The position numbers were made by a program, and so were the translations under genes. The notes under the pieces were generated by a model, which ran no database searches, was not told the origin of the DNA, and saw nothing but the letters and a program-made list of their open reading frames with translations. Positions 1 to 64,000 of a DNA stretch of 64,000 bases are shown here, in pieces. Position 1 is the stretch's first letter, and every line of letters starts with the position of its first letter. This stretch comes from Sulfurimonas hydrogeniphila (lineage in GTDB: Bacteria > Campylobacterota > Campylobacteria > Campylobacterales > Sulfurimonadaceae), in assembly GCF_009068765.1 (NCBI RefSeq), contig NZ_CP035534.1, forward strand, positions 2,170,001 to 2,234,000, given 5' to 3'.

Positions 1-91
1 CATTAGTCGTGAACCACGCACTTGGTGCTACAACACTTTCGGGTAACAATTGATATAGTTGTTTTAATTTTAACTCTTTTTCTAAACTCAT
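1..91 (-). CDS. AbiEi-family antitoxin-like protein, N-terminal fragment (partial)
   Basis: An open frame runs leftward from an ATG at 91-89 off the window edge, giving 30 residues that begin MSLEKELKLKQLYQLLPES and continue with a VAPSAWF segment. A short helix, a 'LLPESVVAPSAWF' type stretch and a following winged-helix region are typical of the N-terminal domain of type IV toxin-antitoxin AbiEi antitoxins, which repress their own operon and counter an AbiEii nucleotidyltransferase toxin. Only the first 30 residues are visible, so the family call rests on a short match and the toxin would lie outside the window. An inverted repeat just upstream (111-142) fits autoregulation. Confidence 0.5.
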   Translation of the reverse strand, partial: MSLEKELKLKQLYQLLPESVVAPSAWFTTN

Positions 92-110
92 AGTTTATAT
101 TCTAGCATAT

Positions 111-142
111 TTTAGAACCAACTAGTATAAAATAGTTCTAAA
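111..142. promoter_or_regulatory. Inverted repeat, possible operator of the AbiEi-like gene
   Basis: TTTAGAAC (111-118) and GTTCTAAA (135-142) form a perfect 8-bp inverted repeat about 20 bp upstream of the AbiEi-like start codon. A related half-site (TTGGAACTAAA) lies at about 184-194. AbiEi antitoxins are known to bind inverted repeats in their own promoters. The operator role here is inference from position and symmetry. Confidence 0.35.
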
Positions 143-217
143 TATTTAAAATAAATAAACTATAGGTATATATATTCATGTATTTTGGAACTAAAAGGAG
201 TTTTTGAGGTATATATA

Positions 218-301
218 AACGAGACAGATATAGCTTATACCTGTCATCATATCTCTCGTTGCCCACAACAACTTCAATCTATCTTTTGTCATTGTTGTGT
301 G
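218..301 (+). ncRNA. Structured leader with two hairpins before a small peptide ORF
   Basis: Two strong inverted repeats precede the peptide ORF at 322. The first pairs AACGAG (218-223) with CTCGTT (255-260) and AGATAT (226-231) with ATATCT (249-254), with a 2-nt bulge. The second pairs CACAACAA (264-271) with TTGTTGTG (292-299). The segment 290-301 could alternatively pair with 409-421 downstream of the peptide stop (6 + 5 bp). Such long-range 5'-3' pairing is known from type I toxin mRNAs. No antisense promoter was identified, so whether this is a leader, an antisense partner or both is open. Confidence 0.3.
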
Positions 302-321
302 TAAATAAATTGGAGGCACAA

Positions 322-399
322 ATGCCATGGAAAGAATTAGCTTCAATCGCAGTCTCTATTCTCGTACTCGTTATAGAACAGAGTACAAAAAAGAAATAG
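322..399 (+). CDS. 25-residue hydrophobic peptide, possible type I toxin
   Basis: An ATG at 322 with a good ribosome site (TGGAGG at 311-316, spacing 5) opens a 25-codon ORF. The product starts MPWKELAS, has one hydrophobic segment (about residues 7-18, rich in Ile, Val and Leu) and ends in the basic tail STKKK. The length, the single membrane helix and the lysine end resemble type I toxin peptides such as the AapA and Ibs classes. Holin-like or regulatory leader peptides look similar. The structured flanks strengthen the toxin idea. No homologue is recognised by sequence, so the function is inference. Confidence 0.4.
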   Translation: MPWKELASIAVSILVLVIEQSTKKK

Positions 400-474
400 T
401 AGACTCCCCACACCCACAATGGTTAAAATGGTGGATCATCAAAACAGTGTCAACGGCGGAGTTAAATTCTGCAG

Positions 475-699
475 TTGACATATGCCATTAAACGAGAGGT
501 TGTCACTAATAGAAAAGTTCCTTATGACATTTTTGTTAAAAGTAATATAGACTCTTTTCACACAGTTATTAGTATAAAACAGCAATATAATGGTAAAATT
601 ACATTAAATTATTTAGACAAAAGAGATGATACCCTTTACAAAGATATTGACTCAGATACATTAATAGAAAAATTAGGAGGTTATTTTGATATTAAGTGA
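475..699 (+). CDS. Small hypothetical protein (74 aa)
   Basis: Unrecognised. The frame can only start at near-cognate codons: TTG at 475, or CTG at 469 with GGCGGA at 455-460 about 8 bp upstream. A 19-codon ORF starting at 419 stops at 476-478, overlapping the TTG, which would allow translational coupling. The protein is charged, has no membrane segment and ends GGYFDIK. Its 3' end overlaps the next ORF by 14 bp, so the two probably form a small operon. AT-rich composition and lack of a recognised family suggest accessory DNA. Confidence 0.45.
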   Translation: MTYAIKREVVTNRKVPYDIFVKSNIDSFHTVISIKQQYNGKITLNYLDKRDDTLYKDIDSDTLIEKLGGYFDIK

Positions 700-895
700 A
701 GAACAAATAAAACAAGCTATTCATAGAATCAATGAGCTCCAAAGAGAAACTATTGAAAAAGCTGATAAAATTCAAGGTTCAAAAGAGTATGTTGAAGAAC
801 AAATGAAATTATTTAAAGAGGCAGAAGAGTATAGAAAAAAACTCAATGCAATCAAACAACAGCAAAGAATAATTTCTGAACAGTTTGCCAGTTAA
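686..895 (+). CDS. Small coiled-coil hypothetical protein (69 aa)
   Basis: The start is TTG at 686, supported by a strong AGGAGG at 675-680 (spacing 5) lying inside the preceding ORF. The product is almost entirely charged helix, rich in Glu, Lys and Gln with heptad-like spacing, so a coiled coil is likely. There is no signal peptide or membrane segment. It follows the 74-aa ORF with a 14-bp overlap and is followed by a terminator-like hairpin at 907-947, so it probably ends a two-gene transcript. Function unknown. Confidence 0.5.
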   Translation: MILSEEQIKQAIHRINELQRETIEKADKIQGSKEYVEEQMKLFKEAEEYRKKLNAIKQQQRIISEQFAS

Positions 896-906
896 AATCT
901 GGTGCC

Positions 907-947
907 AAATGAGTACCATCCCCTACCAAAAAATGGCACTCATTTTC
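907..947 (+). terminator. Hairpin terminator after the small ORF pair
   Basis: AAATGAGT (907-914) pairs with ACTCATTT (938-945), and CCAT (916-919) with ATGG (933-936), with one opposed mismatch between them. The stem is 12 bp and is followed by a short T-rich end. It sits 12 bp after the stop of the coiled-coil ORF. The rest of the gap to 1041 shows nothing clear. Confidence 0.5.
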
Positions 948-1041
948 AAAAACTAAAAAAAAATTCAAAGCCTGTATTTATGGTATTTGAAGGGGTTGTC
1001 CCCAGTTTCCTTTCATCCGCACCACTTAATTATTTATTCTT

Positions 1042-1455
1042 TTAAATTTTCGTTTCTTTGTCCTTTGCAAGAGAAGCTAAAGAAGTTGTCTGCAGCATAT
1101 TTTCAATATTTGTCTTGGGTTCAACCCATTGCGAATGCAGGGCACAGGGATTTGACGCGTCACACATTTCAAAACCCAAAATACACCGGTCAAATTCCAA
1201 CGGTTCACCTATTGCTTCAAGAATATCACATAAAAATATTTGCTCAGAATCCTTTGCCAGGTTAAAACCTCCGTTGCGTCCTTTTGAGGCATGTACCAAA
1301 CCCTGTTTTTCAAGTTGGGTCATAAGTTTCGTAAGGTATTTATAAGGAAGCTCCAACTCTTTATGCAAAAAAGAGACTGAATGTGCCTTATTTGGGTAAC
1401 GGTCCAGGTAGGACAAAGCGCGAATAGCATATTCAGTTGTTTTTGAAAAGTGCAT
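1042..1455 (-). CDS. Rrf2-family transcriptional regulator (NsrR/IscR type)
   Basis: A 137-residue Rrf2 protein with an N-terminal winged helix (about residues 2-65, including the family's GRNGGF turn at 59-64). Three cysteines, C91, C98 and C104, match the cluster-ligand region of NsrR and IscR, so an Fe-S cluster that senses nitric oxide or redox state is likely. The gene is divergent from a globin gene, and a near-perfect 24-bp palindrome lies between them. Regulation of the globin in response to NO is inferred from this arrangement. In Campylobacter jejuni the comparable globin is controlled by a Crp-type regulator (NssR), so an Rrf2 partner is a different wiring. Confidence 0.85.
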   Translation of the reverse strand: MHFSKTTEYAIRALSYLDRYPNKAHSVSFLHKELELPYKYLTKLMTQLEKQGLVHASKGRNGGFNLAKDSEQIFLCDILEAIGEPLEFDRCILGFEMCDASNPCALHSQWVEPKTNIENMLQTTSLASLAKDKETKI

Positions 1456-1529
1456 AAAATACCTCGAAAAATTGAGTTTATTGATTGTAACTTATAAATC
1501 ATAACAGATTGCTTTTTAGTTAAACAACA

Positions 1530-1553
1530 ATATACCACTTTAAGGTAGTATAT
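1530..1553. promoter_or_regulatory. 24-bp palindrome, likely Rrf2 operator, in the globin promoter
   Basis: The 24 bases centred between 1541 and 1542 are symmetrical at 20 of 24 positions, with half-site ATATACNACNTT. A TATAAT box lies at 1555-1560, about 30 bp before the globin ATG, so the palindrome covers the -35 to -10 space. Rrf2 proteins bind palindromes of this size. Assigning it to the divergent Rrf2 gene is inference. Confidence 0.55.
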
Positions 1554-1589
1554 ATATAATTCCGCATAAATTAAATTAAGGAATATCCT

Positions 1590-2024
1590 ATGAGCTTATC
1601 TCAAGAGACAGTAACAGCTGTTAAAAAAACAATCCCGTCAGTCGGAAAAAATGCCGAAAAAATAACAACACGTATGTATGAAATACTTTTCAGCAAATAC
1701 CCTGAAACAAAACCTTTGTTTGCAAATGCACAAGGTGATCAGCATAAAAAACTCGCAGGTGCTATTGCAGCTTTTGCCGCAAATATTGACAATCTTGGCG
1801 CTTTATCTGCAGCAGTTGAAAAAATGGCAAATACACATGTACTGACAAAAGTAAAGCCGGAACACTATCCTATGGTTGCCGATGCTTTAATCACCGCTAT
1901 GGGCGATGTTTTAGGTGATGATTTCACTGATGAATACAAACAGGCATGGATCGAAGCATATACATTTTTGGCCAATATTTTAATGCAACGCGAAAAAGAG
2001 CTTTACAGCCAACAAAATAGTTAA
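1590..2024 (+). CDS. Single-domain haemoglobin (Cgb/Vgb type)
   Basis: A 144-residue globin without a reductase domain, the usual size of bacterial single-domain haemoglobins. Expected haem-pocket residues are visible: Tyr30 (B10), Gln51 (E7 region) and proximal His83, with the conserved PEHYPMV segment at 90-96. Proteins of this class (Cgb of Campylobacter, Vgb of Vitreoscilla) bind oxygen and help convert NO to nitrate in the cytoplasm. The gene is preceded by a TATAAT box and the Rrf2-type palindrome, and followed by a hairpin terminator at 2028-2053, so it is a single-gene transcript. NO detoxification is inferred from family and context. Confidence 0.88.
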   Translation: MSLSQETVTAVKKTIPSVGKNAEKITTRMYEILFSKYPETKPLFANAQGDQHKKLAGAIAAFAANIDNLGALSAAVEKMANTHVLTKVKPEHYPMVADALITAMGDVLGDDFTDEYKQAWIEAYTFLANILMQREKELYSQQNS

Positions 2025-2027
2025 ATT

Positions 2028-2053
2028 AACCTTAGGTTCAAACCTAGGGTTTT
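2028..2053. terminator. Hairpin terminator between globin and sirtuin genes
   Basis: AACCTTAGGTT (2028-2038) pairs with AACCTAGGGTT (2041-2051) apart from one wobble position, followed by TT and an A-rich run. It lies between convergent genes and overlaps the last codons of the sirtuin gene, so it may act in both directions. Confidence 0.6.
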
Positions 2054-2745
2054 AAAAACTCTTCTATATCATTTACAATTTTATCAATTGCCACAGTCGC
2101 TTTTTTATACAGCACTTTTGAATACAATTCATCATTTATTGCACTGCTTTTTTCTAAATTATTGAGTATGGAATATCTGATATTTCCCTGCAAAAAAGCA
2201 TCTGTATTGATAACATTGCCGCTTGTTCCTATAACAACCAACATTTCACAGTCTTGCAGTTCATTGTACAGATCCTGGTATTTCGGAGCCTGCTCTGCAA
2301 AAAAGACAATATTCGGGCGTAGTTTATTTGAACATTGAGGACAGTTCTCATATGCTTCACGTAATTTCCTATAGCCTATATTATCTGTAAAACCGCAGCT
2401 TTCACACCTGACTTCCGGTAGAAACCCATGCAAATGTAAAACATCTCTGCAGCCTGCACGTTCAAACATATCATCAACATTTTGTGTGATCACGGCTATG
2501 TCATCCGGATACTTTTCTTTTAATCTGCTGATTTCACTGTGTGCTTTGTTTGGTTTTTTATCTTTTATCTCTTCTCTTCGTTTGTCATAAAACCCTATCG
2601 TAGCCTCATAATTCCAGTCCAGGCAACCGGCATAACAGATCTCTTCTATTTTATAGTTCTCCCAGAGTCCGCCGCTGTCCCGAAATGTTGAAATTCCACT
2701 CTCCGCACTCACTCCTGCGCCGCTGAATATTATTACTTTTGCCAT
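2044..2745 (-). CDS. cobB: Sir2-family NAD-dependent protein deacylase
   Basis: Sirtuins remove acyl groups from lysines using NAD. The GAGVSAESGI nucleotide-binding motif is near the N-terminus, followed by TQNVDD, the catalytic His in LHLHG, and a four-Cys zinc site (CESC ... CPQC). A TTG four codons upstream is possible, but the ATG at 2745 with GGAGGA about 5 bp upstream is the better start. That start gives 233 residues, the normal size for bacterial CobB. It overlaps the 3' end of the MFS transporter gene by 13 bp and is probably co-transcribed with it and the HAD gene. Confidence 0.88.
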   Translation of the reverse strand: MAKVIIFSGAGVSAESGISTFRDSGGLWENYKIEEICYAGCLDWNYEATIGFYDKRREEIKDKKPNKAHSEISRLKEKYPDDIAVITQNVDDMFERAGCRDVLHLHGFLPEVRCESCGFTDNIGYRKLREAYENCPQCSNKLRPNIVFFAEQAPKYQDLYNELQDCEMLVVIGTSGNVINTDAFLQGNIRYSILNNLEKSSAINDELYSKVLYKKATVAIDKIVNDIEEFLKP

Positions 2746-3980
2746 GATTTCCTCCAACCTGTCATTTTATGCCATTGTAATCCATACATCAGAATCACTG
2801 CATAACAAATAATGCCTATCAGATAAGACATCTGCATATCCTGTGTCAGTTGTGCCACTTTTCCAAAAACAAGCGGTACAACTGCTCCGCCTGCTATTGC
2901 CATAATGAGTAATGCACTTCCTTTAGCTGTGTGCTTGCCCAAATTTTTTAATGCCAAAGGCCAGATTGTCGGCCAGACAAGAGCATTTGCCAAACCTAGC
3001 ATTGCCACAAAAGCCACGCTGTCAGGAAGGCCCGTTATAATGTGTGACTCAGTCGTAGAGCTAAAGGCCACTCCAAACAAAAAAACAATACCAAACAAGG
3101 CAGAAAGAACAAGTGCTTTTTCCTGCGATAAATATTTTGGTATAAAAAAGACACCTGCAAGATAGCCGACAACCATAAATCCCATAGTGTATGCAGTTAA
3201 GGCAGTTGCATTGGACATACCCAGACTTTGCCCGTACAGCCCAATCGTATCACCGGCTATAACTTCTATGCCGACATAAAAAAAGAGTGCCAAAGCCCCC
3301 AATACAACCCGGGGAAAAGCAAAAATACCTGCCTTATCATACGGATCATCTTCAAACTTCACATCAGGCAATGAGGAGAACCAGACAAAACAACTCAACA
3401 AAAAAAGTATCCCTGCCATTGTCATGTAGGGGCTAATGAGCTTATGTGCCAGTTCTTGTGTATTTATACTTTCCAGGTCTACGCCAAAACCGATGTCTGC
3501 CAATATAAATGCGGTAAAAAGAAGCGGAGCCAAAACACCTGCACTTTTGTTGATGAGTCCCATTATACTGATACGCATTGCCGCTGATTCTATCGGCCCT
3601 ACCAAAACTATATAGGGATTTGATGCCGTTTGTAGTATTGTGAGTCCTGTTCCAAGTGTAAAAAGTGCTGTCAGAAAAACCAAAAATTCACCGCTCAGTG
3701 CTGCGGGAATAAAAAGCAAAGCACCAAGACTCATGACCAGAAGTCCCAGTGCCATCCCTTTTTTATAGCCTGTTTTTTCCAAAATCACAGCCATTGGCAA
3801 CGCCATTACAGTGTAAGCAATATAAAAAGCAAAGGTCACAAAGAGCGCTTCAAACTCATTTAAATGACAGATAACTTTCAGATAGGGAATTAGAGAGCCG
3901 TTGAGCCAGGTTACAAAACCGAATATAAAAAACAAAACACCTATAATGCTCATTGCCAAAACACTTGACTGTTTATGCAT
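2733..3980 (-). CDS. MFS sugar transporter, FucP/GluP-like
   Basis: A hydrophobic protein of about 415 residues with roughly 12 membrane segments. The N-terminal FGFVTWLNGSLIPYL stretch and the TASNPYIVLVGP segment are typical of the fucose permease / glucose-galactose proton symporter branch of the major facilitator superfamily (GluP in Helicobacter). An ATG 14 codons upstream is possible, but the ATG at 3980 has a purine-rich site (GCAGGAAAT) and overlaps the stop of the upstream HAD gene by 8 bp, as expected for coupled genes. The substrate is not determined. Most free-living relatives are autotrophs, so a sugar permease beside a HAD phosphatase is mildly unexpected. Confidence 0.8.
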   Translation of the reverse strand: MHKQSSVLAMSIIGVLFFIFGFVTWLNGSLIPYLKVICHLNEFEALFVTFAFYIAYTVMALPMAVILEKTGYKKGMALGLLVMSLGALLFIPAALSGEFLVFLTALFTLGTGLTILQTASNPYIVLVGPIESAAMRISIMGLINKSAGVLAPLLFTAFILADIGFGVDLESINTQELAHKLISPYMTMAGILFLLSCFVWFSSLPDVKFEDDPYDKAGIFAFPRVVLGALALFFYVGIEVIAGDTIGLYGQSLGMSNATALTAYTMGFMVVGYLAGVFFIPKYLSQEKALVLSALFGIVFLFGVAFSSTTESHIITGLPDSVAFVAMLGLANALVWPTIWPLALKNLGKHTAKGSALLIMAIAGGAVVPLVFGKVAQLTQDMQMSYLIGIICYAVILMYGLQWHKMTGWRKSWQK

Positions 3981-4801
3981 TGCTGATTTCCTGCAGATAC
4001 TTTGCCACACCGTCCTCATCATTTGTATGTTTTAACACTATGTCAGCACACTCTTTTACCTCTTTTTGAGCATTTGCAACCGCTATGGAAGTATTTGCAA
4101 GCCTAAACATACCTATATCGTTAAAATTATCGCCAAATACTGTTAGCTTTTTCAAATCAAAACCGACCGCTTCACTGACACTCTGTATGCCATGGGATTT
4201 ATCGGCATCTTTATGCAAAAGTGTCAAAAAATAGCATCCCATATAGGCTTCGGGTGCCAAAATATACTTCAGTTCCTCCCCCAAAAACAGCTCTGAGATT
4301 TTTTTCCAACTCCCTTAAAAGTGCTTCATCTCCCATATAAACGATTTTAAAATTGTTCTGCATGGCTCGTAAATTTTCAAACACCTGTGTATGGTCATCA
4401 TTCACATAGCGTTTTATTATTTCACTTTGATAGCTGTTGAGCGTTGTAGAATAAGAAAATGCTTCATTAAGTTCATCATCAACCAAAGAAAGTACAAAAG
4501 GATAAATGCCGAGTTTTGTACCCTCTTCTATGATAGTGTCGCCTGCTTCTTTGGTCACAAACTTTGTATCAATGATCTTTTTATCCATTGTCGCTATGAG
4601 TGCACCGTCAAGCAGTATCATCGGCGCATTCACATGCACACCTTGTAAAAACTGTGCCGTTTTTTTATAGGTTCTTGCTGTTGCAACAGATAAAATCGAT
4701 CTGTCTGCATACGAGTTCCATATATTTTTAGTATAATCACTCAAAGACAAATCACTCCGTAAAAATGTGTGATCCAGGTCCGTTATGTAAATATTTTTCA
4801 T
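3973..4801 (-). pseudogene. Cof-type HAD-IIB hydrolase, frameshifted
   Basis: Two overlapping frames together encode one HAD-superfamily sugar phosphatase. The 5' part (4211-4801) carries motif I, DLDHTFLRSD. The 3' part (3973-4284) carries the motif IV-type GDNFNDIGMF. The frames join at a run of five G on the coding strand (4278-4282): removing one G gives ...AVFGEELKYILAPEAY..., a continuous and plausible sequence. As read, translation leaves the correct frame at that run and ends about 70 nt later. Total length 829 bp fits one extra base. This may be a true mutation, slippage at the G run, or a sequencing error. Confidence 0.75.
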
Positions 4802-4870
4802 ACATATAGTATATCAAAATTGTGAAAATAAATTTGACAAGAACTAAATTTCAATACAGGAAGGCACTAA

Positions 4871-5578
4871 ATGTCGAGTCGTAAAAAAGCAGTAGTCACC
4901 GGAGCAAGCAGCGGCATAGGAAAAGCTATAACAAACAGACTGTTAACACTCGGGTTTGAAGTGTTAGGTGTTAGCAGAAGTATACAGGAGAAGGATTTCA
5001 GTCATGTAAACTTTCAGGCAGTTACATGTAACCTCGCAGAAGAAAAAGAGACAATAAAACTATGTGAAAAGCTTAAAAAAGAAAATCTCTTTTTACATGT
5101 AAACTGCGCAGGTTTCGGCCGTTTTGAACCGCATGAAGAGTTACATGTAAACACTATCACCGCCATGACATTTTTAAACCTTACCGCTCCGATGCTGCTC
5201 ACAAATGCCTCACTGCGTTCTCTCAAAGAAAATGAAGGCTACCTCATCAATATCAACTCCATTGAAGCCTTACGGGCAAGTAAATTCGCAGCCGTTTACT
5301 CAGCCACAAAAGCAGGTCTCAAAGCTTTTGGCGATGCCCTTTTCGAAGAAACCAGAAAAAGCAGACTCAGTATAACAAACATAAATCCGGATATGACACA
5401 AAGCAACTTTTATGATGAGCTGCGTTTTGATGTCAGTCCAAAAGAAGATGAGAGGCTGATTGCTGCGGATATTGCCGATGCTGTAGAGCATATACTCACC
5501 ATGCGAAAAGGTGCCGTGGTCACTGAGTATACTCTCAGAAGTTTACATTTTGGAATTGCTAAAAAAGCTAAGAGGTGA
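4871..5578 (+). CDS. Short-chain dehydrogenase/reductase (SDR)
   Basis: A classical SDR of 235 residues. TGASSGIG (10-17) binds the NAD(P) phosphates, NCAG is at 78-81, and the catalytic Ser130, Tyr143 and Lys147 (YSATK) are present. The substrate cannot be told from sequence. It has its own ribosome site (GGAAGGCAC) and stands alone between the HAD gene and the flagellar genes, convergent with the small gene after fliS and overlapping it by about 11 bp. It holds three copies of the TTACATGTAA palindrome in its first 280 bp, read as VTCN, LHVN and LHVN, which are not family-conserved residues. Confidence 0.85.
   Translation: MSSRKKAVVTGASSGIGKAITNRLLTLGFEVLGVSRSIQEKDFSHVNFQAVTCNLAEEKETIKLCEKLKKENLFLHVNCAGFGRFEPHEELHVNTITAMTFLNLTAPMLLTNASLRSLKENEGYLININSIEALRASKFAAVYSATKAGLKAFGDALFEETRKSRLSITNINPDMTQSNFYDELRFDVSPKEDERLIAADIADAVEHILTMRKGAVVTEYTLRSLHFGIAKKAKR
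5022..5150. repeat. Three copies of the TTACATGTAA palindrome inside the SDR gene
   Basis: Copies at 5022-5031 (extended to GTTACATGTAAC), 5093-5102 (extended to TTTACATGTAAA) and 5141-5150, plus a one-mismatch relative (TCATGTAA) at 5002-5009. They are read in two different codon phases, so the DNA word rather than the peptide seems to be what is kept. See the finding on this word. Confidence 0.8.
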
Positions 5579-5822
5579 TGTCAAACTTATTATTTGTCAT
5601 TGGAGCAGTTGCACCTAAAAAATCTTGATGCTGGCGTAACTTTTTTAAAGTCTCTCCTGTTTCACTTTTCAGTTGCCTTACAACTTTTAATGCCTCTTTT
5701 ATAAGTAAAGCAGCAGATTTCATCTGCTCTATTGTCTCAAACTTTGGCATTTGTGATACAAGTATATCAATGCGTTGTGCATTTTTTTCTATAATGGCAA
5801 TCTGCAGTTTAGTATGCCACAT
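5568..5822 (-). CDS. Small helical protein in the FliT position of the fliD-fliS locus
   Basis: Unrecognised by sequence. The ATG at 5822 lies inside the end of fliS (14-bp overlap) with GGAGAG upstream, so translation is coupled to fliS. The product has 84 residues and is mostly amphipathic helix with many Lys and Glu. FliT, the FliD export chaperone, follows fliS in many bacteria and is a small helical protein, so a FliT-like role is plausible from position only. Its 3' end overlaps the end of the convergent SDR gene. Confidence 0.55.
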   Translation of the reverse strand: MWHTKLQIAIIEKNAQRIDILVSQMPKFETIEQMKSAALLIKEALKVVRQLKSETGETLKKLRQHQDFLGATAPMTNNKFDITS

Positions 5823-6183
5823 CAGTTGTTTCTCTCCATCCTGCAAGCAAACCTTTGAAAACATTACTTACCTCATCAATTTTTGCTGTATTGTTTTCAA
5901 TATTTGCATAACTTAATAATTGGATCTGATAATTATAAAGTCCGTCCAGATATACAGCAACCTCTCCCTGCGATTTATCCAGCACTGCAATCAGTTCTAC
6001 AATTACTGAAACGGCACGGTTTATCCAATATACTTTTTTCGCATTATCTTCATCCAAAATAGCTTTTTTTGCCTGTGCATTAAAACGTAAAACACCCTCA
6101 TACATCATTTCTATTAATTTTTCCGGTGATTCTATATTGACATTGTTTTGATTGTAAATATTATAAGCTGCATTACTGTACAT
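5809..6183 (-). CDS. fliS: Flagellin export chaperone FliS
   Basis: FliS binds the C-terminus of unpolymerised flagellin in the cytoplasm and brings it to the flagellar export gate. The protein of about 124 residues starts MYSNAAYNIYNQNNV, the standard opening of FliS, and has the helical EKLIEMMYEG and AVSVIVELIAVLD segments of the family. An ATG 11 codons upstream exists, but the ATG at 6183 has AAGGAA at suitable spacing and matches the usual family start. It is divergent from fliD, and the small gene after it is coupled to it. Confidence 0.88.
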   Translation of the reverse strand: MYSNAAYNIYNQNNVNIESPEKLIEMMYEGVLRFNAQAKKAILDEDNAKKVYWINRAVSVIVELIAVLDKSQGEVAVYLDGLYNYQIQLLSYANIENNTAKIDEVSNVFKGLLAGWRETTDVAY

Positions 6184-6284
6184 CGCAGATTCCTTTTGTT
6201 TTTCTTCATTGTTCATTCAATGTATATCGGCAACATTATGAATAACTTGAACATAAATTTATAAAAAAACATTGTCAATTATGC

Positions 6285-6311
6285 TAAAGTTTTTATCGCT
6301 TAAGACGATAT
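6285..6311 (+). promoter_or_regulatory. Sigma-28 (FliA) promoter of fliD
   Basis: TAAAGTTT (6285-6292), an 11-bp spacer and GACGATAT (6304-6311) match the flagellar sigma-28 consensus TAAAGTTT-N11-GCCGATAA closely. The same motif with the same spacing stands before the flagellin gene, so late-class flagellar expression of fliD is well supported. Confidence 0.8.
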
Positions 6312-6333
6312 AGTTATAATTATAGTTATAATT
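6310..6333 (+). repeat. Tandem 12-bp repeat in the fliD leader
   Basis: ATAGTTATAATT occurs twice head to tail (6310-6321 and 6322-6333) between the sigma-28 promoter and the fliD ribosome site. Copy-number change here would alter leader length but not the reading frame. No function is evident. Confidence 0.6.
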
Positions 6334-6353
6334 ATTGAAAGAAGGAATTTATT

Positions 6354-7745
6354 ATGGCAGGAAACATCAGTTCACTCGGTATAGGTTCAGGTGTTTTAAC
6401 AGCAGATGTTATCGACCAACTCAAAGCAGCCGACACGGCAAAAATAATTGACCCTATTGACAGAAAAATTGAAACAAACAATCAAAAACAGCAATCATAT
6501 GACCTCCTCTCTTCATATATGAATAGCTTTAAGGGAAGTACTTTTGCCCTTAGTAACGATACTCTTTTTGACAATAAAACAGTTGATGTAAGCGGAGCTG
6601 CCGAAGTTACGGTTGATGCCGGAGCCAATGTTGACTCTTTTACTCTCGAAACAGTTACATTAGCCAAAAAAGATATTACAAAACTCGGTGCACTAAACAG
6701 TAAAACTACGCCCATCGCTTCTGCAGCCGGCGTTTTGAACCTTGATATCAACGGCACGACCTATAACATTAACTATGATGCGACAACAACACTTGAAAGC
6801 CTGACACAATCCATAACAGATATTGCAGGAACCCAGATAGATGCCTCCATTTTAGAGACAAGCTCCGGAGCATTCAGTCTTGTACTCTCCTCTAAACTAA
6901 CTGGCGCAAATCAAGCTATCACGATAACTGATACAGATGACGGAACCAATGGAACAGGTTCACTTGATGCGGCTCTTTTTGACACGACTGTAACAGACGG
7001 CTACCAGAAAATACAAAACGCTACAGATGCTGTTTTTAAATTCAACGGAATCACAGCAACACGCTCAACCAATGAAATAAGTGACTTGATTTTAGGTGTA
7101 ACTATTACGCTCAAAACGGAGGGGGACATTTCCAATGTTACCATCAATCAAGATACTCAAAAAATTGTTGATGAAATGCAAATGTTTGTTGACAACTATA
7201 ATACCTTAATGACCAACCTTAACGATATGACCATTTTTGACAAAGAGCAGGGAAAGCGGGGAATCTTCCAGGGAGACAGCTTTGTTAACGGGCTAAAAAG
7301 AGATATCGCAGGTACTGTAACAAGCCGTTTTAGTTCAGGGTCTCTTATGGACTACGGAATTGATATAGACAGATACGGAGTAATGAGTTTTGACAGTAGT
7401 GTTTTGGAGTCAAAACTGCAAACTGATTCCGCAAGTGTTAAAACTTTTTTTGCAGGAGGAACGGACAGCAACGGCAATACCGTAACAGGTTTCTTTACAA
7501 ATCTCGATGATAAAGTAAAACAATATACCGGGTATGGCGGGCTTCTCTCAAATTTTGACAGTGGACTGACAAAAGATGCCAAAAATTTAGCCGATGCAAA
7601 AGAAAAAGCCCAGGCTTCTCTTGATACAAGATATGAAATTATGACCAAAAGATTCACTGCATACGACGGAATAATCAGCAGACTCAACTCCCAGTTTTCA
7701 TCACTGCAGCAAATCATCTCAGCGCAACTTAACAGTAACAACTAG
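6354..7745 (+). CDS. fliD: Flagellar filament cap / hook-associated protein 2
   Basis: FliD forms the cap at the filament tip and folds incoming flagellin. The 463-residue protein has the FliD N-terminal region (opening MAGNISSLGIGSGVLTADVI, with a LGIGSGL-type motif), a Ser/Thr-rich variable middle (about 60-260) and a conserved C-terminal helical part with MQMFVDNYNTLM and the SRLNSQFSSLQQ tail. AAGAAGGAA before the ATG is the ribosome site. It is transcribed from the sigma-28 promoter at 6285, divergent from fliS. The length is typical for Campylobacterota. Confidence 0.93.
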   Translation: MAGNISSLGIGSGVLTADVIDQLKAADTAKIIDPIDRKIETNNQKQQSYDLLSSYMNSFKGSTFALSNDTLFDNKTVDVSGAAEVTVDAGANVDSFTLETVTLAKKDITKLGALNSKTTPIASAAGVLNLDINGTTYNINYDATTTLESLTQSITDIAGTQIDASILETSSGAFSLVLSSKLTGANQAITITDTDDGTNGTGSLDAALFDTTVTDGYQKIQNATDAVFKFNGITATRSTNEISDLILGVTITLKTEGDISNVTINQDTQKIVDEMQMFVDNYNTLMTNLNDMTIFDKEQGKRGIFQGDSFVNGLKRDIAGTVTSRFSSGSLMDYGIDIDRYGVMSFDSSVLESKLQTDSASVKTFFAGGTDSNGNTVTGFFTNLDDKVKQYTGYGGLLSNFDSGLTKDAKNLADAKEKAQASLDTRYEIMTKRFTAYDGIISRLNSQFSSLQQIISAQLNSNN

Positions 7746-7756
7746 CCATCTTGCAC

Positions 7757-8458
7757 TTATACGTACAGATATTCTATCTGTGCCAAGGCATAACTTTCTA
7801 CAGTTCCAATATCCCTGTGATACACTCTGTTTTCATAAGTGTATATCTTTCCCATAAAATGAGGTAAAACATCCAGACTAAAATCTATATTTTTTTTATG
7901 CAAACTTTTCAGAAAAGGAAACAGCGTCGGCTCACAGATATAGACAGCACCGTTTGCCAAATTTGAAGGCGGGTTTTCTACTTTTTCAAAAAAATGCTGT
8001 ACTATTTCTTTTTCATCCAATTCAACTATTCCACAAGATGACGGTGTATCTGTCTTAAATGTCATCATTGTGATCTCACAGATTTTCGGACGCGTTTTGT
8101 GTGCGTTGACAAATGCCTGAAAATCACAAAATGACAAGTTGTCGGCATGAATCAAGAAGAATGCCTCCTTATCAAAAAAATTTTGATTTTGCAGCAGTGT
8201 TCCTCCTGTATTAAGCAGTTGCTCTTCATGCACAAGCGTTATTTGTTCACAAAAAGAACTCTTCTCCTTCCATGCCAACACCTGTTCGGCAAGATAGGAT
8301 GTATTTATCAAAAACTCATCAACTCCTGCTGCACTCAGATTCTCAAGCCAGTAATCCAGCAAAGGCTTCCCGTGAACAGGCACCAGACACTTTGGAATAA
8401 AATCCGTAACGGGACGCAGCCGTGTACCCAGTCCGCCTGCAAGCAACAAGGCCTTCAT
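7757..8458 (-). CDS. Sugar-phosphate nucleotidyltransferase (HddC/RmlA-like)
   Basis: A 233-residue NTP_transferase protein. LLAGGLGTRLRP (4-15) is the nucleotide and Mg site signature, PKCLVPV follows, and a HADN stretch provides the metal aspartate. It joins an NTP to a sugar 1-phosphate. The best-known short relatives make GDP-heptose (HddC) or GDP/dTDP sugars. It abuts the cytidylyltransferase-kinase fusion gene directly, so the pair probably act in sequence. With a GmhA-like isomerase and a transketolase in the same island, an activated heptose is a reasonable but unproven product. Confidence 0.8.
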   Translation of the reverse strand: MKALLLAGGLGTRLRPVTDFIPKCLVPVHGKPLLDYWLENLSAAGVDEFLINTSYLAEQVLAWKEKSSFCEQITLVHEEQLLNTGGTLLQNQNFFDKEAFFLIHADNLSFCDFQAFVNAHKTRPKICEITMMTFKTDTPSSCGIVELDEKEIVQHFFEKVENPPSNLANGAVYICEPTLFPFLKSLHKKNIDFSLDVLPHFMGKIYTYENRVYHRDIGTVESYALAQIEYLYV

Positions 8459-9877
8459 TTACTCCAGCTCCTGTAAAAGTTCATCTTTTTGAATGGGAAT
8501 ATTGCCGACCCGGCTTACCTGAATCGCAGAGGCCAAAGAACCCAAATAGGCACTCTGCCAGATATTTGCACCCACAGCCAGTGCCATCGCGCTACATGTA
8601 AGCAGAGAATCTCCTGCTCCGCTGACATCACGGACTGCATTTCCCAAAGCGTTTATGTTATCTGTCAATAAATCATCTTCCCAATTGTTATATATCAAAA
8701 TACCCTCTGCTCCGAGTGTTGTAAAAACATATTTTGCCTGTGATTTTTTTACCAGTTTGTCCGAAAGCACCACCAAACCCGATTCAAAATCATTTAAAGA
8801 GAGTCTGATTTCTCTCTCAGTAGGCGTGACCAGCGTCATATTGTTAAATTTTGAAATATCCCCGACCTGTGAGGAGCTTTGAGAATCAGCGGCCATTAAT
8901 ATACCTGCCTCACACCCCATTGTTGTAATGGTATCAATAATCTTTTTACTCAGCACACCGTAACTGAAATCTGAAAAAATTATCAAATCCGTACGCTCTA
9001 TATTTTCTTTGACGTCTTGAAGAATTTTTTCTTCTATATCTGTTGCAATACTGTGCTGCTTGAGATGATTGACACGCAGCAGTGTTTTTGTATTGGCACG
9101 AAAGCGCTGTTTGAGCGTAGTGGGTCTTGTCGTGTCTTTATAAAGTTTCGCGTCAATATCAAGTTTTTTAAGCCCCTCATCCAAATAGTTAAAATTTTCA
9201 TCATCTCCGACAACAGAAATAAACTTTACGTTTGCACCGAGCGTTTTTGCATGGCTGGCAACGATGGCGGCGCCTCCTATGAATTTATCACTTACTAAAG
9301 GCGTTACGACGATAGTCGGATCTTCCTGACTCATCCCCAAAGGCTCACAAATAATGTACTCATCTACAATGGAATCACCTATGACTAAAACATTGATTTG
9401 TGAAAATTTTTCTATAATGGCATTTAAATGCGCCATATCAAAAGAGTGGCGTTGCAAATACGAACTGTTATGTTCTACCGTATAATTGAGTGCCGCAAAT
9501 TCCTGTTTTAATAAATCTATAGAAGAAAAACCTATCTCTCCGGAGCTAAAAAGAAGTTTGCCGCCATAAGCACTGATAACCTCCAGTTCCGCATTTGATT
9601 TATTTGCGAACTCTTTTCCCTTGACAACAATCTCAGGTCTGTTTTGCTTAATGTACTCAAGTGCCGGAACATCCAAAATAAACGCTTCATCCACATAGCT
9701 CGTAGCATTGATGGACTCCAGTCTGATATCTTGCGAAATGCCTTTTTGGCTGATTTTATCACTGTTGACACCGACAACAAGGTAATCCCCGCTCTCTTTG
9801 GCAAATTTCAACAATCTCAAATGCCCGGGATGCAGCACATTGAAGTCACCCGATACAAATACTTTTTTCATAGCCAT
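8459..9877 (-). CDS. Cytidylyltransferase-like / PfkB sugar kinase fusion, reversed HldE order
   Basis: Two catalytic domains in 472 residues. Residues 1 to about 135 form a nucleotidyltransferase with the HPGH motif (16-19) of the HldE/glycerol-3-P cytidylyltransferase family. The rest is a PfkB/ribokinase-type kinase, with FIGGAA for substrate binding and the GAGD anion-hole motif near the C-terminus. Ordinary HldE, which makes ADP-heptose, has the kinase first and the transferase second, so this order is reversed. The start could also be the ATG two codons later (9871). Neither start has a strong ribosome site, but the gene follows the radical SAM gene by 1 bp and is probably coupled. Confidence 0.8.
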   Translation of the reverse strand: MAMKKVFVSGDFNVLHPGHLRLLKFAKESGDYLVVGVNSDKISQKGISQDIRLESINATSYVDEAFILDVPALEYIKQNRPEIVVKGKEFANKSNAELEVISAYGGKLLFSSGEIGFSSIDLLKQEFAALNYTVEHNSSYLQRHSFDMAHLNAIIEKFSQINVLVIGDSIVDEYIICEPLGMSQEDPTIVVTPLVSDKFIGGAAIVASHAKTLGANVKFISVVGDDENFNYLDEGLKKLDIDAKLYKDTTRPTTLKQRFRANTKTLLRVNHLKQHSIATDIEEKILQDVKENIERTDLIIFSDFSYGVLSKKIIDTITTMGCEAGILMAADSQSSSQVGDISKFNNMTLVTPTEREIRLSLNDFESGLVVLSDKLVKKSQAKYVFTTLGAEGILIYNNWEDDLLTDNINALGNAVRDVSGAGDSLLTCSAMALAVGANIWQSAYLGSLASAIQVSRVGNIPIQKDELLQELE

Positions 9878-9878
9878 A

Positions 9879-10988
9879 CTAAATAAAATTGAGATGCTGC
9901 GGCAAATCGCCGCTTGGACGTGTCAGCGCATGTTGTCCTTTTTTATAGGCATCAAGCACTTCATTTGTCTTATCCTGCAAACATAATGTTTCACACATCG
10001 AGCAGGCATCAAATTTATCCGATGCCAAGAAATCCATCACTTCCCAGTATCTCTCGCTTTTGAGTATATCTTTAAAACGCACTCCCGGTTCTGTTATATT
10101 GGCTATATGGTACTGCTTGTATTTTTCATTGAAAAAGCTCCCGCACGGGGCTATCAGACCTGTTCCGGACATTTGCAGGTGAAAAGGCGTACCGTGGCAT
10201 CTGCTGTAGTTCCTTTTGCCCTTGGAAAGAATCTTGGACCATTTAGCTTTGACAAGATATTCCTCGTCACTGTAGCTCTCTGCTTCTTTTAAAAGGTCAA
10301 CCAGGTCATCATATTTGTCATAATCAACCCCCAGGGTTCCCTCTTCATCGTCACTGCAATGTTTAATGACCAGATAATCAGGCCGCAACTCTTTACCGAG
10401 TTTTGCCAGAGGAATAATCTCATCCGCATCCTGCGGCATCAAGACCATCTGCATCCCGATAGTCACATCAAGATTCATCTCTTTTTTTATCTGCATCGCC
10501 ATTTTGATATTTTCGCAGGTTTCATAATACTTCTCAACCGGAACACCCATTATCTCGCTGTACCTTTGTGGTGTTCCCGCACTGAAGTTAAAGCGCAAAT
10601 ATGTCAAAGCCGGCAAAATTTTTCTTAGCACATCTTCTGTAAGTGTATTTCCGTGTGTGGCTATAGCCATATCCAAACCGACTTTTTTGCCGTAGACAAT
10701 GACATCTTCATATATCGGGTTTGCGGTACTTTCCCCGTCGCTCACAAGGCTGATGGCTTTGACTCCCACTTCGGCACAATCATCCAAAAAGTTTTTCATA
10801 ATTTCAAAAGTAATTTTATGCGGTTTGTTTCTTTGCATATTTGCATAACAAAAGACACAGTTGTACTGACAAGCCTGTGTCAGTGCCATATCAATGGTGA
10901 TAGGGACAATCCTCTCCCCTCTCTTCCATTGCTCCAAGCGCTCTTGATGCCATAGTATTTTAGATCCATCTAGTATTAATTCTGACAT
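9879..10988 (-). CDS. Radical SAM/SPASM protein 1 (sugar island)
   Basis: A 369-residue radical SAM enzyme. C40, C44 and C47 (CQYNCVFC) bind the 4Fe-4S cluster that cleaves S-adenosylmethionine, and a C-terminal Cys set (RCHGTPF, PCGSF, ACSMCETLC) looks like a SPASM or twitch auxiliary-cluster domain. It is clearly a paralogue of the protein at 13273-14367: both share a Gly-x-Gln-Met-x-Leu-x-Pro motif, DYLVIK, a CHxTPF motif and an identical NFI terminus. The substrate is unknown. Placement between a split transketolase and the kinase fusion suggests a sugar or a sugar nucleotide. Confidence 0.82.
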   Translation of the reverse strand: MSELILDGSKILWHQERLEQWKRGERIVPITIDMALTQACQYNCVFCYANMQRNKPHKITFEIMKNFLDDCAEVGVKAISLVSDGESTANPIYEDVIVYGKKVGLDMAIATHGNTLTEDVLRKILPALTYLRFNFSAGTPQRYSEIMGVPVEKYYETCENIKMAMQIKKEMNLDVTIGMQMVLMPQDADEIIPLAKLGKELRPDYLVIKHCSDDEEGTLGVDYDKYDDLVDLLKEAESYSDEEYLVKAKWSKILSKGKRNYSRCHGTPFHLQMSGTGLIAPCGSFFNEKYKQYHIANITEPGVRFKDILKSERYWEVMDFLASDKFDACSMCETLCLQDKTNEVLDAYKKGQHALTRPSGDLPQHLNFI

Positions 10989-10999
10989 TTATTCTCCAT

Positions 11000-11488
11000 T
11001 TATAAGCATCTCAAATAGGTAGGCCCGTCATAGGCAAACATATTTTTTATATCTTCTTGCAGCGTCTCTTGTGTCGGTGCAAATATTTTAAAATTTTTAA
11101 ATATTTTCATCATGGCTATGTCATCATCATCCATACAATGACTTCTGCCCAAACTAGAAAAATAATTATCGGCACCTACACCGATAAGTTTAACATTCAT
11201 TTTATGTTCATTTAAATCATAACGAATCTGCTCATACGCACGCATTACCAAAAAAGGCACCTGAGAATAAACAAGCGGCTTCAATCCTGCCAAATACATT
11301 CCCGCACTCATGCTCATGGTTGCCTGCTCGCATATACCTGTATTAAAAGTTCGCTCTTTATGATTGTCAAAAAAATCATCCAACACGGCAAATCCCATAT
11401 CGCCGACCAGCAGGACCATCTTTTCATCATTTTTAAAATAACTATATATTTCTGCCATAACTTCTTTTTTGCCGACCAGTTTACTCAT
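11000..11488 (-). CDS. Transketolase, C-terminal half (pyrimidine-binding subunit)
   Basis: About 162 residues matching the pyrimidine (Pyr) domain of transketolases. The NTGICEQATMSMSAG segment holds the Glu that activates thiamine diphosphate. The usual third, C-terminal transketolase domain is missing, so the protein is short. The first in-frame codons are ambiguous. ATG at 11491 or 11488 fits best because it overlaps the stop of the upstream N-terminal half, giving coupled translation. Together the two subunits would form one active enzyme, as known for split transketolases in polysaccharide and secondary-metabolite clusters. Confidence 0.82.
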   Translation of the reverse strand: MSKLVGKKEVMAEIYSYFKNDEKMVLLVGDMGFAVLDDFFDNHKERTFNTGICEQATMSMSAGMYLAGLKPLVYSQVPFLVMRAYEQIRYDLNEHKMNVKLIGVGADNYFSSLGRSHCMDDDDIAMMKIFKNFKIFAPTQETLQEDIKNMFAYDGPTYLRCL

Positions 11489-12272
11489 CATCACACCCCA
11501 AAACATATCCGTCTTGCGTCGGGCATCGAAAATGATGGGCTATAGAATTTTCACAAACCGCTACGCCCTTGCCCTTGAGCGTATCACAAAATACAATGGA
11601 GAAATTGTCATTTTTTGTATGAAAAAAGTTCTTTAAGCTTACATGTAAGCTGTTTTCATTATGCCCGTCTATTTTTGAGAAATTATCCGTATAACTGTGC
11701 AAGACTTTTGCCAGTCTCTCATTATCAAGCCCCACATCTGCCACTCTGTCCATCGCCTGCAGTTCGTTTGCATCGACAATCAAAAGAAGATTGTCAAGTT
11801 GAAATCTGTATGCAAGCGCCAAGGCTTCAAAATTGCTTCCCTCCTGCATCTCTCCGTCTCCGACGATACAGACAACCTTGTTTGTTTTGTTTTGCATTTT
11901 AAAAGCCTGTGCCATCCCAACGGCTATAGGCAGTCCGTGTCCGAGTGAGCCGGTAGAGGCTTCTATCATATAGTCCAAATTTTGTGTCAAACATCCTTTA
12001 ATGGATGCTCCCCTGTAAAAATTATCCAGTTCTTCTTTTGGCAAAAAACCAAGCTCGTTTAAGATTACATAGTACGCATAGGCACCATGCCCTTTGGAAA
12101 ATATGAGCCTGTCACGGCTTTCATCCTGAGCATTTTTTTTGTTATAGTGCAAAAAATCTCTAAAGAGGACACTCAGCATTTCGACGGTACTCAGTGAGGG
12201 TGCCAAGTGTCCTGCTCCTGTTTTGCAGGAGAGTTCTATTGTTTTTTTTCTTATCTCTTTTGCATCTAACAA
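11481..12272 (-). CDS. Transketolase, N-terminal half (diphosphate-binding subunit)
   Basis: About 263 residues of the PP domain. GDGEMQEGSNFEA and a downstream DAN form the thiamine-diphosphate/Mg motif, and the early AGHLAPSLS segment supplies the phosphate-contact His. The frame extends upstream to a GTG at 12302, but TTG at 12272 is the better start: GGGGGAG lies 8 bp before it and it falls 2 bp after the stop of the epimerase gene. Transketolases move two-carbon units and can make sedoheptulose 7-phosphate. A dedicated copy here suggests supply of, or branching on, the island's special sugar. One TTACATGTAA lies at 11639. Confidence 0.83.
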   Translation of the reverse strand: MLDAKEIRKKTIELSCKTGAGHLAPSLSTVEMLSVLFRDFLHYNKKNAQDESRDRLIFSKGHGAYAYYVILNELGFLPKEELDNFYRGASIKGCLTQNLDYMIEASTGSLGHGLPIAVGMAQAFKMQNKTNKVVCIVGDGEMQEGSNFEALALAYRFQLDNLLLIVDANELQAMDRVADVGLDNERLAKVLHSYTDNFSKIDGHNENSLHVSLKNFFHTKNDNFSIVFCDTLKGKGVAVCENSIAHHFRCPTQDGYVLGCDDE

Positions 12273-12274
12273 AA

Positions 12275-13264
12275 TTATTTCTCCCCCAGATACAAGAACC
12301 ACTCTTTAGTCGCTTCTTGAATGCTTTTTTCATCCCAAAGCGGAGCTTCCCGCCAAGAATCTATATTTTCAAGCATTATTTTCACGCCCTCTTCAAAGCT
12401 TATTTTTGGTTTCCAGCCTAGCATAGTTTTTATTTTTGAAATGTCCGCATAAGTGCTCTCAGGTTCTCCCGGTCTTTTTGGAATGTAGTGTTTTTCTCCA
12501 CCTAAAAGCTCGGCAAGGTAATTAATGCTGTAAGTATTGTCACTGCCTACATTAAAAATCTCTTGACTTATAGGGCTTTTTGCTGCCATGAAACATGCAT
12601 CGACTATATCACTCACATAGGTAAAATCTCTTGTCTGCTCTCCGTCACCCACTATTGTCAGTGGTTTGTTATTTAACAATTGTGCCAAGAACACCCCAAA
12701 TACAGCACCGTATGTCCCTCCTGTTCTATGACGCACTCCATAGACATTAAAGAACCTCATCGACACTACGGGCATATTATATAACTGCCCCCAGTGCATG
12801 ACATACTGTTCGGCTACTGTTTTTGTGTGGGCATACGGGTATTCCGGTTTTATGGGAGTATCTTCGGGTGTCGGATAGACATCTGGGATACCATAACATG
12901 AACTCGAAGCTGCATAAACAAACTTTTTAAGATTTTTACTTTTTTTCGCCGCTTCAAGCACATTGATTGTACCGTCTACATTGGCTCTGTGGTATTTTAC
13001 AGGGTTGTTAATTGATGGGACGATATCCGCCAAAGCTGCATAATGAAACACATAATCCGCATCTTCAAAATAGCTGTCCAATTCAGTTTCATAATCGCCA
13101 ATATCAACTTGGAAAAATTCTATCTTCCCCTTGTGATGTGCAATATTCTCAAGCCGTCCGTTTGCCAGATTGTCCAACACCGTTACATGGAAACCCTCTT
13201 TGACCAACAAATCAACCATATGCGAGCCGATAAACCCGGCTCCACCCGTTACTACTGCTTTCAT
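12275..13264 (-). CDS. NAD-dependent sugar-nucleotide epimerase/dehydratase
   Basis: An extended SDR of 329 residues. GGAGFIG (7-13) binds NAD, and the catalytic YAHTK (Tyr and Lys) follows an SSCYG active-site serine region. The RFFNVYG segment and the GDGEQTRDF motif are typical of UDP-glucose/GlcNAc 4-epimerases and related dehydratases. It would change the configuration of an activated sugar. The gene ends 2 bp before the transketolase N-half, whose ribosome site lies in its last codons, and starts 8 bp after radical SAM protein 2, so it belongs to the same transcript. The exact substrate cannot be told. Confidence 0.85.
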   Translation of the reverse strand: MKAVVTGGAGFIGSHMVDLLVKEGFHVTVLDNLANGRLENIAHHKGKIEFFQVDIGDYETELDSYFEDADYVFHYAALADIVPSINNPVKYHRANVDGTINVLEAAKKSKNLKKFVYAASSSCYGIPDVYPTPEDTPIKPEYPYAHTKTVAEQYVMHWGQLYNMPVVSMRFFNVYGVRHRTGGTYGAVFGVFLAQLLNNKPLTIVGDGEQTRDFTYVSDIVDACFMAAKSPISQEIFNVGSDNTYSINYLAELLGGEKHYIPKRPGEPESTYADISKIKTMLGWKPKISFEEGVKIMLENIDSWREAPLWDEKSIQEATKEWFLYLGEK

Positions 13265-13272
13265 ATCATCCC

Positions 13273-14367
13273 TTATATAAAATTATCATGCGCCTCTGGA
13301 TTTTTCAACCTGTCCAGATAGCGATTGACCTCATCCATTCTGCAGTTGACTCTGCAATTTTTAATATCCAACTCCTTTTGCACAAAGTTGTACGATTCTC
13401 TGCGTTTGTCACTTTCCCAAATTTCACTAAAGCTGTTGTCATAAATATTGCCGTAACAAAAGCGCTCATCCCCAAGGTAAGCACTGCAGCCAAAAACTTT
13501 TCCGTCAGCGGCAATGTATCCCCAAAAAAACGGAGTCGCGTGGCAGGTAGAGTAGGAATGCTCTTTTTTCACATATTTTTTCATCGTATTTGCACGAAAA
13601 ACTATATGAAAATTCTCATCATTAAAGCTTTTTAGTTCCTCTTCAACATCGAGCATTTGAGAGTAGTCTATGTCTTTGTATCTGTCTGTCTCACTGAAAT
13701 TATGTTGCGAATAGGGTTTTATCACCAAATAGTCAGCCCCGAGCTCTTTGACTTTTTGAGCTAAAATCACCGCTTCATCTCTGTTTTCGGGAAGCAGAAG
13801 CATCTGTACGCCAAGCGTACATGTAAGCTTGTTTTGTCTTCTGTACTCCAAAGCATACGCTAAATTATTCATGACCCGCTCAAAATCAAGCTCTTTTGTT
13901 TGATGAATTGCGGCGTAGCTTTGAGCCGTTCCCGCATTGAGGCTCACTTTTATCCAGGAACAGTTCTCAATGCAACGCTCAATGTTTTTTTTATTGAGCG
14001 GAACAAAGTTTGTTGTTATGGAGGTATCGATACCCACTTGTGAGCAGTGCTCTACAATGAGGTCTAAATCTTTAAACAGCAGAGGCTCGCCTTCTCCTGC
14101 AAACATCACACTTTTCACACCATGAGCTGCCATATCACTCAGGCTGTTTTTTAAAACTTCAAAATCTATGCCGATATTTTCATAGCCCATATAATCAAGC
14201 GCGCAAAATGTACACCGGTGATTGCATCCGCCATACGGTGACACTTCCACATACACAGGGTAGATTTTTTTGAGTCTCTCCCAGTTATCATCTGCTTCAA
14301 GCCATCTTGCAACCCGGACAGGATGTAAACTCATTTTATGGGAATCTATTGCAAATTTATCACTCAT
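13273..14367 (-). CDS. Radical SAM/SPASM protein 2 (sugar island)
   Basis: A 364-residue radical SAM enzyme with C48, C52 and C55 (CNHRCTFC) for the SAM-cleaving cluster and C-terminal cysteines (TCHATPF, GCSAY, NCRVNC) that resemble a SPASM domain. It is a paralogue of the protein at 9879-10988 and shares its ending, AHDNFI against QHLNFI, as well as the CHxTPF and DYLVIK blocks. Two such enzymes in one sugar operon imply two radical steps or a heteromeric enzyme. The substrate is not known. TACATGTA occurs at 13818. Confidence 0.82.
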   Translation of the reverse strand: MSDKFAIDSHKMSLHPVRVARWLEADDNWERLKKIYPVYVEVSPYGGCNHRCTFCALDYMGYENIGIDFEVLKNSLSDMAAHGVKSVMFAGEGEPLLFKDLDLIVEHCSQVGIDTSITTNFVPLNKKNIERCIENCSWIKVSLNAGTAQSYAAIHQTKELDFERVMNNLAYALEYRRQNKLTCTLGVQMLLLPENRDEAVILAQKVKELGADYLVIKPYSQHNFSETDRYKDIDYSQMLDVEEELKSFNDENFHIVFRANTMKKYVKKEHSYSTCHATPFFWGYIAADGKVFGCSAYLGDERFCYGNIYDNSFSEIWESDKRRESYNFVQKELDIKNCRVNCRMDEVNRYLDRLKNPEAHDNFI

Positions 14368-14380
14368 TTATAAAATCTTC

Positions 14381-15136
14381 TTATTTTACTATAAACCAAG
14401 GGTTTAGCAAATTCTTTTTATTATACACTAATGGTTGCATGTTTTCAAACTGATATGTCATTTTGCCGCTTTGTCTGACAATAGCATCAGCCGCCGCCGT
14501 ATCCCACTCCATAGTTGGTCCAAGCCTTGGATAAATATCTGCACTTCCATCAGCCACCATACAAAGTTTCAAAGAACTTCCCCTGTTTCTTTGCTCTTTT
14601 TTTTCTGCTGAAAGAGCATCTATAAATGCTTGTGTCTCTGGTGAGAGGTGTGATTTTGAAGCAACAATATGAAGTTCCTTTTGAGGATGGCTGTTTACAT
14701 GTAAAGGAAGTTTTTGTCCATTTTTAAACGCGCCCTTGCCTTTTTTTGCTTTGTACATTTCTTTTGTTGCCGGAGCATATACTACACCTAAAACCGGTGT
14801 GTCTTTATGAATAAGCGCTATGTTTACTGTGAACTCGCCATTGTGCTTTATAAACTCTTTTGTCCCGTCTAGAGGATCAATACACCAGTAATATTGCCAA
14901 TTTTTTCTTATTTCATAGACTACCTGCTTATTTTCTTCAGAGAGTATCGGTATATTCGGATACAGCTTTTGCAAAGCCAAACAGATAATTTCATTTGCTT
15001 TAGTATCTGCTTCCGTCAAAAAAGAATTATCATCTTTGTACTCTATCGTAAAATCTTTTTGATATATTTGCATAATGGCTTTGCCTGCCTCTTTTGCAAT
15101 CGTAGCAATTTGCTGTAGATTAATCTCTTCTAACAC
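14381..15136 (-). CDS. cysQ: 3'(2'),5'-bisphosphate nucleotidase CysQ
   Basis: An inositol-monophosphatase-fold enzyme of 251 residues that hydrolyses PAP to AMP. The metal-binding motifs SEENK, DPLDGTKEF and WDTAAAD are all present and in order. PAP is the by-product of sulfotransferases and inhibits them, so CysQ fits the nearby sulfotransferase (19267-20523) and the PAPS genes. It overlaps cysC by 7 bp, showing co-transcription. A second role in assimilatory sulfate reduction cannot be excluded. A TTACATGTAA copy lies at 14695, read as LHVN. Confidence 0.9.
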   Translation of the reverse strand: MLEEINLQQIATIAKEAGKAIMQIYQKDFTIEYKDDNSFLTEADTKANEIICLALQKLYPNIPILSEENKQVVYEIRKNWQYYWCIDPLDGTKEFIKHNGEFTVNIALIHKDTPVLGVVYAPATKEMYKAKKGKGAFKNGQKLPLHVNSHPQKELHIVASKSHLSPETQAFIDALSAEKKEQRNRGSSLKLCMVADGSADIYPRLGPTMEWDTAAADAIVRQSGKMTYQFENMQPLVYNKKNLLNPWFIVK

Positions 15137-15735
15137 TCTAAATATCCTCTTTTTTGTAAATATTGTATAATTATCTGGCTTGCTTCTTCTATGGTCATTT
15201 TCTCTGTTTTTATATGTATCTCTGCTTTATTTGGTATTTCATACGGTGAAGATATACCCGTAAAATTTGGAATTTCTCCCTGCATTGCCTTTATATACAA
15301 GCCTTTTGGATCTCTGCGTTGACATATTTCAAGGGAAGTATCTACAAATATTTCTATAAATTCATCTTTTGCTACAAGTGTTCTGACTGTGTCTCTTTCT
15401 TTTTGAAAAGGAGATATAAAAGCACTCAAAACTATAAGACCACTTTCAACAAACAATTTTGCGACTTCACCGATTCTTCTAATATTTTCAATCCTATCTT
15501 CATCAGAAAAACCAAGTCCTTTGTTAAGCCCTAAACGAATATTATCACCGTCTAAAAGGTAACTATGTTTTTGTAATTGATTGAGTTTCACTTCTACTGC
15601 ATTTGCCAATGTAGATTTACCGCTGCCGCTTAATCCCGTAAACCATAACACACAGGGTTTTTGTCCCTTTATCGCTGCTCTTTTTTGCTTTGATAGGTGA
15701 TTCTCATGGAAAATTATATTTTTATTGTTTGTCAT
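15130..15735 (-). CDS. cysC: Adenylylsulfate kinase
   Basis: CysC phosphorylates APS at the 3' position to give PAPS, the universal sulfate donor. The 201-residue protein has the P-loop GLSGSGKST, the LDGDNIR motif and the KGLY segment of APS kinases. It is a separate protein here, whereas many NodQ/CysNC proteins carry it as a C-terminal fusion, and the CysN next door lacks that domain. It lies 21 bp after cysN and overlaps cysQ. Since PAPS is needed for transfer of sulfate, the gene links sulfate activation to the sulfotransferase upstream. Confidence 0.92.
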   Translation of the reverse strand: MTNNKNIIFHENHLSKQKRAAIKGQKPCVLWFTGLSGSGKSTLANAVEVKLNQLQKHSYLLDGDNIRLGLNKGLGFSDEDRIENIRRIGEVAKLFVESGLIVLSAFISPFQKERDTVRTLVAKDEFIEIFVDTSLEICQRRDPKGLYIKAMQGEIPNFTGISSPYEIPNKAEIHIKTEKMTIEEASQIIIQYLQKRGYLEC

Positions 15736-15756
15736 GTTTATTTATCTCTTGGTATA

Positions 15757-17196
15757 TTAAATTAGTTTACAGTTCCACTCAGGAAAGTTTTCTCTTATAT
15801 AATAGTTAAGTGCTTTTTCTGCATCGGTATAATTTCTTGTTTGTGTTTCTTTTCTTTCATTTTCTCTTGCTGCCACATCAACTATCATACCCACACCCAC
15901 CGTATTATTTGTGACTCTGTCAACGATGATAAAACTTCCCGTTCGGCGATTTTCTTTGTATTTATCTGCCGCTATCGGACGGGTAAGTGTTATTTTGCAA
16001 GAGGCTATGTCGTTGAGTTGTAACTCTTTTACCTGTTCTCTTTTATATGTATTCACATCTATTTTATAGTTAATATGCTCCACTACGCCGCTAATAACGG
16101 AAACAGCACGTTTAATGTCATACGTCTTAGCTATCTGCATCGGTGTTTCATTCATCCATACAAGCATAACTTTTAACGTATTTGAAACCCTTGGCATTTT
16201 TTTGGTATGTACGAGTATGTCTCCACGACTGATGTCAATTTCATCTTCTGTCGTAATCGTTACCGCCATTGGGGCATAGACCTCATTACACGTAAGCTGT
16301 TTATGGTTTTCTTTGATATCTCCGGCATTAATAATACTTTTGACTTTCGTCGTCTTTCCCGAAGGAAGCACAGTTATTTCATCACCTACTTTGACGCTAC
16401 CACTGGCAACAGTTCCACAAAAACCTCTAAAGTCTAAATTTGGGCGATTGACATACTGCACCGGAAATCTAAATTTTTCTTCTGTCTCTTTTTTAGATAT
16501 ATCCATAGCGTCTAGCAGTTCTAAAAGAGGTTCTCCTGCATACCAGGGAGTATTATCACTTTGGTTTACTACATTATCACCTTCTAATGCACTCAAAGGG
16601 ATGTAGTATCTGTTTTTAATTCCCAATTCGTCTGCTAAAGTTTCATAAGAGGCTTGTATCTCATCAAACACTTCTTTGGAGAAATTTACTAAATCCATCT
16701 TATTGATAGCGACTATAACATGTTCTATCCCTAAAAGATTAACTATAAAACTGTGTCTTCTTGTTTGTGTAAGAATACCTTTGCGGGCATCTATAAGTAT
16801 TATAGCTACATCCGCAGTTGAGGCACCTGTCACCATATTTCTAGTGTACTGTTCATGCCCCGGCGCATCGGCAATAATGAATTTTCTTTTTTCGGTTGCA
16901 AAAAACCTATAGGCTACATCTATGGTAATTCCCTGTTCTCGCTCACTTTGCAAACCATCAACAAGCAAAGCCATATCCAACTTCTCACCCGTCGTGCCGT
17001 ATTTTTTACTCTCATTTTGTGCAGTAGAGAGTTGATCGTCAAATATCATCTTGCTATCATATAAAAGACGACCAATGAGAGTGGATTTCCCATCATCTAC
17101 ACTTCCGCAAGTTAAAAAACGCAATATATCTTTGTTTTCATACTCTTTGAGGTAGGCTTCTATATCTAAAGAGATTTTTTCATTATTTATACTCAT
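15757..17196 (-). CDS. cysN: Sulfate adenylyltransferase, GTPase subunit
   Basis: CysN couples GTP hydrolysis to formation of APS by CysD. The 479-residue protein has the G-domain motifs GSVDDGKST (G1), DAPGHEQY (G3) and NKMD (G4), followed by the beta-barrel domains of EF-Tu-like factors. There is no C-terminal APS-kinase domain. Its ATG overlaps the stop of cysD by one base, giving tight coupling. Cluster context with cysC, cysQ and a sulfotransferase points to sulfation rather than only sulfate assimilation. Confidence 0.93.
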   Translation of the reverse strand: MSINNEKISLDIEAYLKEYENKDILRFLTCGSVDDGKSTLIGRLLYDSKMIFDDQLSTAQNESKKYGTTGEKLDMALLVDGLQSEREQGITIDVAYRFFATEKRKFIIADAPGHEQYTRNMVTGASTADVAIILIDARKGILTQTRRHSFIVNLLGIEHVIVAINKMDLVNFSKEVFDEIQASYETLADELGIKNRYYIPLSALEGDNVVNQSDNTPWYAGEPLLELLDAMDISKKETEEKFRFPVQYVNRPNLDFRGFCGTVASGSVKVGDEITVLPSGKTTKVKSIINAGDIKENHKQLTCNEVYAPMAVTITTEDEIDISRGDILVHTKKMPRVSNTLKVMLVWMNETPMQIAKTYDIKRAVSVISGVVEHINYKIDVNTYKREQVKELQLNDIASCKITLTRPIAADKYKENRRTGSFIIVDRVTNNTVGVGMIVDVAARENERKETQTRNYTDAEKALNYYIRENFPEWNCKLI

Positions 17197-18107
17197 TAAA
17201 AATATCCCTCTATCTTTTTACGCTCCATAGCACCTTCACTATCTTTGTCTATCAACCGACCTTCTCGCTCACTTAAAGTTGAAAGAAGTATTTCACGAAT
17301 AATTTCAGGCAGTGTTGTCGCAGTTGAATTAATAGCGCCGGTTAAAGGATAACATCCAAGCGTACGAAAACGCACCATCTCTGTTTTCGCTGTTTTTCTG
17401 AGTTGCTCCGGCATTCTTTCATCATCTACCATGATCTTTGTGCCTTCATACTCAACCACTTCTCTCTCTTTAGCAAAGTAAAGAGATGGAATAGGAATAC
17501 CTTCTAAATAGATATACTGCCATACATCAAGCTCTGTCCAATTACTTATAGGAAACACACGTACGGATTCCCCTTTTTCAATAGCGGTGTTAAAAATATT
17601 CCAAAGTTCCGGTCTTTGTTTTTTTGGATCCCACCTGTGATATTTATCACGAAAGGAGAATATGCGCTCTTTGGCACGAGATTTCTCTTCATCTCTTCTT
17701 GCTCCACCGATAATAGCATCATAACCACCATTATTAAGAGCTTGTTTGAGTGCTTGAGTTTTCATAATGTCGGTATGAAGTTTACTTCCATGTTCAAAGG
17801 GGCTTATATTCATGGCTATCCCTTCAGGGTTTGAGTGCACCACAAGGTCAAAGCCAAGCTCTTTTGCGCGCTTATCGCGAAACTCTATCATCTCAGCAAA
17901 TTTCCAAAGCGTATCTACATGTAAGAATGTAAAAGGCACTTTAGCCGGTGCAAATGCTTTTTGTGCCAAATGCAGCATAACGGAGCTGTCTTTGCCTACA
18001 CTGTACATCATTACAGGATTACAAAACTCAGCCGCAACCTCACGGAGAATATAAATTGATTCTGCTTCTAGTTGTTTTAAATGTATTAAGCTTTTTTTTA
18101 TTAACAT
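17196..18107 (-). CDS. cysD: Sulfate adenylyltransferase, catalytic subunit
   Basis: CysD forms adenylyl sulfate from ATP and sulfate. The 303-residue protein contains the PP-loop [12 protein letters not shown], the HVDTLWKF segment and the [12 protein letters not shown] block of this family. It is the first gene of the PAPS set, starting 28 bp after the glycosyltransferase gene at 18136. Codon and base composition are closer to the downstream genes than to the AT-rich genes upstream. TACATGTA occurs at 17916. Confidence 0.93.
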
Positions 18108-18135
18108 TTTAAATATCCATGTAATTATATAAGTT

Positions 18136-19260
18136 TTATTTTTCTATATCAAGACCAAGTAATTCTACAAAATTACAATTATTAAAACTAAATACCTTTC
18201 TAAAGTTTTTAATATTTTCTATAAAAACCTCATATTGATCTTTATGCATTTGAAGAAAAGAAGCAAAATCTTTAAAATTATCATTAGAAAAGACTATACC
18301 AATATTATTATCTCTAACTATTTTTGCCATAGATACGAACTTCTCATGTACTAATATTGGCAATGCTCCTTCCAAATAAAATGCAAATTTACTAACAACA
18401 GCATATTTATATAACATTTCATTTTTAGAGTCAATAAACAATTCAAAAAAACCAAAATGATAACCATGCAATTTTTTAGAATCTAAATCTTTACCTTCAA
18501 GTATCGCAAAATTATTATTGAATCTATCCTCATAAAAAAAGTCTATAAATAATTCTCTTTTAGTTTTCATCTCATCAAGATTCTTCTTTGGAATTAAAAA
18601 ACTTATTGTAATACTCTCAGATGTAAGTTTTTTAATACTATATATATGAGACTTATTTGGAAATATTTCACCTGGTAATACAGTTGAAGAAATTCTTCCT
18701 GCATATACTAAATTTAATTTATTACTAAATTTAGTATTTTTCTCATTAAAGTTACTGTATAAAGTCAATTCGGGTAAAAATATAAATTTATCTACATTTA
18801 CTTTATATATTTTTGACCATATTACTGCTTGTTCTTCTGTATAATGTGATAATATTTTTTTCCCATATCTAAAAATATATTCTATTGCTTTAAAGTCATC
18901 ATCATTTCCAAATAAAAATTTATATTCTTCTCTTGTACTAAAATTCCAATCTTTAAGGGTTATTATTGCATTTGGAAAATTTTTTAATATCTCAGCACTA
19001 AAAGCATAGGCATGCATCCAACCTCTAGATATTAAAATAGTATAGTCAATTTTACTTATTATTGATAATATTTCATCTTTTGTATCAACTTGAAGAACCT
19101 TATCAAAATACTTATGAGTTGTCATATAAGAAGGTTCTTTTAAGATAATTAAAATAATTTTCCACTTATACTTTATAAATAAAAACTGAACTAATCGATC
19201 AATGAAAAAATCTTGCTTCTTTAAAATCCCATTTGGTGGAACTATAATTAAAGTTTTCAA
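18136..19260 (-). CDS. Putative GT-B glycosyltransferase
   Basis: A 374-residue protein that opens with the hydrophobic strand [10 protein letters not shown] and has a later LVYAGRISS strand followed by a C-terminal half ending in a glycan-transfer-like [12 protein letters not shown] segment. This layout resembles GT-B glycosyltransferases, in which the second domain holds the nucleotide sugar, but no strong catalytic motif is seen. The gene is markedly AT-rich, like the next two upstream, and lies 6 bp after the sulfotransferase gene. It is probably cytoplasmic and acts on the island's glycan. The acceptor and donor are unknown. Confidence 0.55.
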
Positions 19261-19266
19261 AATATT

Positions 19267-20523
19267 TTACCTCTTAATAAGATGACAAACATCTAAAACC
19301 ACCACTCCACCGTGCAAACGCAACTTTTTATTTATTGTAACTTTACAGTTTTCTGAAGATTCTGTAATAATAATATAGTCATACTCAGACACCTTAGATA
19401 GTAATTTTTTAGGAGATAACACATGTTCTTTATTTATATTTTTAAAATTATTATCACAAATCATAGTAACATTTACATTATTTTTTAAATATCGTTTCAA
19501 GTAAGTTTTATAGTTATTATATCCATAAACAACGATATTGTAACCCTTCAAATATTCAACAAGATTTTTTATTGATTGGAACTTTGGAATTATCCTTTTA
19601 TACACTTCTAACTTTCGCTCAAAAATATTATGGAACTGCAGAGTATTATACTTTTTTTCTAAGCTGATTGAATACCCTAAATCTTGCAGAATATTTTTAT
19701 TTGTTTCAACAAAGTCTTTATAGAATTTATAAGAAATAAATTTGAACCACTCTTTAACTTTTTTTGATTCATTATAGTGCCGATAATATGCATGTCTGTG
19801 TATTGAGGTAGTTAATTCCTTATAAAAGATATTATCTATTATATTCTCTATTTTCTCATCATCAATATCTATTTCTAAATAAATAGAAAGTTTCTTTATC
19901 TCTTTTCGTGGATTAGCTAATAAACTTTCATACTGTATTCCATAAAATTCTTTTTTATATTTTAAAAATGCTTCCACATGCTTAGTCCAAGCTTCAATTG
20001 TCGCATATACCTTTTCTGGAGTCAAATATCTAAGCTCTTGGTATTTTAACTGACTTTTTAATTTTTTCATTAAAAAAAACACATAATCTAAATTTTCAAT
20101 AAATTTCATTTTTGAGTTTAAAACATCTAAACCATATCTGTATACATAAATTTTTTTATTAATCTTTTTTAATATCTTATTAGACATAATTTCTATAGGT
20201 GAAGCATGTCCAAAATAAATAACTTTTTTAGATAAATCTATCCCATTTGTAATATCCAGTAAGAAATGTTTATATATTGTGCCATTTAAGTTATGAAAAT
20301 TTGTAGCTACTAATATTTCTTTATTATTCACACTATTTATACCACCAAAAGAAACTCTAGTATCTTTGATGTTTAATTTTTTTAAAAAAGCTTCCAATAG
20401 CTCTTCATTTAATGGGGGATCCATTTTATCTATAGATAATAATTTATAAATAATATTAGTAACCAATACTGTTCCAGACTTTGGCATAGATGATATTAGA
20501 ATATTATGATTATACATTTTCAT
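19267..20523 (-). CDS. PAPS-dependent sulfotransferase with C-terminal Rossmann-like domain
   Basis: The N-terminal 5'-phosphosulfate loop SMPKSGT (12-18) and the later YVYRYGLDVLNS segment match the PAPS-binding 5'-PSB and 3'-PB motifs of sulfotransferases. The last 100 or so residues form a separate alpha/beta module (VVYGYNN ... YDYIIITES) like the Rossmann appendages found on capsule enzymes. It would move sulfate from PAPS to a sugar hydroxyl in the cytoplasm. The PAPS genes cysD, cysN, cysC and cysQ lie just downstream on the same strand. Its start overlaps the upstream glycosyltransferase by 14 bp. Strong AT bias suggests recent acquisition. Confidence 0.75.
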   Translation of the reverse strand: MKMYNHNILISSMPKSGTVLVTNIIYKLLSIDKMDPPLNEELLEAFLKKLNIKDTRVSFGGINSVNNKEILVATNFHNLNGTIYKHFLLDITNGIDLSKKVIYFGHASPIEIMSNKILKKINKKIYVYRYGLDVLNSKMKFIENLDYVFFLMKKLKSQLKYQELRYLTPEKVYATIEAWTKHVEAFLKYKKEFYGIQYESLLANPRKEIKKLSIYLEIDIDDEKIENIIDNIFYKELTTSIHRHAYYRHYNESKKVKEWFKFISYKFYKDFVETNKNILQDLGYSISLEKKYNTLQFHNIFERKLEVYKRIIPKFQSIKNLVEYLKGYNIVVYGYNNYKTYLKRYLKNNVNVTMICDNNFKNINKEHVLSPKKLLSKVSEYDYIIITESSENCKVTINKKLRLHGGVVVLDVCHLIKR

Positions 20524-21910
20524 TGTATTTCCTCGTATTTATTATATTCACTATTCTATTTAAAAACTTATCGTAAGTATATTGTTTTACAAAAAACTCT
20601 AAATCCAACTTTGGAACTTTATCACTATTTAATATTTTTTCAAGTTCATTAACTGTTTGAAAATATATAACAGGTATATCTTTTGTATTTTCTTTTGTTC
20701 TATATCTATTATCATAAGCCAATGGAATCGCTCCACTAGCAGTGCCTTCAAAAATTCTTTGCTGTAATAGATATGAAGTTGGAATAAAAACATATGTAGC
20801 CCTATTATAAACAATTGATATATCTTTTCCATAATTCAATATGCCTTTATAATATGGTTTTACTTCATCATACTCATCCCAGCCCTCTCCATAAATCTCT
20901 ATCTTATATTTTGTCTTTATTGTGCATAGTCTTAATATTAAAATATCTCTTATGACATACCCAACAATAGAATTTATATTTTTCATATCTTCATTATATT
21001 CTTGAGAAATTTCATAAAGACAATCATATTTAAAAACTCCCTCCTTATCATATAAGGCTATAATTCTCTTTGCAATTTGTACAAATTTTTTATTCTTTAT
21101 TCTATCTTTATACGAAGATCCAATAAAAACTACTTTTTGTTCTCGTACTATGTTATCTCGAATTTTATATACAGTTTTATCTATACAAAATGGTTGTAAT
21201 TTTGATTCTATTCCTTTCGATAATAATTTTTTACCAATATCATCAGTCAGATGAAAAACAATATCTCGTTTTCTTGCAATGTATTTTTGAGAATCTTGTA
21301 AAAAAGGCATCATATCTTGAAACCAGACAATATTAAAAACTTCATCACTAAGCATAATGTTATCCATGTGATTTATATTTATTTTTACATGTGGCTTAGC
21401 AAAAAACATATTTTTTAAACACTTTTCATCTTCTATGCCATATTGCATATCTAATACTACATAAAAACCTTTTCTTTCTAATTCCTTTGCAAGTGCTTTC
21501 ATAATATGCTGCATAACCTTTGTTGAATTATGTGCTCTTAAATAAAATCTCCAAGGTTCTGAGAAATTTAATCTTAAATTTTTCATACTATTAAAATAAG
21601 CAAGATTTAGTTCATACCTATATACTTTTGCTTGTTCTAATAAAGAAAAAAAATTTGTTTCTATTTCATTTTTAACCTCTTCTGATAATTCAAGACCAGA
21701 GAAATCAATTTGTGTTGGCAATCTATATATACCCTGAGCCAAGTTTTCTAGAAAATCTTCAAATGGTAAATGAATAAAATTAACAAAGTTTGATTCAATT
21801 TTTTTACCAGCATAATAACACAACTGAAGTTTATATTTATGATCTTTATTCTGTAATGAAGCAACTCGTAATGCTTCATTTGCGTCTAAAAAGTAGGTGT
21901 CTTTAAACAT
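20510..21910 (-). CDS. Glycosyltransferase, CgeB-like
   Basis: A 466-residue protein. The C-terminal half has IYGEGWDEY, a NRATYVFIPTSY-like segment and RIFEGTASGAIPLAYDN, which match the donor-binding domain of CgeB/DUF3880-type glycosyltransferases (compare RxFEalAcGa). The N-terminal half is diverged. It begins the AT-rich minus-strand block, with 67 bp to the divergent GmhA-like gene, so the promoter is probably in that gap. It overlaps the sulfotransferase gene, and the two likely modify the same glycan. Confidence 0.7.
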   Translation of the reverse strand: MFKDTYFLDANEALRVASLQNKDHKYKLQLCYYAGKKIESNFVNFIHLPFEDFLENLAQGIYRLPTQIDFSGLELSEEVKNEIETNFFSLLEQAKVYRYELNLAYFNSMKNLRLNFSEPWRFYLRAHNSTKVMQHIMKALAKELERKGFYVVLDMQYGIEDEKCLKNMFFAKPHVKININHMDNIMLSDEVFNIVWFQDMMPFLQDSQKYIARKRDIVFHLTDDIGKKLLSKGIESKLQPFCIDKTVYKIRDNIVREQKVVFIGSSYKDRIKNKKFVQIAKRIIALYDKEGVFKYDCLYEISQEYNEDMKNINSIVGYVIRDILILRLCTIKTKYKIEIYGEGWDEYDEVKPYYKGILNYGKDISIVYNRATYVFIPTSYLLQQRIFEGTASGAIPLAYDNRYRTKENTKDIPVIYFQTVNELEKILNSDKVPKLDLEFFVKQYTYDKFLNRIVNIINTRKYNENV

Positions 21911-21977
21911 ATATTAACCTTCATTTTAAATTATTAAGATAAGATACCCAATCATAACTTAACACAAGGTATTTATT

Positions 21978-22538
21978 ATGAAAAACTTTGCAAAGAAGTA
22001 CATAAAAAAACTTATTGCTACACTTCAAAAAAGTAATTTAGATATAATTGCAAAAATTATAGAACTCTTAGACAACACTTCTGGAAAAATATTTATTATT
22101 GGAAATGGTGGCAGTGCAGCTACTGCTTCACATATGGTAAATGATTTAGGAGTAGGACTCAAAAGAAGAAATATAAAAAGTTTTGATGTAGAAAGTCTCA
22201 GTGATAATACTCCTGTTTGTACAGCACTTGCCAATGATATTGGGTATAAAAATATATTTTACATGCAACTCAAAGATAGAATAAAAAAAGAAGATATCCT
22301 CATTGCCATTTCCTGTAGCGGCAACTCAAAAAACATAACAAAAGCTGTCAAGTATGCAAAAAAAGAGGGTGCTACTATTATTGGGCTCACAGGTTTTGAT
22401 GGCGGAAAATTAAAAAAACTCTCAGACATCAATTTCCATGTAGCAACAAAGAAAGGAGCATATGGCATTGTGGAAGATATGCACAGTATTATAAACCATA
22501 TAATCTATAGCTATTATATTGACTTAGAAAGTAAATAA
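21978..22538 (+). CDS. SIS-domain phosphoheptose isomerase-like protein (GmhA-like)
   Basis: A 186-residue SIS protein with GNGGSAATASHMVNDL (42-57), close to the GmhA signature, SCSGNS for phosphate binding, and a C-terminal VEDMHSIINHII that fits the conserved Glu/His metal site. GmhA converts sedoheptulose 7-phosphate to D-glycero-manno-heptose 7-phosphate, the entry to activated heptoses. It is the only plus-strand gene in the island and overlaps the end of legF by 25 bp. A transketolase (source of sedoheptulose 7-P), a kinase fusion and a nucleotidyltransferase occur in the same island, so a heptose path is plausible. Confidence 0.78.
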   Translation: MKNFAKKYIKKLIATLQKSNLDIIAKIIELLDNTSGKIFIIGNGGSAATASHMVNDLGVGLKRRNIKSFDVESLSDNTPVCTALANDIGYKNIFYMQLKDRIKKEDILIAISCSGNSKNITKAVKYAKKEGATIIGLTGFDGGKLKKLSDINFHVATKKGAYGIVEDMHSIINHIIYSYYIDLESK

Positions 22539-23206
22539 TTGGCTATTTCAAGATCTAATTTCGTGTCGATATCAATTGATTTTTTTTGATCCATCACATA
22601 AGCATAAATATTATCTTTTAAAAAAAAACTTTTTTTTTCTAAAAGTTTCGCGACTTTTATAATATAAATTGAGCCGTTTAGCCTATAATATGTTTCTAAA
22701 TCCTGACTTCTTTTATTCAAAATTTCTTTATGTAAAAAAGTCGCCATACTTTTATCTTTTGGCAGAGTATTAGACCAAAGTGGTGAGTGTTCCATTTCAC
22801 ATACACTTATAACTGCATCTGCATTTTTAGTATGCAAGAACTCTATTGCTTTGTCGATATCTTCACTTTTTCTCAAAGGGCTTGTTGGTTGCAACAAAAT
22901 AATATATGTATATTGTTTTTCAAAATTTTTTATCAGATGTTCAACAACCTCAAAAGTTGTAGCTGTATCAGTAGCGAGTCTTACAGGGCGTTTCATGATT
23001 GAAGCATTTTGTTCTTTCGCAATATTAAGAACCTCATCATCATCACTTGAAACAACAACTTCGTCAATATATTTGCTTTGTTTGGCAGCTTCTATACTCC
23101 ACGAAATTAATGGTTTACCTGCCAAATCCAGAACGTTTTTACGAGGTAACCTCTTGGAACCGCCTCTTGCAGGAATTATGGCTAAAAAAGTTTTATCATA
23201 TAACAT
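22514..23206 (-). CDS. legF: CMP-legionaminic acid synthetase (acylneuraminate cytidylyltransferase)
   Basis: The last step of the pathway: CTP plus the nonulosonic acid gives the CMP-sugar. The 230-residue protein has IPARGGSKRLPRKN near its N-terminus, the defining motif of NeuA/PseF/LegF, and LLQPTSPLR further on. LegF rather than NeuA or PseF is chosen because of its neighbours (PtmE-like, NeuC-like and NeuB-like proteins and a dehydratase/aminotransferase pair). It overlaps ptmE by one base and is the last gene of the operon. Confidence 0.88.
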   Translation of the reverse strand: MLYDKTFLAIIPARGGSKRLPRKNVLDLAGKPLISWSIEAAKQSKYIDEVVVSSDDDEVLNIAKEQNASIMKRPVRLATDTATTFEVVEHLIKNFEKQYTYIILLQPTSPLRKSEDIDKAIEFLHTKNADAVISVCEMEHSPLWSNTLPKDKSMATFLHKEILNKRSQDLETYYRLNGSIYIIKVAKLLEKKSFFLKDNIYAYVMDQKKSIDIDTKLDLEIANYLLSKSI

Positions 23207-24252
23207 TAAAATATCTCTTTGTATTCAACTTGCGCTTGTTCAAAATCACTCATCCGTCCAATATCAAGCCAATACTCATGAATAGGAAAGGATATAGTTT
23301 TGAGTTCATTTTTTATAATATCTTCAAAAAGTGTCGGCATATCATAAAACTCATTTTTTGGAATATATTCAAAGACCTGAGGAGAAAGAACATAAATACC
23401 GGCATTGACAAAAAACTTGTGCACAGGCTTTTCCTCTATAGATATTATTTTGCTTCCCTCAGTCTGTATCACCCCGTAAGGCACCTGATAGTCATACTCT
23501 CTCACACACATCGTACCCACAGAATTCTCAAACGAGTGATAGTCCAAAAGATGCTCAAAGTTTACATTGGTCAGTAAATCTGCATTCATAACAAAAAAAG
23601 ACTCTTGCGGACGTTCTTTTATCAGCGAAAGTGCTCCAGCTGTACCTAATCGTTTATCCTCTTGAATATAATTAATATTGACACCAAGTGTACTTCCATC
23701 GCCAAAATACTTTTTAATCATATCTGCTTTGTAATTGACACTGATGGTAATGTTAACAAAACCGTATTTTGCAAAGTTTTCTATAATTGTCTCTAAAATA
23801 GGCTTGTTTCCAACTTTTAAGAGGGGCTTGGGTACATCCTGCGTGAGTGGTCTCAGTCTTGTTCCAAGTCCTCCTGCCATTAAAACAACTCTATTTTTTT
23901 TCGCATTTGTTTTGAGCAGTTTTGCCAAATCTTCAATCTTGACAAGTTTTCCTTCATCATCAACAATAGGAATCTGATAAATCTGCTTACGAATCGCTTT
24001 TTGGATAATAAGTTCTTTGGAATCATTTATATTTGCAAGCGTTGGTTCCTTAAAGTAAAGATTTTCAATACTAGAGTCCAAAGAGAGTCCATTTAAAAGC
24101 CCACGGCGGATATCTCCATCAGTAAGCGTTCCTACAACTTTTTCATTTTCCCCAAGTACTATGGCAATACGCATAGCACCTTTGTCTATCACTTTGAGTG
24201 CTTCTTGGATAGTTGAATTTTTATGTAACAAAATCTCTTTATATGTACTCAT
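23206..24252 (-). CDS. ptmE: CBS-domain nucleotidyltransferase, PtmE-like (GDP-GlcN pathway)
   Basis: 348 residues with two CBS repeats (about 1-115) and an NTP_transferase domain carrying LMAGGLGTRLRPLT (about 124-137). This CBS-nucleotidyltransferase fusion is the layout of PtmE (Cj1329), which activates glucosamine 1-phosphate with GTP in the Campylobacter legionaminic acid pathway. It overlaps legG by 4 bp and legF by 1 bp. The partners PgmL and the GlmS-like PtmF are not seen in this window and could be elsewhere. GDP rather than UDP specificity is inferred from the homologue. Confidence 0.82.
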   Translation of the reverse strand: MSTYKEILLHKNSTIQEALKVIDKGAMRIAIVLGENEKVVGTLTDGDIRRGLLNGLSLDSSIENLYFKEPTLANINDSKELIIQKAIRKQIYQIPIVDDEGKLVKIEDLAKLLKTNAKKNRVVLMAGGLGTRLRPLTQDVPKPLLKVGNKPILETIIENFAKYGFVNITISVNYKADMIKKYFGDGSTLGVNINYIQEDKRLGTAGALSLIKERPQESFFVMNADLLTNVNFEHLLDYHSFENSVGTMCVREYDYQVPYGVIQTEGSKIISIEEKPVHKFFVNAGIYVLSPQVFEYIPKNEFYDMPTLFEDIIKNELKTISFPIHEYWLDIGRMSDFEQAQVEYKEIF

Positions 24253-25412
24253 AACATACCTCCTACATCATAAAATTTTTTCTCTAAAATATGTTCAAGT
24301 TCTACTGTTTTTAGGCACTCTTTTATCTTTTTACTCGGTTCTTTGCCCTCATAAGGGTTCTTAACTCTTTTGAGACTCTCTAAAAAAGAGGGATCATAAA
24401 TCTTCTCAAGACCTTGTCTAATGGCATTAGCCTCTATATCTACAGTTATAATACTCTTTGCCTGAATCCGCCCCTCTTGTCTCTCTCCAATATTGAGTGT
24501 TGGAATTTTAAAACTTGGAATCTCTAAAATTCCACTTGAACTATTGCCAACCACCCCATCAACAAACTCCAAGGCTGAAAAATAACGAAGCTGTCCAAGA
24601 GATGCAAAAACAATGCTGTTTTTATGACTCTTTACATACGCATCTATCATTGCATTAATGATCTGTCCGCCCTCATCAGCATTTGCTTTGGTAAAGATGA
24701 TTTTTGTCTCTTTTAAACTCTCTAAAGCTTCTAAAAGTGTACTAAATTGCTCTTTTGGAATTTTCCCTGAGAGTGTTTGAGGATGATAGGTTACAAGTAG
24801 ATTTTTTTTGCCAAGTTTGAAGCCAATACTTTTTTCAAACTCTTGTTTATTTAAAAGCTGCAAAGTCTTTATGCTTTGTACCCCTAAACTACCAACATTA
24901 AACACTCTTCTTGGCTCTTCTCCCATTTGTATAACTCTTTTGGCGTATACCTCTGTTGATGTAAAGTGTAGATGTGAGAGTTTGGTAATGGCATGGCGGA
25001 TGGCATCATCAATTGCCCCTTGTGTAAGCTCTCCACCATGAATATGTGCTAGAGGAATATGCAACATTAAACAAGCAGTAGCAACACTCAGCATCTCATA
25101 ACGATCTCCCAAAATAACCATTATATCAGGGCAAAGTTGTACCAAAACTTCTGTTATATCTTTTTGTAGTTGTGCCATTGCCAAAGATAGACACTCCCCG
25201 CTCTCACAAGATAAATCCATTGAAATCTTTGCATCAATATCAAATTCTTGCTCTATCTCTTTGTAGGTGTTACCAAAGTTTTCCTCTAAATGTGTACCAG
25301 TTACTATAAGCTGTAGTTGCAGAGTATCATCATTCTCGATCTCTTTAAGCAGTGGTTTCAAGAGTCCATATTCTGCACGAGTTGCAGTGACTACAGCTAT
25401 TTTTCGTTTCAT
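24249..25412 (-). CDS. legG: Hydrolysing NDP-sugar 2-epimerase, NeuC/LegG type
   Basis: Releases the N,N'-diacetylated bacillosamine-type sugar from its nucleotide and inverts C2. The 387-residue protein has the family's opening VTATRAEYGLLKPLL, the GDRYEML motif, the HIHGGE active-site segment and a GNSSSG(I/L)xE UDP-binding motif. It overlaps legI by 4 bp (ATGA). The neighbours support the legionaminate rather than the sialate route. Confidence 0.9.
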   Translation of the reverse strand: MKRKIAVVTATRAEYGLLKPLLKEIENDDTLQLQLIVTGTHLEENFGNTYKEIEQEFDIDAKISMDLSCESGECLSLAMAQLQKDITEVLVQLCPDIMVILGDRYEMLSVATACLMLHIPLAHIHGGELTQGAIDDAIRHAITKLSHLHFTSTEVYAKRVIQMGEEPRRVFNVGSLGVQSIKTLQLLNKQEFEKSIGFKLGKKNLLVTYHPQTLSGKIPKEQFSTLLEALESLKETKIIFTKANADEGGQIINAMIDAYVKSHKNSIVFASLGQLRYFSALEFVDGVVGNSSSGILEIPSFKIPTLNIGERQEGRIQAKSIITVDIEANAIRQGLEKIYDPSFLESLKRVKNPYEGKEPSKKIKECLKTVELEHILEKKFYDVGGML

Positions 25413-26407
25413 ATCATCTCATCTTTTGCATAATCTTTTTGTGCAACAGTTCCAATGACTGTATCCCACTTCATAGGGCTTATTCCTTTGGCAGGGCGTT
25501 TTGTTGTGAGATTTCTTTCGCTGAATATCTCTCCTTTTTTAATATCTCTTGCTGCTACGATGGATTTTCTTGCAACCTCTATGTTTGGTGTTTCACTTTT
25601 GCTTGGTTTTTTTTCACTGCTTCCAAGTGCTGTTTCAATATTTCTTATAGCTGTGACCATGGCTTTGAGTTCATTTGGCTCCAACGAAGCTTTATGGTCA
25701 GGTCCCTCCATACTCTTATCAAGGGTAAAGTGCTTTTCTATTACACTCGCTCCCATTGCTACAGCGGCAATATCCACCTCAATTCCAAGTGTATGGTCAC
25801 TATAGCCATATGCCACATCAAACCTTTTACCAATTATTGGCATTGCTCTTAAATTTACATCCTCCATTGGGGTTGGATACATTGTATTTGCATGTAGTAC
25901 CGTAATCTTTTGCTTTGGTGTACCTGCTTTTGTTAAAACATTTAAAGCATCCTCTATTTCTCGCATACTTGCCATACCGCTAGAGAGAATTACCTCTTTT
26001 GAGAGTTTGCCAATCTGGCGTAAATATGGTAGATTTGTAATCTCTCCGCTTGGTATTTTAAATATTTTCAATCCCAAATCATTAAGCATCTCTATGCTTT
26101 CATTATCAAAAGGGGTGGAGAGAAACATAATATTTTTACTTTTTGCATAATTAATGAGTTGATGGTGTGCGTCTACATCGAGTTCAAGTTTTTTAAGCAT
26201 ATTGTACTGAGAGTCATCTGTCTCTTGCATATTTTCTTGTTGATACTGTGCTTTTTTTGCATCACGGCTGACAAGCTTTTCTGCCTTAAAAGTTTGAAAT
26301 TTTATAGCATCAGCACCGGCACTGCTCGCTACATCGATGAGTTTTTTTGCCAACTCCAAAGAACCGTTGTGATTGACTCCCGCTTCTGCGATGATAAAAA
26401 CATTCAT
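25409..26407 (-). CDS. legI: N,N'-diacetyllegionaminate synthase (NeuB family)
   Basis: Condenses phosphoenolpyruvate with the 6-deoxy-mannosamine-type sugar. The 332-residue protein starts with IAEAGVNHNGS, includes KFQTFK and the YSDHT segment, and ends with a SAF (antifreeze-like) domain from about 280. These are the standard two domains of NeuB, PseI and LegI. It overlaps legH and legG by 4 bp each. The assignment to legionaminate comes from operon content. A pseudaminate synthase would be expected with PseB and PseC instead. Confidence 0.88.
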   Translation of the reverse strand: MNVFIIAEAGVNHNGSLELAKKLIDVASSAGADAIKFQTFKAEKLVSRDAKKAQYQQENMQETDDSQYNMLKKLELDVDAHHQLINYAKSKNIMFLSTPFDNESIEMLNDLGLKIFKIPSGEITNLPYLRQIGKLSKEVILSSGMASMREIEDALNVLTKAGTPKQKITVLHANTMYPTPMEDVNLRAMPIIGKRFDVAYGYSDHTLGIEVDIAAVAMGASVIEKHFTLDKSMEGPDHKASLEPNELKAMVTAIRNIETALGSSEKKPSKSETPNIEVARKSIVAARDIKKGEIFSERNLTTKRPAKGISPMKWDTVIGTVAQKDYAKDEMI

Positions 26408-26979
26408 TTCACAACACTCCCCATTTTGACAAATCCCTCTACTCTATAACCCTGTTTCACAACAGCGCCACTCCCTATAAAACTATGTTCTTTTACATGT
26501 ACATCACCATTAAGAAGTGCATTTGTACTTACATGTACATGATTTTCTATGGTACAGTCATGCTCAAGAAGTGCTTTGGAATTGATGATGCAATTTTCAC
26601 CCACACGCACCCCCGCGTTGATAAGTGTATGGTGCATCACAACAGTACCAGCTTCTATTTTTGCGTGTTTGGATACATAGGCAAAAGGGGAGATAATAAT
26701 GGGAATGGTAAAGCCTAAACTTTTGAGTTTTTCAAAAAGTTTGATGCGTACGGTGTTTGACTTGATGTGTCCAACAGTGACAAAAGCGTATTCATATTGC
26801 TCGCGCAACTTCTCTAATTCGTCATCTGTACCGATAAGCTTATACCCTAAAACACTCTTGGACTCACCTACATACTTCTCAATAATACCTGCAATTTTAA
26901 AATGACCTTCAGCCTCAATAACATCGATAACAGACTTACAATGCCCACCGCCACCGAGTAAAATTATCTCTTTTTTCAT
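26404..26979 (-). CDS. legH: Sugar N-acetyltransferase, NeuD/PglD-like hexapeptide protein
   Basis: A 191-residue acyltransferase. The N-terminal Rossmann part begins LLGGGGHCKSVID, as in NeuD and PglD, and the C-terminal part has the hexapeptide left-handed helix, with repeats such as GTVVMHHTLI and HVHVSTNALL. It would acetylate the 4-amino group made by the LegC aminotransferase, using acetyl-CoA. It overlaps both neighbours by 4 bp. Two TACATGTA words lie 36 bp apart in it, both read as VHV. Confidence 0.85.
   Translation of the reverse strand: MKKEIILLGGGGHCKSVIDVIEAEGHFKIAGIIEKYVGESKSVLGYKLIGTDDELEKLREQYEYAFVTVGHIKSNTVRIKLFEKLKSLGFTIPIIISPFAYVSKHAKIEAGTVVMHHTLINAGVRVGENCIINSKALLEHDCTIENHVHVSTNALLNGDVHVKEHSFIGSGAVVKQGYRVEGFVKMGSVVK
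26494..26537. repeat. Two TACATGTA palindrome copies in legH
   Basis: Copies at 26494-26501 and 26530-26537, each extended as TTACATGTACAT on the plus strand, 36 bp apart. They belong to the same over-represented word found across the window. Confidence 0.75.
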
Positions 26980-28112
26980 AGCACACTACTTGGTATATTG
27001 ATAATGCGTTCACTCAAAAATTTTGAGTTTTGAAGTCCATCATTTTGACAATTTTGAAACATCTCTAATTCACTCATCAATCTCCAAATCGGCCGGCTCA
27101 TCACACCATTTTCATTGAGATACTTAAGATATGTATCCCTTTGCTTTTTATCTTTTAATATTATGGCATTGAGCCAGTAGTTACTTTTTGCATCTTTTGG
27201 CTCTTTAATAAAATCTATATCGTCAAACTGCTTAAAAAACTGTATATATTCTTGAGTTAAAAACCGTTTATTTTGTAAAAATGTTTCAAGTTGTTCCATC
27301 TGTGCAACTAAAAGGGCTGCATTAAGGTTTGGCAGACGGTAGTTATAGGCGATGGTGTTGTGTTCGTATTCATAAGGGTGAGGGAGTTTTGCTGTGGTTG
27401 TGAGATGTTTAGCTCTTTTTGCAAGTTCTTCATCATCGGTGATGATGACACCGCCTCCGCCACTTGTAATGATTTTGTTGCCATTGAAACTAAACACAGC
27501 ACTTTTTCCAAAAGTTCCTGTGTGTCTACCTTTGTAAAAACTCCCCAAAGACTCCGCAGCATCTTCTATGAGTGTAAGGTGCCACGCCTTACAAATCTCT
27601 GCGATTGTATCAATTTTGCAAGGATGCCCAAAGGTGTGCATCGGTACGACAGCTTTGATAGTTTTGTTTGTAGCAGTATTGAGGCAGACACCATTTTGAA
27701 CTTCGCAGTTCTTCTTTAAAAATGACTCCAAAGCATCAGGGCTCATCCCCAAGGTATCAAGCCCAACATCTACAAAAACAGGCTCTGCTTGGCAATATTT
27801 TATGGCATTACATGTAGCGACAAAAGTGAGGGCCTGGGTGATCACTTCATCTCCCGCTTTGACATCAGCAAGAAGGAGACTTACATGTAAAGCACTTGTG
27901 CCATTGACTGTAGCTATGGCGTATTTGCTTCCCACATAAGAGGCAAACTCCTCTTCAAATCTATTAACAAACTTTCCGACAGATGAGACAAAAGTAGAGT
28001 CGATACATTCATTTAGATATTTTTTTTCATTCCCTCGAAATCGTGGTTCATGCAGGGGGATGAAATCTGTTGTATTGTAGAGGTTCTGAATAAAGTTTAC
28101 AATTTTTTGCAT
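26976..28112 (-). CDS. legC: NDP-4-keto sugar aminotransferase (DegT family)
   Basis: A PLP-dependent aminotransferase of about 378 residues. SFNGNKIITSGGGG holds the Schiff-base lysine, and the N-terminal NGTSALHVSL binds PLP phosphate. It would aminate C4 of the keto sugar made by LegB. The ATG at 28112 overlaps the legB stop (TGATG), better than the GTG one codon earlier. It carries two TACATGTA words (27809 and 27882). Confidence 0.88.
   Translation of the reverse strand: MQKIVNFIQNLYNTTDFIPLHEPRFRGNEKKYLNECIDSTFVSSVGKFVNRFEEEFASYVGSKYAIATVNGTSALHVSLLLADVKAGDEVITQALTFVATCNAIKYCQAEPVFVDVGLDTLGMSPDALESFLKKNCEVQNGVCLNTATNKTIKAVVPMHTFGHPCKIDTIAEICKAWHLTLIEDAAESLGSFYKGRHTGTFGKSAVFSFNGNKIITSGGGGVIITDDEELAKRAKHLTTTAKLPHPYEYEHNTIAYNYRLPNLNAALLVAQMEQLETFLQNKRFLTQEYIQFFKQFDDIDFIKEPKDAKSNYWLNAIILKDKKQRDTYLKYLNENGVMSRPIWRLMSELEMFQNCQNDGLQNSKFLSERIINIPSSVL
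27809..27890. repeat. Two palindrome copies in legC
   Basis: TACATGTA at 27809-27816 and full TTACATGTAA at 27881-27890, about 70 bp apart, both inside the legC reading frame. Confidence 0.75.
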
Positions 28113-29299
28113 CACATTTTTCCGTCTAAATATTTCTGCTTATCTTCATACTCAAAGTTTGGGAGAAGTTTAAAAAACTCTGCAACTATCTCCTCTTTAC
28201 TCCATTGCAGATTTTTTTTAAAATCTTCAATCTTTTGGCTGAATGCATTGAGTGCATTCTCATCAAAATCAAGCTTGTTTTTGATGATGCCAATATTTTC
28301 ATACCTCTCTACATCCAACACTTCATTTTCAGTAAAAAACTCTTCAAAATCTTTCTCACCTGTGGTATCACTTTTTGTAAAAAGGCAAGGCCATTTTCCC
28401 TCTTCTGGAAGTATTTTTGCCAGAGTTCTTGCTTCCTCTTCACTTTTGCAGATGTAAGGCTCATATCCCTTTACATATAAGTATTTTACAGCAATATCTG
28501 CAAAAGAAACAAGGTGTAGCGATTCTGAGAGTTTTGGAAAGAAAATATCACGGTTCTCCCCAAAGACAGCACTCATCAGGCATAACTCACCACTCTCTTT
28601 CGGTGTGACAAAGTAGCGTTTTATATCATCCGGCGCTACAAGGGGTTGCTGTTTTTCAAGACGCATATTAAAAGAGTGCAAAAGAGAACCATCACTAAAA
28701 GCAACATTGGCAAAACGTGCCATAGAGACATTGATTTGTTGTGATTTTCTATGCACATACATCTCCATAATTCGCTTGCTCGCCCCCATCATATTGACAG
28801 GATTTGCAGCTTTATCAGTTGAAACACAGAAGTATTTTTTTACTCCGTGTTCAATAGAATGTTGTAAAGTTTTGTCAGTATTGAAAATATTGGTTTCAAT
28901 CATCCGCATTAAAGTAAAAGAATCTTTTTCACTGCGTACATGTTTGAGTGCTGAAAGATTAAGTACATAGTCATATTTTCCATCCTGTGCAATAAAAGCA
29001 TCGTACTCAATTGAACCGATATCGAGTGCGTAAGTCGCAAATTCTCCTTCTATATAACCAAATGAGCTTCTAATGTCACGAACCAATTCAGTCAAATTAT
29101 TTTCCGAAATATCAACAACGTGCAGCTTTTTTGGATTACGAGAAAAAATTTCTTTTACAACAGCACTCCCAATACTTCCTGCTCCGCCAAGCACCAAAAA
29201 TTTCGCATCACTTACAATTTTGTCTAAATCATTTTTGTATGTTTGTATGTCATCATCAAATAATGCTTTTTCCCTGCCTATTAGTTTTAAAATATCCAT
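28112..29299 (-). CDS. legB: NDP-GlcNAc 4,6-dehydratase (LegB)
   Basis: The first committed enzyme of the legionaminate route. The 395-residue extended SDR has the NAD motif GGAGSIGS (about 41-48). In the catalytic block STDKAANPVNMMGASK, the usual Tyr of YxxxK is Met, as in PglF/FlaA1-like 4,6-dehydratases. The ATG at 29299 gives MDILKLIG. A TTG three codons upstream is possible. It is the first gene of a seven-gene operon with overlapping ends, so its promoter lies in the roughly 75 bp between it and maf, which is divergent. Confidence 0.88.
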   Translation of the reverse strand: MDILKLIGREKALFDDDIQTYKNDLDKIVSDAKFLVLGGAGSIGSAVVKEIFSRNPKKLHVVDISENNLTELVRDIRSSFGYIEGEFATYALDIGSIEYDAFIAQDGKYDYVLNLSALKHVRSEKDSFTLMRMIETNIFNTDKTLQHSIEHGVKKYFCVSTDKAANPVNMMGASKRIMEMYVHRKSQQINVSMARFANVAFSDGSLLHSFNMRLEKQQPLVAPDDIKRYFVTPKESGELCLMSAVFGENRDIFFPKLSESLHLVSFADIAVKYLYVKGYEPYICKSEEEARTLAKILPEEGKWPCLFTKSDTTGEKDFEEFFTENEVLDVERYENIGIIKNKLDFDENALNAFSQKIEDFKKNLQWSKEEIVAEFFKLLPNFEYEDKQKYLDGKM

Positions 29300-29373
29300 A
29301 CGTATCAATTAGCAACTTTCATACCATTAATTTTGGTATATTTTATGCTTGCAATACTTATGAAAGGATATTT

Positions 29374-31386
29374 ATGCAAAATATAGAAGAGCAGGCTATT
29401 AAAAATTATCAAAAAAATATTGAGTTTTTTAAAGAATATAATGAAAAAGTTTCTAATAAAATTCTAGCTTTAGAAAGTTTGCTCAATAACGGAAAACTCT
29501 CTGCCAAATATGATCTTGTATATGAAAATGGCTATTTTGATGTTGTAGAACTTTCAAGCGGTGCAAAGCTATACAATACGAATTCTCAGGACTTCTCACA
29601 AAAAATTGTAGACAATATCAACTTAAAAAAGAATGACCAAAGCTTTAGAAGTTTACGAAAAATAAACTTTGAAAAAGCTTCTTTTGAGACAATAAAAAAT
29701 GCAAATGCCTATACGAACTTTGCAACTACAGCAGAAATATATGAACTTTATCATAAAAATATTAACGACTCCAGTCATATGAAAGAACTTGACAAGTTTA
29801 TATTTTTAGGAGTGGGTCTTGGGTTACATATTCCAAAAGCTATCAAAAAATATGATTTTCAAGTAGTGCTTATAGTAGAAGACAATCTGGAACTTTTTCG
29901 CCTTTCTCTTTTTACAATTGATTATAAACAGGCACTTATGGATACAACAAGTTTTTTTTCAATTGCTGATAATGCAGGTAGCTTTAGAGAATGTTTTAAC
30001 GGTTTTTATACCAATGCTTTTTTCAAAAACCAATTCATAAAGTTTCATCTTTTTTCCTCTGCATATGAAGCAAAAATTCGAGAGATTCAAGCTATTCTTA
30101 TCTCCCGACCAGAAGCAACTTATTCTCATAATCGTCTTTTAGAAAAAAACAGAAAAGTTTTGGACAGAATCAATGCAGAATATAAATTTCTTGATTTGCG
30201 TAAAAGAGAAAGTGATACAATATTTCAAGAAAAGGCATGGCTTGTTTTAGGAGCAGGACCCTCTCTTTATAAAAATGCACAATGGGTAAAAGACAATCAA
30301 GACAGATTTATAATTGTCGCTGCTTTTACAGCACTCAATACACTTAAACGTGTCGGTGTCACTCCAGATATTGCTGTTCAAATTGATGAAAATGTATATA
30401 CAACACATGAAATGCTTAAAAATTTGGGCGATTTAAGCTTTTTGGATGATACACTCCTCTTTTTTAGCGCTTCTGTTTCTGGTGAGCTGTTTGAACACTT
30501 CAAAAAAGAAAACATTTATCTGCATGAGGATAGAACAAAATACAAACTCTCCCGTAGCACCTTAACAGTTTCTAGCGTGGGAGACTCTATCCATGCATTT
30601 GCACTTATCTTTAATGCACCGGAAATTTATCTTTTAGGGATAGACTTGGCACTTAGTGATGATGGGTTATCCCATACGCCTGATCATTTTAAGGCGCGCT
30701 CCATCGAAAATAAAAAAATACAAACAAAAGAAAATCAAGATTTTCACCTTGGCGATGCTATCCTGCAAATAACAGGCAACTTCAAAGAAAAGGTTAATTC
30801 TACTCCTTTGTTTATGCTTTCCATCCCTGTTATTAACTACTTTACACGAAAGTACAAAGCACCCATGCAAACTATTTACAACCTTTCCGATGGATGTAAA
30901 CTTGATCAGACAATCCCAACCCCTCTTAAAGATGTAACGTTACCACAAAAACAAAACAAAATACTTTTAAGAAAAGAAATGAAAAAATATTTTGACACTT
31001 TATCTACAACAGAACTTGATCAAAATGAAATAGATGGTATTTACTGTCGTATTGGACAGATTAAAGATTACTTGGCCCTTCTTGAAACATTTAAAAATGC
31101 TCCGCACAGTGACAGCTTAATGTTTAAACTCAATCTTATAGAAATGGTAAGCGCAATGTGTAATCACGAGTGCATCTTTGAACTCAGAGATTTAATGACC
31201 ATATATTATATGAATACTACACCCTATGCAGATGATTTTTTTAATACAAAAGAGTTAAAAAACCCAAAAAAATTCACAAAAAAATTTCATGCTATTTTTG
31301 TAAAAAATGTTAAAAAGATTATAGAGACCTATGAAAAAGATCTACATGTACTCAAAGTGCTGGAAAAAGAAAATTCCCAAGCATAA
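29374..31386 (+). CDS. Motility accessory factor, flagellin nonulosonic acid transferase (Maf, DUF115)
   Basis: Maf proteins attach pseudaminic or legionaminic acid to flagellin Ser/Thr. The 670-residue protein has the core DUF115 domain, including the LVLGAGPSLYKN motif at about residue 290 and the FSASVSGELFE and IYLLGIDLALSDDG segments. The frame stays open 81 codons further upstream, across the start of divergent legB. The ATG at 29374 with AAAGGA is the better start. Its position between the legionaminate operon and flagellin supports the role. The 3' end overlaps the flagellin terminator. Confidence 0.88.
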   Translation: MQNIEEQAIKNYQKNIEFFKEYNEKVSNKILALESLLNNGKLSAKYDLVYENGYFDVVELSSGAKLYNTNSQDFSQKIVDNINLKKNDQSFRSLRKINFEKASFETIKNANAYTNFATTAEIYELYHKNINDSSHMKELDKFIFLGVGLGLHIPKAIKKYDFQVVLIVEDNLELFRLSLFTIDYKQALMDTTSFFSIADNAGSFRECFNGFYTNAFFKNQFIKFHLFSSAYEAKIREIQAILISRPEATYSHNRLLEKNRKVLDRINAEYKFLDLRKRESDTIFQEKAWLVLGAGPSLYKNAQWVKDNQDRFIIVAAFTALNTLKRVGVTPDIAVQIDENVYTTHEMLKNLGDLSFLDDTLLFFSASVSGELFEHFKKENIYLHEDRTKYKLSRSTLTVSSVGDSIHAFALIFNAPEIYLLGIDLALSDDGLSHTPDHFKARSIENKKIQTKENQDFHLGDAILQITGNFKEKVNSTPLFMLSIPVINYFTRKYKAPMQTIYNLSDGCKLDQTIPTPLKDVTLPQKQNKILLRKEMKKYFDTLSTTELDQNEIDGIYCRIGQIKDYLALLETFKNAPHSDSLMFKLNLIEMVSAMCNHECIFELRDLMTIYYMNTTPYADDFFNTKELKNPKKFTKKFHAIFVKNVKKIIETYEKDLHVLKVLEKENSQA

Positions 31387-31399
31387 AGCTTGAGAATTT
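31365..31399 (-). terminator. Hairpin terminator of the flagellin gene
   Basis: AAATTCCCAAGC (31371-31382) and GCTTGAGAATTT (31388-31399) pair at 11 of 12 positions around a 5-nt loop. Reading leftward, the stem is followed by a T-rich run, so it works as a minus-strand terminator although it overlaps the last codons of maf. Confidence 0.65.
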
Positions 31400-31406
31400 A
31401 TAAAAA

Positions 31407-32624
31407 CTACTGAAGTAGTCTTAAAACATTTTGTTGAACGGCATTTGCCTGACTCATAGCATATGAACCTGACTGTGCAAGAATATTCAATTTAGAGAAG
31501 TTTGCACTTTCCGCAGCAAAGTCGACATCTCGAATTTGAGATTCTGCAGCTGTGACATTCACCTGTGTAATCGATATATTTCTCACTGTAGATTCAAGCT
31601 GATTTTGGACCGAACCAATATCTGAACGTGTTGCATCTATATCTTTTAGTGCATACGAAGCAATAGTAATTGCTTTTTGTGCATCTCTACGAGTAGTTAC
31701 ATCAACTGTTGACAAGTTGTTATTTAAACCGGCAGCAGTATTTCCAATAATTGCAGTCGACTTTCCATCTGAAACACCATCGCCAAGTGTCATACCAGTT
31801 AAATCACCAGCAGAATCTATACGGATTCCATACTCCGGATTATCTACAGTTGAGCCTGTTGCTTCAATGATTGAGGCTCTTACATCAGCGCCTGCAACCT
31901 GTGCCTGTTGATTAAACTTGTCAACAACAGCCTGCGCTATCTCATATCCGGAAAGATCAGCACCAGAAGCAAAAGAGATAGTAGATGTAGATACTGTAGC
32001 AGTCGTCCCATCAGCATTTACAACTGTAACAGAAAGTGAAGCTGATCCACCAGCACTGTTTGCAGCACCACTAAGTCTTGAAAAACCAACACTTGTTTCA
32101 GCTAAAGAAAACTCAGCTACTTGTGAGGTTTGTGTATCACTAATGGAAAGTTTTACAGTCTCTCCGGAATATGCACCAATTTGGAATGATTTATTTTGGT
32201 ATGCACCGTTTAAAAGTGTCTGACCATTAAATGAAGTCGTTGAAGCAATGTTCTGTGCCTCTTCAAGAAGTCTGTCAATATCCGCCTGAATTTTTTTACG
32301 AGAATCTAATGTTTGCCCGTCAGACGCTGCTTGAATTGCTTTCGTTCTGACAGTATCAATAATTTTAGTATACTCATCCAAAGCACCGTCAGCAGTCTGT
32401 GCAACACCAATCCCGTCATTTGCATTGTTGATAGCCTGACCGAGACCCTGTGCCTGTTGACGCAGTGAGTTGGCGATTGCCATACCAGAAGCATCATCTG
32501 CCGCTTTGTTAATACGCAGACCTGAAGATAAAGCATTTAAACTTTTGTCTAAACCCAAGTTTGTCTGTGTTGCATTACGCAATGCATTCATTGCCGCAAC
32601 GTTTGTGTTAATTCTAAAACCCAT
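31407..32624 (-). CDS. Flagellin
   Basis: The filament subunit, 405 residues. The conserved N-terminal D0/D1 helices begin MGFRINTNVAAMNALRN and contain LSSGLRINKAADDASGMAIA. The C-terminal D0/D1 part ends ANAVQQNVLRLLQ. The variable middle (about 150-300) is rich in Ser, Thr and Ala, suitable for O-glycosylation by Maf. An open frame extends 32 codons further upstream, but the ATG at 32624 with AAAGGA gives the family start. Transcription is from a sigma-28 promoter at 32707-32733 with a structured leader of about 75 nt. Confidence 0.95.
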   Translation of the reverse strand: MGFRINTNVAAMNALRNATQTNLGLDKSLNALSSGLRINKAADDASGMAIANSLRQQAQGLGQAINNANDGIGVAQTADGALDEYTKIIDTVRTKAIQAASDGQTLDSRKKIQADIDRLLEEAQNIASTTSFNGQTLLNGAYQNKSFQIGAYSGETVKLSISDTQTSQVAEFSLAETSVGFSRLSGAANSAGGSASLSVTVVNADGTTATVSTSTISFASGADLSGYEIAQAVVDKFNQQAQVAGADVRASIIEATGSTVDNPEYGIRIDSAGDLTGMTLGDGVSDGKSTAIIGNTAAGLNNNLSTVDVTTRRDAQKAITIASYALKDIDATRSDIGSVQNQLESTVRNISITQVNVTAAESQIRDVDFAAESANFSKLNILAQSGSYAMSQANAVQQNVLRLLQ

Positions 32625-32643
32625 AATAAATCCTTTTCTATGG

Positions 32644-32694
32644 AAGAGCTTTCGCTCTTTGTATTTTTTGTTCTCTAAAAGGCATCCTTGCCTT
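32644..32694 (-). promoter_or_regulatory. Two hairpins in the flagellin mRNA leader
   Basis: AAGGCA (32679-32684) pairs with TGCCTT (32689-32694), and AAGAGC (32644-32649) with GCTCTT (32654-32659). In the mRNA sense the second loop is GAAA, a stable tetraloop. Both lie between the sigma-28 start and the ribosome site, so they could stabilise the message or bind a regulator such as CsrA. Confidence 0.5.
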
Positions 32695-32706
32695 GAGACT
32701 GTAACA

Positions 32707-32733
32707 ATATCGTCAGTCAAAAAAATAACTTTA
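32707..32733 (-). promoter_or_regulatory. Sigma-28 (FliA) promoter of flagellin
   Basis: On the minus strand, TAAAGTTA (32733-32726), an 11-bp spacer and GACGATAT (32714-32707). The -10 element is identical to that of fliD at 6304-6311 and the spacer length is the same. It lies about 80 bp upstream of the flagellin start codon. Confidence 0.82.
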
Positions 32734-32842
32734 ATTTTTTTTGCAAATTTTATAAATTTAAAAATATTTCCTTATTTTATTCTTTTTCGCTACACTTCCA
32801 AAACCAAAAACCAAATCACTATACTATATATAGGAAAACTAT

Positions 32843-35074
32843 TTGAACTTAATAATCGTCGAATCACCCGCAAAAGCCCGTACTATCAAGAACTTTTTAG
32901 GCAAAAACTATGATGTCATTGCCTCAAAAGGACACATCCGGGATTTGCCAAAATCCCGTTTTGGAATTACAATTGATGAAGAAACTCATGAAATCATTCC
33001 CAAATACTCTGTCGCCAAAGAAAATGCGCCAACTGTCAAAGAGATAAAAGAAAAAGCCAAAAAAGCCGACACAATTTACATCGCGACCGATGAGGACCGC
33101 GAGGGAGAAGCAATTGGGTGGCATATTGCCCATGCTATCAAAAAAGACCCCGAAACACTCCCGCGTATTGTCTTTCATGAGATTACAAAAACAGCCATCA
33201 AGCATGCACTTGAGAATGCAAGAAAAATAGACATGGACATGGTCAATGCCCAACAGGCCCGTCGTCTTCTTGACCGTATTGTAGGCTACAAGCTCTCGCC
33301 TCTGCTTGCTTCTAAAATTCAAAAAGGCTTAAGTGGCGGGCGTGTGCAAAGCTCGACACTCAAGCTTGTCGTAGACCGTGAACGCGAAATCAAAGCCTTT
33401 GTTCCTCAGGAATACTGGACTATTGACACTCTTTTCAAGCCAAATATCGAAGCCAATCTTATCAAACACAAAGAGCAAAAAATCTCCAAACTCTCCATAG
33501 AGAACAAAGAACAGGCAGAGGCAATTACCCAAAGTGTCAAAAATGATGACTTCAAAATTGCAAAAATTGAGACAAAACAGCGAAAAAGTGCCACGCCGCC
33601 GCCATTTATGACCTCAACCCTGCAACAGGCTGCTTCAAGCAAACTCGGATTTACCCCGAAAAAAACCATGATGGTCGCCCAGACTCTGTATGAAGGTGTC
33701 AAAACTCCAGACGGTACTTCAGGGGTCATTACCTATATGAGAACCGATTCACTCAACCTCGCACAAGAAGCCGTGGGTGCAGTCCGCGGCATCATTGAGA
33801 GCCGTTACGGCAAGAAATACCTGCCGAAAGAACCAAAGGTTTATACGAAAAAATCAAAAGGCGCACAGGAGGCACACGAGGCCATCCGCCCGACTATGCT
33901 GCAGTTTACACCCGAAGTGGCACAAAAATTTTTAAAAGCTGATGAAATCAAACTCTACCGCCTCATATATGAGCGTTTTATGGCATGTCAAATGGAAGAT
34001 GCGCTCTTTGAACAGCAAAGCATTATCTTTAAAGGCAATGAAAATGAATTCCGTGCAAGCGGACGAAAACTCATTTTTGACGGTTTTTATGCGGTCACGG
34101 GAGCAGAAGACAAAGACAAACTTTTACCTACTTTAAAAGAGGGTGACAAAGCTGAAATTCAGAGTGTAAAACCCGAACAGCATTTCACAGAACCGCCATC
34201 GCGTTACTCTGAAGCAAGTCTGATTAAAAAACTCGAATCAGAAGGCGTCGGGCGTCCATCGACCTATGCCCCGACAATTGCGACACTCTCCAACCGTACC
34301 TATGTGACCATAGAAAAAAAGCAGATTATCCCGACAGAAATCGCTTTTACCGTGACAGAGATTCTGGAGAAAAACTTTCCAAATATCGTTGATATTAACT
34401 TTACGGCTGAAATGGAAGAAGAACTCGATAAAATCGCCGAAGGCAAAGTGGACTGGCAGAAACTGCTCCTTGAGTTTTATGAAAAATTCATGAAGCAGAT
34501 AGAAGCAGGAAAAGAGAACATTGTCTCGCTCAAACTTGCCAAACCGCTTGGGCGCACCTGCCCTAAATGCGGCAAACATGAACTGCTTCTGAGAAGCGGA
34601 CGTTTTGGAAACTTCATCGCATGCTCCGGTTTTCCAAAATGCAAATATACAGAGCAGTGTGACGAAGAGGGCAATCCTGTTGAGAAAAAAGAGACAACTA
34701 CCGATGAAAAGTGTGACAAATGCGGTGCGGATATGATAGAAAAGAATGGCCGCAACGGAAAATTTCTTGCATGTTCAAACTACCCTGAATGCAAAAATAC
34801 AAAAAGTATTAATGTCGAAGAGAAAGTGAGTGAGACTCCTTGTCCTGACTGCGGCGGAAAAATCAGCCTGAAAAACTCTCGCAGAGGCCCTTTTTGGGGC
34901 TGTGAAAACTATCCTGACTGCAAATTTATCTCAAAGTTTGAGCCGACAACCATTAAATGTAAAGAAAAAGGATGCACAGGTGTACTTGCGCCTCGTACCT
35001 ACAGAAATAAAGAGGTGTACGAATGTGTGAAGTGTAAAGCCCGTACACCAAGAGAAGAAATAGACAAGGCATAA
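32843..35074 (+). CDS. topA: DNA topoisomerase I
   Basis: A type IA topoisomerase of 743 residues that relaxes negative supercoils. The N-terminal Toprim domain (IIVESPAKA; later ATDEDREGEA with acidic metal residues) is followed by the catalytic YMRTDS tyrosine block and four C-terminal four-Cys zinc motifs (for example CPKCGKHE and CPDCGGK). The start is TTG at 32843 with GGAAAAC upstream. No ATG is available near it. It is a single gene followed by intergenic repeats. Confidence 0.95.
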   Translation: MNLIIVESPAKARTIKNFLGKNYDVIASKGHIRDLPKSRFGITIDEETHEIIPKYSVAKENAPTVKEIKEKAKKADTIYIATDEDREGEAIGWHIAHAIKKDPETLPRIVFHEITKTAIKHALENARKIDMDMVNAQQARRLLDRIVGYKLSPLLASKIQKGLSGGRVQSSTLKLVVDREREIKAFVPQEYWTIDTLFKPNIEANLIKHKEQKISKLSIENKEQAEAITQSVKNDDFKIAKIETKQRKSATPPPFMTSTLQQAASSKLGFTPKKTMMVAQTLYEGVKTPDGTSGVITYMRTDSLNLAQEAVGAVRGIIESRYGKKYLPKEPKVYTKKSKGAQEAHEAIRPTMLQFTPEVAQKFLKADEIKLYRLIYERFMACQMEDALFEQQSIIFKGNENEFRASGRKLIFDGFYAVTGAEDKDKLLPTLKEGDKAEIQSVKPEQHFTEPPSRYSEASLIKKLESEGVGRPSTYAPTIATLSNRTYVTIEKKQIIPTEIAFTVTEILEKNFPNIVDINFTAEMEEELDKIAEGKVDWQKLLLEFYEKFMKQIEAGKENIVSLKLAKPLGRTCPKCGKHELLLRSGRFGNFIACSGFPKCKYTEQCDEEGNPVEKKETTTDEKCDKCGADMIEKNGRNGKFLACSNYPECKNTKSINVEEKVSETPCPDCGGKISLKNSRRGPFWGCENYPDCKFISKFEPTTIKCKEKGCTGVLAPRTYRNKEVYECVKCKARTPREEIDKA

Positions 35075-35078
35075 AATC

Positions 35079-35187
35079 CGTACTCAGTCGGCACTACAGA
35101 AAAAAATTTAGTTTTTTTCACAAGTCATGCTTTAGCATAGAAAGTACCGATTCCGCAATACCCTCGGAACCCGTACTTTAGTGCGGG
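35079..35187. repeat. Intergenic hairpin repeat locus A (with long-loop variant)
   Basis: Between topA and the phosphoesterase gene. A degenerate hairpin is followed by a long version whose arms are CGGCACT (35089-35095) and AGTACCG (35143-35149), with 47 bp in place of the usual 2-nt loop. A standard unit CCCGTACTTTAGTGCGGG follows at 35170-35187. The long copy is the reverse complement of the one at locus B (45160-45218). The whole gap shows no other signal. Confidence 0.75.
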
Positions 35188-35227
35188 CGAAAGTGGCAGA
35201 GAAGTTACAGAAGCAGAGGATAAAAAA

Positions 35228-35755
35228 TTGAAAATAGGCATACTCTCCGATACACATAAAAAAGTCAAAAAGGCAAAAGCCGCCCTTGATTTTTTGGTGC
35301 AAAACGGAGCCGAGTTTATTATACATGCCGGAGATATTGTCGAAAAAGAGGTACTGGAGCTGCTTGAAGCATGCGGGAAAAAATATATAGCCGTTTACGG
35401 AAACAATGATGCCCATTTAATACAATATCATAACAGGTACCACCTGGTTCAGGAACCCTACTATTTTAAACTTGCGGGTACAAAGTTTAAGCTTATGCAC
35501 CTGCCTTTTTATATGAGCAGAGATGCCGAGGTTGTCATCTTTGGACATACACATCAGTTTGAAGTAGAGTTTGCAGGGGGTACACTCTTTTTAAACCCCG
35601 GTGAAGTGTGCGCACGAAACAAACCGCTTTCTGAGTGTGCCATGCTTGAAGTTTTAGAAAAAAAATTTATAGTAAAATACTATACAAAAAAGAAAGAGCA
35701 GGAGCAGTATATGCTCACAAAAACTTTTTCTTATGAAAGGCAAAAAAGTGAGTGA
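35228..35755 (+). CDS. YfcE/MJ0936-type metallophosphoesterase
   Basis: A calcineurin-like phosphoesterase of 175 residues. The metal-binding motifs are visible: SDTHKK near the N-terminus, HAGDI, GNND and a late GHTHQ. Proteins of this type hydrolyse phosphodiesters in the cytoplasm, but the natural substrate is usually unclear. The start codon used is TTG or an equivalent at 35228. bioB starts inside its last codons, so the two are probably co-transcribed. Confidence 0.85.
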   Translation: MKIGILSDTHKKVKKAKAALDFLVQNGAEFIIHAGDIVEKEVLELLEACGKKYIAVYGNNDAHLIQYHNRYHLVQEPYYFKLAGTKFKLMHLPFYMSRDAEVVIFGHTHQFEVEFAGGTLFLNPGEVCARNKPLSECAMLEVLEKKFIVKYYTKKKEQEQYMLTKTFSYERQKSE

Positions 35756-36593
35756 AAAAATATTTTTATGTTCCATTTGTAATATCAACAGCGGTACATG
35801 TAAAGAAGACTGTAAGTTTTGTTCGCAAAGTGTGCGCTACAAAGCAGATATAGAACGTTACAAACAAAAGCCTGTGGATGCCATCTGTCAAGAAGCCATT
35901 ACGGCAAGAGACAACGGAGCCCTTGGATTTTGTCTTGTCACTGCAGATAAAGGTTTAACTGACAAAACACTCAAATTTGTTTGTGATGTTGCCAAAGAGG
36001 TACAAAAAGTCGCCCCTGAATTACGTCTCATCGCCTGTAACGGCACAGCAAGTGTTGAGCAGCTCCTCACACTCAAAGAGGCAGGTATCAAAGCCTATAA
36101 TCACAACCTTGAGACAAGTGAAGCCTTTTATCCGCAAATTTGTACAACCCATCCCTGGAGTGAACGATATGAAACCTGCCAAAATGTCAATAAAGCCGGC
36201 TTGGTACTCATAAGCGGTGGAATTTTCGGGCTTGGTGAATCACAAGAAGACAGAATTTCTATGCTCGAATCTCTCAAATCACTCAACCCTGCTTCGGTTC
36301 CTGTTAACTTTTATCATCACAACCCTGCACTTGAACTTGAACCAAATCCTTTAACAGTGGATGAAGCCCTCGCACTCATCAGGTTGACACGCGAAACACT
36401 TTGTGATGCCGAGAGGATTATGGTTGCCGGCGGTCGCGAACTTATGTTTAAAGAACGTCAGGCAGAAATTTTTCAAAACGGAGCAAATTCCATCGTGATA
36501 GGAAACTACCTCACCACAAAAGGACGTGTTATGAGTCAGGATCTGGCAATGTTGCAGTCTCTTGGTCTTGATATTGCAAAAAGTGTGCAATAA
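35748..36593 (+). CDS. bioB: Biotin synthase
   Basis: A radical SAM enzyme that inserts sulfur into dethiobiotin. CKEDCKFC is the SAM-cleaving cluster motif, NHNLETS and the VPVNFYHHNP region are family hallmarks, and an Arg and Cys set for the second cluster follows. The protein has about 281 residues from the GTG at 35748 (286 from an ATG at 35733), short like other Campylobacterota BioB. It overlaps the phosphoesterase gene. A TACATGTA copy lies at 35795, just in front of the cluster motif. Confidence 0.88.
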   Translation: MSEKIFLCSICNINSGTCKEDCKFCSQSVRYKADIERYKQKPVDAICQEAITARDNGALGFCLVTADKGLTDKTLKFVCDVAKEVQKVAPELRLIACNGTASVEQLLTLKEAGIKAYNHNLETSEAFYPQICTTHPWSERYETCQNVNKAGLVLISGGIFGLGESQEDRISMLESLKSLNPASVPVNFYHHNPALELEPNPLTVDEALALIRLTRETLCDAERIMVAGGRELMFKERQAEIFQNGANSIVIGNYLTTKGRVMSQDLAMLQSLGLDIAKSVQ

Positions 36594-36605
36594 AAGCCCG
36601 ACACA

Positions 36606-36626
36606 CGGGTTATAACCCGGATTTTT
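36606..36626 (+). terminator. Hairpin terminator after bioB
   Basis: CGGGTTATAACCCG (36606-36619) is a perfect palindrome followed by GATTTTT. It lies 12 bp after the bioB stop and 20 bp before the antiporter's ribosome site. A short loop makes the hairpin weak but the layout is typical. Confidence 0.5.
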
Positions 36627-36645
36627 AAAAAAAAAGGAGAAAAGT

Positions 36646-37803
36646 ATGACTGATAATATTATACTGATTATTACCATATCGCTTATCATCATTTTTTCTC
36701 CGTTTTTTGCCAAAATTTTACGGCTTCCTACAACACCCATTGAAATTATTTTAGGTTCTCTTTTAGGATATGTAGGCTTCTTGCATGATGAACATCTTTT
36801 TGACTTAGTCGCTGAATTCGGGTTTTTATATCTGATGTTTATTGCAGGAACAGAGATCAATTTAAAAAATGTACTCAAAACACCTGTCTCTGTTATGAAA
36901 AAGGTTGTTGTCTATCTTGCAGTACTTTATGGATTCTCCATCGCCTTTTCCGTACAGTTTGATTTGGGAAAAATCTTTATCGTTTTGTTACCTCTTATAT
37001 CTGTAGGACTTGTCGCCACACTGGCCAAAGAGTATGGAAAAACACCCTGGATTGCCCTTTCCATGACAGTCGGGGGCATAGGTGAAGTTGCAAGTATTGT
37101 GATACTTACTATAAGCTCTGCAGCACTGAAGTCTGGTTTTGGATTAGGACTTTTTCAAACAATCATGGCCCTTTTGGCATTTTTGCTTTTTATGTTTCTT
37201 CTTTTTCGCTCTATGCAGCTTCTGTTTTGGTGGTTTCCCAAAGTCGCTATTGCCCTTATGCCTCACAATGACAACAAAGAACAGGACATCCGTCTCTCTA
37301 TGGGAATATTTTTTCTGCTTATAGGGGCTATGCTCTTTTTGCATCTTGAACTTGCTTTTGGGGCTTTTTTAGCCGGTATCTTCATTCCGACTTTCTTTGA
37401 GCACAAGCACGAATTGCCTGAGAAACTTGCTTCTTTCGGATTTGGATTTTTAATCCCTATATTTTTCATTCATATCGGGAGCTCTTTTGACCTCAACGCC
37501 CTCTGGATCAACGGACTCATACGGGAGGCTGTCATCATCACAGTGGTAATGATTCTTATGCGGCTTATTGCCTCTTTGGTGTTTATAAAAGAGCTCGGAT
37601 TAATTGACACGGTTCTTTTTGGACTTTCTCATTCTATGCCTTTGACCCTGCTTATTGCGATGGCCACTCTGGCATATACCGCCAACTCCATTGATCAGTT
37701 GCACTATTATGCTTTTATTTTGGCCGCACTGTTTCAGGTTATCAGTATCATGATTATTATCAAACTCATACATATTTATAAAATGCGAAAAGCAAAAGAC
37801 TAG
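36646..37803 (+). CDS. CPA2-type cation:proton antiporter (KefB-like membrane domain)
   Basis: 385 residues, almost all in about 11-12 membrane segments, matching the Na+/H+ exchanger domain of CPA2 antiporters. The early LPTTPIEIILGSLLGY segment fits the KefB/KefC branch. The C-terminal TrkA-N/RCK nucleotide-binding domain seen in Kef proteins is missing. It would exchange K+ or Na+ for protons at the inner membrane. The ion is not determinable. The ribosome site is AAAAGGAGAAAAG. The gene converges on the flavoprotein gene with a 4-bp overlap. Confidence 0.85.
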   Translation: MTDNIILIITISLIIIFSPFFAKILRLPTTPIEIILGSLLGYVGFLHDEHLFDLVAEFGFLYLMFIAGTEINLKNVLKTPVSVMKKVVVYLAVLYGFSIAFSVQFDLGKIFIVLLPLISVGLVATLAKEYGKTPWIALSMTVGGIGEVASIVILTISSAALKSGFGLGLFQTIMALLAFLLFMFLLFRSMQLLFWWFPKVAIALMPHNDNKEQDIRLSMGIFFLLIGAMLFLHLELAFGAFLAGIFIPTFFEHKHELPEKLASFGFGFLIPIFFIHIGSSFDLNALWINGLIREAVIITVVMILMRLIASLVFIKELGLIDTVLFGLSHSMPLTLLIAMATLAYTANSIDQLHYYAFILAALFQVISIMIIIKLIHIYKMRKAKD

Positions 37804-38756
37804 ACTTCACTTTTTCCTTTAATATATCTGGCAATATCATAGCCGTGATTGAGTCCAAGCGCAATGCTGCCGCCGCTCTCCTGAGTAATATCTCCGGCAA
37901 CAAAAAGTCCTTTGATATTTGTCTCATAATGTTCATCATGTACAGGTTTGCCGTCTTTTTCTTCTATGCCCGAACTTGCCAAAAATGTACTTGGTGTCGT
38001 TCCGCCTATGGCATAGATAACTCTGTCAAATGTTTCAGGTTCTCTTTCGCTGAAAAGCACTTTGACTCTGCCCTTGTCATCTTCGAGACCGTTGATATTT
38101 ATACCTAAAATCGGTCGGACATCTCCCTGTGCAATCGCATCGGCAATATTTCTTTGATTCGTAGGATTTGCCCGGCGGAAACTCTCTCGTCTGTAACAAA
38201 TGGACACATCATTATGCTCACTTAAATCAACTGCATACTCTACAGCACTGTCACCGCCTCCGACAACAAGAATCTTTTCTCCCTGTGAGCATTCATCTGT
38301 TGTATAGTTAATTTTCTTTCGTATAGTTGGGGGGATTTTGTAGCTCGGTTTGTTTGGCTTCCCCATCCGTCCGATGGTCACAACTACATTTTTTGCCTTA
38401 ATGCTCCTACCTGCCATGTGGACTTCAAAGTAGTCTTCTTTTTTTTCTATAGACTGCACTTCCACCTCTGTTTGCAGTTCTACGAGATGTTCTTTTAAAA
38501 TTTCATCAAAAAAATCGAGTGTCGTCTCTTTGGTACCGTCTATAAAATGGATACGGCCGTTGAGTTCGACTTTTTGTCCTTTCCATTCCAAATCCACACG
38601 CTTGTTTTCTTTGTAATATTTACGAATAGTCGAGTTGTGATTTGTGTCTTTTTCAAGCAGCACAATATCACGGACACCCTGAAGGTAACTTTCAACAGCA
38701 GTGGCAATCCCCGCAGGTCCGGCACCGACTATAGCCAATTCATATATTTTTTCCAT
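37800..38756 (-). CDS. NAD(P)/FAD oxidoreductase, thioredoxin-reductase-like without CxxC
   Basis: A two-dinucleotide-domain flavoprotein of 318 residues. GAGPAGIA (10-17) binds FAD, GGGDSAVEYA binds NAD(P)H, and a late GDI element contacts FAD. The redox-active CxxC of thioredoxin reductase is absent, which points to the YpdA or ferredoxin-NADP reductase-like branch, whose members reduce bacillithiol disulfides or flavodoxin/ferredoxin. The physiological partner is not clear. It converges with the antiporter gene and is followed upstream by msrA. Confidence 0.82.
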   Translation of the reverse strand: MEKIYELAIVGAGPAGIATAVESYLQGVRDIVLLEKDTNHNSTIRKYYKENKRVDLEWKGQKVELNGRIHFIDGTKETTLDFFDEILKEHLVELQTEVEVQSIEKKEDYFEVHMAGRSIKAKNVVVTIGRMGKPNKPSYKIPPTIRKKINYTTDECSQGEKILVVGGGDSAVEYAVDLSEHNDVSICYRRESFRRANPTNQRNIADAIAQGDVRPILGININGLEDDKGRVKVLFSEREPETFDRVIYAIGGTTPSTFLASSGIEEKDGKPVHDEHYETNIKGLFVAGDITQESGGSIALGLNHGYDIARYIKGKSEV

Positions 38757-38797
38757 AAAAACCGCCTCTATGATAATCTAATCATAGTTTATCACAT

Positions 38798-39325
38798 TTA
38801 GGCTAATTTATCAGGAAACTTTGTCATAAATTTTTGCAGTTTTGGCGCGATAACCACCTGGCAGTAGCCTTGCGAAGCATTTAAATTATAATAGTTCTGA
38901 TGATACGGCTCTGCCGGATAAACCTCGGGCAGAGGGCTTACCTCAGTTACTATCTTATCGGAAAAGTCCTGCTGATGTTTTGCAATAGAATCTTCAATCA
39001 CTTTTTTTTGTGCTTCATCCCCATAGTAAATAACAGAACGGTACTGTGTTCCTTTGTCCGCACCTTGCTGATTCAGTGTTGTCGGGTCATGTATTTCAAA
39101 AAATATATCCAAAATCTCACTCAGACTGATAACATCTGCGTCATAGGCAATATCGACAATTTCAGCATGTCCGGTTGCACCTGAACAGACGTTTTCATAA
39201 CTCGGGTTGGCTCGGGCGCCTCCGGCATAGCCGCTCACCGCCGAGAGTACCCCCTTGACATTTCTGTACACCGCTTCTATACACCAAAAACACCCGCCGC
39301 CTAGTACAATTCGCTCTTTTTTCAT
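38798..39325 (-). CDS. msrA: Peptide-methionine (S)-S-oxide reductase
   Basis: Repairs oxidised methionine. The 175-residue protein has the active-site GCFWCIEAVY (Cys12 nucleophile), the conserved YAGG and HAE blocks, and the typical QYRSVIYY segment. The MsrB domain is not fused. It overlaps panE-like by 4 bp, so the two are co-transcribed. Confidence 0.93.
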   Translation of the reverse strand: MKKERIVLGGGCFWCIEAVYRNVKGVLSAVSGYAGGARANPSYENVCSGATGHAEIVDIAYDADVISLSEILDIFFEIHDPTTLNQQGADKGTQYRSVIYYGDEAQKKVIEDSIAKHQQDFSDKIVTEVSPLPEVYPAEPYHQNYYNLNASQGYCQVVIAPKLQKFMTKFPDKLA

Positions 39326-40188
39326 TTGTTTTCTCTCTTTTTTAACTCATTATAGAGTTTTTGCATAAAAGGCTTTTGAACATATCCACTTAAATTCTCA
39401 AGCTCAGTTTTTTTGCCGTTTTTAAAATCAAGAGCCATGGACGTAGAAGCATCATAAGGCACTTTTTTTGCCGTTTCCAAAGACTTTTGCACCTCATCGA
39501 AAATATCTATGCCCTGTGTCTCTTTTGCAAATTCGGCAATTTCTGTTAAAAGTCTTTCTGCCTCCTCATAATGTTCTTCGTAAATCGTGCCGATACCTGT
39601 CTTGTAATATGAGGTCAATGTCGCAAAAGCGGCAATAAATATATATTTTCTATACAAGGCTTCTTTGATATTTTGCGGTGTTTTGTAACGCAGGCCGGCT
39701 TTTTGAAATATATCTGCCACAGTTTGGACAGCCGCCTCATCTTCTCCTCCAAAGAGTGCCGCAAAGACTTTTCCTTTTTTGCGAATCACACCCGGGGATT
39801 CAATATGCGAAAGGATGTAGATGCAGCCGTCAAGCACTCTGGCATCACAGCATGCACGCAATACATCACCGTTATTGACCCCGTTTGAAAAAGAGAGCAG
39901 AATCGAGTCTGCGTTGATGTGATTTTGCATGCGTTTGCAAGAAGTTCCCAAATCATAACTTTTGACACAAAACATCACAACATCATATATGCCCTCCGCT
40001 TCATCCGGATGCTTTACATGTAAAGGAACACGCCACTCTTTTTCATCTTCTGTGATCCTTACTCCCTCTTTTTGTATGGCTTTGAGATGTTCTCCCCGTG
40101 CAAAACCCGTCACATCCAAACCGCTTTTTGCAAAGGACGCCGCCAAATATCCGCCGACACCGCCTAAACCGACTATTGCAATTCTCAT
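39322..40188 (-). CDS. 2-dehydropantoate 2-reductase family (PanE/ApbA)
   Basis: A NADPH-dependent reductase of 288 residues. GLGGVGGYLA (7-16) binds the nucleotide, a Lys in the CVKSYD segment and the SFSNGVNN motif are typical of the family, and the C-terminal helical domain is present. PanE makes pantoate for coenzyme A. Related proteins act on other 2-oxo acids, so the symbol is left open. A TTACATGTAA copy lies at 40014, read as LHVK. Confidence 0.85.
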   Translation of the reverse strand: MRIAIVGLGGVGGYLAASFAKSGLDVTGFARGEHLKAIQKEGVRITEDEKEWRVPLHVKHPDEAEGIYDVVMFCVKSYDLGTSCKRMQNHINADSILLSFSNGVNNGDVLRACCDARVLDGCIYILSHIESPGVIRKKGKVFAALFGGEDEAAVQTVADIFQKAGLRYKTPQNIKEALYRKYIFIAAFATLTSYYKTGIGTIYEEHYEEAERLLTEIAEFAKETQGIDIFDEVQKSLETAKKVPYDASTSMALDFKNGKKTELENLSGYVQKPFMQKLYNELKKRENK

Positions 40189-40242
40189 ATGTATCCTTCA
40201 ATGAGTAAGTACAAAAAAGATTTACTACTTTTTACTGCAAAG

Positions 40243-40572
40243 TTATTTTTGAATACTTCGATAAAAATCTATAGGATTATTTGAACTTAATAACTTGTTT
40301 TTTATTTCATTTTTTGCTTTTATAAATGCTATTTTTTTAGAATTTGACAATAAATAAGCAAGACTATTCAGTAAAGAATTATTTTGATTATTTTTTAATT
40401 CATAAAAGTAAATCATCACAAAAGAAAGAAGTTCTTTTTTATAATTAATATCTAGAAAATGATTGTTAAAAGATAATTTCTGCTGAAATTTATTTAGAAC
40501 TTCAGCAGAAATATTCTCTATAGAAAAGAAAAGGAGAAAAAAAATAATTAAAAAATTATTTTTTCTTTTCAA
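40243..40572 (-). CDS. Small exported hypothetical protein
   Basis: Not recognised. The best start is TTG at 40572, which overlaps the end of the PEGA gene and gives an N-terminus of KRKNN followed by a strongly hydrophobic stretch of Ile, Phe and Leu and a cleavage-like ISA/E site, so a signal peptide is likely. The mature part is about 85 residues, helical and rich in Lys and Asn. It is probably co-transcribed with the PEGA gene. Composition is strongly AT-rich compared with its neighbours, hinting at transfer. Confidence 0.5.
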   Translation of the reverse strand: MKRKNNFLIIFFLLFFSIENISAEVLNKFQQKLSFNNHFLDINYKKELLSFVMIYFYELKNNQNNSLLNSLAYLLSNSKKIAFIKAKNEIKNKLLSSNNPIDFYRSIQK

Positions 40573-40924
40573 GTTGCACCATATAGTTATTAGGACTATA
40601 TTCAAATGCTGCACCAGTTAACATATCTGTTGTACTTAAATCCCAAACAATATTTAATATTGCAACAGGATCATAAGATTTTTCTAGTGTACGAGTGACA
40701 GGAGAATATCCTTCTTTAACAACTCTAAAAGTATGTGTACTCAATGATTTTTTCATATTAATACTTAAAGGAGTTATCCCTCTAAGTTGTCCATCCACAT
40801 ATACCTTTGCGCCTTCTGGTTCACTATCTATAGTAATTGCTTGACTTGTACCTTTAAATATTGTTGCGGATCCATATGATAATGATGCCGTGACAAGCAA
40901 TCCTAATGCTATTTTTTTTAACAT
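40556..40924 (-). CDS. Exported PEGA-domain protein
   Basis: 122 residues. After a signal peptide (KKIALGLLVTASLSYG) comes one PEGA repeat at about 30-75 (SEPEGAKVYVDGQLRG, then FRVVKEGY), a beta-rich fold of bacterial surface and envelope proteins. The C-terminal 40 residues are unassigned. No lipobox cysteine is seen, so it should be periplasmic or outer-surface. It is divergent from the DUF4105-type gene with about 90 bp between, and upstream of a second small exported protein. Confidence 0.75.
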   Translation of the reverse strand: MLKKIALGLLVTASLSYGSATIFKGTSQAITIDSEPEGAKVYVDGQLRGITPLSINMKKSLSTHTFRVVKEGYSPVTRTLEKSYDPVAILNIVWDLSTTDMLTGAAFEYSPNNYMVQLEKKK

Positions 40925-41013
40925 TTTTTTCCTTCTTGATAAATTTAATAAAATCTTACATAATACATACTAAATTTAATATAAAATTAACTAAAATAAC
41001 AAAAAGAGTTTCT

Positions 41014-42683
41014 ATGAAAACATTTATATTGGTTATATTTTGTATTAATATTGTTGCATTTGATAATACTGAATGGAATAACATTATTTACTTCTCTAAC
41101 AATAAACCAGAAATAATATCTCCAGAATTTTATTTATCAAGAAAAAAACAATTTACATCAGTAATAGAACTTAATGCAACATTAAGTTTATTAAATTCTA
41201 AAAAATATGGAAACAGTACAGCATGTAATTATCCACTAAGGTATACATTTTTAAAATCACAGTATTTCAATATTCCAACATATAATCTAGAAAATTGTAA
41301 AGAATTAAAAGAATTTACTGATAACTTTAAAAACAATGAGCTTTATTTGGCATATTCTTCTGAATATATCAGTGTTCCTTCTTCTGCTTTTGGACATATA
41401 ATGCTTGTATTTAAGAATAAAGATGTTCCTTTCGAAATAGCAAAAACTATACATTTTGCAGCAGTTACCAACAAGGAAGATGGTTTTTTTACGTATAATT
41501 ACAAAGGTCTGACTGGAGGATACAAAGGATATTATGTTTTAAATTATTTTTTTAAAAAACTTTATGAATATAACACAAAAGAGCAAAGGAATATTTATCT
41601 TTATAAATTAAATTTTTCAGATGAACAAACAAAAAAAATTATATACTCTTTGTATGAGTTAAGGAAAGCTACTTTTAAGTATTATTTTTTTAATAAAAAT
41701 TGTGCATCATATACCACGAAGTTATTAAATATACCCAAAAATAAACTTTATAAACAAAAAAACTTTTATCTACCTATTGACACCTTGCAGCAATATAAAA
41801 AAAATATAATTGATAAAAAAGTTTTTTTATCCTTAATTTATAAAATTGAATATCTATATAATACTTTATCAACTAATGATAAAAAAAATTTAAAAAAATT
41901 ATTCGATATAATACAACAGTTGATGACAATTTAAGTAATAATCTCAAATTAGCCCTCATTGATTACTATAAATTTCAGTTTAGAAAGTTTCATATTTCAT
42001 ATAAAAATTATAATAGTATTATGAACTTACACTATAGGGATATTAACATAAAATACAACAACATTAATCCTCTTGATAAAAAACCAAGTGCACTGGGAAT
42101 AGAGTATGCAAACAATACAAACAAAGAAGCTTCTATTGTATTATCATATAGACCACTCTATAGTGATATATATGATTTTGATTATAATAAATTGCATGAA
42201 AATGAATTTTCAATTTTTAATACCGAAATTAATATTAAAAAAAACTCACTATCATTAGATAAATTAACACTTTTATCTATAAAGTCTTATGCTAAGAGAA
42301 CAGTTTTTTATAAACCTATAAGTTGGCAAATCTATTCTGGACTAAATAAAAATAATATTGATACAAAAATCAAACTTACAAACCAAATTGGATTAGGAAT
42401 AACAAAACAGTATTTTTATAGAATAAGCGCTAGTATTCTTTGTAATATAGGACTTAATAATATCACACCATACATTGGATCAGAAATATATATATCAAAA
42501 TATATAGGGAAAAATATTAAACTAGGCATTAATTCTTATGTCAATGTATTTTCAAAAAATAAGAATTATTATTCAAATAACATTTTTCTTTCTTTTAAAC
42601 AACAAAATTTATTATATACATTAAAATATAATAACAAGACTAATAACAAATATTTCAGATTTGGAATTAGATATTATTTTTAA
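41014..42683 (+). pseudogene. DUF4105 (Lnb N-terminal-like) periplasmic protein with barrel-like C-terminus, frameshifted
   Basis: The 5' frame (41014-41934) gives a signal peptide and a DUF4105-type domain: SSAFGHIMLVF and KNCASYTTKLL supply the Ser/His and Asn-Cys motifs of this papain-like family. The frame then stops. A second frame stays open from 41883 to 42683, across the first frame's stop, and encodes a strand-rich region with alternating polar and hydrophobic residues, typical of the outer-membrane domain that follows DUF4105. A one-base change within the A8 (41881-41888) or A7 (41892-41898) run would join them. It may be slippage-controlled, decayed, or a read error. The ribosome site is weak (AAAAAGAG). 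Confidence 0.65.
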
Positions 42684-42694
42684 AAAGGAGCCTT

Positions 42695-43276
42695 ATGCCG
42701 CGTATAGACAGTGAAAAATTTTACACAGCAGCACTTCAAAAGCACGGCATCTCCGCATGCGGTCTGCACTGGTCCTCTGATGCGCATCAAAGTATACGGT
42801 TTGACAAAATTTTAGAGATGCTCGACGATAATCTTACACAGAGTACCATCGTCGATGCAGGCTGCGGTTTTGGAGATTTTTACAGATTTTTACAAAACAA
42901 CGGTGTACATGTAAACAAATATATCGGCATAGATTCGCTCCAGGAGATGTGCGACATTGCCCGCGAAAAAACAGCGTGTGAAATCATCCGTGCCGATATA
43001 ACAAAAGCCAGACTTCCTGTGGCAGACTATTACATCTGCAGCGGTGCACTCAATATACTCACACCTTTTGAAACACAGCTTTTTGTACGCAACTGCTTTG
43101 CCTCTTCAAAAAAAGGTTTTATTTTCAATGCCCTCTACGGCGACAAAGAGAGTGATGTTTATAATTATATAAATATAGACACCATCCATACCCTTGCAAA
43201 AAGCTTACATGTAAAGCATACCCGTTTGACAGAGGGCTACATAGAACATGACATTACCGTAGGGTTTTTCAAATAA
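42695..43276 (+). CDS. Class I SAM-dependent methyltransferase
   Basis: 193 residues with the SAM-binding glycine motif DAGCGFGDF (about 53-61) and an acidic residue at the end of strand 2 (GIDSLQ). The substrate is not identifiable. It has a good ribosome site (AAAAAGGAG), follows the DUF4105 locus by 11 bp and shares one base with the start of asnB, so the two are translated together. It contains two palindrome words (42906 and 43206). Confidence 0.85.
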   Translation: MPRIDSEKFYTAALQKHGISACGLHWSSDAHQSIRFDKILEMLDDNLTQSTIVDAGCGFGDFYRFLQNNGVHVNKYIGIDSLQEMCDIAREKTACEIIRADITKARLPVADYYICSGALNILTPFETQLFVRNCFASSKKGFIFNALYGDKESDVYNYINIDTIHTLAKSLHVKHTRLTEGYIEHDITVGFFK

Positions 43277-45075
43277 TGTGTGCAGTTTTTGGCATTATTG
43301 GTCCGTATAATGAGAATCAGGCAAAAAGCGCCTTGTCTCTTCTTGCGCATCGTGGACCTGATTACTGTGGTATTGTGCAAAAGAAAAATCTCTTTTTTGC
43401 CCATCAGCGCCTCAGCATTGTTGATGACCATCACAGAAGCCATCAACCACGCAAACACAACAATATTTTGCTCTCATTCAACGGAGAGATATATAACTTT
43501 AAAGAGTTAAAAAGAGAACTTGATTTTGACTTTCAGACACACAGCGACAGTGAAGTCATCATCGCCGCTTATCTGAAATGGGGCGTTGATTTTGTCCAGC
43601 ATCTGCGCGGTATGTTTGCCATTGCTTTAATGGATGATGACACGCTTTACCTTTTTCGTGACAGACTCGGGAAAAAACCGCTTTTTTATATGCAAGGGGA
43701 AAGTTTTGTTTTTGCCTCGGAAATCAAAGCGCTCAAACCTTTTTTGTCTACATGTAAACTCAACAATGATGCTCTGCTCTCTTATCTCTCTTTTTTGGCG
43801 CCGACTCCGCCGCATACTTTTTACGAAGGTATTCAAAAACTTTCAGCAGGCGAGTACCTTACATGTAAAGAGGGCCGTGTTACATGTAAACACTACTTTG
43901 ACCTGCTTGATGTCACTCCAAACATTATAACAAACAAACACGAAGCTTTGCGTGTGTTAGGAGAAGAGTTAGAACATTCCATTCATCTGCGCTTAGACTG
44001 TGATGTTCCTATGGCATCACTGCTTTCTGGTGGTATAGACTCTGCAACACTCAACTATTTTGCCAAACAAAACAACACACATTTGCAAACATATACACTC
44101 GGTTATAAAGAATTTGCAAAATATGATGAGAGAAAAAATGCCAAAGCAAGTGCTGCGTTTTTAGGTTTGGACAACATCCGGGTGGAAATAGATGAAGATG
44201 ATTTTATCCGTGCAAGCGACAAAGTGTTAGATGCACTTGACGAACCGCTTAATGATCCTGCTGCCGTGCCTTTGTATCTGTTGTTTGAGCGTATTCAAAA
44301 AGACGGATACAAAGTTGTACTCAGCGGAGAGGGTGCGGATGAGCTTTTTTTAGGTTACCGACAGTATTTTGAGTATCTAGACATTGAAAATGCCGCAGGT
44401 TTGGCACACAAAAACTGGCTCAAAAAATATTTTCGTGCCAATTTTTCAATGAACAGAGAGTGGGAGTGGTACAAGCGGATTTTTGACGACTCGCTTCTTT
44501 TTCGTACAAGCGGTGAAAAATTTACGGACCTGCAAAAAAACCAGCTTCTCAGGCGCAATGTCAAAGATAACGAAAGCCTCAAATACCTGCAAAGTTACAG
44601 AGAACGTTTTGAAGCCTCTGCCCACAGTGATGAAAGCATTTGGTACAGCTATATTGACCTCAATATTTTTCAGGCGGAGCATTTTTTAACCAAACTTGAC
44701 CGTGTTTCCATGGCACACTCCATAGAATCCCGTACCCCGTTTTTGGACCATAAACTGGCATCTTTAATTTTTGGCATAGATCCAAAGCTGCGTTATGAAG
44801 ATGGCATCACAAAATCACTCTTAAAGCAAATCATGACAGACAAACTCCCTGATAAGATACTCACACGGAAGAAAAAAGGCTTTTCCAATCCTTATATGGA
44901 GTATCTCATCAGTTCCAAAAAAATTGATCTCATTCAAGAGGTCAATGTGCAAACAGGGATGTTTCACAAAAAAAAGTTAGACGAATATATAAACACCGCA
45001 TCAAGGGGGAGTTTTAAGCAGCATGTATGGGGACTTTATGTACTATCGTATTGGATAAAGAAAAATCTGCTTTAG
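43276..45075 (+). CDS. asnB: Glutamine-hydrolysing asparagine synthetase
   Basis: AsnB makes asparagine from aspartate, ATP and glutamine. The 599-residue protein has the N-terminal glutaminase domain with the nucleophile Cys2 (MCAVFGI), and a synthetase domain with LLSGGIDSA (PPi loop) and the SGEGADELFLGY segment. The size is normal. In surface-polysaccharide regions AsnB-like proteins sometimes amidate sugars, but here its partner is a methyltransferase. Three copies of the palindrome lie within 141 bp, in a stretch where the protein reads STCK, LTCK and VTCK. Confidence 0.9.
   Translation: MCAVFGIIGPYNENQAKSALSLLAHRGPDYCGIVQKKNLFFAHQRLSIVDDHHRSHQPRKHNNILLSFNGEIYNFKELKRELDFDFQTHSDSEVIIAAYLKWGVDFVQHLRGMFAIALMDDDTLYLFRDRLGKKPLFYMQGESFVFASEIKALKPFLSTCKLNNDALLSYLSFLAPTPPHTFYEGIQKLSAGEYLTCKEGRVTCKHYFDLLDVTPNIITNKHEALRVLGEELEHSIHLRLDCDVPMASLLSGGIDSATLNYFAKQNNTHLQTYTLGYKEFAKYDERKNAKASAAFLGLDNIRVEIDEDDFIRASDKVLDALDEPLNDPAAVPLYLLFERIQKDGYKVVLSGEGADELFLGYRQYFEYLDIENAAGLAHKNWLKKYFRANFSMNREWEWYKRIFDDSLLFRTSGEKFTDLQKNQLLRRNVKDNESLKYLQSYRERFEASAHSDESIWYSYIDLNIFQAEHFLTKLDRVSMAHSIESRTPFLDHKLASLIFGIDPKLRYEDGITKSLLKQIMTDKLPDKILTRKKKGFSNPYMEYLISSKKIDLIQEVNVQTGMFHKKKLDEYINTASRGSFKQHVWGLYVLSYWIKKNLL
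43749..43889. repeat. Three palindrome copies within asnB
   Basis: TACATGTA at 43749-43756 and full TTACATGTAA at 43859-43868 and 43880-43889. The last two are 21 bp apart. All are read in the same phase as x-T-C-K. Confidence 0.8.
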
Positions 45076-45095
45076 TCCGGGCTGAGAATAGAGAA

Positions 45096-45335
45096 AGAAG
45101 CAACAGTCGGCACTGAAGTACCGATTCCGGGAAAGCGGAAGATGCTTTTGTTCGGAACCCGTACTTTCTATGCTAAAGCATGACTTGTGAGAAAAACTAA
45201 ATTTTTTTCTGTAGTGCGGACTGAAAGTGGCAGAAAAAGAAGCAACAGTCGGCACTGAAGTACCGATTCCGGGAAAGCGAAAGATGTGTTGTTCGGAACC
45301 CGTACTTCAGTGCGGGCTGAAAGTGGCTGAAAGTA
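45096..45335. repeat. Intergenic hairpin repeat locus B: two tandem units, one with a long loop
   Basis: The 310-bp gap between asnB and the symporter gene holds two direct repeat units. Each begins with GAAGCAACAGTCGGCACT, continues through AGTACCGATTCCGG, and ends with a CCCGTACTT...AGTGCGG hairpin and CTGAAAGTGGC. The second unit has the short form (CCCGTACTTCAGTGCGGG at 45299-45316). The first has about 45 extra bp between the arms (45158-45218), including ATGCTAAAGCAT. A third partial copy (AAGTACCGATTCCG) ends at 45344. No promoter or gene was recognised here apart from the symporter ribosome site. Confidence 0.8.
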
Positions 45336-45385
45336 CCGATTCCGAAAACTCAATAATATTTACAAAGAAACAGAGGAAATGTAGA

Positions 45386-46597
45386 ATGATCAAAAAAATA
45401 AAAAAATATGCAACGACAAATACCCTTGTCATCTTCGGTATTGTTTTTGGTGTTTTGTTTGGCATTTTTTTTCCCGAACTCGCCCTCAAACAAAAGATGA
45501 TAGGAACCGCCTTTGTCTATTTTTTGAAGATGCTTGTCGTGCCTCTTGTTTTTGCCAGTATATTTGTCGCTATTCTTGGGCTTGGTTCTATTGAACATTT
45601 AAAACGGATGGGCCTCAAAACCATAGGGCTGTATGTTTTGACAACCGCTCTTGCCGTTACTGCCGCCATTGCTGTCATGAATATTTTTCACATTGGCGAG
45701 CATGTAAGCAGCAGTGGTCTTGCCTATGAAAAAGCGGCAGCACTGGCTCCTTTTTCTTTTGAGAATATGATTTTAAGCTTCATTCCTACCAATATATTTC
45801 ATGCTCTTTCTGAGGGCAAGATGATGCAGATTATTATATTTGCTATTCTTTTTGGTGTGGCATCTCTCTACCTTGTTCCAAAACAAAAAGAGGCGCTCAG
45901 CACCCTCTTTACAGCCATCAGTGAAGCTATGCTCAAAATGGCAGAGTGGGTGATACTCCTTACTCCCATCGGTGTTTTTTCGCTCATCTCCTATGTTATT
46001 GCCGAGCAGGGAATTGATGTTGTCTTTGGGCTTTACAAATATGTTTTGGTCGTGATTGGCGTCATCATTTTTCATGGACTTGTTACTTTACCTGCAGTCC
46101 TGCGTTTTTTTACAAAAGTAAATCCCTACAGCTATCTCTCAGATGTAAGAGAAGCCCCGATTATGGCATTTTCCACAGCATCTTCTGCGGCTACGCTTCC
46201 TGTGAGTATGCGTGTTACCGAAGAGATGGGTGGTATCGACAAAAAAACTGCCTCTTTTGTTCTGCCTTTGGGGGCTACCGTTTCCATGGACGGTACAGCG
46301 GCCTATTTGAGTGTAGCTGTTTTATACATTGCCAATTTGGCGGGAGTCGCTTTGAGTTTGGGAGATCAGATTCTTTTAGGGATTACCGTTGTCGCGCTCA
46401 GTGTCGGTGTTGCGGCCCTGCCGAGTGCCTCACTTGTTATGATGGTGATTATACTCAACCAGCTTGGACTGCCTGTTGAATACATGGCTTTGATTGTAGC
46501 CGTGGACAGAATTCTTGATATGTGTCGTACCTCACTCAATGTCACCTCTGATTTGATTGTTACAAAAATAGTTGATGAATTTGAAAAACGACGATAG
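45386..46597 (+). CDS. Dicarboxylate/amino acid:cation symporter (DAACS, GltP/DctA-like)
   Basis: 403 residues with about 8 membrane helices and two re-entrant loops. The family's TASSAATLPV serine-rich loop and the GATVSMDGTA and DRILDMCRT substrate-site segments are all visible. It imports dicarboxylates or acidic amino acids with Na+ or H+. The frame is open further upstream through the repeats (from 45227), but ATG at 45386 with AGAGGAAA is the natural start. The EamA transporter gene overlaps its end. Confidence 0.9.
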   Translation: MIKKIKKYATTNTLVIFGIVFGVLFGIFFPELALKQKMIGTAFVYFLKMLVVPLVFASIFVAILGLGSIEHLKRMGLKTIGLYVLTTALAVTAAIAVMNIFHIGEHVSSSGLAYEKAAALAPFSFENMILSFIPTNIFHALSEGKMMQIIIFAILFGVASLYLVPKQKEALSTLFTAISEAMLKMAEWVILLTPIGVFSLISYVIAEQGIDVVFGLYKYVLVVIGVIIFHGLVTLPAVLRFFTKVNPYSYLSDVREAPIMAFSTASSAATLPVSMRVTEEMGGIDKKTASFVLPLGATVSMDGTAAYLSVAVLYIANLAGVALSLGDQILLGITVVALSVGVAALPSASLVMMVIILNQLGLPVEYMALIVAVDRILDMCRTSLNVTSDLIVTKIVDEFEKRR

Positions 46598-47447
46598 ACG
46601 CTATGCGTATCTGCTCATTTTTTCCATGCTGCTCTGGGGCGGCGGCTGGACAGCTTTAAAAATTCTCACCACAGCAATGCCGATGGATGTCGTCATCTTT
46701 TGGCGGTTTTTTCTGATGAGCCTCGCATTTTTGCCCATTCTTTATTTTTTTAAAATTCCACTGACACTGACTCAGGGCTCATTCAAATATATCCTCGGCA
46801 GTTCTTTTTTAAATATAGCCTTTATGGTTTTTTCTTTTTTAGGCATAAAGTACGGTCTTGCGGGTGCGGGCAGTGTCATCATCACAACCTTCAGCCCTAT
46901 TATGACCTTTTTGCTGGTTGCTGTGATTTTTAGGAGCAGACTCTCAACACGGCAGTATTTCGGGCTTTTGCTCGGGCTGGTCGGCGGCTATGTTTTACTC
47001 CAGCTTAACAATTTTTCTCTTTTTTTACACGGCTCAAATATCTACTTTTTACTCTGTGCCCTCATCTGGGCAGGAGTCACTCTGCTTTCGCAGCATTCGC
47101 AAAAACATATACATCCGGTCTATTACAGCTTTTTAATTTCTCTCATAGCTACTTTTTTCAGTTTTTTGTATGCCTTTAATGCAGACCTTGGTGCTGTTTT
47201 TACCCAGGGAGCAAAATTTTGGACTGCCCTGATTTATCTCGCCGTTTTGGGACAGACTGTCGCAACAACCATATTTTTTATTGCCAGCGGGAAACTCGGC
47301 AGTCAAAGGACAAGCTCTTTTATGTTTTTAGTGCCTTTTTTTGCTCTTTTTTCTGCCTGGTTTATATTGGACGAACCCTTACAGTTACACATAGTTATTG
47401 GTGGACTTATCAGTATGTTTGCGGTATACTTTATAAACAAAAAGTAA
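46575..47447 (+). CDS. EamA-family (DMT) transporter
   Basis: 290 residues with ten predicted membrane helices in two EamA repeats, the layout of drug/metabolite exporters and amino-acid effluxers. The ATG at 46575 lies inside the symporter gene (23-bp overlap), so translation is coupled. TTG alternatives flank it. The substrate is unknown. Pairing of an importer and an exporter in one transcript is notable but not diagnostic. Confidence 0.83.
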   Translation: MNLKNDDRRYAYLLIFSMLLWGGGWTALKILTTAMPMDVVIFWRFFLMSLAFLPILYFFKIPLTLTQGSFKYILGSSFLNIAFMVFSFLGIKYGLAGAGSVIITTFSPIMTFLLVAVIFRSRLSTRQYFGLLLGLVGGYVLLQLNNFSLFLHGSNIYFLLCALIWAGVTLLSQHSQKHIHPVYYSFLISLIATFFSFLYAFNADLGAVFTQGAKFWTALIYLAVLGQTVATTIFFIASGKLGSQRTSSFMFLVPFFALFSAWFILDEPLQLHIVIGGLISMFAVYFINKK

Positions 47448-47537
47448 AAATGACGATAAAAATAGCCAGTTTAATCTAATTTTAACATCAAATCAGATAA
47501 TATACCTTATAACTGTAACAAATAAAAGGGCCAAAAG

Positions 47538-48719
47538 ATGAAAAAAGTACTTATATTGGGAGGCGGTTTTGCAGGTGTTGATGCTGCAATCCACTTAAGA
47601 AAACTGAATTATGATGTTACTTTAGTCAGTAACAGAGACTATTTTTACATATATCCTACTTCCATCTGGATACCGACACATGAAAGTGAATTCCAAAACG
47701 TCTGTGTTGATTTGCGAGAATTGCAAAATGCACACGGGTTTACCCTTGTTATTGACGACGTGACCGAAATATCAAAAAAAGAAAACAGTGTTACTTTGAA
47801 AAACTCAGGAACTCTTGATGATTATGACTATCTTGTTATTGCCATGGGTGCTGCAAAAATGAAAGCACCGGGCATAGAAAACACACTTTCTATCTGTGGC
47901 GCACCAGAACAGTCATTACAAATCAGAGATGCTCTGGACATCCTTGTCAAAAAAGGAAGCGGTAAAATCTGTATGGGCTTTGGAGGCAATCCGAAAGACA
48001 GTTCGGCAGTGCGTGGTGGACCGGGATTTGAGCTCCTCTTTAATGTGCACAATATGCTCAAAGCAAAAGGCATCAGAGAGAATTTTGAGCTGACTTTTTT
48101 CGCTCCAATGGCTGAACCCGGCAAACGGATGGGCCCCCAGGCTCTGAAAATGATGGATATGATGTTTAAAAAACTGAATATCAAACAGCATTTTGGTAAA
48201 AAAATAAAACAGTTCGACAAAGACGCTATAGTCTTTGAAGATGACACAAAGCTCGCCTCCGATTTTACCATGTTCATTCCTGCCGGAGACGGGCATGAAG
48301 TCATAAAGAATTCGGACTTGCCGACAAATGAAGCCGGATTTGTCAAAACAGACGACACCTCCTGCGTCTTAAACAAGGATGGCTCTTTAAGTAATATTTA
48401 TGCCATTGGGGATGTTGCAGCACTCGAAGGATACGACTGGCGGGCAAAACAGGGTCATATTGCCGAGGTAATGGCAAAAAATACAGCACACAATATCGAT
48501 CAGCGTGACAACGGCGGCAGTGATTTTAAAGGCTACCATGAGCATTTGAATATTTTATGCGTTATGGATACCGGAGACGGTGCGGCCTTTGTCTACAGAG
48601 ACGAAAAACGTGCATTTATGCTTCCAATGCCTGTCATTGGACACTGGCTGAAAAAAGCCTGGGGATTATACTGCCGTAATTCTAAACTCGGTAAAATTCC
48701 TAGAATTCCCGGGATGTAA
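47538..48719 (+). CDS. SQR-like FAD-dependent oxidoreductase
   Basis: A 393-residue flavoprotein of the sulfide:quinone reductase/NDH-2 superfamily. GGGFAGVDAA (8-17) binds FAD, and YAIGDVAAL (288-296) is the second flavin motif. Cys120, Cys145 and Cys341 lie near the places where SQR uses three catalytic cysteines, and the C-terminal hydrophobic segment (about 359-380) could bind the membrane. It would pass electrons from sulfide or a similar donor to quinone. Identity as a true SQR rather than another member of the family is inferred. Ribosome site AAAAGGG, own promoter region of 90 bp. Confidence 0.7.
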   Translation: MKKVLILGGGFAGVDAAIHLRKLNYDVTLVSNRDYFYIYPTSIWIPTHESEFQNVCVDLRELQNAHGFTLVIDDVTEISKKENSVTLKNSGTLDDYDYLVIAMGAAKMKAPGIENTLSICGAPEQSLQIRDALDILVKKGSGKICMGFGGNPKDSSAVRGGPGFELLFNVHNMLKAKGIRENFELTFFAPMAEPGKRMGPQALKMMDMMFKKLNIKQHFGKKIKQFDKDAIVFEDDTKLASDFTMFIPAGDGHEVIKNSDLPTNEAGFVKTDDTSCVLNKDGSLSNIYAIGDVAALEGYDWRAKQGHIAEVMAKNTAHNIDQRDNGGSDFKGYHEHLNILCVMDTGDGAAFVYRDEKRAFMLPMPVIGHWLKKAWGLYCRNSKLGKIPRIPGM

Positions 48720-48732
48720 AAGTAGCTGTCCT

Positions 48733-48752
48733 AAAGAGTGTTGCACTCTTTT
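48733..48752. terminator. Terminator hairpin between convergent SQR-like and CorB-like genes
   Basis: AAAGAGTG (48733-48740) and CACTCTTT (48744-48751) form a perfect 8-bp stem with a 3-nt loop, 13 bp after the SQR-like stop and touching the end of the minus-strand gene. There is T on one side and A on the other, so it can act for both strands. Confidence 0.6.
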
Positions 48753-49792
48753 CAGCGTTCTTTCAGCTTCCGTTTGAGTTTCATTTTTCTTTTTGCCAGC
48801 TCTCTCATATCTTCGGTTGTATCACTCTCATCCATAATCTCCAAGCCCAGTATTGTTTCTATACAGTCCTCAAGAGTGATTATTCCCTCTGTCTGGTCAT
48901 AATTGTCTGTCACTAAAAACATATGGTCTTTTTTCTTTATAAACATATCCAGTGCTTTGCTTACCGGTATGTTTTCATTGATAATAAATATCTCTTTTTT
49001 GATATAAGACAAAGGTACATTGTCATCTTGGAGTGCCTGTTTAAATATCTTTTTTGTCAGTACCAGCCCTGTTACATTTTCTATGGAACCTTTAAAAATC
49101 GGTATCCTGGAAAATTTAAAAATTGCCGGCTGGGTCTTGATAACATCTTTGATGAGCATATCTTCATCCAAAGCAAAAACAACACTTCGCGGCGTGAGAA
49201 TTTCACTCACTTTGATATTGTCAAGATTCAGTATATTTTCAATGACATCTGACTCTTTTTCATCTATCACCCCTTCATCTTCACTCATCAACATACTCTC
49301 AAGCAGTTCCTGTTTTGTTAAAGAGTTGGAATCCTTTTTCCCTTTTGATATTTTATTTGTAACAGCCAGAGTTGTCAGTATTATAGGATATGTAATCCAT
49401 ATGAAAACCCGAATAAAATATGCTGCCACAGGCGCCAGCTGTTTCCAGTAAATTGCCCCAATTGTTTTTGGAATTATCTCAGATATAAACAAAATTGCAA
49501 AAGTTAATACAACTGATACATACACAACGGCATCATTCCCAAATATTTTTGAAGCCTGTGCACCTACTGCCGCAGCACCGAGAGTATTAGCAATGGTATT
49601 TAAAATAAGCACCGAAGCAATTGATTTGTGAATATCTTCTTTGTGATGACGAAGAAGCTTTCCTACAGCAGGTTTCTCTTTTTCTAACACTGCCACATAA
49701 GACATATTGATAGAGAGTAATACCGACTCTAATATTGAGCACAAAAACGAAATGCCGACAGAAAGAAGAAAAAATATGAGTAATAGTTCCAA
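48752..49792 (-). CDS. CNNM/CorB-like membrane protein with CBS pair
   Basis: 346 residues: a DUF21 membrane domain of three to four helices (about 1-170), then two CBS domains (about 185-320) and a short basic tail. The usual C-terminal CorC_HlyC domain appears to be missing, so it is a short form. DUF21-CBS proteins (CorB/CNNM) take part in Mg and Co transport or resistance. It follows mgtE by 14 bp on the same strand, which strengthens a role in magnesium balance. Confidence 0.82.
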   Translation of the reverse strand: MELLLIFFLLSVGISFLCSILESVLLSINMSYVAVLEKEKPAVGKLLRHHKEDIHKSIASVLILNTIANTLGAAAVGAQASKIFGNDAVVYVSVVLTFAILFISEIIPKTIGAIYWKQLAPVAAYFIRVFIWITYPIILTTLAVTNKISKGKKDSNSLTKQELLESMLMSEDEGVIDEKESDVIENILNLDNIKVSEILTPRSVVFALDEDMLIKDVIKTQPAIFKFSRIPIFKGSIENVTGLVLTKKIFKQALQDDNVPLSYIKKEIFIINENIPVSKALDMFIKKKDHMFLVTDNYDQTEGIITLEDCIETILGLEIMDESDTTEDMRELAKRKMKLKRKLKER

Positions 49793-49806
49793 GTTTTACA
49801 GTTCCT

Positions 49807-51135
49807 TTAAAGTAATATATATTTTGCCAATGCCAAAAAGCTGAAAAAGCCGACAACATCAGTCACTGTTGTTAAAATAACAGTACTCCCTATAGCAGGG
49901 TCTATGCCAAGTATTTTGAGCAACAAGGGAATCATTGCTCCAAAAAATCCGGCCATTAACAGATTGATTATCATACTTAATCCAATAACTACTCCAAGCA
50001 TCGGTATATGAAACCACAACCATGCTATTATACCCATTACTACAGCAAAAAGCAGACCATTCATCAGGGAGATGACAACCTCTTTTTTTATGGTTCTAAA
50101 GGCATCTGTCTGCGATATTTCACCCAAAGCGAGTTGGCGTACAACAACTGTCAGACTCTGCGTTCCGGCATTGCCTCCCATGGAAGCGACTATGGGCATT
50201 AAAACAGCAAGCGCAACCATGGAGTTAATCGTGTCTGAAAACAAACCGATAACCAAAGAAGCGGCAATGGCTGTTAAAAGATTGATTCCCAGCCATGTTG
50301 CACGCTTTTTCGTCGCCTTGAGAACATCTTCATCCTCTTCCGCTTCGTCATCAACACCGGCAAGATTATACATCTGCTCTGTTGCATGTTCATTAATGAT
50401 GTCATAAATATCGTCAGAGGTGATACGACCGACCAGAATTCCTTCATCATTGACAACCGGCATAACTGAAAGGTCATACTCTTTAAAATAGTTGACAACC
50501 TCTTTGATATCTTCCGTATCTCGTGCACTTTTAGGTTCAAAAGACTCTTCACTCTGCTCAATATTTTCTTTGACAGTCTTTGAAAAATCAAATATGAGCA
50601 GGTCATCCAGACCTACAGTATACAAAAGTCTGTTGTTGCTGTCTACTATAAACAGATTTTGAACATTTTCGAGTTCATTCTCTTTTCTTAAACGGGCAAA
50701 CCGTTTAATGACATCCTGAACAATTTCATCCTCTTTTGCAGTAAACACCTCAAGCTGCATGTAAGCACCGGCTTGATTTTCATCATACTTTTTGAGTTTT
50801 GCAATTTCATGTTTGTCTTCGGCATCAAGCTTGTGAAATACTTCTGAAGCTTTATCTTCATCAACATCTTCCAACTCTTGCATAAACTCAAGCTGATCAT
50901 CCGATTCAAGTTCACTTACAGCATGAGAAAGTTCCTCTGCATTAAAATTTTCGACCACATCATCAAAATATCTGTCAGGCAGAGCCAGTGCAACATCGCC
51001 TACCAGGTCTTTTGGAACCAGTTTTATAGCCTCACTGAAATCTTTGTCATTTAAGCCTTTTAAAATTTTTGCTATTTCAGCCGGGTGCATTTCACTGCTG
51101 CTGTGTGATTGTAAATATTTATTCAGTTCTTTCAT
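49807..51135 (-). CDS. mgtE: Magnesium transporter MgtE
   Basis: A Mg2+ channel in the inner membrane. The 442-residue protein has the MgtE_N helical domain (about 15-115), two CBS domains (about 130-250) that sense cytosolic Mg, and a C-terminal membrane domain with five helices holding MPIVASMGGNAGTQS, the pore signature. Length is normal. The CorB-like gene follows 14 bp later, and DUF481 precedes it by 19 bp. Confidence 0.93.
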   Translation of the reverse strand: MKELNKYLQSHSSSEMHPAEIAKILKGLNDKDFSEAIKLVPKDLVGDVALALPDRYFDDVVENFNAEELSHAVSELESDDQLEFMQELEDVDEDKASEVFHKLDAEDKHEIAKLKKYDENQAGAYMQLEVFTAKEDEIVQDVIKRFARLRKENELENVQNLFIVDSNNRLLYTVGLDDLLIFDFSKTVKENIEQSEESFEPKSARDTEDIKEVVNYFKEYDLSVMPVVNDEGILVGRITSDDIYDIINEHATEQMYNLAGVDDEAEEDEDVLKATKKRATWLGINLLTAIAASLVIGLFSDTINSMVALAVLMPIVASMGGNAGTQSLTVVVRQLALGEISQTDAFRTIKKEVVISLMNGLLFAVVMGIIAWLWFHIPMLGVVIGLSMIINLLMAGFFGAMIPLLLKILGIDPAIGSTVILTTVTDVVGFFSFLALAKYILL

Positions 51136-51154
51136 CTGTTATCTTATGTTCTTT

Positions 51155-51898
51155 TTAAAAATCATACACAAAACTTGTCTTTTGGGAAAAATCATATTTT
51201 TTTACTCCAATAGCAGGCCTTGTATCCTGATTGTATGTCAATTCAAAATTAATTGAAAGCTGTTTGTATATTGTAATTCTTAATTCTGCTGCGTTGGATG
51301 CTATGGTATCACTCACCACATCTGCTCTGGGCTGGTAGTAGCCAATGTATGAAAATCTCACATTCCTGCTAAATCTGTTTTTATATGCAATATACATATT
51401 TAATCTTAAATTATGCTCACTCGGATCAACATTTGTCGTATAGCTGATATATTCGCTAAAACAGCCAAATCCCACATAAATATTTCCATACCCCTGCATT
51501 TGTGTATGGTATCTCAGGCCAAGACCGGCTAACAGCCTTTTTTCTATTTTTGTAAACTTGTTTGTCTGGGACTGTACAAAAGCTTCCCAGTTCAAATGTT
51601 TCTTATAGAGTGTATGAATATAGCGCAGATGCGCATACGTGTTTTGTCTGTTTAACACTCCTGATGCTTTCGCGTAATTAAATGCTATATCGCTCCATGT
51701 CACATAGGAGCTGTTATTGTCATATATCATACGCAATCCTGCACTGTACTCATCGGTATCGGTATTGCCGCGTGTTGTGGAAAAAGAGCCTTTAACACCG
51801 CCACTCAGCCCTGGCTGTTTTCCTATATCCACTGGTGCTATGGTAATGACAGCCTCCAAATTAACCAAAAACAGTACCAATATAATCAAAAACTTCAT
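51155..51898 (-). CDS. DUF481 outer-membrane beta-barrel protein
   Basis: 247 residues with a signal peptide (KFLIILVLFLVNLEA) and a mature part made of alternating beta strands, ending in an aromatic residue (YDF), as expected for insertion into the outer membrane. The GVKGSFSTTRGNTDT segment resembles DUF481 (YdiY) proteins. Its function is not known. It sits between the AMIN-domain gene and mgtE on the minus strand with short gaps, so it may be the end of the recA-eno transcript group. Confidence 0.78.
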   Translation of the reverse strand: MKFLIILVLFLVNLEAVITIAPVDIGKQPGLSGGVKGSFSTTRGNTDTDEYSAGLRMIYDNNSSYVTWSDIAFNYAKASGVLNRQNTYAHLRYIHTLYKKHLNWEAFVQSQTNKFTKIEKRLLAGLGLRYHTQMQGYGNIYVGFGCFSEYISYTTNVDPSEHNLRLNMYIAYKNRFSRNVRFSYIGYYQPRADVVSDTIASNAAELRITIYKQLSINFELTYNQDTRPAIGVKKYDFSQKTSFVYDF

Positions 51899-51913
51899 CT
51901 ACAACCTTGTATT

Positions 51914-52564
51914 TTATAAAAGTGTAATTATATATCCTCCACGGATATAATCCAGTTTATAGCTGTAATACCCGTCGAGTTCTATCACAACCCTGTAGTA
52001 GCCTTTATGTGTTCCCAGTCGTATTTTTGTAAAAAGCGACCCCTCTTTTAAACTTTTTATCAGGCTGCCTATATCGGTATCACGCTTAAAATCACAGACA
52101 ATTCTATGTGGTTTTACCAACAAAAAATTTCTCAGCATTTTATCTTTTGTCACAATCTTGAGTTTGTTCTTTTTGACATAAAATGCTATAAACTTTAATG
52201 ATGCGACTTTTTTGTATTTTATTTTTACACTGCTTTTTTTTATCTGTTTTTCAATAAACTGTGTACTGTCGGATTCATTATAGTTTTGTGAAATAAAAAC
52301 AGGCAAATGCCAGTCTATCGCATTTTGGATAGTGACTTTTTTATGTGCAATCGAACCGTCCAGGTTTTTATATGTCACGGTAACACTTTCAATCGTTCGT
52401 GCAGTGGAGGGTAATGTCACAGTGGCTCTTTTGAGCATCGGCAGTTTTGTTGTCTGATTGGATGTTAAAGGGATATCCTGTCCACTCTGTACCGGGAAAA
52501 AGGGATTTTCTCTTGCATGAAGCATCATAAAAAAGAGACTTAAAAACAACAAAACTCTTATCAT
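51914..52564 (-). CDS. AMIN-domain exported protein
   Basis: 216 residues with a signal peptide (IRVLLFLSLFFMMLHA) and a C-terminal AMIN domain (about 145-216, with RIVCDF, YRVVIELDGYY and YIITLL). AMIN domains bind peptidoglycan or place proteins in the periplasm. In Campylobacter the protein at this position (downstream of eno) is an exported glycoprotein. Order recA-eno-FtsB-like-AMIN is kept here. It is separated from the FtsB-like gene by 46 bp. Confidence 0.78.
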   Translation of the reverse strand: MIRVLLFLSLFFMMLHARENPFFPVQSGQDIPLTSNQTTKLPMLKRATVTLPSTARTIESVTVTYKNLDGSIAHKKVTIQNAIDWHLPVFISQNYNESDSTQFIEKQIKKSSVKIKYKKVASLKFIAFYVKKNKLKIVTKDKMLRNFLLVKPHRIVCDFKRDTDIGSLIKSLKEGSLFTKIRLGTHKGYYRVVIELDGYYSYKLDYIRGGYIITLL

Positions 52565-52610
52565 AATAACAAACCCTATTTTTTTAATACATTATAGCAA
52601 ATTTATATGA

Positions 52611-52889
52611 TTATTGTGCAGAAATTTCTTTGAGTTCAAAATACTCGCGTTGAAGTTCAGCATTTTCTTTTTTCAAATGCACCACTTCATTTTGAAGATA
52701 GTTCTCATACTCCTGCAAACCAAAGAGAACTTCAAGGGAGTTTGTACCGTACAAAAGTACACCCAAATATATCCCCAGTCCTATCACCAGAGCAAACAGG
52801 AGAAAAAACTTTTTTAAAGAGAGTCCCAGATATTTTTGAGTAATTGTCTGGGATGTGTCAATCTCTTCAAAAAGTTCTTCTTTGTTCAT
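52611..52889 (-). CDS. FtsB/DivIC-like septum protein
   Basis: 92 residues: a short cytoplasmic start, one membrane helix (about 28-47) and a coiled coil (about 57-90), the layout of FtsB/DivIC division proteins. It starts 7 bp after the eno stop, in the position usual for Campylobacterota. The protein would bridge FtsL and FtsQ in the divisome. Sequence is poorly conserved in this family, so the call depends on layout and synteny. Confidence 0.72.
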   Translation of the reverse strand: MNKEELFEEIDTSQTITQKYLGLSLKKFFLLFALVIGLGIYLGVLLYGTNSLEVLFGLQEYENYLQNEVVHLKKENAELQREYFELKEISAQ

Positions 52890-52896
52890 CAGGTAC

Positions 52897-54162
52897 CTAG
52901 CTAAACAGTGCCGAACCTAAATACTCACTGTAGACTGTTTCATTTTCAATTTCCAGCAAACGATTGTATTTTGCGGTTCTTTCACCTCTCGCAGTCGAAC
53001 CTGTTTTAATCTGACCACAGTTAAGTGCCGTAGCAAAATCAGCGATAAACGCATCTTCACTCTCACCTGAACGATGGCTCATTACACAGGTGTAACCGTT
53101 TCTTTGGGCAAGACGAACTGTCAGCATAGTCTCGCTTACTGAACCGATTTGGTTTGGCTTGATTAAAATAGAGTTTGCTATACCTTTTTGAATACCCTCA
53201 TTCAATATAGCGGCATTGGTAACAAACAAATCATCACCGACAATCTGAATTTTATTGCCGAGTTTTTCAGTCATAAGCTTAAATCCGTCCCAGTCATCTT
53301 CGCTTAATCCGTCTTCAATTGAGACAATCGGATACTTTTGACACAGATTTTCATAGTAGGCTACCAGCTCTTCACTGCTGAGTGTGCGATCTTCTGACTC
53401 CAGTCTGTATCCACCCTCTGTAACAATCTCGCTTGCTGCAACATCGAGTGCAATCCCAATCTCTTCACCTGGTTTGTACCCTGCTTTTTCAATCGCTTCC
53501 ATGATAACCTGAATAGGCTCCTCATTCGAACTCAGATCCGGTGCAAAACCACCCTCGTCGCCAAGCGCTGTACTGTGTCCTTTTGCAGCTAAAATAGATT
53601 TCAGGTTATGGTACACTTCAGCAGCGGCGCGTAAAGACGTTGCAAAATCTTCAAAGCCGACAGGCATAATCATATACTCTTGAAAGTCTACGTTATTGTC
53701 AGCATGGCTTCCGCCATTGATGATATTGAGCATCGGTGTCGGCATAACCATTGCATTGGCTCCGCCCAAATAGCGGTACAAAGGAATATCAAGACTCTGT
53801 GCAGCTGCACGTGCAACCGCCATAGAAACGCCAAGAACAGCATTTGCCCCGAGATTTCCATAGTTTTGTGTTCCGTCAAGCTCTTTCATTGTTGCATCAA
53901 TGACAGCCTGGTTAAAAGGACTCATCCCGATAAGCACATCAGAAATCTGAGAATTCACATTTTCAACAGCCTTTAAAACACCTTTGCCCATGTAGCGATC
54001 ACCGCCGTCACGCAACTCCAAAGCTTCACGTTTTCCGGTACTTGCCCCTGAGGGTACTATTGCGCTTGCGGTTGTTCCGTCACTCAGTCTTACTGTCGCT
54101 TTTACTGTCGGATTCCCGCGGGAGTCCATTACTTCAATTGCACTTACATCATCAATAAACAT
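52897..54162 (-). CDS. eno: Enolase
   Basis: Interconverts 2-phosphoglycerate and phosphoenolpyruvate. The 421-residue protein has the N-terminal [12 protein letters not shown], the catalytic GDDLFVTN and ILIKPNQIG segments with the base Lys, [13 protein letters not shown] for Mg binding, and SHRSGE. Full length. It lies 41 bp after recA on the same strand. PEP it forms can also feed LegI, but that link is general metabolism. Confidence 0.96.
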
Positions 54163-54203
54163 ATATCATACCTTCTTAAAAATTTTAAATATTCAAAGGC
54201 TTT

Positions 54204-55241
54204 TTATGCGTCGGCTTCTGCTATATCAGAAGTATCCATCGTCATAAGAGAGCTCATGCCCATCGCCTGTTTAACCTTCTCTTCAATCTCAGCTGCAAGT
54301 TCCGGCTCATCTTTAAATTTCGCCTTGACATTTTCACGGCCTTGACCAAGTTTGGTCTCTCCATAAGAAAACCAAGCCCCGCTTTTGTCTATTATGTCTA
54401 ATTTTACACCATAGTCAACGAGCTCACCCTCTTTTGAGATTCCTTCTCCGAACATTATATCAAATTCTGCCTGACGAAAAGGAGGGGCCACTTTATTTTT
54501 AATTACTTTTGCTTTGACTCTGTTACCAATTTGACTCTCCCCCTGCTTCAGTGAAGCTATACGACGCACGTCTATACGGACAGAAGCATAAAATTTTAAA
54601 GCATTCCCGCCTGATGTTGTCTCAGGTGAGCCATACCCCATCATACCGATTTTCATACGAATCTGGTTGATAAATATAATCGTACAGTTCATTTTGCTCA
54701 GCACACCTGTGAGCTTTCGCAATGCCTTAGACATAAGACGGGCCTGAACACCGACCTGCTGATCATTCATCTCACCTTCAAGTTCAACTTTTGGTGTCAA
54801 TGCGGCCACGGAATCTATAACAATCAGATCAATAGCACCGCTTCGTGCAATCGTCTCTACAATATCAAGTGCCTGTTCAGCATAATCAGGCTGAGAAACC
54901 AGAAGATTGTCAATATCTACGCCAAGATTCTTCGCATAGATGACATCAAGTGCATGTTCTGCATCTATAAAAGCGCATACCCCTCCGGCCTTTTGGCATT
55001 CAGACGTAATTTGGAGCGCCAAAGTTGTCTTACCGGAGCTCTCCGGCCCGTATATCTCAACGACTCTTCCCTGCGGTACACCGCCTATTCCAAGTGCCAA
55101 ATCAAGCCCCAAAGAACCTGTACTTATAGACCGGATCGGCACAATATCCTTATCACCAAGGCGCATTAAAGCACCTTTGCCAAAGGCTTTATCTATCTGC
55201 TTCATCGCCAAGTCTAATGATTTTTGTTTGTTTGCATCCAT
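54204..55241 (-). CDS. recA: Recombinase RecA
   Basis: The 345-residue strand-exchange protein. GPESSGKTT is the Walker A motif, [10 protein letters not shown] is Walker B, and the [17 protein letters not shown] segment forms the DNA-binding loop region. Length is typical. The 159-bp gap upstream (55242-55400) has no clear operator, and LexA-type control is not expected in this phylum. Confidence 0.97.
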
Positions 55242-55400
55242 TTTGGACTCACTTATTATGAAATTTAGACTTATTTTATGTAAAAATTTGCAATATGCTT
55301 AAATTTATGTCATTTTGCCATATTTTTAATCATATTCTTTTTCCATAGAATTTGATGAAATTTTAGCTAAAAAACATAAAAAGAAGTAAATAAAAATAAT

Positions 55401-55883
55401 TTACTTTTCACCTGCAGTTTTTTCTGCTATTTCTACGGCAGCTTCATCTCCATGCACAATAACCAGTATTTTGTTCTCCTGTATCATATCTCCGTATTTT
55501 TCCGCCAAAGATTTTTCTATGCCCAAATCAACAAGCCAGGCCGTCATCGCTCCGGTTGCGCCAAACATTACAGCCCCTGCTGCCATCCCTGCGATAGATG
55601 CAAGTATTCGCCCCGTTGCCACTATAGGTCCGACACCCGGAGCCCAGAAGAGAATACCGCCCATCAGAAGTCCCCAGAGTCCGCCCCAAAAAGCACCCTG
55701 TTCACCCCAAAATATAATGTTTTCACTGTGTTTTTTATACTTAAATTCGTTTTTTTCTTCCTGTTCTCCTTTAGCTATTACTGAAATATATTTTTTCAGT
55801 ACACCGTTTGCCAGCAGTTTATTGACAAATTCTGCTGCCTCATCGTAGTTATCATAGACTTTTACCAATGCTTCTTTGCTCAT
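55401..55883 (-). CDS. General-stress-like membrane protein with glycine zipper
   Basis: 160 residues. An N-terminal domain of about 55 residues (VKVYDNYDEAAEFVNKL) looks like the DUF1269/GsiB-YflT 'general stress protein 17M' type. The centre is a glycine-rich double hydrophobic segment (GLWGLLMGGILFWAPGVG ... GMAAGAVMFGATGAM), followed by a C-terminal soluble part. It probably anchors in or peripherally binds the inner membrane. Function is not known. It stands alone between recA and mqnD with its own ribosome site (AAGGAGAA). Confidence 0.6.
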   Translation of the reverse strand: MSKEALVKVYDNYDEAAEFVNKLLANGVLKKYISVIAKGEQEEKNEFKYKKHSENIIFWGEQGAFWGGLWGLLMGGILFWAPGVGPIVATGRILASIAGMAAGAVMFGATGAMTAWLVDLGIEKSLAEKYGDMIQENKILVIVHGDEAAVEIAEKTAGEK

Positions 55884-55986
55884 AACTGTTCTCCTTATAT
55901 TAAAAATAATGTTATTTAATTATACTCCCATTATTATTAATTTAATCAAAAAGTTCTTTTTATCTATTTTTCGATAAAATAAACCT

Positions 55987-56850
55987 ATGAAAAAAACTCT
56001 TATTGCACATTCACCTGACGCAGACGATATTTTTATGTACTATGCCATCAAATTCGGCTGGGTAGATATGAAAGATACACACTTTGACAATATTGCAAAA
56101 GATATACAAACCCTCAATGAGGATGCACTTAACGGTGTTTATGATATTGTAGCCATCAGCTTTGCCCTCTATCCGAATATCAGAGAAGAGTATGCTCCTC
56201 TTCGGACCGCTGTAAGTTTCGGTGAAGGTTATGGCCCTAAGCTTATCAAAAGAAAGGGTCAGCGACTCAGACGAAATTTTAAAGTGGCTCTCAGCGGAAA
56301 ACATACAACCAATGCAATGCTTTTTCGCATCGCCTACCCTGAGGCACGCATAAGCTATATGAATTTTCTGGAAATAGAGAATGCCGTCAAAGAGGGGAAA
56401 GTGGATGCCGGAGTACTGATACATGAAAGCATATTAACTTTTGCGGACGAACTTGAAGTAGAGCGTGAAATGTGGGATATCTGGCAGGAACTTGCCGGCA
56501 AAGAGTTGCCGCTGCCTCTTGGAGGTATGGCAATCCGTCGCTCTTTGCCTCTCAATCGTGCAATAGATTATGAAAAAACACTGACAAAAGCAGTGCAGGT
56601 TGCCCGTGACCACAAAGAGAGACTCTCACACATGCTTATAGAACGTGACCTGGTCCGCATAGATGCACAGACACTTGCAAAATATCTTGAACTCTATGCA
56701 AATGATGACTCCATCACCCTCAGCGATATTCAATACGAAGCCATCGACAAACTTTTTGAGATAGGCTATGAACACGGATTTTACGACAAACCTGTTGCAA
56801 TCAGAGACTATCTGATCCCTACAGAGTATACGGCACTGAGAGAGTCATAA
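55987..56850 (+). CDS. mqnD: 1,4-dihydroxy-6-naphthoate synthase (futalosine menaquinone pathway)
   Basis: A 287-residue MqnA/MqnD-family protein, a periplasmic-binding-protein-like fold without signal peptide. The motif HSPDADDIFMYYA near the N-terminus and the LPLGGMAIRR segment point to MqnD, which cleaves cyclic dehypoxanthinylfutalosine. The futalosine route is the normal menaquinone path in Campylobacterota. It begins a three-gene set: fliQ starts immediately after its stop. Confidence 0.87.
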   Translation: MKKTLIAHSPDADDIFMYYAIKFGWVDMKDTHFDNIAKDIQTLNEDALNGVYDIVAISFALYPNIREEYAPLRTAVSFGEGYGPKLIKRKGQRLRRNFKVALSGKHTTNAMLFRIAYPEARISYMNFLEIENAVKEGKVDAGVLIHESILTFADELEVEREMWDIWQELAGKELPLPLGGMAIRRSLPLNRAIDYEKTLTKAVQVARDHKERLSHMLIERDLVRIDAQTLAKYLELYANDDSITLSDIQYEAIDKLFEIGYEHGFYDKPVAIRDYLIPTEYTALRES

Positions 56851-57117
56851 ATGGAAGCAAAACTCGTAGCACTTGGCGTACAGACATTTCAGATTGCACT
56901 CTATCTTGCACTTCCCGGACTCCTTACAGGTATGTTTTTGGGACTTGCTGTCAGTATTTTCCAGGCTACAACACAAATCAATGAAATGACGCTCTCTTTC
57001 ATTCCAAAAATAATCGGTGTGGTTATCGTCATCGTCCTTACAATGCCCTGGATGCTCAACGAGATGACAGACTTTTCTGTCGGTGTATTTAATATGATTC
57101 CCACCTTTGTCGAGTAA
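56851..57117 (+). CDS. fliQ: Flagellar export protein FliQ
   Basis: The 88-residue protein has two hydrophobic segments (about 15-38 and 50-72) and the family's FQATTQINEMTLSFIPKI segment. It is part of the inner-membrane FliPQR export gate. It lies directly after the mqnD stop and shares one base with the murB start, an arrangement seen in other Campylobacterota and unrelated to flagella by function. Confidence 0.92.
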   Translation: MEAKLVALGVQTFQIALYLALPGLLTGMFLGLAVSIFQATTQINEMTLSFIPKIIGVVIVIVLTMPWMLNEMTDFSVGVFNMIPTFVE

Positions 57118-57917
57118 TGCAGTTTAAAAGTATCGATTTTTCAAAATATTCCTCTTTTAAAATAGGGAATGTTGTTGATGTTGCTCTTTTAGAAGAAGAT
57201 TTTACAGATCTGGCAGACTACACTCTCATAGGGTCCTGCAATAATACTCTTATAGGACCCAATCCACCAAAACTGATGATGCTCGATAAAAAATACAACT
57301 ATATAAAAATAAACAACGGTCTTTTAAAAATCGGCGGAGCAACACCCTCGGGTAAAATTGCCTCTTTTTGTAAAAAGCACAATATCGCAAACTTTGAATT
57401 TCTTTCCCATCTTCCGGGAAAACTCGGTGGTCTTGTTTATATGAATGCCGGACTCAAAGAGTTTGAAATTTTTAACAATCTTATCAGTATTACCACCCCC
57501 TCCGGGTTACATGTAAAAGAGGAGATACAATTTGGTTACAGAAAAACAAATATCAAAGAACCCATACTTGAAGCAGCTTTTTCTTTAACATATGGTTTTA
57601 GTCAGGAAAAAGTAACAATGTTTAAAAAAATGCGCGCCAACCAGCCTGCAACCCCGAGTGCAGGCAGCTGTTTTAAAAACCCCGAAGGTGATTATGCCGG
57701 CAGACTGATAGAGGCGGTAGGACTCAAAGGCAAAAGAGTCGGCAATATAGAGTTCAGCAGAGTCCATGCAAATTTTTTAGTCAATCACGGAAACGGCAGT
57801 TTTGAGGATGCCGTTTTTCTTATAACTGAAGCACAAAAAAAAGTTTTTAACAACTTTGGAATAAAACTAGAGTTAGAAATCGTAATTTTAGACACAAAAA
57901 CAAAAACACTCTTTTAA
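57117..57917 (+). CDS. murB: UDP-N-acetylenolpyruvoylglucosamine reductase
   Basis: The second step of peptidoglycan precursor synthesis, FAD and NADPH dependent. The 266-residue protein is the short (type II/III) form. The NFEFLSHLPGKLGGLVYMNAG stretch binds FAD, and AGSCFKNPEG holds the catalytic Ser. It overlaps fliQ by one base. A TTACATGTAA copy at 57507 is read LHVK. Downstream lies repeat locus C. Confidence 0.9.
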   Translation: MQFKSIDFSKYSSFKIGNVVDVALLEEDFTDLADYTLIGSCNNTLIGPNPPKLMMLDKKYNYIKINNGLLKIGGATPSGKIASFCKKHNIANFEFLSHLPGKLGGLVYMNAGLKEFEIFNNLISITTPSGLHVKEEIQFGYRKTNIKEPILEAAFSLTYGFSQEKVTMFKKMRANQPATPSAGSCFKNPEGDYAGRLIEAVGLKGKRVGNIEFSRVHANFLVNHGNGSFEDAVFLITEAQKKVFNNFGIKLELEIVILDTKTKTLF

Positions 57918-57950
57918 CTTGCATGCAACCGCTGTTTTTTTCACTCTCAG

Positions 57951-58133
57951 CCCACCCTGAAGGATGGGTTCCAAATAATCCCGGAAACCCGTACTTTTTT
58001 CAGTGCGGGCTTTGTCTCTTTCAAGACTAAGGCCCAGATTCCGAAAGGATATCGAACTTTTATCTTAACTTAATGGCATTGAGACAGAAGTCTGAATTCC
58101 CAATGATTCCCGGAACCCGTACTTCAGTGCGGG
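57951..58133. repeat. Intergenic hairpin repeat locus C
   Basis: Between convergent murB and the barrel protein. CCCACCCTGAAGGATGGG (57951-57968) is followed by a long-loop CCCGTACTTTTTTCAGTGCGGG (57988-58009) and, about 105 bp later, by CCCGTACTTCAGTGCGGG (58116-58133), each preceded by CCCGGAA. The gap of 245 bp holds no gene. The hairpins might also end transcription of murB. Confidence 0.75.
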
Positions 58134-58162
58134 CTAAAAGCTTGCAGGCCAAAAAACGCCTC

Positions 58163-58915
58163 TTAAAAACGCAGCATTAAACCTGCATAGAATCCTGAAA
58201 AATCCATATCTGTTTTCACATCTTCCCCGTCTTCGTCTATTTTTATTTTTTGTGTTCTGTAGCCTATTTCAAGAGCAGGCTGCACAATCGGTGAGATGTC
58301 AAAGGTATAGTCTATTTTTGCACGCACGTCATAAATAGTCGAAGAACCTGTAGTCACATACTTTGCATCACTCTCAAGAGCAATGTTTGTTGTCGGAATT
58401 TCCACTCTTACCCTTGCATAAAGAAGCGGAATAGGTGCGGTATAGGAATCCTGATACCCCGGGAACGGTCCGTTTTGTGCCACTGTGTAGTCCATGTTCA
58501 TCACTTTTATATCCAGCCCCAGATCAACTGTTGTCCAAAAAGTGTTGTCCAGTATATTATAGTAAGGAATAATATCATACTCTTTGATATCCAAAACACT
58601 GTTTGATGACCCAGGTATAGTCACGCCACCCCATGAACCTGTTGCCGTACCCGTTGCATGGATACTGACATACTCAAGTCTGATATTCGGAACAACCGGA
58701 ATCGGATGTTTTACAAGCATCCACACATAGGCGGATGTGTCTTTTTTTTCATCAAATGTATTTGTACCTGTGACACCGCCGCCAGCGTTATAATCAGCTG
58801 TACCGGACGGTGTCTGTGCCCATGCACCCGCACCGATTTCAACTCTTGCCATGTCGGCACAAAGCGAAGCGCTCAAAATTGTACTTACAGCAATAGCAGA
58901 TAAGATTTTTTTCAT
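58163..58915 (-). CDS. TIGR04219-type outer-membrane beta-barrel protein
   Basis: 250 residues with a signal peptide (KKILSAIAVSTILSASLCA) and a strand-rich mature part that opens with ARVEIGAGAW and ends MLRF, as in outer-membrane barrels with a C-terminal aromatic residue. The RVEIPTTN and FSGFYAGLMLRF ends resemble the TIGR04219 family of proteobacterial barrels with unknown substrate. It is monocistronic on the minus strand. Confidence 0.75.
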   Translation of the reverse strand: MKKILSAIAVSTILSASLCADMARVEIGAGAWAQTPSGTADYNAGGGVTGTNTFDEKKDTSAYVWMLVKHPIPVVPNIRLEYVSIHATGTATGSWGGVTIPGSSNSVLDIKEYDIIPYYNILDNTFWTTVDLGLDIKVMNMDYTVAQNGPFPGYQDSYTAPIPLLYARVRVEIPTTNIALESDAKYVTTGSSTIYDVRAKIDYTFDISPIVQPALEIGYRTQKIKIDEDGEDVKTDMDFSGFYAGLMLRF

Positions 58916-59098
58916 GTTTAACCCCGTTAAAATAATTTACTTTATTATATCAGAGATTGCTGGAAGAATAATTAAAAATGTTTGATTAGATAGCGTTTGC
59001 ATTTTGAATAAATCAAAATGCAAACAGAAGGAGAAACAAAATAAGACATACTCATTTTGCTTTTTTGCCACCAATGGCGGCAAGCTAAAAAGAAGTTA

Positions 59099-59605
59099 CT
59101 ATTTTTTAGCAGCTTCTATTGCAGCGTCATACTGAGGCTCTTCAGTGATTTCTGGAACGATTTCTTTATAAGTTACAATTCCGTTTTCATCAATTACGAA
59201 GATAGCACGAGCAGTTACACCTGCAAGTGGAGAACCGCCTAAAAGTACACCGTATGCGTTAGCAAAGTCTTTGTTTCTGAAATCTGAAGCAACAGTTAAT
59301 TTATCGATTCCCTCAGCTGAACAGAAACGTCCTGCAGCAAAAGGAAGGTCCATAGAAACAACAACAGTTTTAACACCGTCAAGTTCTGCAGCTTTTGCAT
59401 TAAAGTTACGAGTTTCTGTAGCACATACACCTGTATCAAGTGAAGGAACTACGATGATAAGTTGTTTTGTACCTTGAGCACCACCAACTTTTACATCACC
59501 CAAACCATCTGAGTTTACTACATTAACTTCTGGTGCTTTATCACCTACATTTACTTCATTTCCTAATAACTCTACGTCTGTACCTTTGAATTTAGTTGTT
59601 GCCAT
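59099..59605 (-). CDS. tpx: Thiol peroxidase
   Basis: A peroxiredoxin of 168 residues that reduces peroxides using thioredoxin. PSLDTGVCATETRNFN holds the peroxidatic Cys, and a second Cys in GRFCSAEG is the resolving one, in the usual Tpx places. The ATG at 59605 with AAAGGAA is preferred over the TTG two codons earlier. The gap of about 180 bp downstream holds a G-U-containing hairpin (59070-59088) that could end the message. A 12-bp palindrome, AATTGTACAATT, lies 54 bp upstream. Confidence 0.92.
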   Translation of the reverse strand: MATTKFKGTDVELLGNEVNVGDKAPEVNVVNSDGLGDVKVGGAQGTKQLIIVVPSLDTGVCATETRNFNAKAAELDGVKTVVVSMDLPFAAGRFCSAEGIDKLTVASDFRNKDFANAYGVLLGGSPLAGVTARAIFVIDENGIVTYKEIVPEITEEPQYDAAIEAAKK

Positions 59606-59658
59606 ATTCAATTTCCTTTATTTAACACTCATTTTGAATGTTTGATTTTTCTTGTTGG

Positions 59659-59670
59659 AATTGTACAATT
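59659..59670. promoter_or_regulatory. 12-bp perfect palindrome upstream of tpx
   Basis: AATTGTACAATT is perfectly symmetrical and sits in the 127-bp gap between the tsaD stop and the tpx start. The position suits a regulator of an oxidative-stress gene, but no matching second site was found in the window. Confidence 0.3.
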
Positions 59671-59732
59671 AAAATACTAATATTTATCTTATTAAAGCTC
59701 AGAAAACCTTGCTTTAAGTTAAATTTAATTTA

Positions 59733-60710
59733 TCACATCTTTACCCTTGCTGCTACACTCACTTCTTCCAAGGAAGTAAACATCCCCTGCTTGTACATAT
59801 CCACTGCAACCCGCCCTATCATAGCCGCATTATCAGAACAGTACTCTAAATCGCTCAAAAGTAGTTGTGCATTATAAGGCTGCAGCAGCTTTTTTATTTC
59901 CCCTCGCAGATACTGGTTTGCACTTGCACCCCCGACAATGGCAAAGTTTTTCGGAGGGTTTGTCTGAAAATATTTTTTAAGTTTGTGTACAAGATGTTTG
60001 CTTGCAGTATATTCAAAAGAAGCCGCTATATCTTTATAGTCTTGCGGTTCAGATTTTTCAACAGCAAGCCGAACCGCATTTTTCAGTCCCGAATAGCTAA
60101 AAGCAAATTTTGGTGTTCGCAGCAGAGGAACGGTAAAGTCATATCTTTTTCTGTCGCCCTCTTTTGCAAGTTTTTCTATAACCGGTCCGCCGGGATATCC
60201 CATCCCCATCATCTTTGCGACCTTGTCAAAACTCTCACCGAAACTGTCATCCATACTTTTTGCAACTGTTGCAATGTCTGTCAGACTTTTTACTTCCATC
60301 ACTTGTGTGTGTCCGCCTGAAACAAGCAGAACCGTCAAAGGAAAAAGCGTCTCTTTTTCAATAAAAAGTGAATAAATATGCCCGGTAAGATGATTTACCG
60401 CAATAAGGGGAATATCAAGTGCAACACTCACTGCCTTTGCCAAGGTAACCCCCTCTATCAGCGTAACGGCAAGTCCCGGGCTCGTTGTCACCGCAACCGC
60501 TTTTATCTTTTTAAAATAAGGCTCACACTGCTCCAAAATCTTTGGCAAAGCCTCTGCATGCAGGCGCGCTGCCAGCTCCGGAACAACACCGCCGTATACG
60601 CTGTGCTCAATCTCCTGTGAAATCTTTTTATGAAAAACAAGTTTGTTTGTTGCTATTTCTGTTACAGCAATTGCACTGTCATCACAGGAACTTTCTATAC
60701 TTAAAACCAT
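59733..60710 (-). CDS. tsaD: tRNA N6-threonylcarbamoyladenosine synthase subunit TsaD
   Basis: Transfers threonylcarbamoyl to A37 of ANN-decoding tRNAs. The 325-residue ASKHA-fold protein has [13 protein letters not shown] (ATP), the metal-binding HLTGH (HxxxH) and GGHTQVM. Its start overlaps the end of dxr by 10 bp, so the two are co-transcribed. Confidence 0.94.
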
Positions 60711-61780
60711 CTGTTCTTTCCTACATATTTTCGCACTTCTTGATCTATAAGGAATATATCGCTTACATGTAAAGGGAGTGCATCACTGAAATTTTCATAC
60801 GCATTGATAATAATTTTACTGATATCCATAAAACCTATTTTTTTGGCGATAAACATCTCAATAGCCGCCTCATTTGCCGCATTGACAACAACGCCTCTTT
60901 GCGGATTTTTCAGCAGATCTTCTTTAATCTGCCAGACAGGATAGCGCTCCGGACTGATTTGGCGAAACTCCAGACGTCCCACCTGTACAAGATCAACATG
61001 CGGTAAAATCGCTTCATCCATTTTTTCATCAAGCGCATAGGCTATGGGCAACTGCATACTCGCATTGGCAAAATGTGCTGTGGTTGAGCCATCTTTGAAG
61101 TCTATCATCGCGTGAATCAAAGACTGCGTCTCAATAATGGCATCATATTCTCCCTCGCCAAAGAGCCAGCGTGCTTCGAGGAGCTCAAACATTTTATTGA
61201 CCATGGTTGCCGAATCAATTGTGATTTTTTGCCCCATTGACCAGTTTGGATGCTTTTGTGTATCTGAGAGTGTTGCTGTATGCAGTCTTGTTATATCCCA
61301 GTCACGAAAAGCTCCGCCGCTTGCTGTAATCGTCATTTTTTTTACCGGTCTCTCCTGCAACAGATACCACAATCCAAAATGCTCGCTGTCAATAGGCTGA
61401 ATTTTTGATGTATCAATGAAACTGCCGCAGGCTACAAGGGATTCTTTGTTTGCCAGGGCCACTTTTTTATCACATTCTATGGCTTTGAGTGTCGGACGCA
61501 GGCCTAAAAAACCTACCAGTGCATTTACTACAAGTTTGGAGGTTGCTTCTTCTATTACATGTAATATAGCTTCTTCTCCACTATAAACACGAGAATGATT
61601 TACTTTTGCAACATCTGCTTTATTTGCTACAACGACAACTTTTGGCTTATGTTCTTTAATTTGCTTATTTAAAAGTGTAATATTTTTACCACAAACCAAC
61701 ACCTCAACTTTTATACCAAAACGTCTGGCAACCAGCAAAGCATTGACACCGATGGAACCTGTCGAACCTAAAAGTATCAA
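60701..61780 (-). CDS. dxr: 1-deoxy-D-xylulose 5-phosphate reductoisomerase
   Basis: The second step of the MEP isoprenoid pathway. The 359-residue protein starts with the NADPH motif [13 protein letters not shown] and has the ALANKES, TASGGAF and [14 protein letters not shown] blocks of the active site. The start is TTG at 61780, directly abutting the cdsA stop (TAG/TTG), with no nearby ATG. Two palindrome words lie at 60763 and 61555. It is the middle gene of a cdsA-dxr-tsaD set. Confidence 0.95.
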
Positions 61781-62536
61781 CTAGACCAGTCCGCGAAGCA
61801 GTACAAGCATGACAATCGCACCAAAAAGGTAGCCGTCAATTCTGTCAAGTATGCCGCCATGCCCCGGAAGCAGATCACCACTGTCTTTTACCCCGGCACT
61901 GCGTTTGAGCGACGACTCAAACAAATCGCCGAATATTGAGCTCAGAGCAACCATAAAAGAGATGACAAGAGCAATCCAGAAATCAACAGCAAAAACACCC
62001 AAAAATGCGCCGACAAATGTTGCAAGGGCTACACCGCCTATGACACCTTCAAGGGTTTTATTCGGACTTGTCTCACAAAATTTTGTTTTTCCTATGCTTT
62101 TGCCTACAAAATAGGCGCCGATATCAGTCAGGGCAACAACACCCAGCAGCCAGACTAGTGACAGTACGCCATACTCTTCATACATTGTTAAAATAAAAAG
62201 CAGCCCTGCCGTCGGATAGATAAACGGTAAAAAGTCAACCCATTTCAGATTTTTGTCATACGCCACAGCAGATGCATAGCCGACGCCTGCAAGCACAAAC
62301 AAATCATCCCCGTAAGGATAAAAAGCGGCTATAAGCCATAAGGCTGCTGCATATGGCAGAAGATTATCTTTTTCTACACCAAAAAGCACCACAGCCTCTT
62401 TAAAAGCCAAAATGTATACAGTCCCAAGAAAAAGCCACATAACAAAAAAATTGTCTATCAATCCGACAATCAGCACAACGGCCAAAAGTGCCAATCCTGT
62501 GACTATCCGCTCTCTACTATCTCGTAATATGCTCAT
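61781..62536 (-). CDS. cdsA: Phosphatidate cytidylyltransferase
   Basis: Makes CDP-diacylglycerol in the inner membrane. The 251-residue protein has about seven membrane segments and the C-terminal CDS signature KRSAGVKDSGDLLPGHGG with the DRID metal site. It is the first gene of the cdsA-dxr-tsaD group, a pairing common in bacteria. Confidence 0.94.
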   Translation of the reverse strand: MSILRDSRERIVTGLALLAVVLIVGLIDNFFVMWLFLGTVYILAFKEAVVLFGVEKDNLLPYAAALWLIAAFYPYGDDLFVLAGVGYASAVAYDKNLKWVDFLPFIYPTAGLLFILTMYEEYGVLSLVWLLGVVALTDIGAYFVGKSIGKTKFCETSPNKTLEGVIGGVALATFVGAFLGVFAVDFWIALVISFMVALSSIFGDLFESSLKRSAGVKDSGDLLPGHGGILDRIDGYLFGAIVMLVLLRGLV

Positions 62537-62578
62537 AAAAGATCCCTACAAATTTTTCAGATAAAATATTATATCTAA

Positions 62579-62899
62579 TCAGACTTTAATATCTAATAGA
62601 TGCAGTGGTTCGTCCGGTTCGTCCTCACTCTTTTCTTCAACAATTTCATGCCCCTGGTTTTTTGGAAGATTGTTTGTTTCCTGATCTGCTTCTTCTCTTT
62701 GGTGTTCACGGTCTGGGTCTATTGCATGACTCTCTTCGGTAGGACGGACCTCTTCTATCTCTTTTTCTTTCTCCTGCACAGCAGCCTGCGCGGCAAGGTT
62801 TTGCAAATCAAAGCGGACATATTGATTGCCCTGCAAAGGTGTGACGGCAGGTGTCATCTGGTTTACCAAGACTACATTTCCGATAGCTCCGACACTCAT
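62579..62899 (-). CDS. Acidic hypothetical protein (106 aa)
   Basis: Not recognised. The N-terminal half (MSVGAIGNVVLVNQM ... RFDLQNLAAQAAVQEKEK) is ordered-looking and the C-terminal half is a low-complexity Glu/Asp/Pro-rich tail ending in LHLLDIKV. It has no signal peptide or membrane helix. A good ribosome site (AAGGAGGAG) precedes the ATG. The gene lies between cdsA and hairpin repeat locus D. It may be lineage specific. Confidence 0.6.
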   Translation of the reverse strand: MSVGAIGNVVLVNQMTPAVTPLQGNQYVRFDLQNLAAQAAVQEKEKEIEEVRPTEESHAIDPDREHQREEADQETNNLPKNQGHEIVEEKSEDEPDEPLHLLDIKV

Positions 62900-62928
62900 A
62901 GGCTCCTCCTTCCTTTTGGTTCACAAAG

Positions 62929-63107
62929 CCGGTACTGTAGTGCCGGCTGTTGTTACTTCTTCACCATTCTCAGCCCACCCTAAAGGATGGGTTCCAAAAC
63001 TTTCCGGAATCGGTACTGTAGTGCCGGCTATTGCTACCTTTTCGCCATTCTCAGCCCACTCTAAAGGATAGGTTCCGAAACTTTCCGGAATCGGTACTTC
63101 AGTGCCG
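62929..63107. repeat. Intergenic hairpin repeat locus D: alternating units
   Basis: Three copies of CGGTACT-NN-AGTGCCG (62930-62945, 63011-63026, 63092-63107) alternate with two copies of the second hairpin, CCCACCCTAAAGGATGGG at 62974-62991 and a decayed one at 63055-63072. The unit length is about 81 bp, with spacers (TTCCAAAACTTTCCGGAAT, CATTCTCAG) also kept. It fills the gap between the NFACT gene and the acidic 106-residue protein gene. Confidence 0.85.
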
Positions 63108-63114
63108 ACTGTTG

Positions 63115-64000
63115 CTAGGCTCTTGTATCTACCTCTATTGTCTTATACTTATTATACAACACATTTGCCCCGTTTTGTATCGTGACTTCTCGTCTGGGAG
63201 TATAATCGACCAAAAAGCGGTCTTTTGAAGCGGTACTGAATTCTACACAAAGTCTTGCCCCTGCCAAAATGATGTTTTGCGGGAGATTCTGCTTGTCAGT
63301 GGTAATGATGACATGGGCGGAAGGACGGTCTTTCATATGCAACCATATATCTTTTGCGCGTGCATTTTTTAAAAGTTCGACATTGCCTTTTTCATTTTTT
63401 CCCAGTTGCACTTTATAGCCTTCTATCCAAAACACTTCTATGGAGTCATTTTGCCTGACTTTTTTGTTTTGTACTTTTTTGGGCAAAAGCATCTCTATCT
63501 TTGCCACATCTTTTGCCTCTTTGATTACATGTATAAAGCGCTTGAGATGTTCTATTTTTGAGCGTAGGGACTCCTCTTCTATATGCAGATGCTTGGCACG
63601 TTGTTTTGCTTTTTTACTTTTGGAAAAGAACATTTCACTTATCATAAAAGGAGTGGGATAGCGTTTTTGCAATGCTATGTGCACTTTTGAACCGTCATAA
63701 TCTTCCAGTTCTATTTCTCTTGCATAAGGCTTAATGTTTTGCACATTTGAGAGCACCAAATTGCCCAAATGCCCATTTTCCTGTGCCTCTTTTTCCAGGC
63801 TCTCCTGTGAATCAAGTTTTGCATAAAGTTTTTGCAGTTTTTGCAGTTTTTTCTCAAGCTGGGAAATTTTTTGCTTTTTCAATCCTTCAAGTTTTACATT
63901 TTGCTCTTTTTCATACACTTCGTATAAAAATGCTTCCACATCCTCAAGCGGATACTCTTTTGCCACAAAAGGCGCAGGCGGAACATCCAGCAGTTTTTGC
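63115..64000 (-). CDS. NFACT-family (RqcH/FbpA-like) protein, C-terminal part
   Basis: The frame is open through the window's right edge, so the 5' end is missing (at least 295 residues visible). A long coiled coil (EKKLQKLQKLYAKLD ... HIEEESLRSKIEHLKRF) is followed by the NFACT-R domain with DIWLHMKDRPSAHVIITT near its start. NFACT proteins bind stalled 50S subunits and add alanine tails. Older names are fibronectin-binding protein or FbpA. TACATGTA occurs at 63536. Confidence 0.85.
   Translation of the reverse strand, partial: QKLLDVPPAPFVAKEYPLEDVEAFLYEVYEKEQNVKLEGLKKQKISQLEKKLQKLQKLYAKLDSQESLEKEAQENGHLGNLVLSNVQNIKPYAREIELEDYDGSKVHIALQKRYPTPFMISEMFFSKSKKAKQRAKHLHIEEESLRSKIEHLKRFIHVIKEAKDVAKIEMLLPKKVQNKKVRQNDSIEVFWIEGYKVQLGKNEKGNVELLKNARAKDIWLHMKDRPSAHVIITTDKQNLPQNIILAGARLCVEFSTASKDRFLVDYTPRREVTIQNGANVLYNKYKTIEVDTRA

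Follow-up and report, generated by a model that had tools for sequence, protein, structure and literature searches.

Seven minus-strand genes occupy positions 7757 to 14367 of the window, the 64,000-nucleotide stretch of Sulfurimonas hydrogeniphila DNA analyzed here. The initial annotation had described these genes as a packed set containing a reversed kinase-transferase fusion, and both their coordinates and all of their Pfam domains agree with that description (Table 1). They are the tail of a longer, co-directional run of 14 genes, which extends on the minus strand from 21910 to 7757 with intergenic gaps of -28 to +28 bases. The run opens with a glycosyltransferase (GT), followed by a sulfotransferase, a protein without a Pfam match, CysD, CysN, CysC, and CysQ, and then the seven genes. 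The earlier description was correct for the seven genes but missed those upstream, as well as a GmhA-like isomerase gene that lies divergent from the run. This isomerase gene (21978-22538) belongs to the gene set and is a recurrent partner of the cassette in relatives.

The two larger overlaps within the seven-gene set (28 and 26 bases) result from upstream start choices in the gene calls. Homologues of the overlapping genes start approximately 10 and 4-6 codons later, where TTG and ATG codons are present. Promoter-like sites (79 versus 62 in shuffled sequence) and terminator-like sites (12 versus 7) are in modest excess, which is compatible with one transcript or with several.

Table 1. Genes of the 14-gene run and the divergent isomerase gene, in window coordinates.
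Feature	Coordinates	Strand	Length (aa)	Domain evidence and remarks
NTP_transferase (sugar-1-phosphate nucleotidylyltransferase; HddC/MurU/RmlA-like)	7757..8458	minus	233	PF00483, 1.5e-35
FUS (N-terminal HPGH nucleotidyltransferase, C-terminal PfkB kinase)	8459..9877	minus	472	PF01467 + PF00294
rSAM-B (radical SAM, four-Cys twitch-type site)	9879..10988	minus	369	PF04055
Split transketolase, PYR subunit	11000..11506	minus	168	PF02779; likely start ATG near 11488-11491
Split transketolase, PP (ThDP-binding) subunit	11481..12302	minus		PF00456; likely start TTG a few bases past SDR stop
SDR (NDP-sugar epimerase/oxidoreductase type; SSSxYG, YxxxK)	12275..13264	minus	329	PF16363/PF01370
rSAM-A (radical SAM, four-Cys twitch-type site)	13273..14367	minus	364	PF04055 + PF13186
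Sulfotransferase, unknown protein, CysD, CysN, CysC, CysQ	14381..20523	minus		gaps -7 to +28 bases
Glycosyltransferase-like protein (first gene of run)	20510..21910	minus		PF13524 just under cutoff
GmhA-like SIS isomerase	21978..22538	plus		TIGR00441, 5.9e-32

Sugar activation genes

The sugar-phosphate activation genes score below the equivalogs of known pathways. The isomerase reaches 110.9 bits against the gmhA equivalog TIGR00441 (cutoff 209.45) and is classed from its sequence as GmhA-like, not as a certified GmhA; the cluster proteins retain the SIS motifs GNGGS and SxSGxS/T as well as the Glu/His pair. FUS, in which the domain order of HldE is reversed, scores below both HldE equivalogs (TIGR02198, 209 bits, cutoff 345; TIGR02199, 63 bits, cutoff 181). 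The HldE motifs DYxKG and DPKG are absent from it, which suggests that the substrate of its kinase may not be heptose 7-phosphate. All NCBIfam equivalogs are far under cutoff for NTP_transferase, copies of which in relatives are 60-72% identical and adjoin the FUS gene. The SDR scores 126 against the HldD 6-epimerase model TIGR02197 (cutoff 274.6) and is thus no HldD equivalog. Its closest PDB matches are NDP-sugar 4-epimerases, and 59 of 63 cluster SDRs have an epimerase-type motif. An assignment as a 4,6-dehydratase was rejected: nearly all cluster SDRs carry the motif SSSxYG, which is not that of a dehydratase.

A duplicate ADP-heptose pathway was also set aside, because the canonical set (its own HldE, a GmhB-type HAD, and a second, housekeeping GmhA) is complete elsewhere in the genome. 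As far as checked, the earlier statement that no standard route uses this gene combination held.

Radical SAM proteins

Both rSAM-A and rSAM-B are radical SAM proteins, as first annotated, but the additional label SPASM was too strong. The Pfam SPASM model is above cutoff in rSAM-A only, and the full SPASM criterion is approximately seven Cys and two auxiliary clusters, while each protein has just four auxiliary Cys after the RS motif (275, 294, 338, and 342 in rSAM-A; 264, 282, 332, and 336 in rSAM-B), in the pattern Cx12-13Gx4C...Cx3C. BtrN-like twitch-type proteins have one auxiliary cluster with four Cys ligands (PMC9012708). Judged by their residues, the two proteins fit this class, with cluster binding predicted. 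All 3+4 Cys are invariant among 58 of 58 rSAM-A sequences. The motif C40x3C44x2C47 is found in 36/36 rSAM-B orthologues and the four auxiliary Cys in 30/36, the other six being without them.

The predicted folds resemble those of nucleotide-sugar enzymes. Among solved structures, DesII ranks first for rSAM-A in a profile search and is the best or tied-best match for the AF2 models of both proteins (Foldseek, VIA); the rSAM-B model is nearest to DesII and BlsE, both of which are nucleotide-sugar enzymes. The RiPP maturases SkfB (Z 21.8 for rSAM-A and 23.5 for rSAM-B) and SuiB are within approximately 1-2 Z units of DesII, however, so fold alone leaves the substrate class unfixed. Scores against the DesII equivalog TIGR04426 (47.6 bits for rSAM-A and 21.7 bits for rSAM-B) are below its cutoff of 450.

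The two-subunit ThDP enzyme

The split transketolase (TK) keeps its ThDP-binding and catalytic residues. Its PYR subunit is closest in the PDB to the split TK 6yaj, and its PP subunit to 6yak. Alignment to these structures and to the genome's own TK reveals that GDG...N, the active-site His, and the PYR-domain Glu are retained. The PYR half is without the C-terminal domain PF02780. In nearly all cluster TKs, H469 is replaced by G or similar and D477 by L, A, or similar (yeast numbering); both are acceptor residues in canonical TK. The genome also encodes a normal TK and DXS. The TK subunit matches only two other places in the 2.34-Mb genome, giving a low chance that ThDP and rSAM-A genes are neighbors by accident.

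The gene set recurs across phyla. The initial annotation had proposed a search for the same set elsewhere, and such a search recovers it: a short TK half is present in 8 of 298 Campylobacterota genomes, all eight with rSAM-A within a few kb, and the same set is found in other phyla. This recurrence indicates that the gene set is not a product of chance. Searching GTDB with rSAM-A returned 454 relatives, 80 of which were kept; 57 of these 80 are long loci.

The type of ThDP enzyme is exchanged between loci, while its partners are mostly retained. Of the 57 long loci, 52 encode a two-subunit ThDP enzyme approximately 10 kb or less from rSAM-A; it is split TK in 24 and E1 alpha/beta in 28, and no locus has both. 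We observe at least three changes of type on the rSAM-A tree by supported branches and five by parsimony, across which rSAM-A, the epimerase-like SDR, GmhA, and the kinase fusion mostly persist. For example, the TK loci L114 and L124 are placed beside the E1 locus L129, with the same rSAM-A-SDR-GmhA-FUS order. Overall, FUS is present in 43, the SDR in 44, and a GmhA-like isomerase in 39 of the 57 loci. The most conserved cassette members are rSAM-A and the SDR, which are conserved to the same level; even the SDRs of E1 loci share 57% identity with the window copy. Some loci combine a ThDP enzyme and rSAM-A with no FUS or GmhA nearby (L094, L110, L113, L120, L123, and L131) or with no related SDR nearby (L081, L087, L110, L113, L120, and L131). 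Elsewhere, rSAM-B is accompanied by methyltransferase or reductase genes. The annotated Azospirillum locus, of the E1 form, lists no E2 component nearby. In a few loci, a protein of approximately 235 aa that matches no Pfam family is encoded between the TK and rSAM-B genes.

Surface-glycan context

The cassette is found among genes for surface glycans, and in the window it adjoins those for flagellin glycosylation. Flagellin, FliD, or Maf genes occur in 17 of the 57 long loci, and this context makes attachment of the cassette sugar to flagellin plausible. Legionaminate-type genes (22514-29308) adjoin the cassette and are found in several relatives too, although only 12 of the 57 loci have a LegI-type gene; in a Solidesulfovibrio locus, the cassette and genes of the Pse/NeuB type are intermingled. 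The glycosyltransferase-like protein that opens the 14-gene run has homologues directly upstream of rSAM-A in several relatives (e.g., L057, L068, and L070) and is a candidate transferase for the cassette sugar. The genes between it and rSAM-A are those for sulfation and for the supply of PAPS, in the same orientation as the sugar genes.

Proposed pathway and alternatives

A dedicated, non-standard pathway to an activated sugar, as first suggested from the seven genes, is well supported. The GmhA-like isomerase, HldE-like kinase and nucleotidyltransferase, NTP transferase, and SDR recur as a group, and DesII and BlsE are among the solved structures closest to the radical SAM proteins. The frequency of GmhA-like and FUS genes among the long loci, although the genome has its own ADP-heptose set, further supports a heptose-type route. 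We infer the branching, substrates, step order, and acceptor glycan of the following pathway, to which we assign a probability of about one half: an NDP-heptose-type sugar is converted to a keto-sugar, receives a two-carbon (C2) branch, is tailored by rSAM-B, and enters a flagellin or other surface glycan.

In the first module, the NDP-heptose-type sugar would be produced by the GmhA-like isomerase and the kinase domain of FUS acting with a phosphatase of the GmhB type, which in this genome is probably the housekeeping enzyme; nucleotidyl transfer would fall to the N-terminal half of FUS, to NTP_transferase, or to both. The SDR and rSAM-A would then jointly convert one of the sugar's carbinol carbons to a ketone. 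The part of rSAM-A would be hydrogen abstraction and oxidation, as for DesII, which oxidizes TDP-quinovose to a keto sugar (PMC11434129). In the second module, split TK would add a hydroxyacetyl unit to the ketone, with a ketose or hydroxy-keto acid as the donor, leaving a tertiary alcohol that bears the C2 branch; lineages with E1 alpha/beta would add acetyl from pyruvate instead. Finally, rSAM-B may tailor the branch or the ring. We propose C2 branching because the reaction common to the TK and E1 types is the transfer of a C2 carbanion to a carbonyl. More tentatively, this might be a modular pathway shared across phyla, in which a DesII-like radical SAM protein makes a ketone on a heptose-type NDP-sugar and an interchangeable ThDP enzyme adds the branch, yielding a family of branched products with at least nine carbons for flagella and for surface glycans of other kinds.

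Two roles had been suggested for the split TK, of which C2 branching is favored over the supply of sedoheptulose 7-phosphate. The latter is disfavored by the loss of the TK acceptor residues and by E1 alpha/beta, which fills the slot in 28 of 52 loci and could not provide sedoheptulose phosphate. The same findings count against an unbranched higher sugar, for which split TK would lengthen a sugar phosphate into the phosphate of a heptulose or octulose, GmhA would isomerize it, FUS and NTP_transferase would activate it, and the SDR and radical SAM proteins would epimerize or deoxygenate it. GmhA, the HldE-like domains, and NTP_transferase do form a continuous route from sugar phosphate to NDP-sugar, and this logic has a precedent in the lincosamide octose pathway. 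However, the slot has been swapped several times, and the product of E1 and pyruvate would probably be a 1-deoxyketose, which GmhA could not isomerize; we thus consider an unbranched sugar unlikely. Similarly doubtful is a role for the ThDP and radical SAM enzymes in making or modifying a substituent or nonulosonate, such as a polyhydroxyacyl group or a C-branch on legionaminate, with no separate nucleotide sugar. The neighboring legionaminate-type genes, the mixed Solidesulfovibrio locus, and the loci without FUS and GmhA would fit this role, but LegI-type genes are much rarer among the loci than FUS, SDR, or GmhA.

The remaining alternatives concern the radical SAM proteins. The ketone, in the form of a 4-keto sugar for TK to branch, could come from the SDR alone, leaving later epimerization, deoxygenation, or C-C modification to the two radical SAM proteins. 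The dehydrogenation of GDP-heptose at C4 in Campylobacter capsule heptose synthesis is a precedent, and the strong conservation of the SDR and its epimerase/oxidase motif are consistent with such a role. Nevertheless, several loci pair a ThDP enzyme and rSAM-A with no related SDR nearby, and we regard this alternative as improbable. It is far less probable still that the radical SAM proteins act on a peptide or protein, either in a RiPP-like manner or on residues of flagellin, with the sugar genes as mere neighbors. SkfB and SuiB are indeed close in fold, yet neither a precursor peptide nor a leader-binding domain was seen, the radical SAM genes sit within the sugar-gene order in many phyla, and nucleotide-sugar enzymes are among the top structure matches.

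If C2 branching is correct, the cassette provides surface-glycan examples of split-TK sugar branching, so far proposed only for antibiotics, and couples it to the oxidation of a nucleotide sugar by a radical SAM enzyme. Flagellin glycans of several phyla may then contain undescribed sugars. The ThDP swap predicts a paired difference in products, with a hydroxyacetyl branch for TK and an acetyl branch for E1, and carriers include the cultivable Methylomonas, Pseudoalteromonas, and Aquitalea.

Comparison with known systems

We found no description of the cassette gene set or its pathway in the literature, which is weak evidence of absence given that most subscription journals were outside coverage; a ThDP review was the only useful link. 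The ADP- and GDP-heptose pathways (GmhA, HldE, GmhB, and HldD; HddA and HddC) share with the cassette a GmhA-like isomerase, HldE-like kinase and nucleotidyltransferase domains, and an HddC-like transferase. The cassette differs in its reversed fusion, lost HldE motifs, lack of an HldD equivalog, and added ThDP and radical SAM enzymes. DesII, the deaminase/dehydrogenase of the TDP-desosamine pathway, is like the radical SAM models in fold, but is only 12-18% identical to the cassette proteins, whose operon has no aminotransferase.

Carbon branching of keto-sugars by ThDP enzymes has precedents of several kinds. YerE, from yersiniose A O-antigen synthesis, adds a carbon branch to a surface-glycan keto-sugar nucleotide (PMC12247030), as we propose for the cassette. 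In contrast, YerE is a single-chain enzyme of the decarboxylase family acting on a CDP-3,6-dideoxy-4-keto sugar, and no related dehydratase or YerE gene was seen with the cassette. The alphaKADH2 enzymes (aldgamycin, kibdelomycin, and kosinostatin) are two-subunit E1 types, like the ThDP enzyme of 28 loci, and feeding and knockout experiments tie them to keto-sugar branching (PMC12247030). The window carries the TK form, however, and the E1 pairs of glycan clusters are putative branching enzymes. A further parallel is in miharamycin and amipurimycin, where a two-subunit TK is likewise found beside sugar-oxidizing genes and is predicted to transfer hydroxyacetyl to a ketone; split-TK branching is a proposal for these systems and has no in vitro demonstration for any system (PMC12247030). 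These are nucleoside antibiotics, and the 13 putative TKs described are all from streptomycetes (PMC12247030), whereas the cassette is found in surface-glycan loci of many phyla, a distinction drawn from published descriptions. The cassette TK is further set apart by its missing C-terminal domain and its coupling to two radical SAM proteins.

The seven genes form half of a longer run

The seven genes that the initial annotation had grouped into a sugar operon keep both their coordinates and their domains in the window (Pfam), which comes from a complete genome of 2.34 Mb. They make up the downstream half of a run of 14 genes, ordered glycosyltransferase-like, sulfotransferase, a protein without a Pfam match, CysD, CysN, CysC, CysQ, rSAM-A, SDR, TK-PP, TK-PYR, rSAM-B, FUS and NTP. 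FliS and FliD lie just past one end of the run; past the other are legionaminate-type genes, a Maf-type glycosyltransferase and flagellin. Because the run includes sulfate-activation genes and a sulfotransferase, the flagellar or surface glycan of this strain may also be sulfated. A few relatives have CysC-type genes as well (L039, L063, L065, L071, L072, and L117). The sulfation genes resemble the known group of cysDNC plus sulfotransferase in Campylobacter jejuni HS:19 (PMC8743553).

Coordinates of features in the window and in GTDB loci with rSAM-A relatives (L-numbers)
Sequence	Feature	Position	Remark
Window	14-gene run	from 21910	
Window	GmhA-like isomerase	21978-22538	divergent from run, 67 bases between
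Window	CysD, CysN, CysC, CysQ, sulfotransferase	14381-20523	between glycosyltransferase and rSAM-A
Window	rSAM-A, radical SAM protein	13273-14367	minus
Window	SDR, NDP-sugar epimerase/oxidoreductase type	12275-13264	minus
Window	TK-PP, split transketolase subunit	11481-12302	minus
Window	TK-PYR, split transketolase subunit	11000-11506	minus
Window	rSAM-B, radical SAM protein	9879-10988	minus
Window	FUS, nucleotidyltransferase-PfkB kinase fusion	8459-9877	minus
Window	NTP, NTP_transferase	7757-8458	minus
L036	YhcG/DUF1016 nuclease-family gene	10365-11024	between rSAM-A and SDR
L035	small family	10882-11964	
L037	small family	9421-10128	
L038	small family	11509-12228	
L068	small family	13415-14014	
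L042 (Helicobacter)	poly-G/C tract	9502	
L043	poly-G/C tract	9914	
L044	poly-G/C tract	10109	
L045	poly-G/C tract	2046	
L046 (Helicobacter)	poly-G/C tract	10584	
L081 (Helicobacter)	poly-G/C tract	11582	
L085 (Helicobacter)	poly-G/C tract	3800	
L087 (Helicobacter)	poly-G/C tract	11559	

The gene set is real and widespread

The set recurs in other Campylobacterota and in further phyla. Of 298 Campylobacterota genomes, 18 encode strong rSAM-A relatives, and in almost every case another rSAM gene accompanies them. Reciprocally, the short TK-PYR half (E < 1e-60) is found in 8 of the 298, adjoining rSAM-A in 8/8; FUS passes the same threshold in those eight genomes and in a ninth. A scan of GTDB genomes with an alignment of rSAM-A found 454 relatives; the top 80, which were retained, span Campylobacterota, Gammaproteobacteria, Betaproteobacteria, Nitrospirota, Nitrospinota, Omnitrophota, Planctomycetota, and others. 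We counted genes, from ORFs and profile searches, in the 57 loci of at least 15 kb among these closest 80 of 454. A two-subunit enzyme of the thiamine cofactor (ThDP) is encoded in 52, SDR in 44, FUS in 43, a GmhA-like isomerase in 39, and NTP in 23; flagellin, FliD or Maf genes occur in 17/57, as they do beside the window operon. Two plasmid records, found independently, have a like mix of genes: one from Solidesulfovibrio (split transketolase, PfkB fusion, SIS, several rSAM), the other from Azospirillum (PfkB fusion, SIS, E1 alpha/beta, rSAM-B).

One Sulfurimonas relative, L036, carries a nuclease-family gene inside the set. In L128 and L131, long TPR proteins follow the cassette downstream of rSAM-A; the one tested, from L131, combines TPR with a GT41 (OGT-like) domain and is a candidate protein glycosyltransferase.

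The ThDP enzyme is swapped between loci

Of the 57 long loci, 24 encode the ThDP enzyme as a split transketolase and 28 as an E1 alpha/beta pair (PF00676; PF02779+PF02780); none encodes both. A maximum-likelihood rSAM-A tree requires no fewer than three changes of type on supported branches, and parsimony counts five. Transketolase loci L114 and L124 fall inside the E1 clade, beside L129, and E1 loci L079 and L088 inside the transketolase clade, some of these branches being long and exact positions unsure. The order rSAM-A, SDR, GmhA, FUS is common to L114 and L129; after it, L114 has a transketolase pair, a further rSAM and a methyltransferase, and L129 an E1 pair and rSAM-B. Across the swap, SDR and rSAM-A keep about 55-57% identity to the window copies, while GmhA (36%), FUS (27%) and rSAM-B (39%) have diverged. 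We therefore read the cassette as two putative modules. One would make a common intermediate; the other would decorate it, using the ThDP enzyme, the second rSAM and, optionally, a methyltransferase, B12-rSAM or reductase.

A small family (about 200-360 aa, no Pfam match) is encoded between TK-PYR and rSAM-B or just upstream of rSAM-B.

The genome also has a full-length transketolase and DXS. The cluster transketolases keep the ThDP residues and the PYR-domain Glu. Where the genome's own enzyme reads WTHDSIGVGEDGPTH, they read GADNYFSSLGRSH or GSGITYAPAGMTH or close variants: in the alignment the equivalents of H469 and D477 (yeast transketolase numbering) are gone and the last His is retained. 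The window TK-PYR stops directly after the PYR domain, without PF02780. The cluster transketolase is no housekeeping enzyme; the losses fit a changed acceptor.

The radical SAM proteins resemble both sugar and peptide enzymes in fold

Both proteins had been called radical SAM/SPASM. The radical SAM part holds (CxxxCxxC); in place of a full SPASM domain, four further conserved cysteines (Cx12-13Gx4C...Cx3C) predict a four-Cys twitch-type auxiliary site, as in the aminocyclitol dehydrogenase BtrN (PMC9012708). The C-terminal tail is of a conserved HxNFI type in both families. Six rSAM-B orthologues from Nitrospira, Gallionella and related genomes (L106, L108, L117, L119, L129, L131) keep the radical SAM motif and lack all four auxiliary cysteines, so the auxiliary cluster is not essential for every rSAM-B. 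In many E1-type rSAM-B proteins (L089, L092, L122, and others) the N-terminus is extended by ~100 aa that include a recurrent motif, NRFG...IPDDAP...PGHKLRTSN.

AlphaFold2 models are confident (pLDDT 88 for rSAM-A, 89 for rSAM-B). The top solved structure for both is DesII: Foldseek gives 3e-15 for rSAM-A and 9e-16 for rSAM-B, and VIA-align gives Z 22.7 for rSAM-A (rmsd 4.2, 319 residues) and Z 25.1 for rSAM-B (rmsd 3.9, 341 residues). SkfB for rSAM-A and BlsE for rSAM-B follow within 1 Z unit and thus count as ties. The substrates of DesII and BlsE are nucleotide sugars or a nucleoside uronic acid; those of SkfB and SuiB are peptides. The C3 dehydrogenation of TDP-quinovose by DesII (PMC11434129) offers a precedent for possible ketone formation by rSAM-A.

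In enteric Helicobacter loci, H. cinaedi among them, a poly-G/C tract of 8-15 bases lies within the gene for the second rSAM paralogue. Several genomes have this gene broken into two frames at the tract, and others have an open copy; the pathway thus looks phase-variable there.

The product is probably a new activated sugar

The FUS kinase half is closest to the HldE kinase (TIGR02198, 209 bits vs 50 for ribokinase) and the nucleotidyltransferase half to HldE domain II and glycerol-3-phosphate cytidylyltransferase, both well below HldE-type equivalog cutoffs and in reversed order relative to HldE. The heptose cluster elsewhere in this genome encodes an HldE with the usual domain order and an adjacent SDR, and also a GmhB-size HAD protein and GmhA; from sequences and gene order, we read HldD and GmhB here. 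Relatives L037, L062, and L066 have their own GmhB-like HAD gene adjoining GmhA, and in several E1-type loci (L094, L131) the gene immediately upstream of E1 alpha belongs to the GT9 heptosyltransferase family. Because of these HldE-like, GmhB-like and GT9 genes, our best guess is a heptose-type sugar.

From the observed gene anatomy, conservation, swapping and residues, we infer substrates, step order and branch, and favor a C2-branched, heptose-derived nucleotide sugar (probability about 0.5). That the pathway yields some new activated sugar is very probable. An unbranched higher sugar seems unlikely beside the altered transketolase. With legionaminate-type genes at one end of the run, the cassette might instead make a substituent on, or change, the neighboring nonulosonate, which we consider doubtful. 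Equally, we give little weight to a variant of the branched-sugar reading in which SDR, rather than the DesII-like rSAM-A, makes the ketone.

Among the papers searched, none described the gene set. The enzyme types are individually known; their combination is new to us, as are the ThDP swap and the spread of the set in loci for flagella and surface glycans. In a review of tertiary-alcohol-forming ThDP enzymes, E1-type pairs (alphaKADH2) put an acetyl branch on keto-sugars, per feeding and knockout; for split-gene transketolases, hydroxyacetyl addition to a keto-sugar is proposed, not shown in vitro, for miharamycin and amipurimycin, with 13 further candidates from streptomycetes only (PMC12247030). 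These are the same two enzyme types that alternate in the cassette loci, and we would place the pathway with the ThDP-branched sugars.
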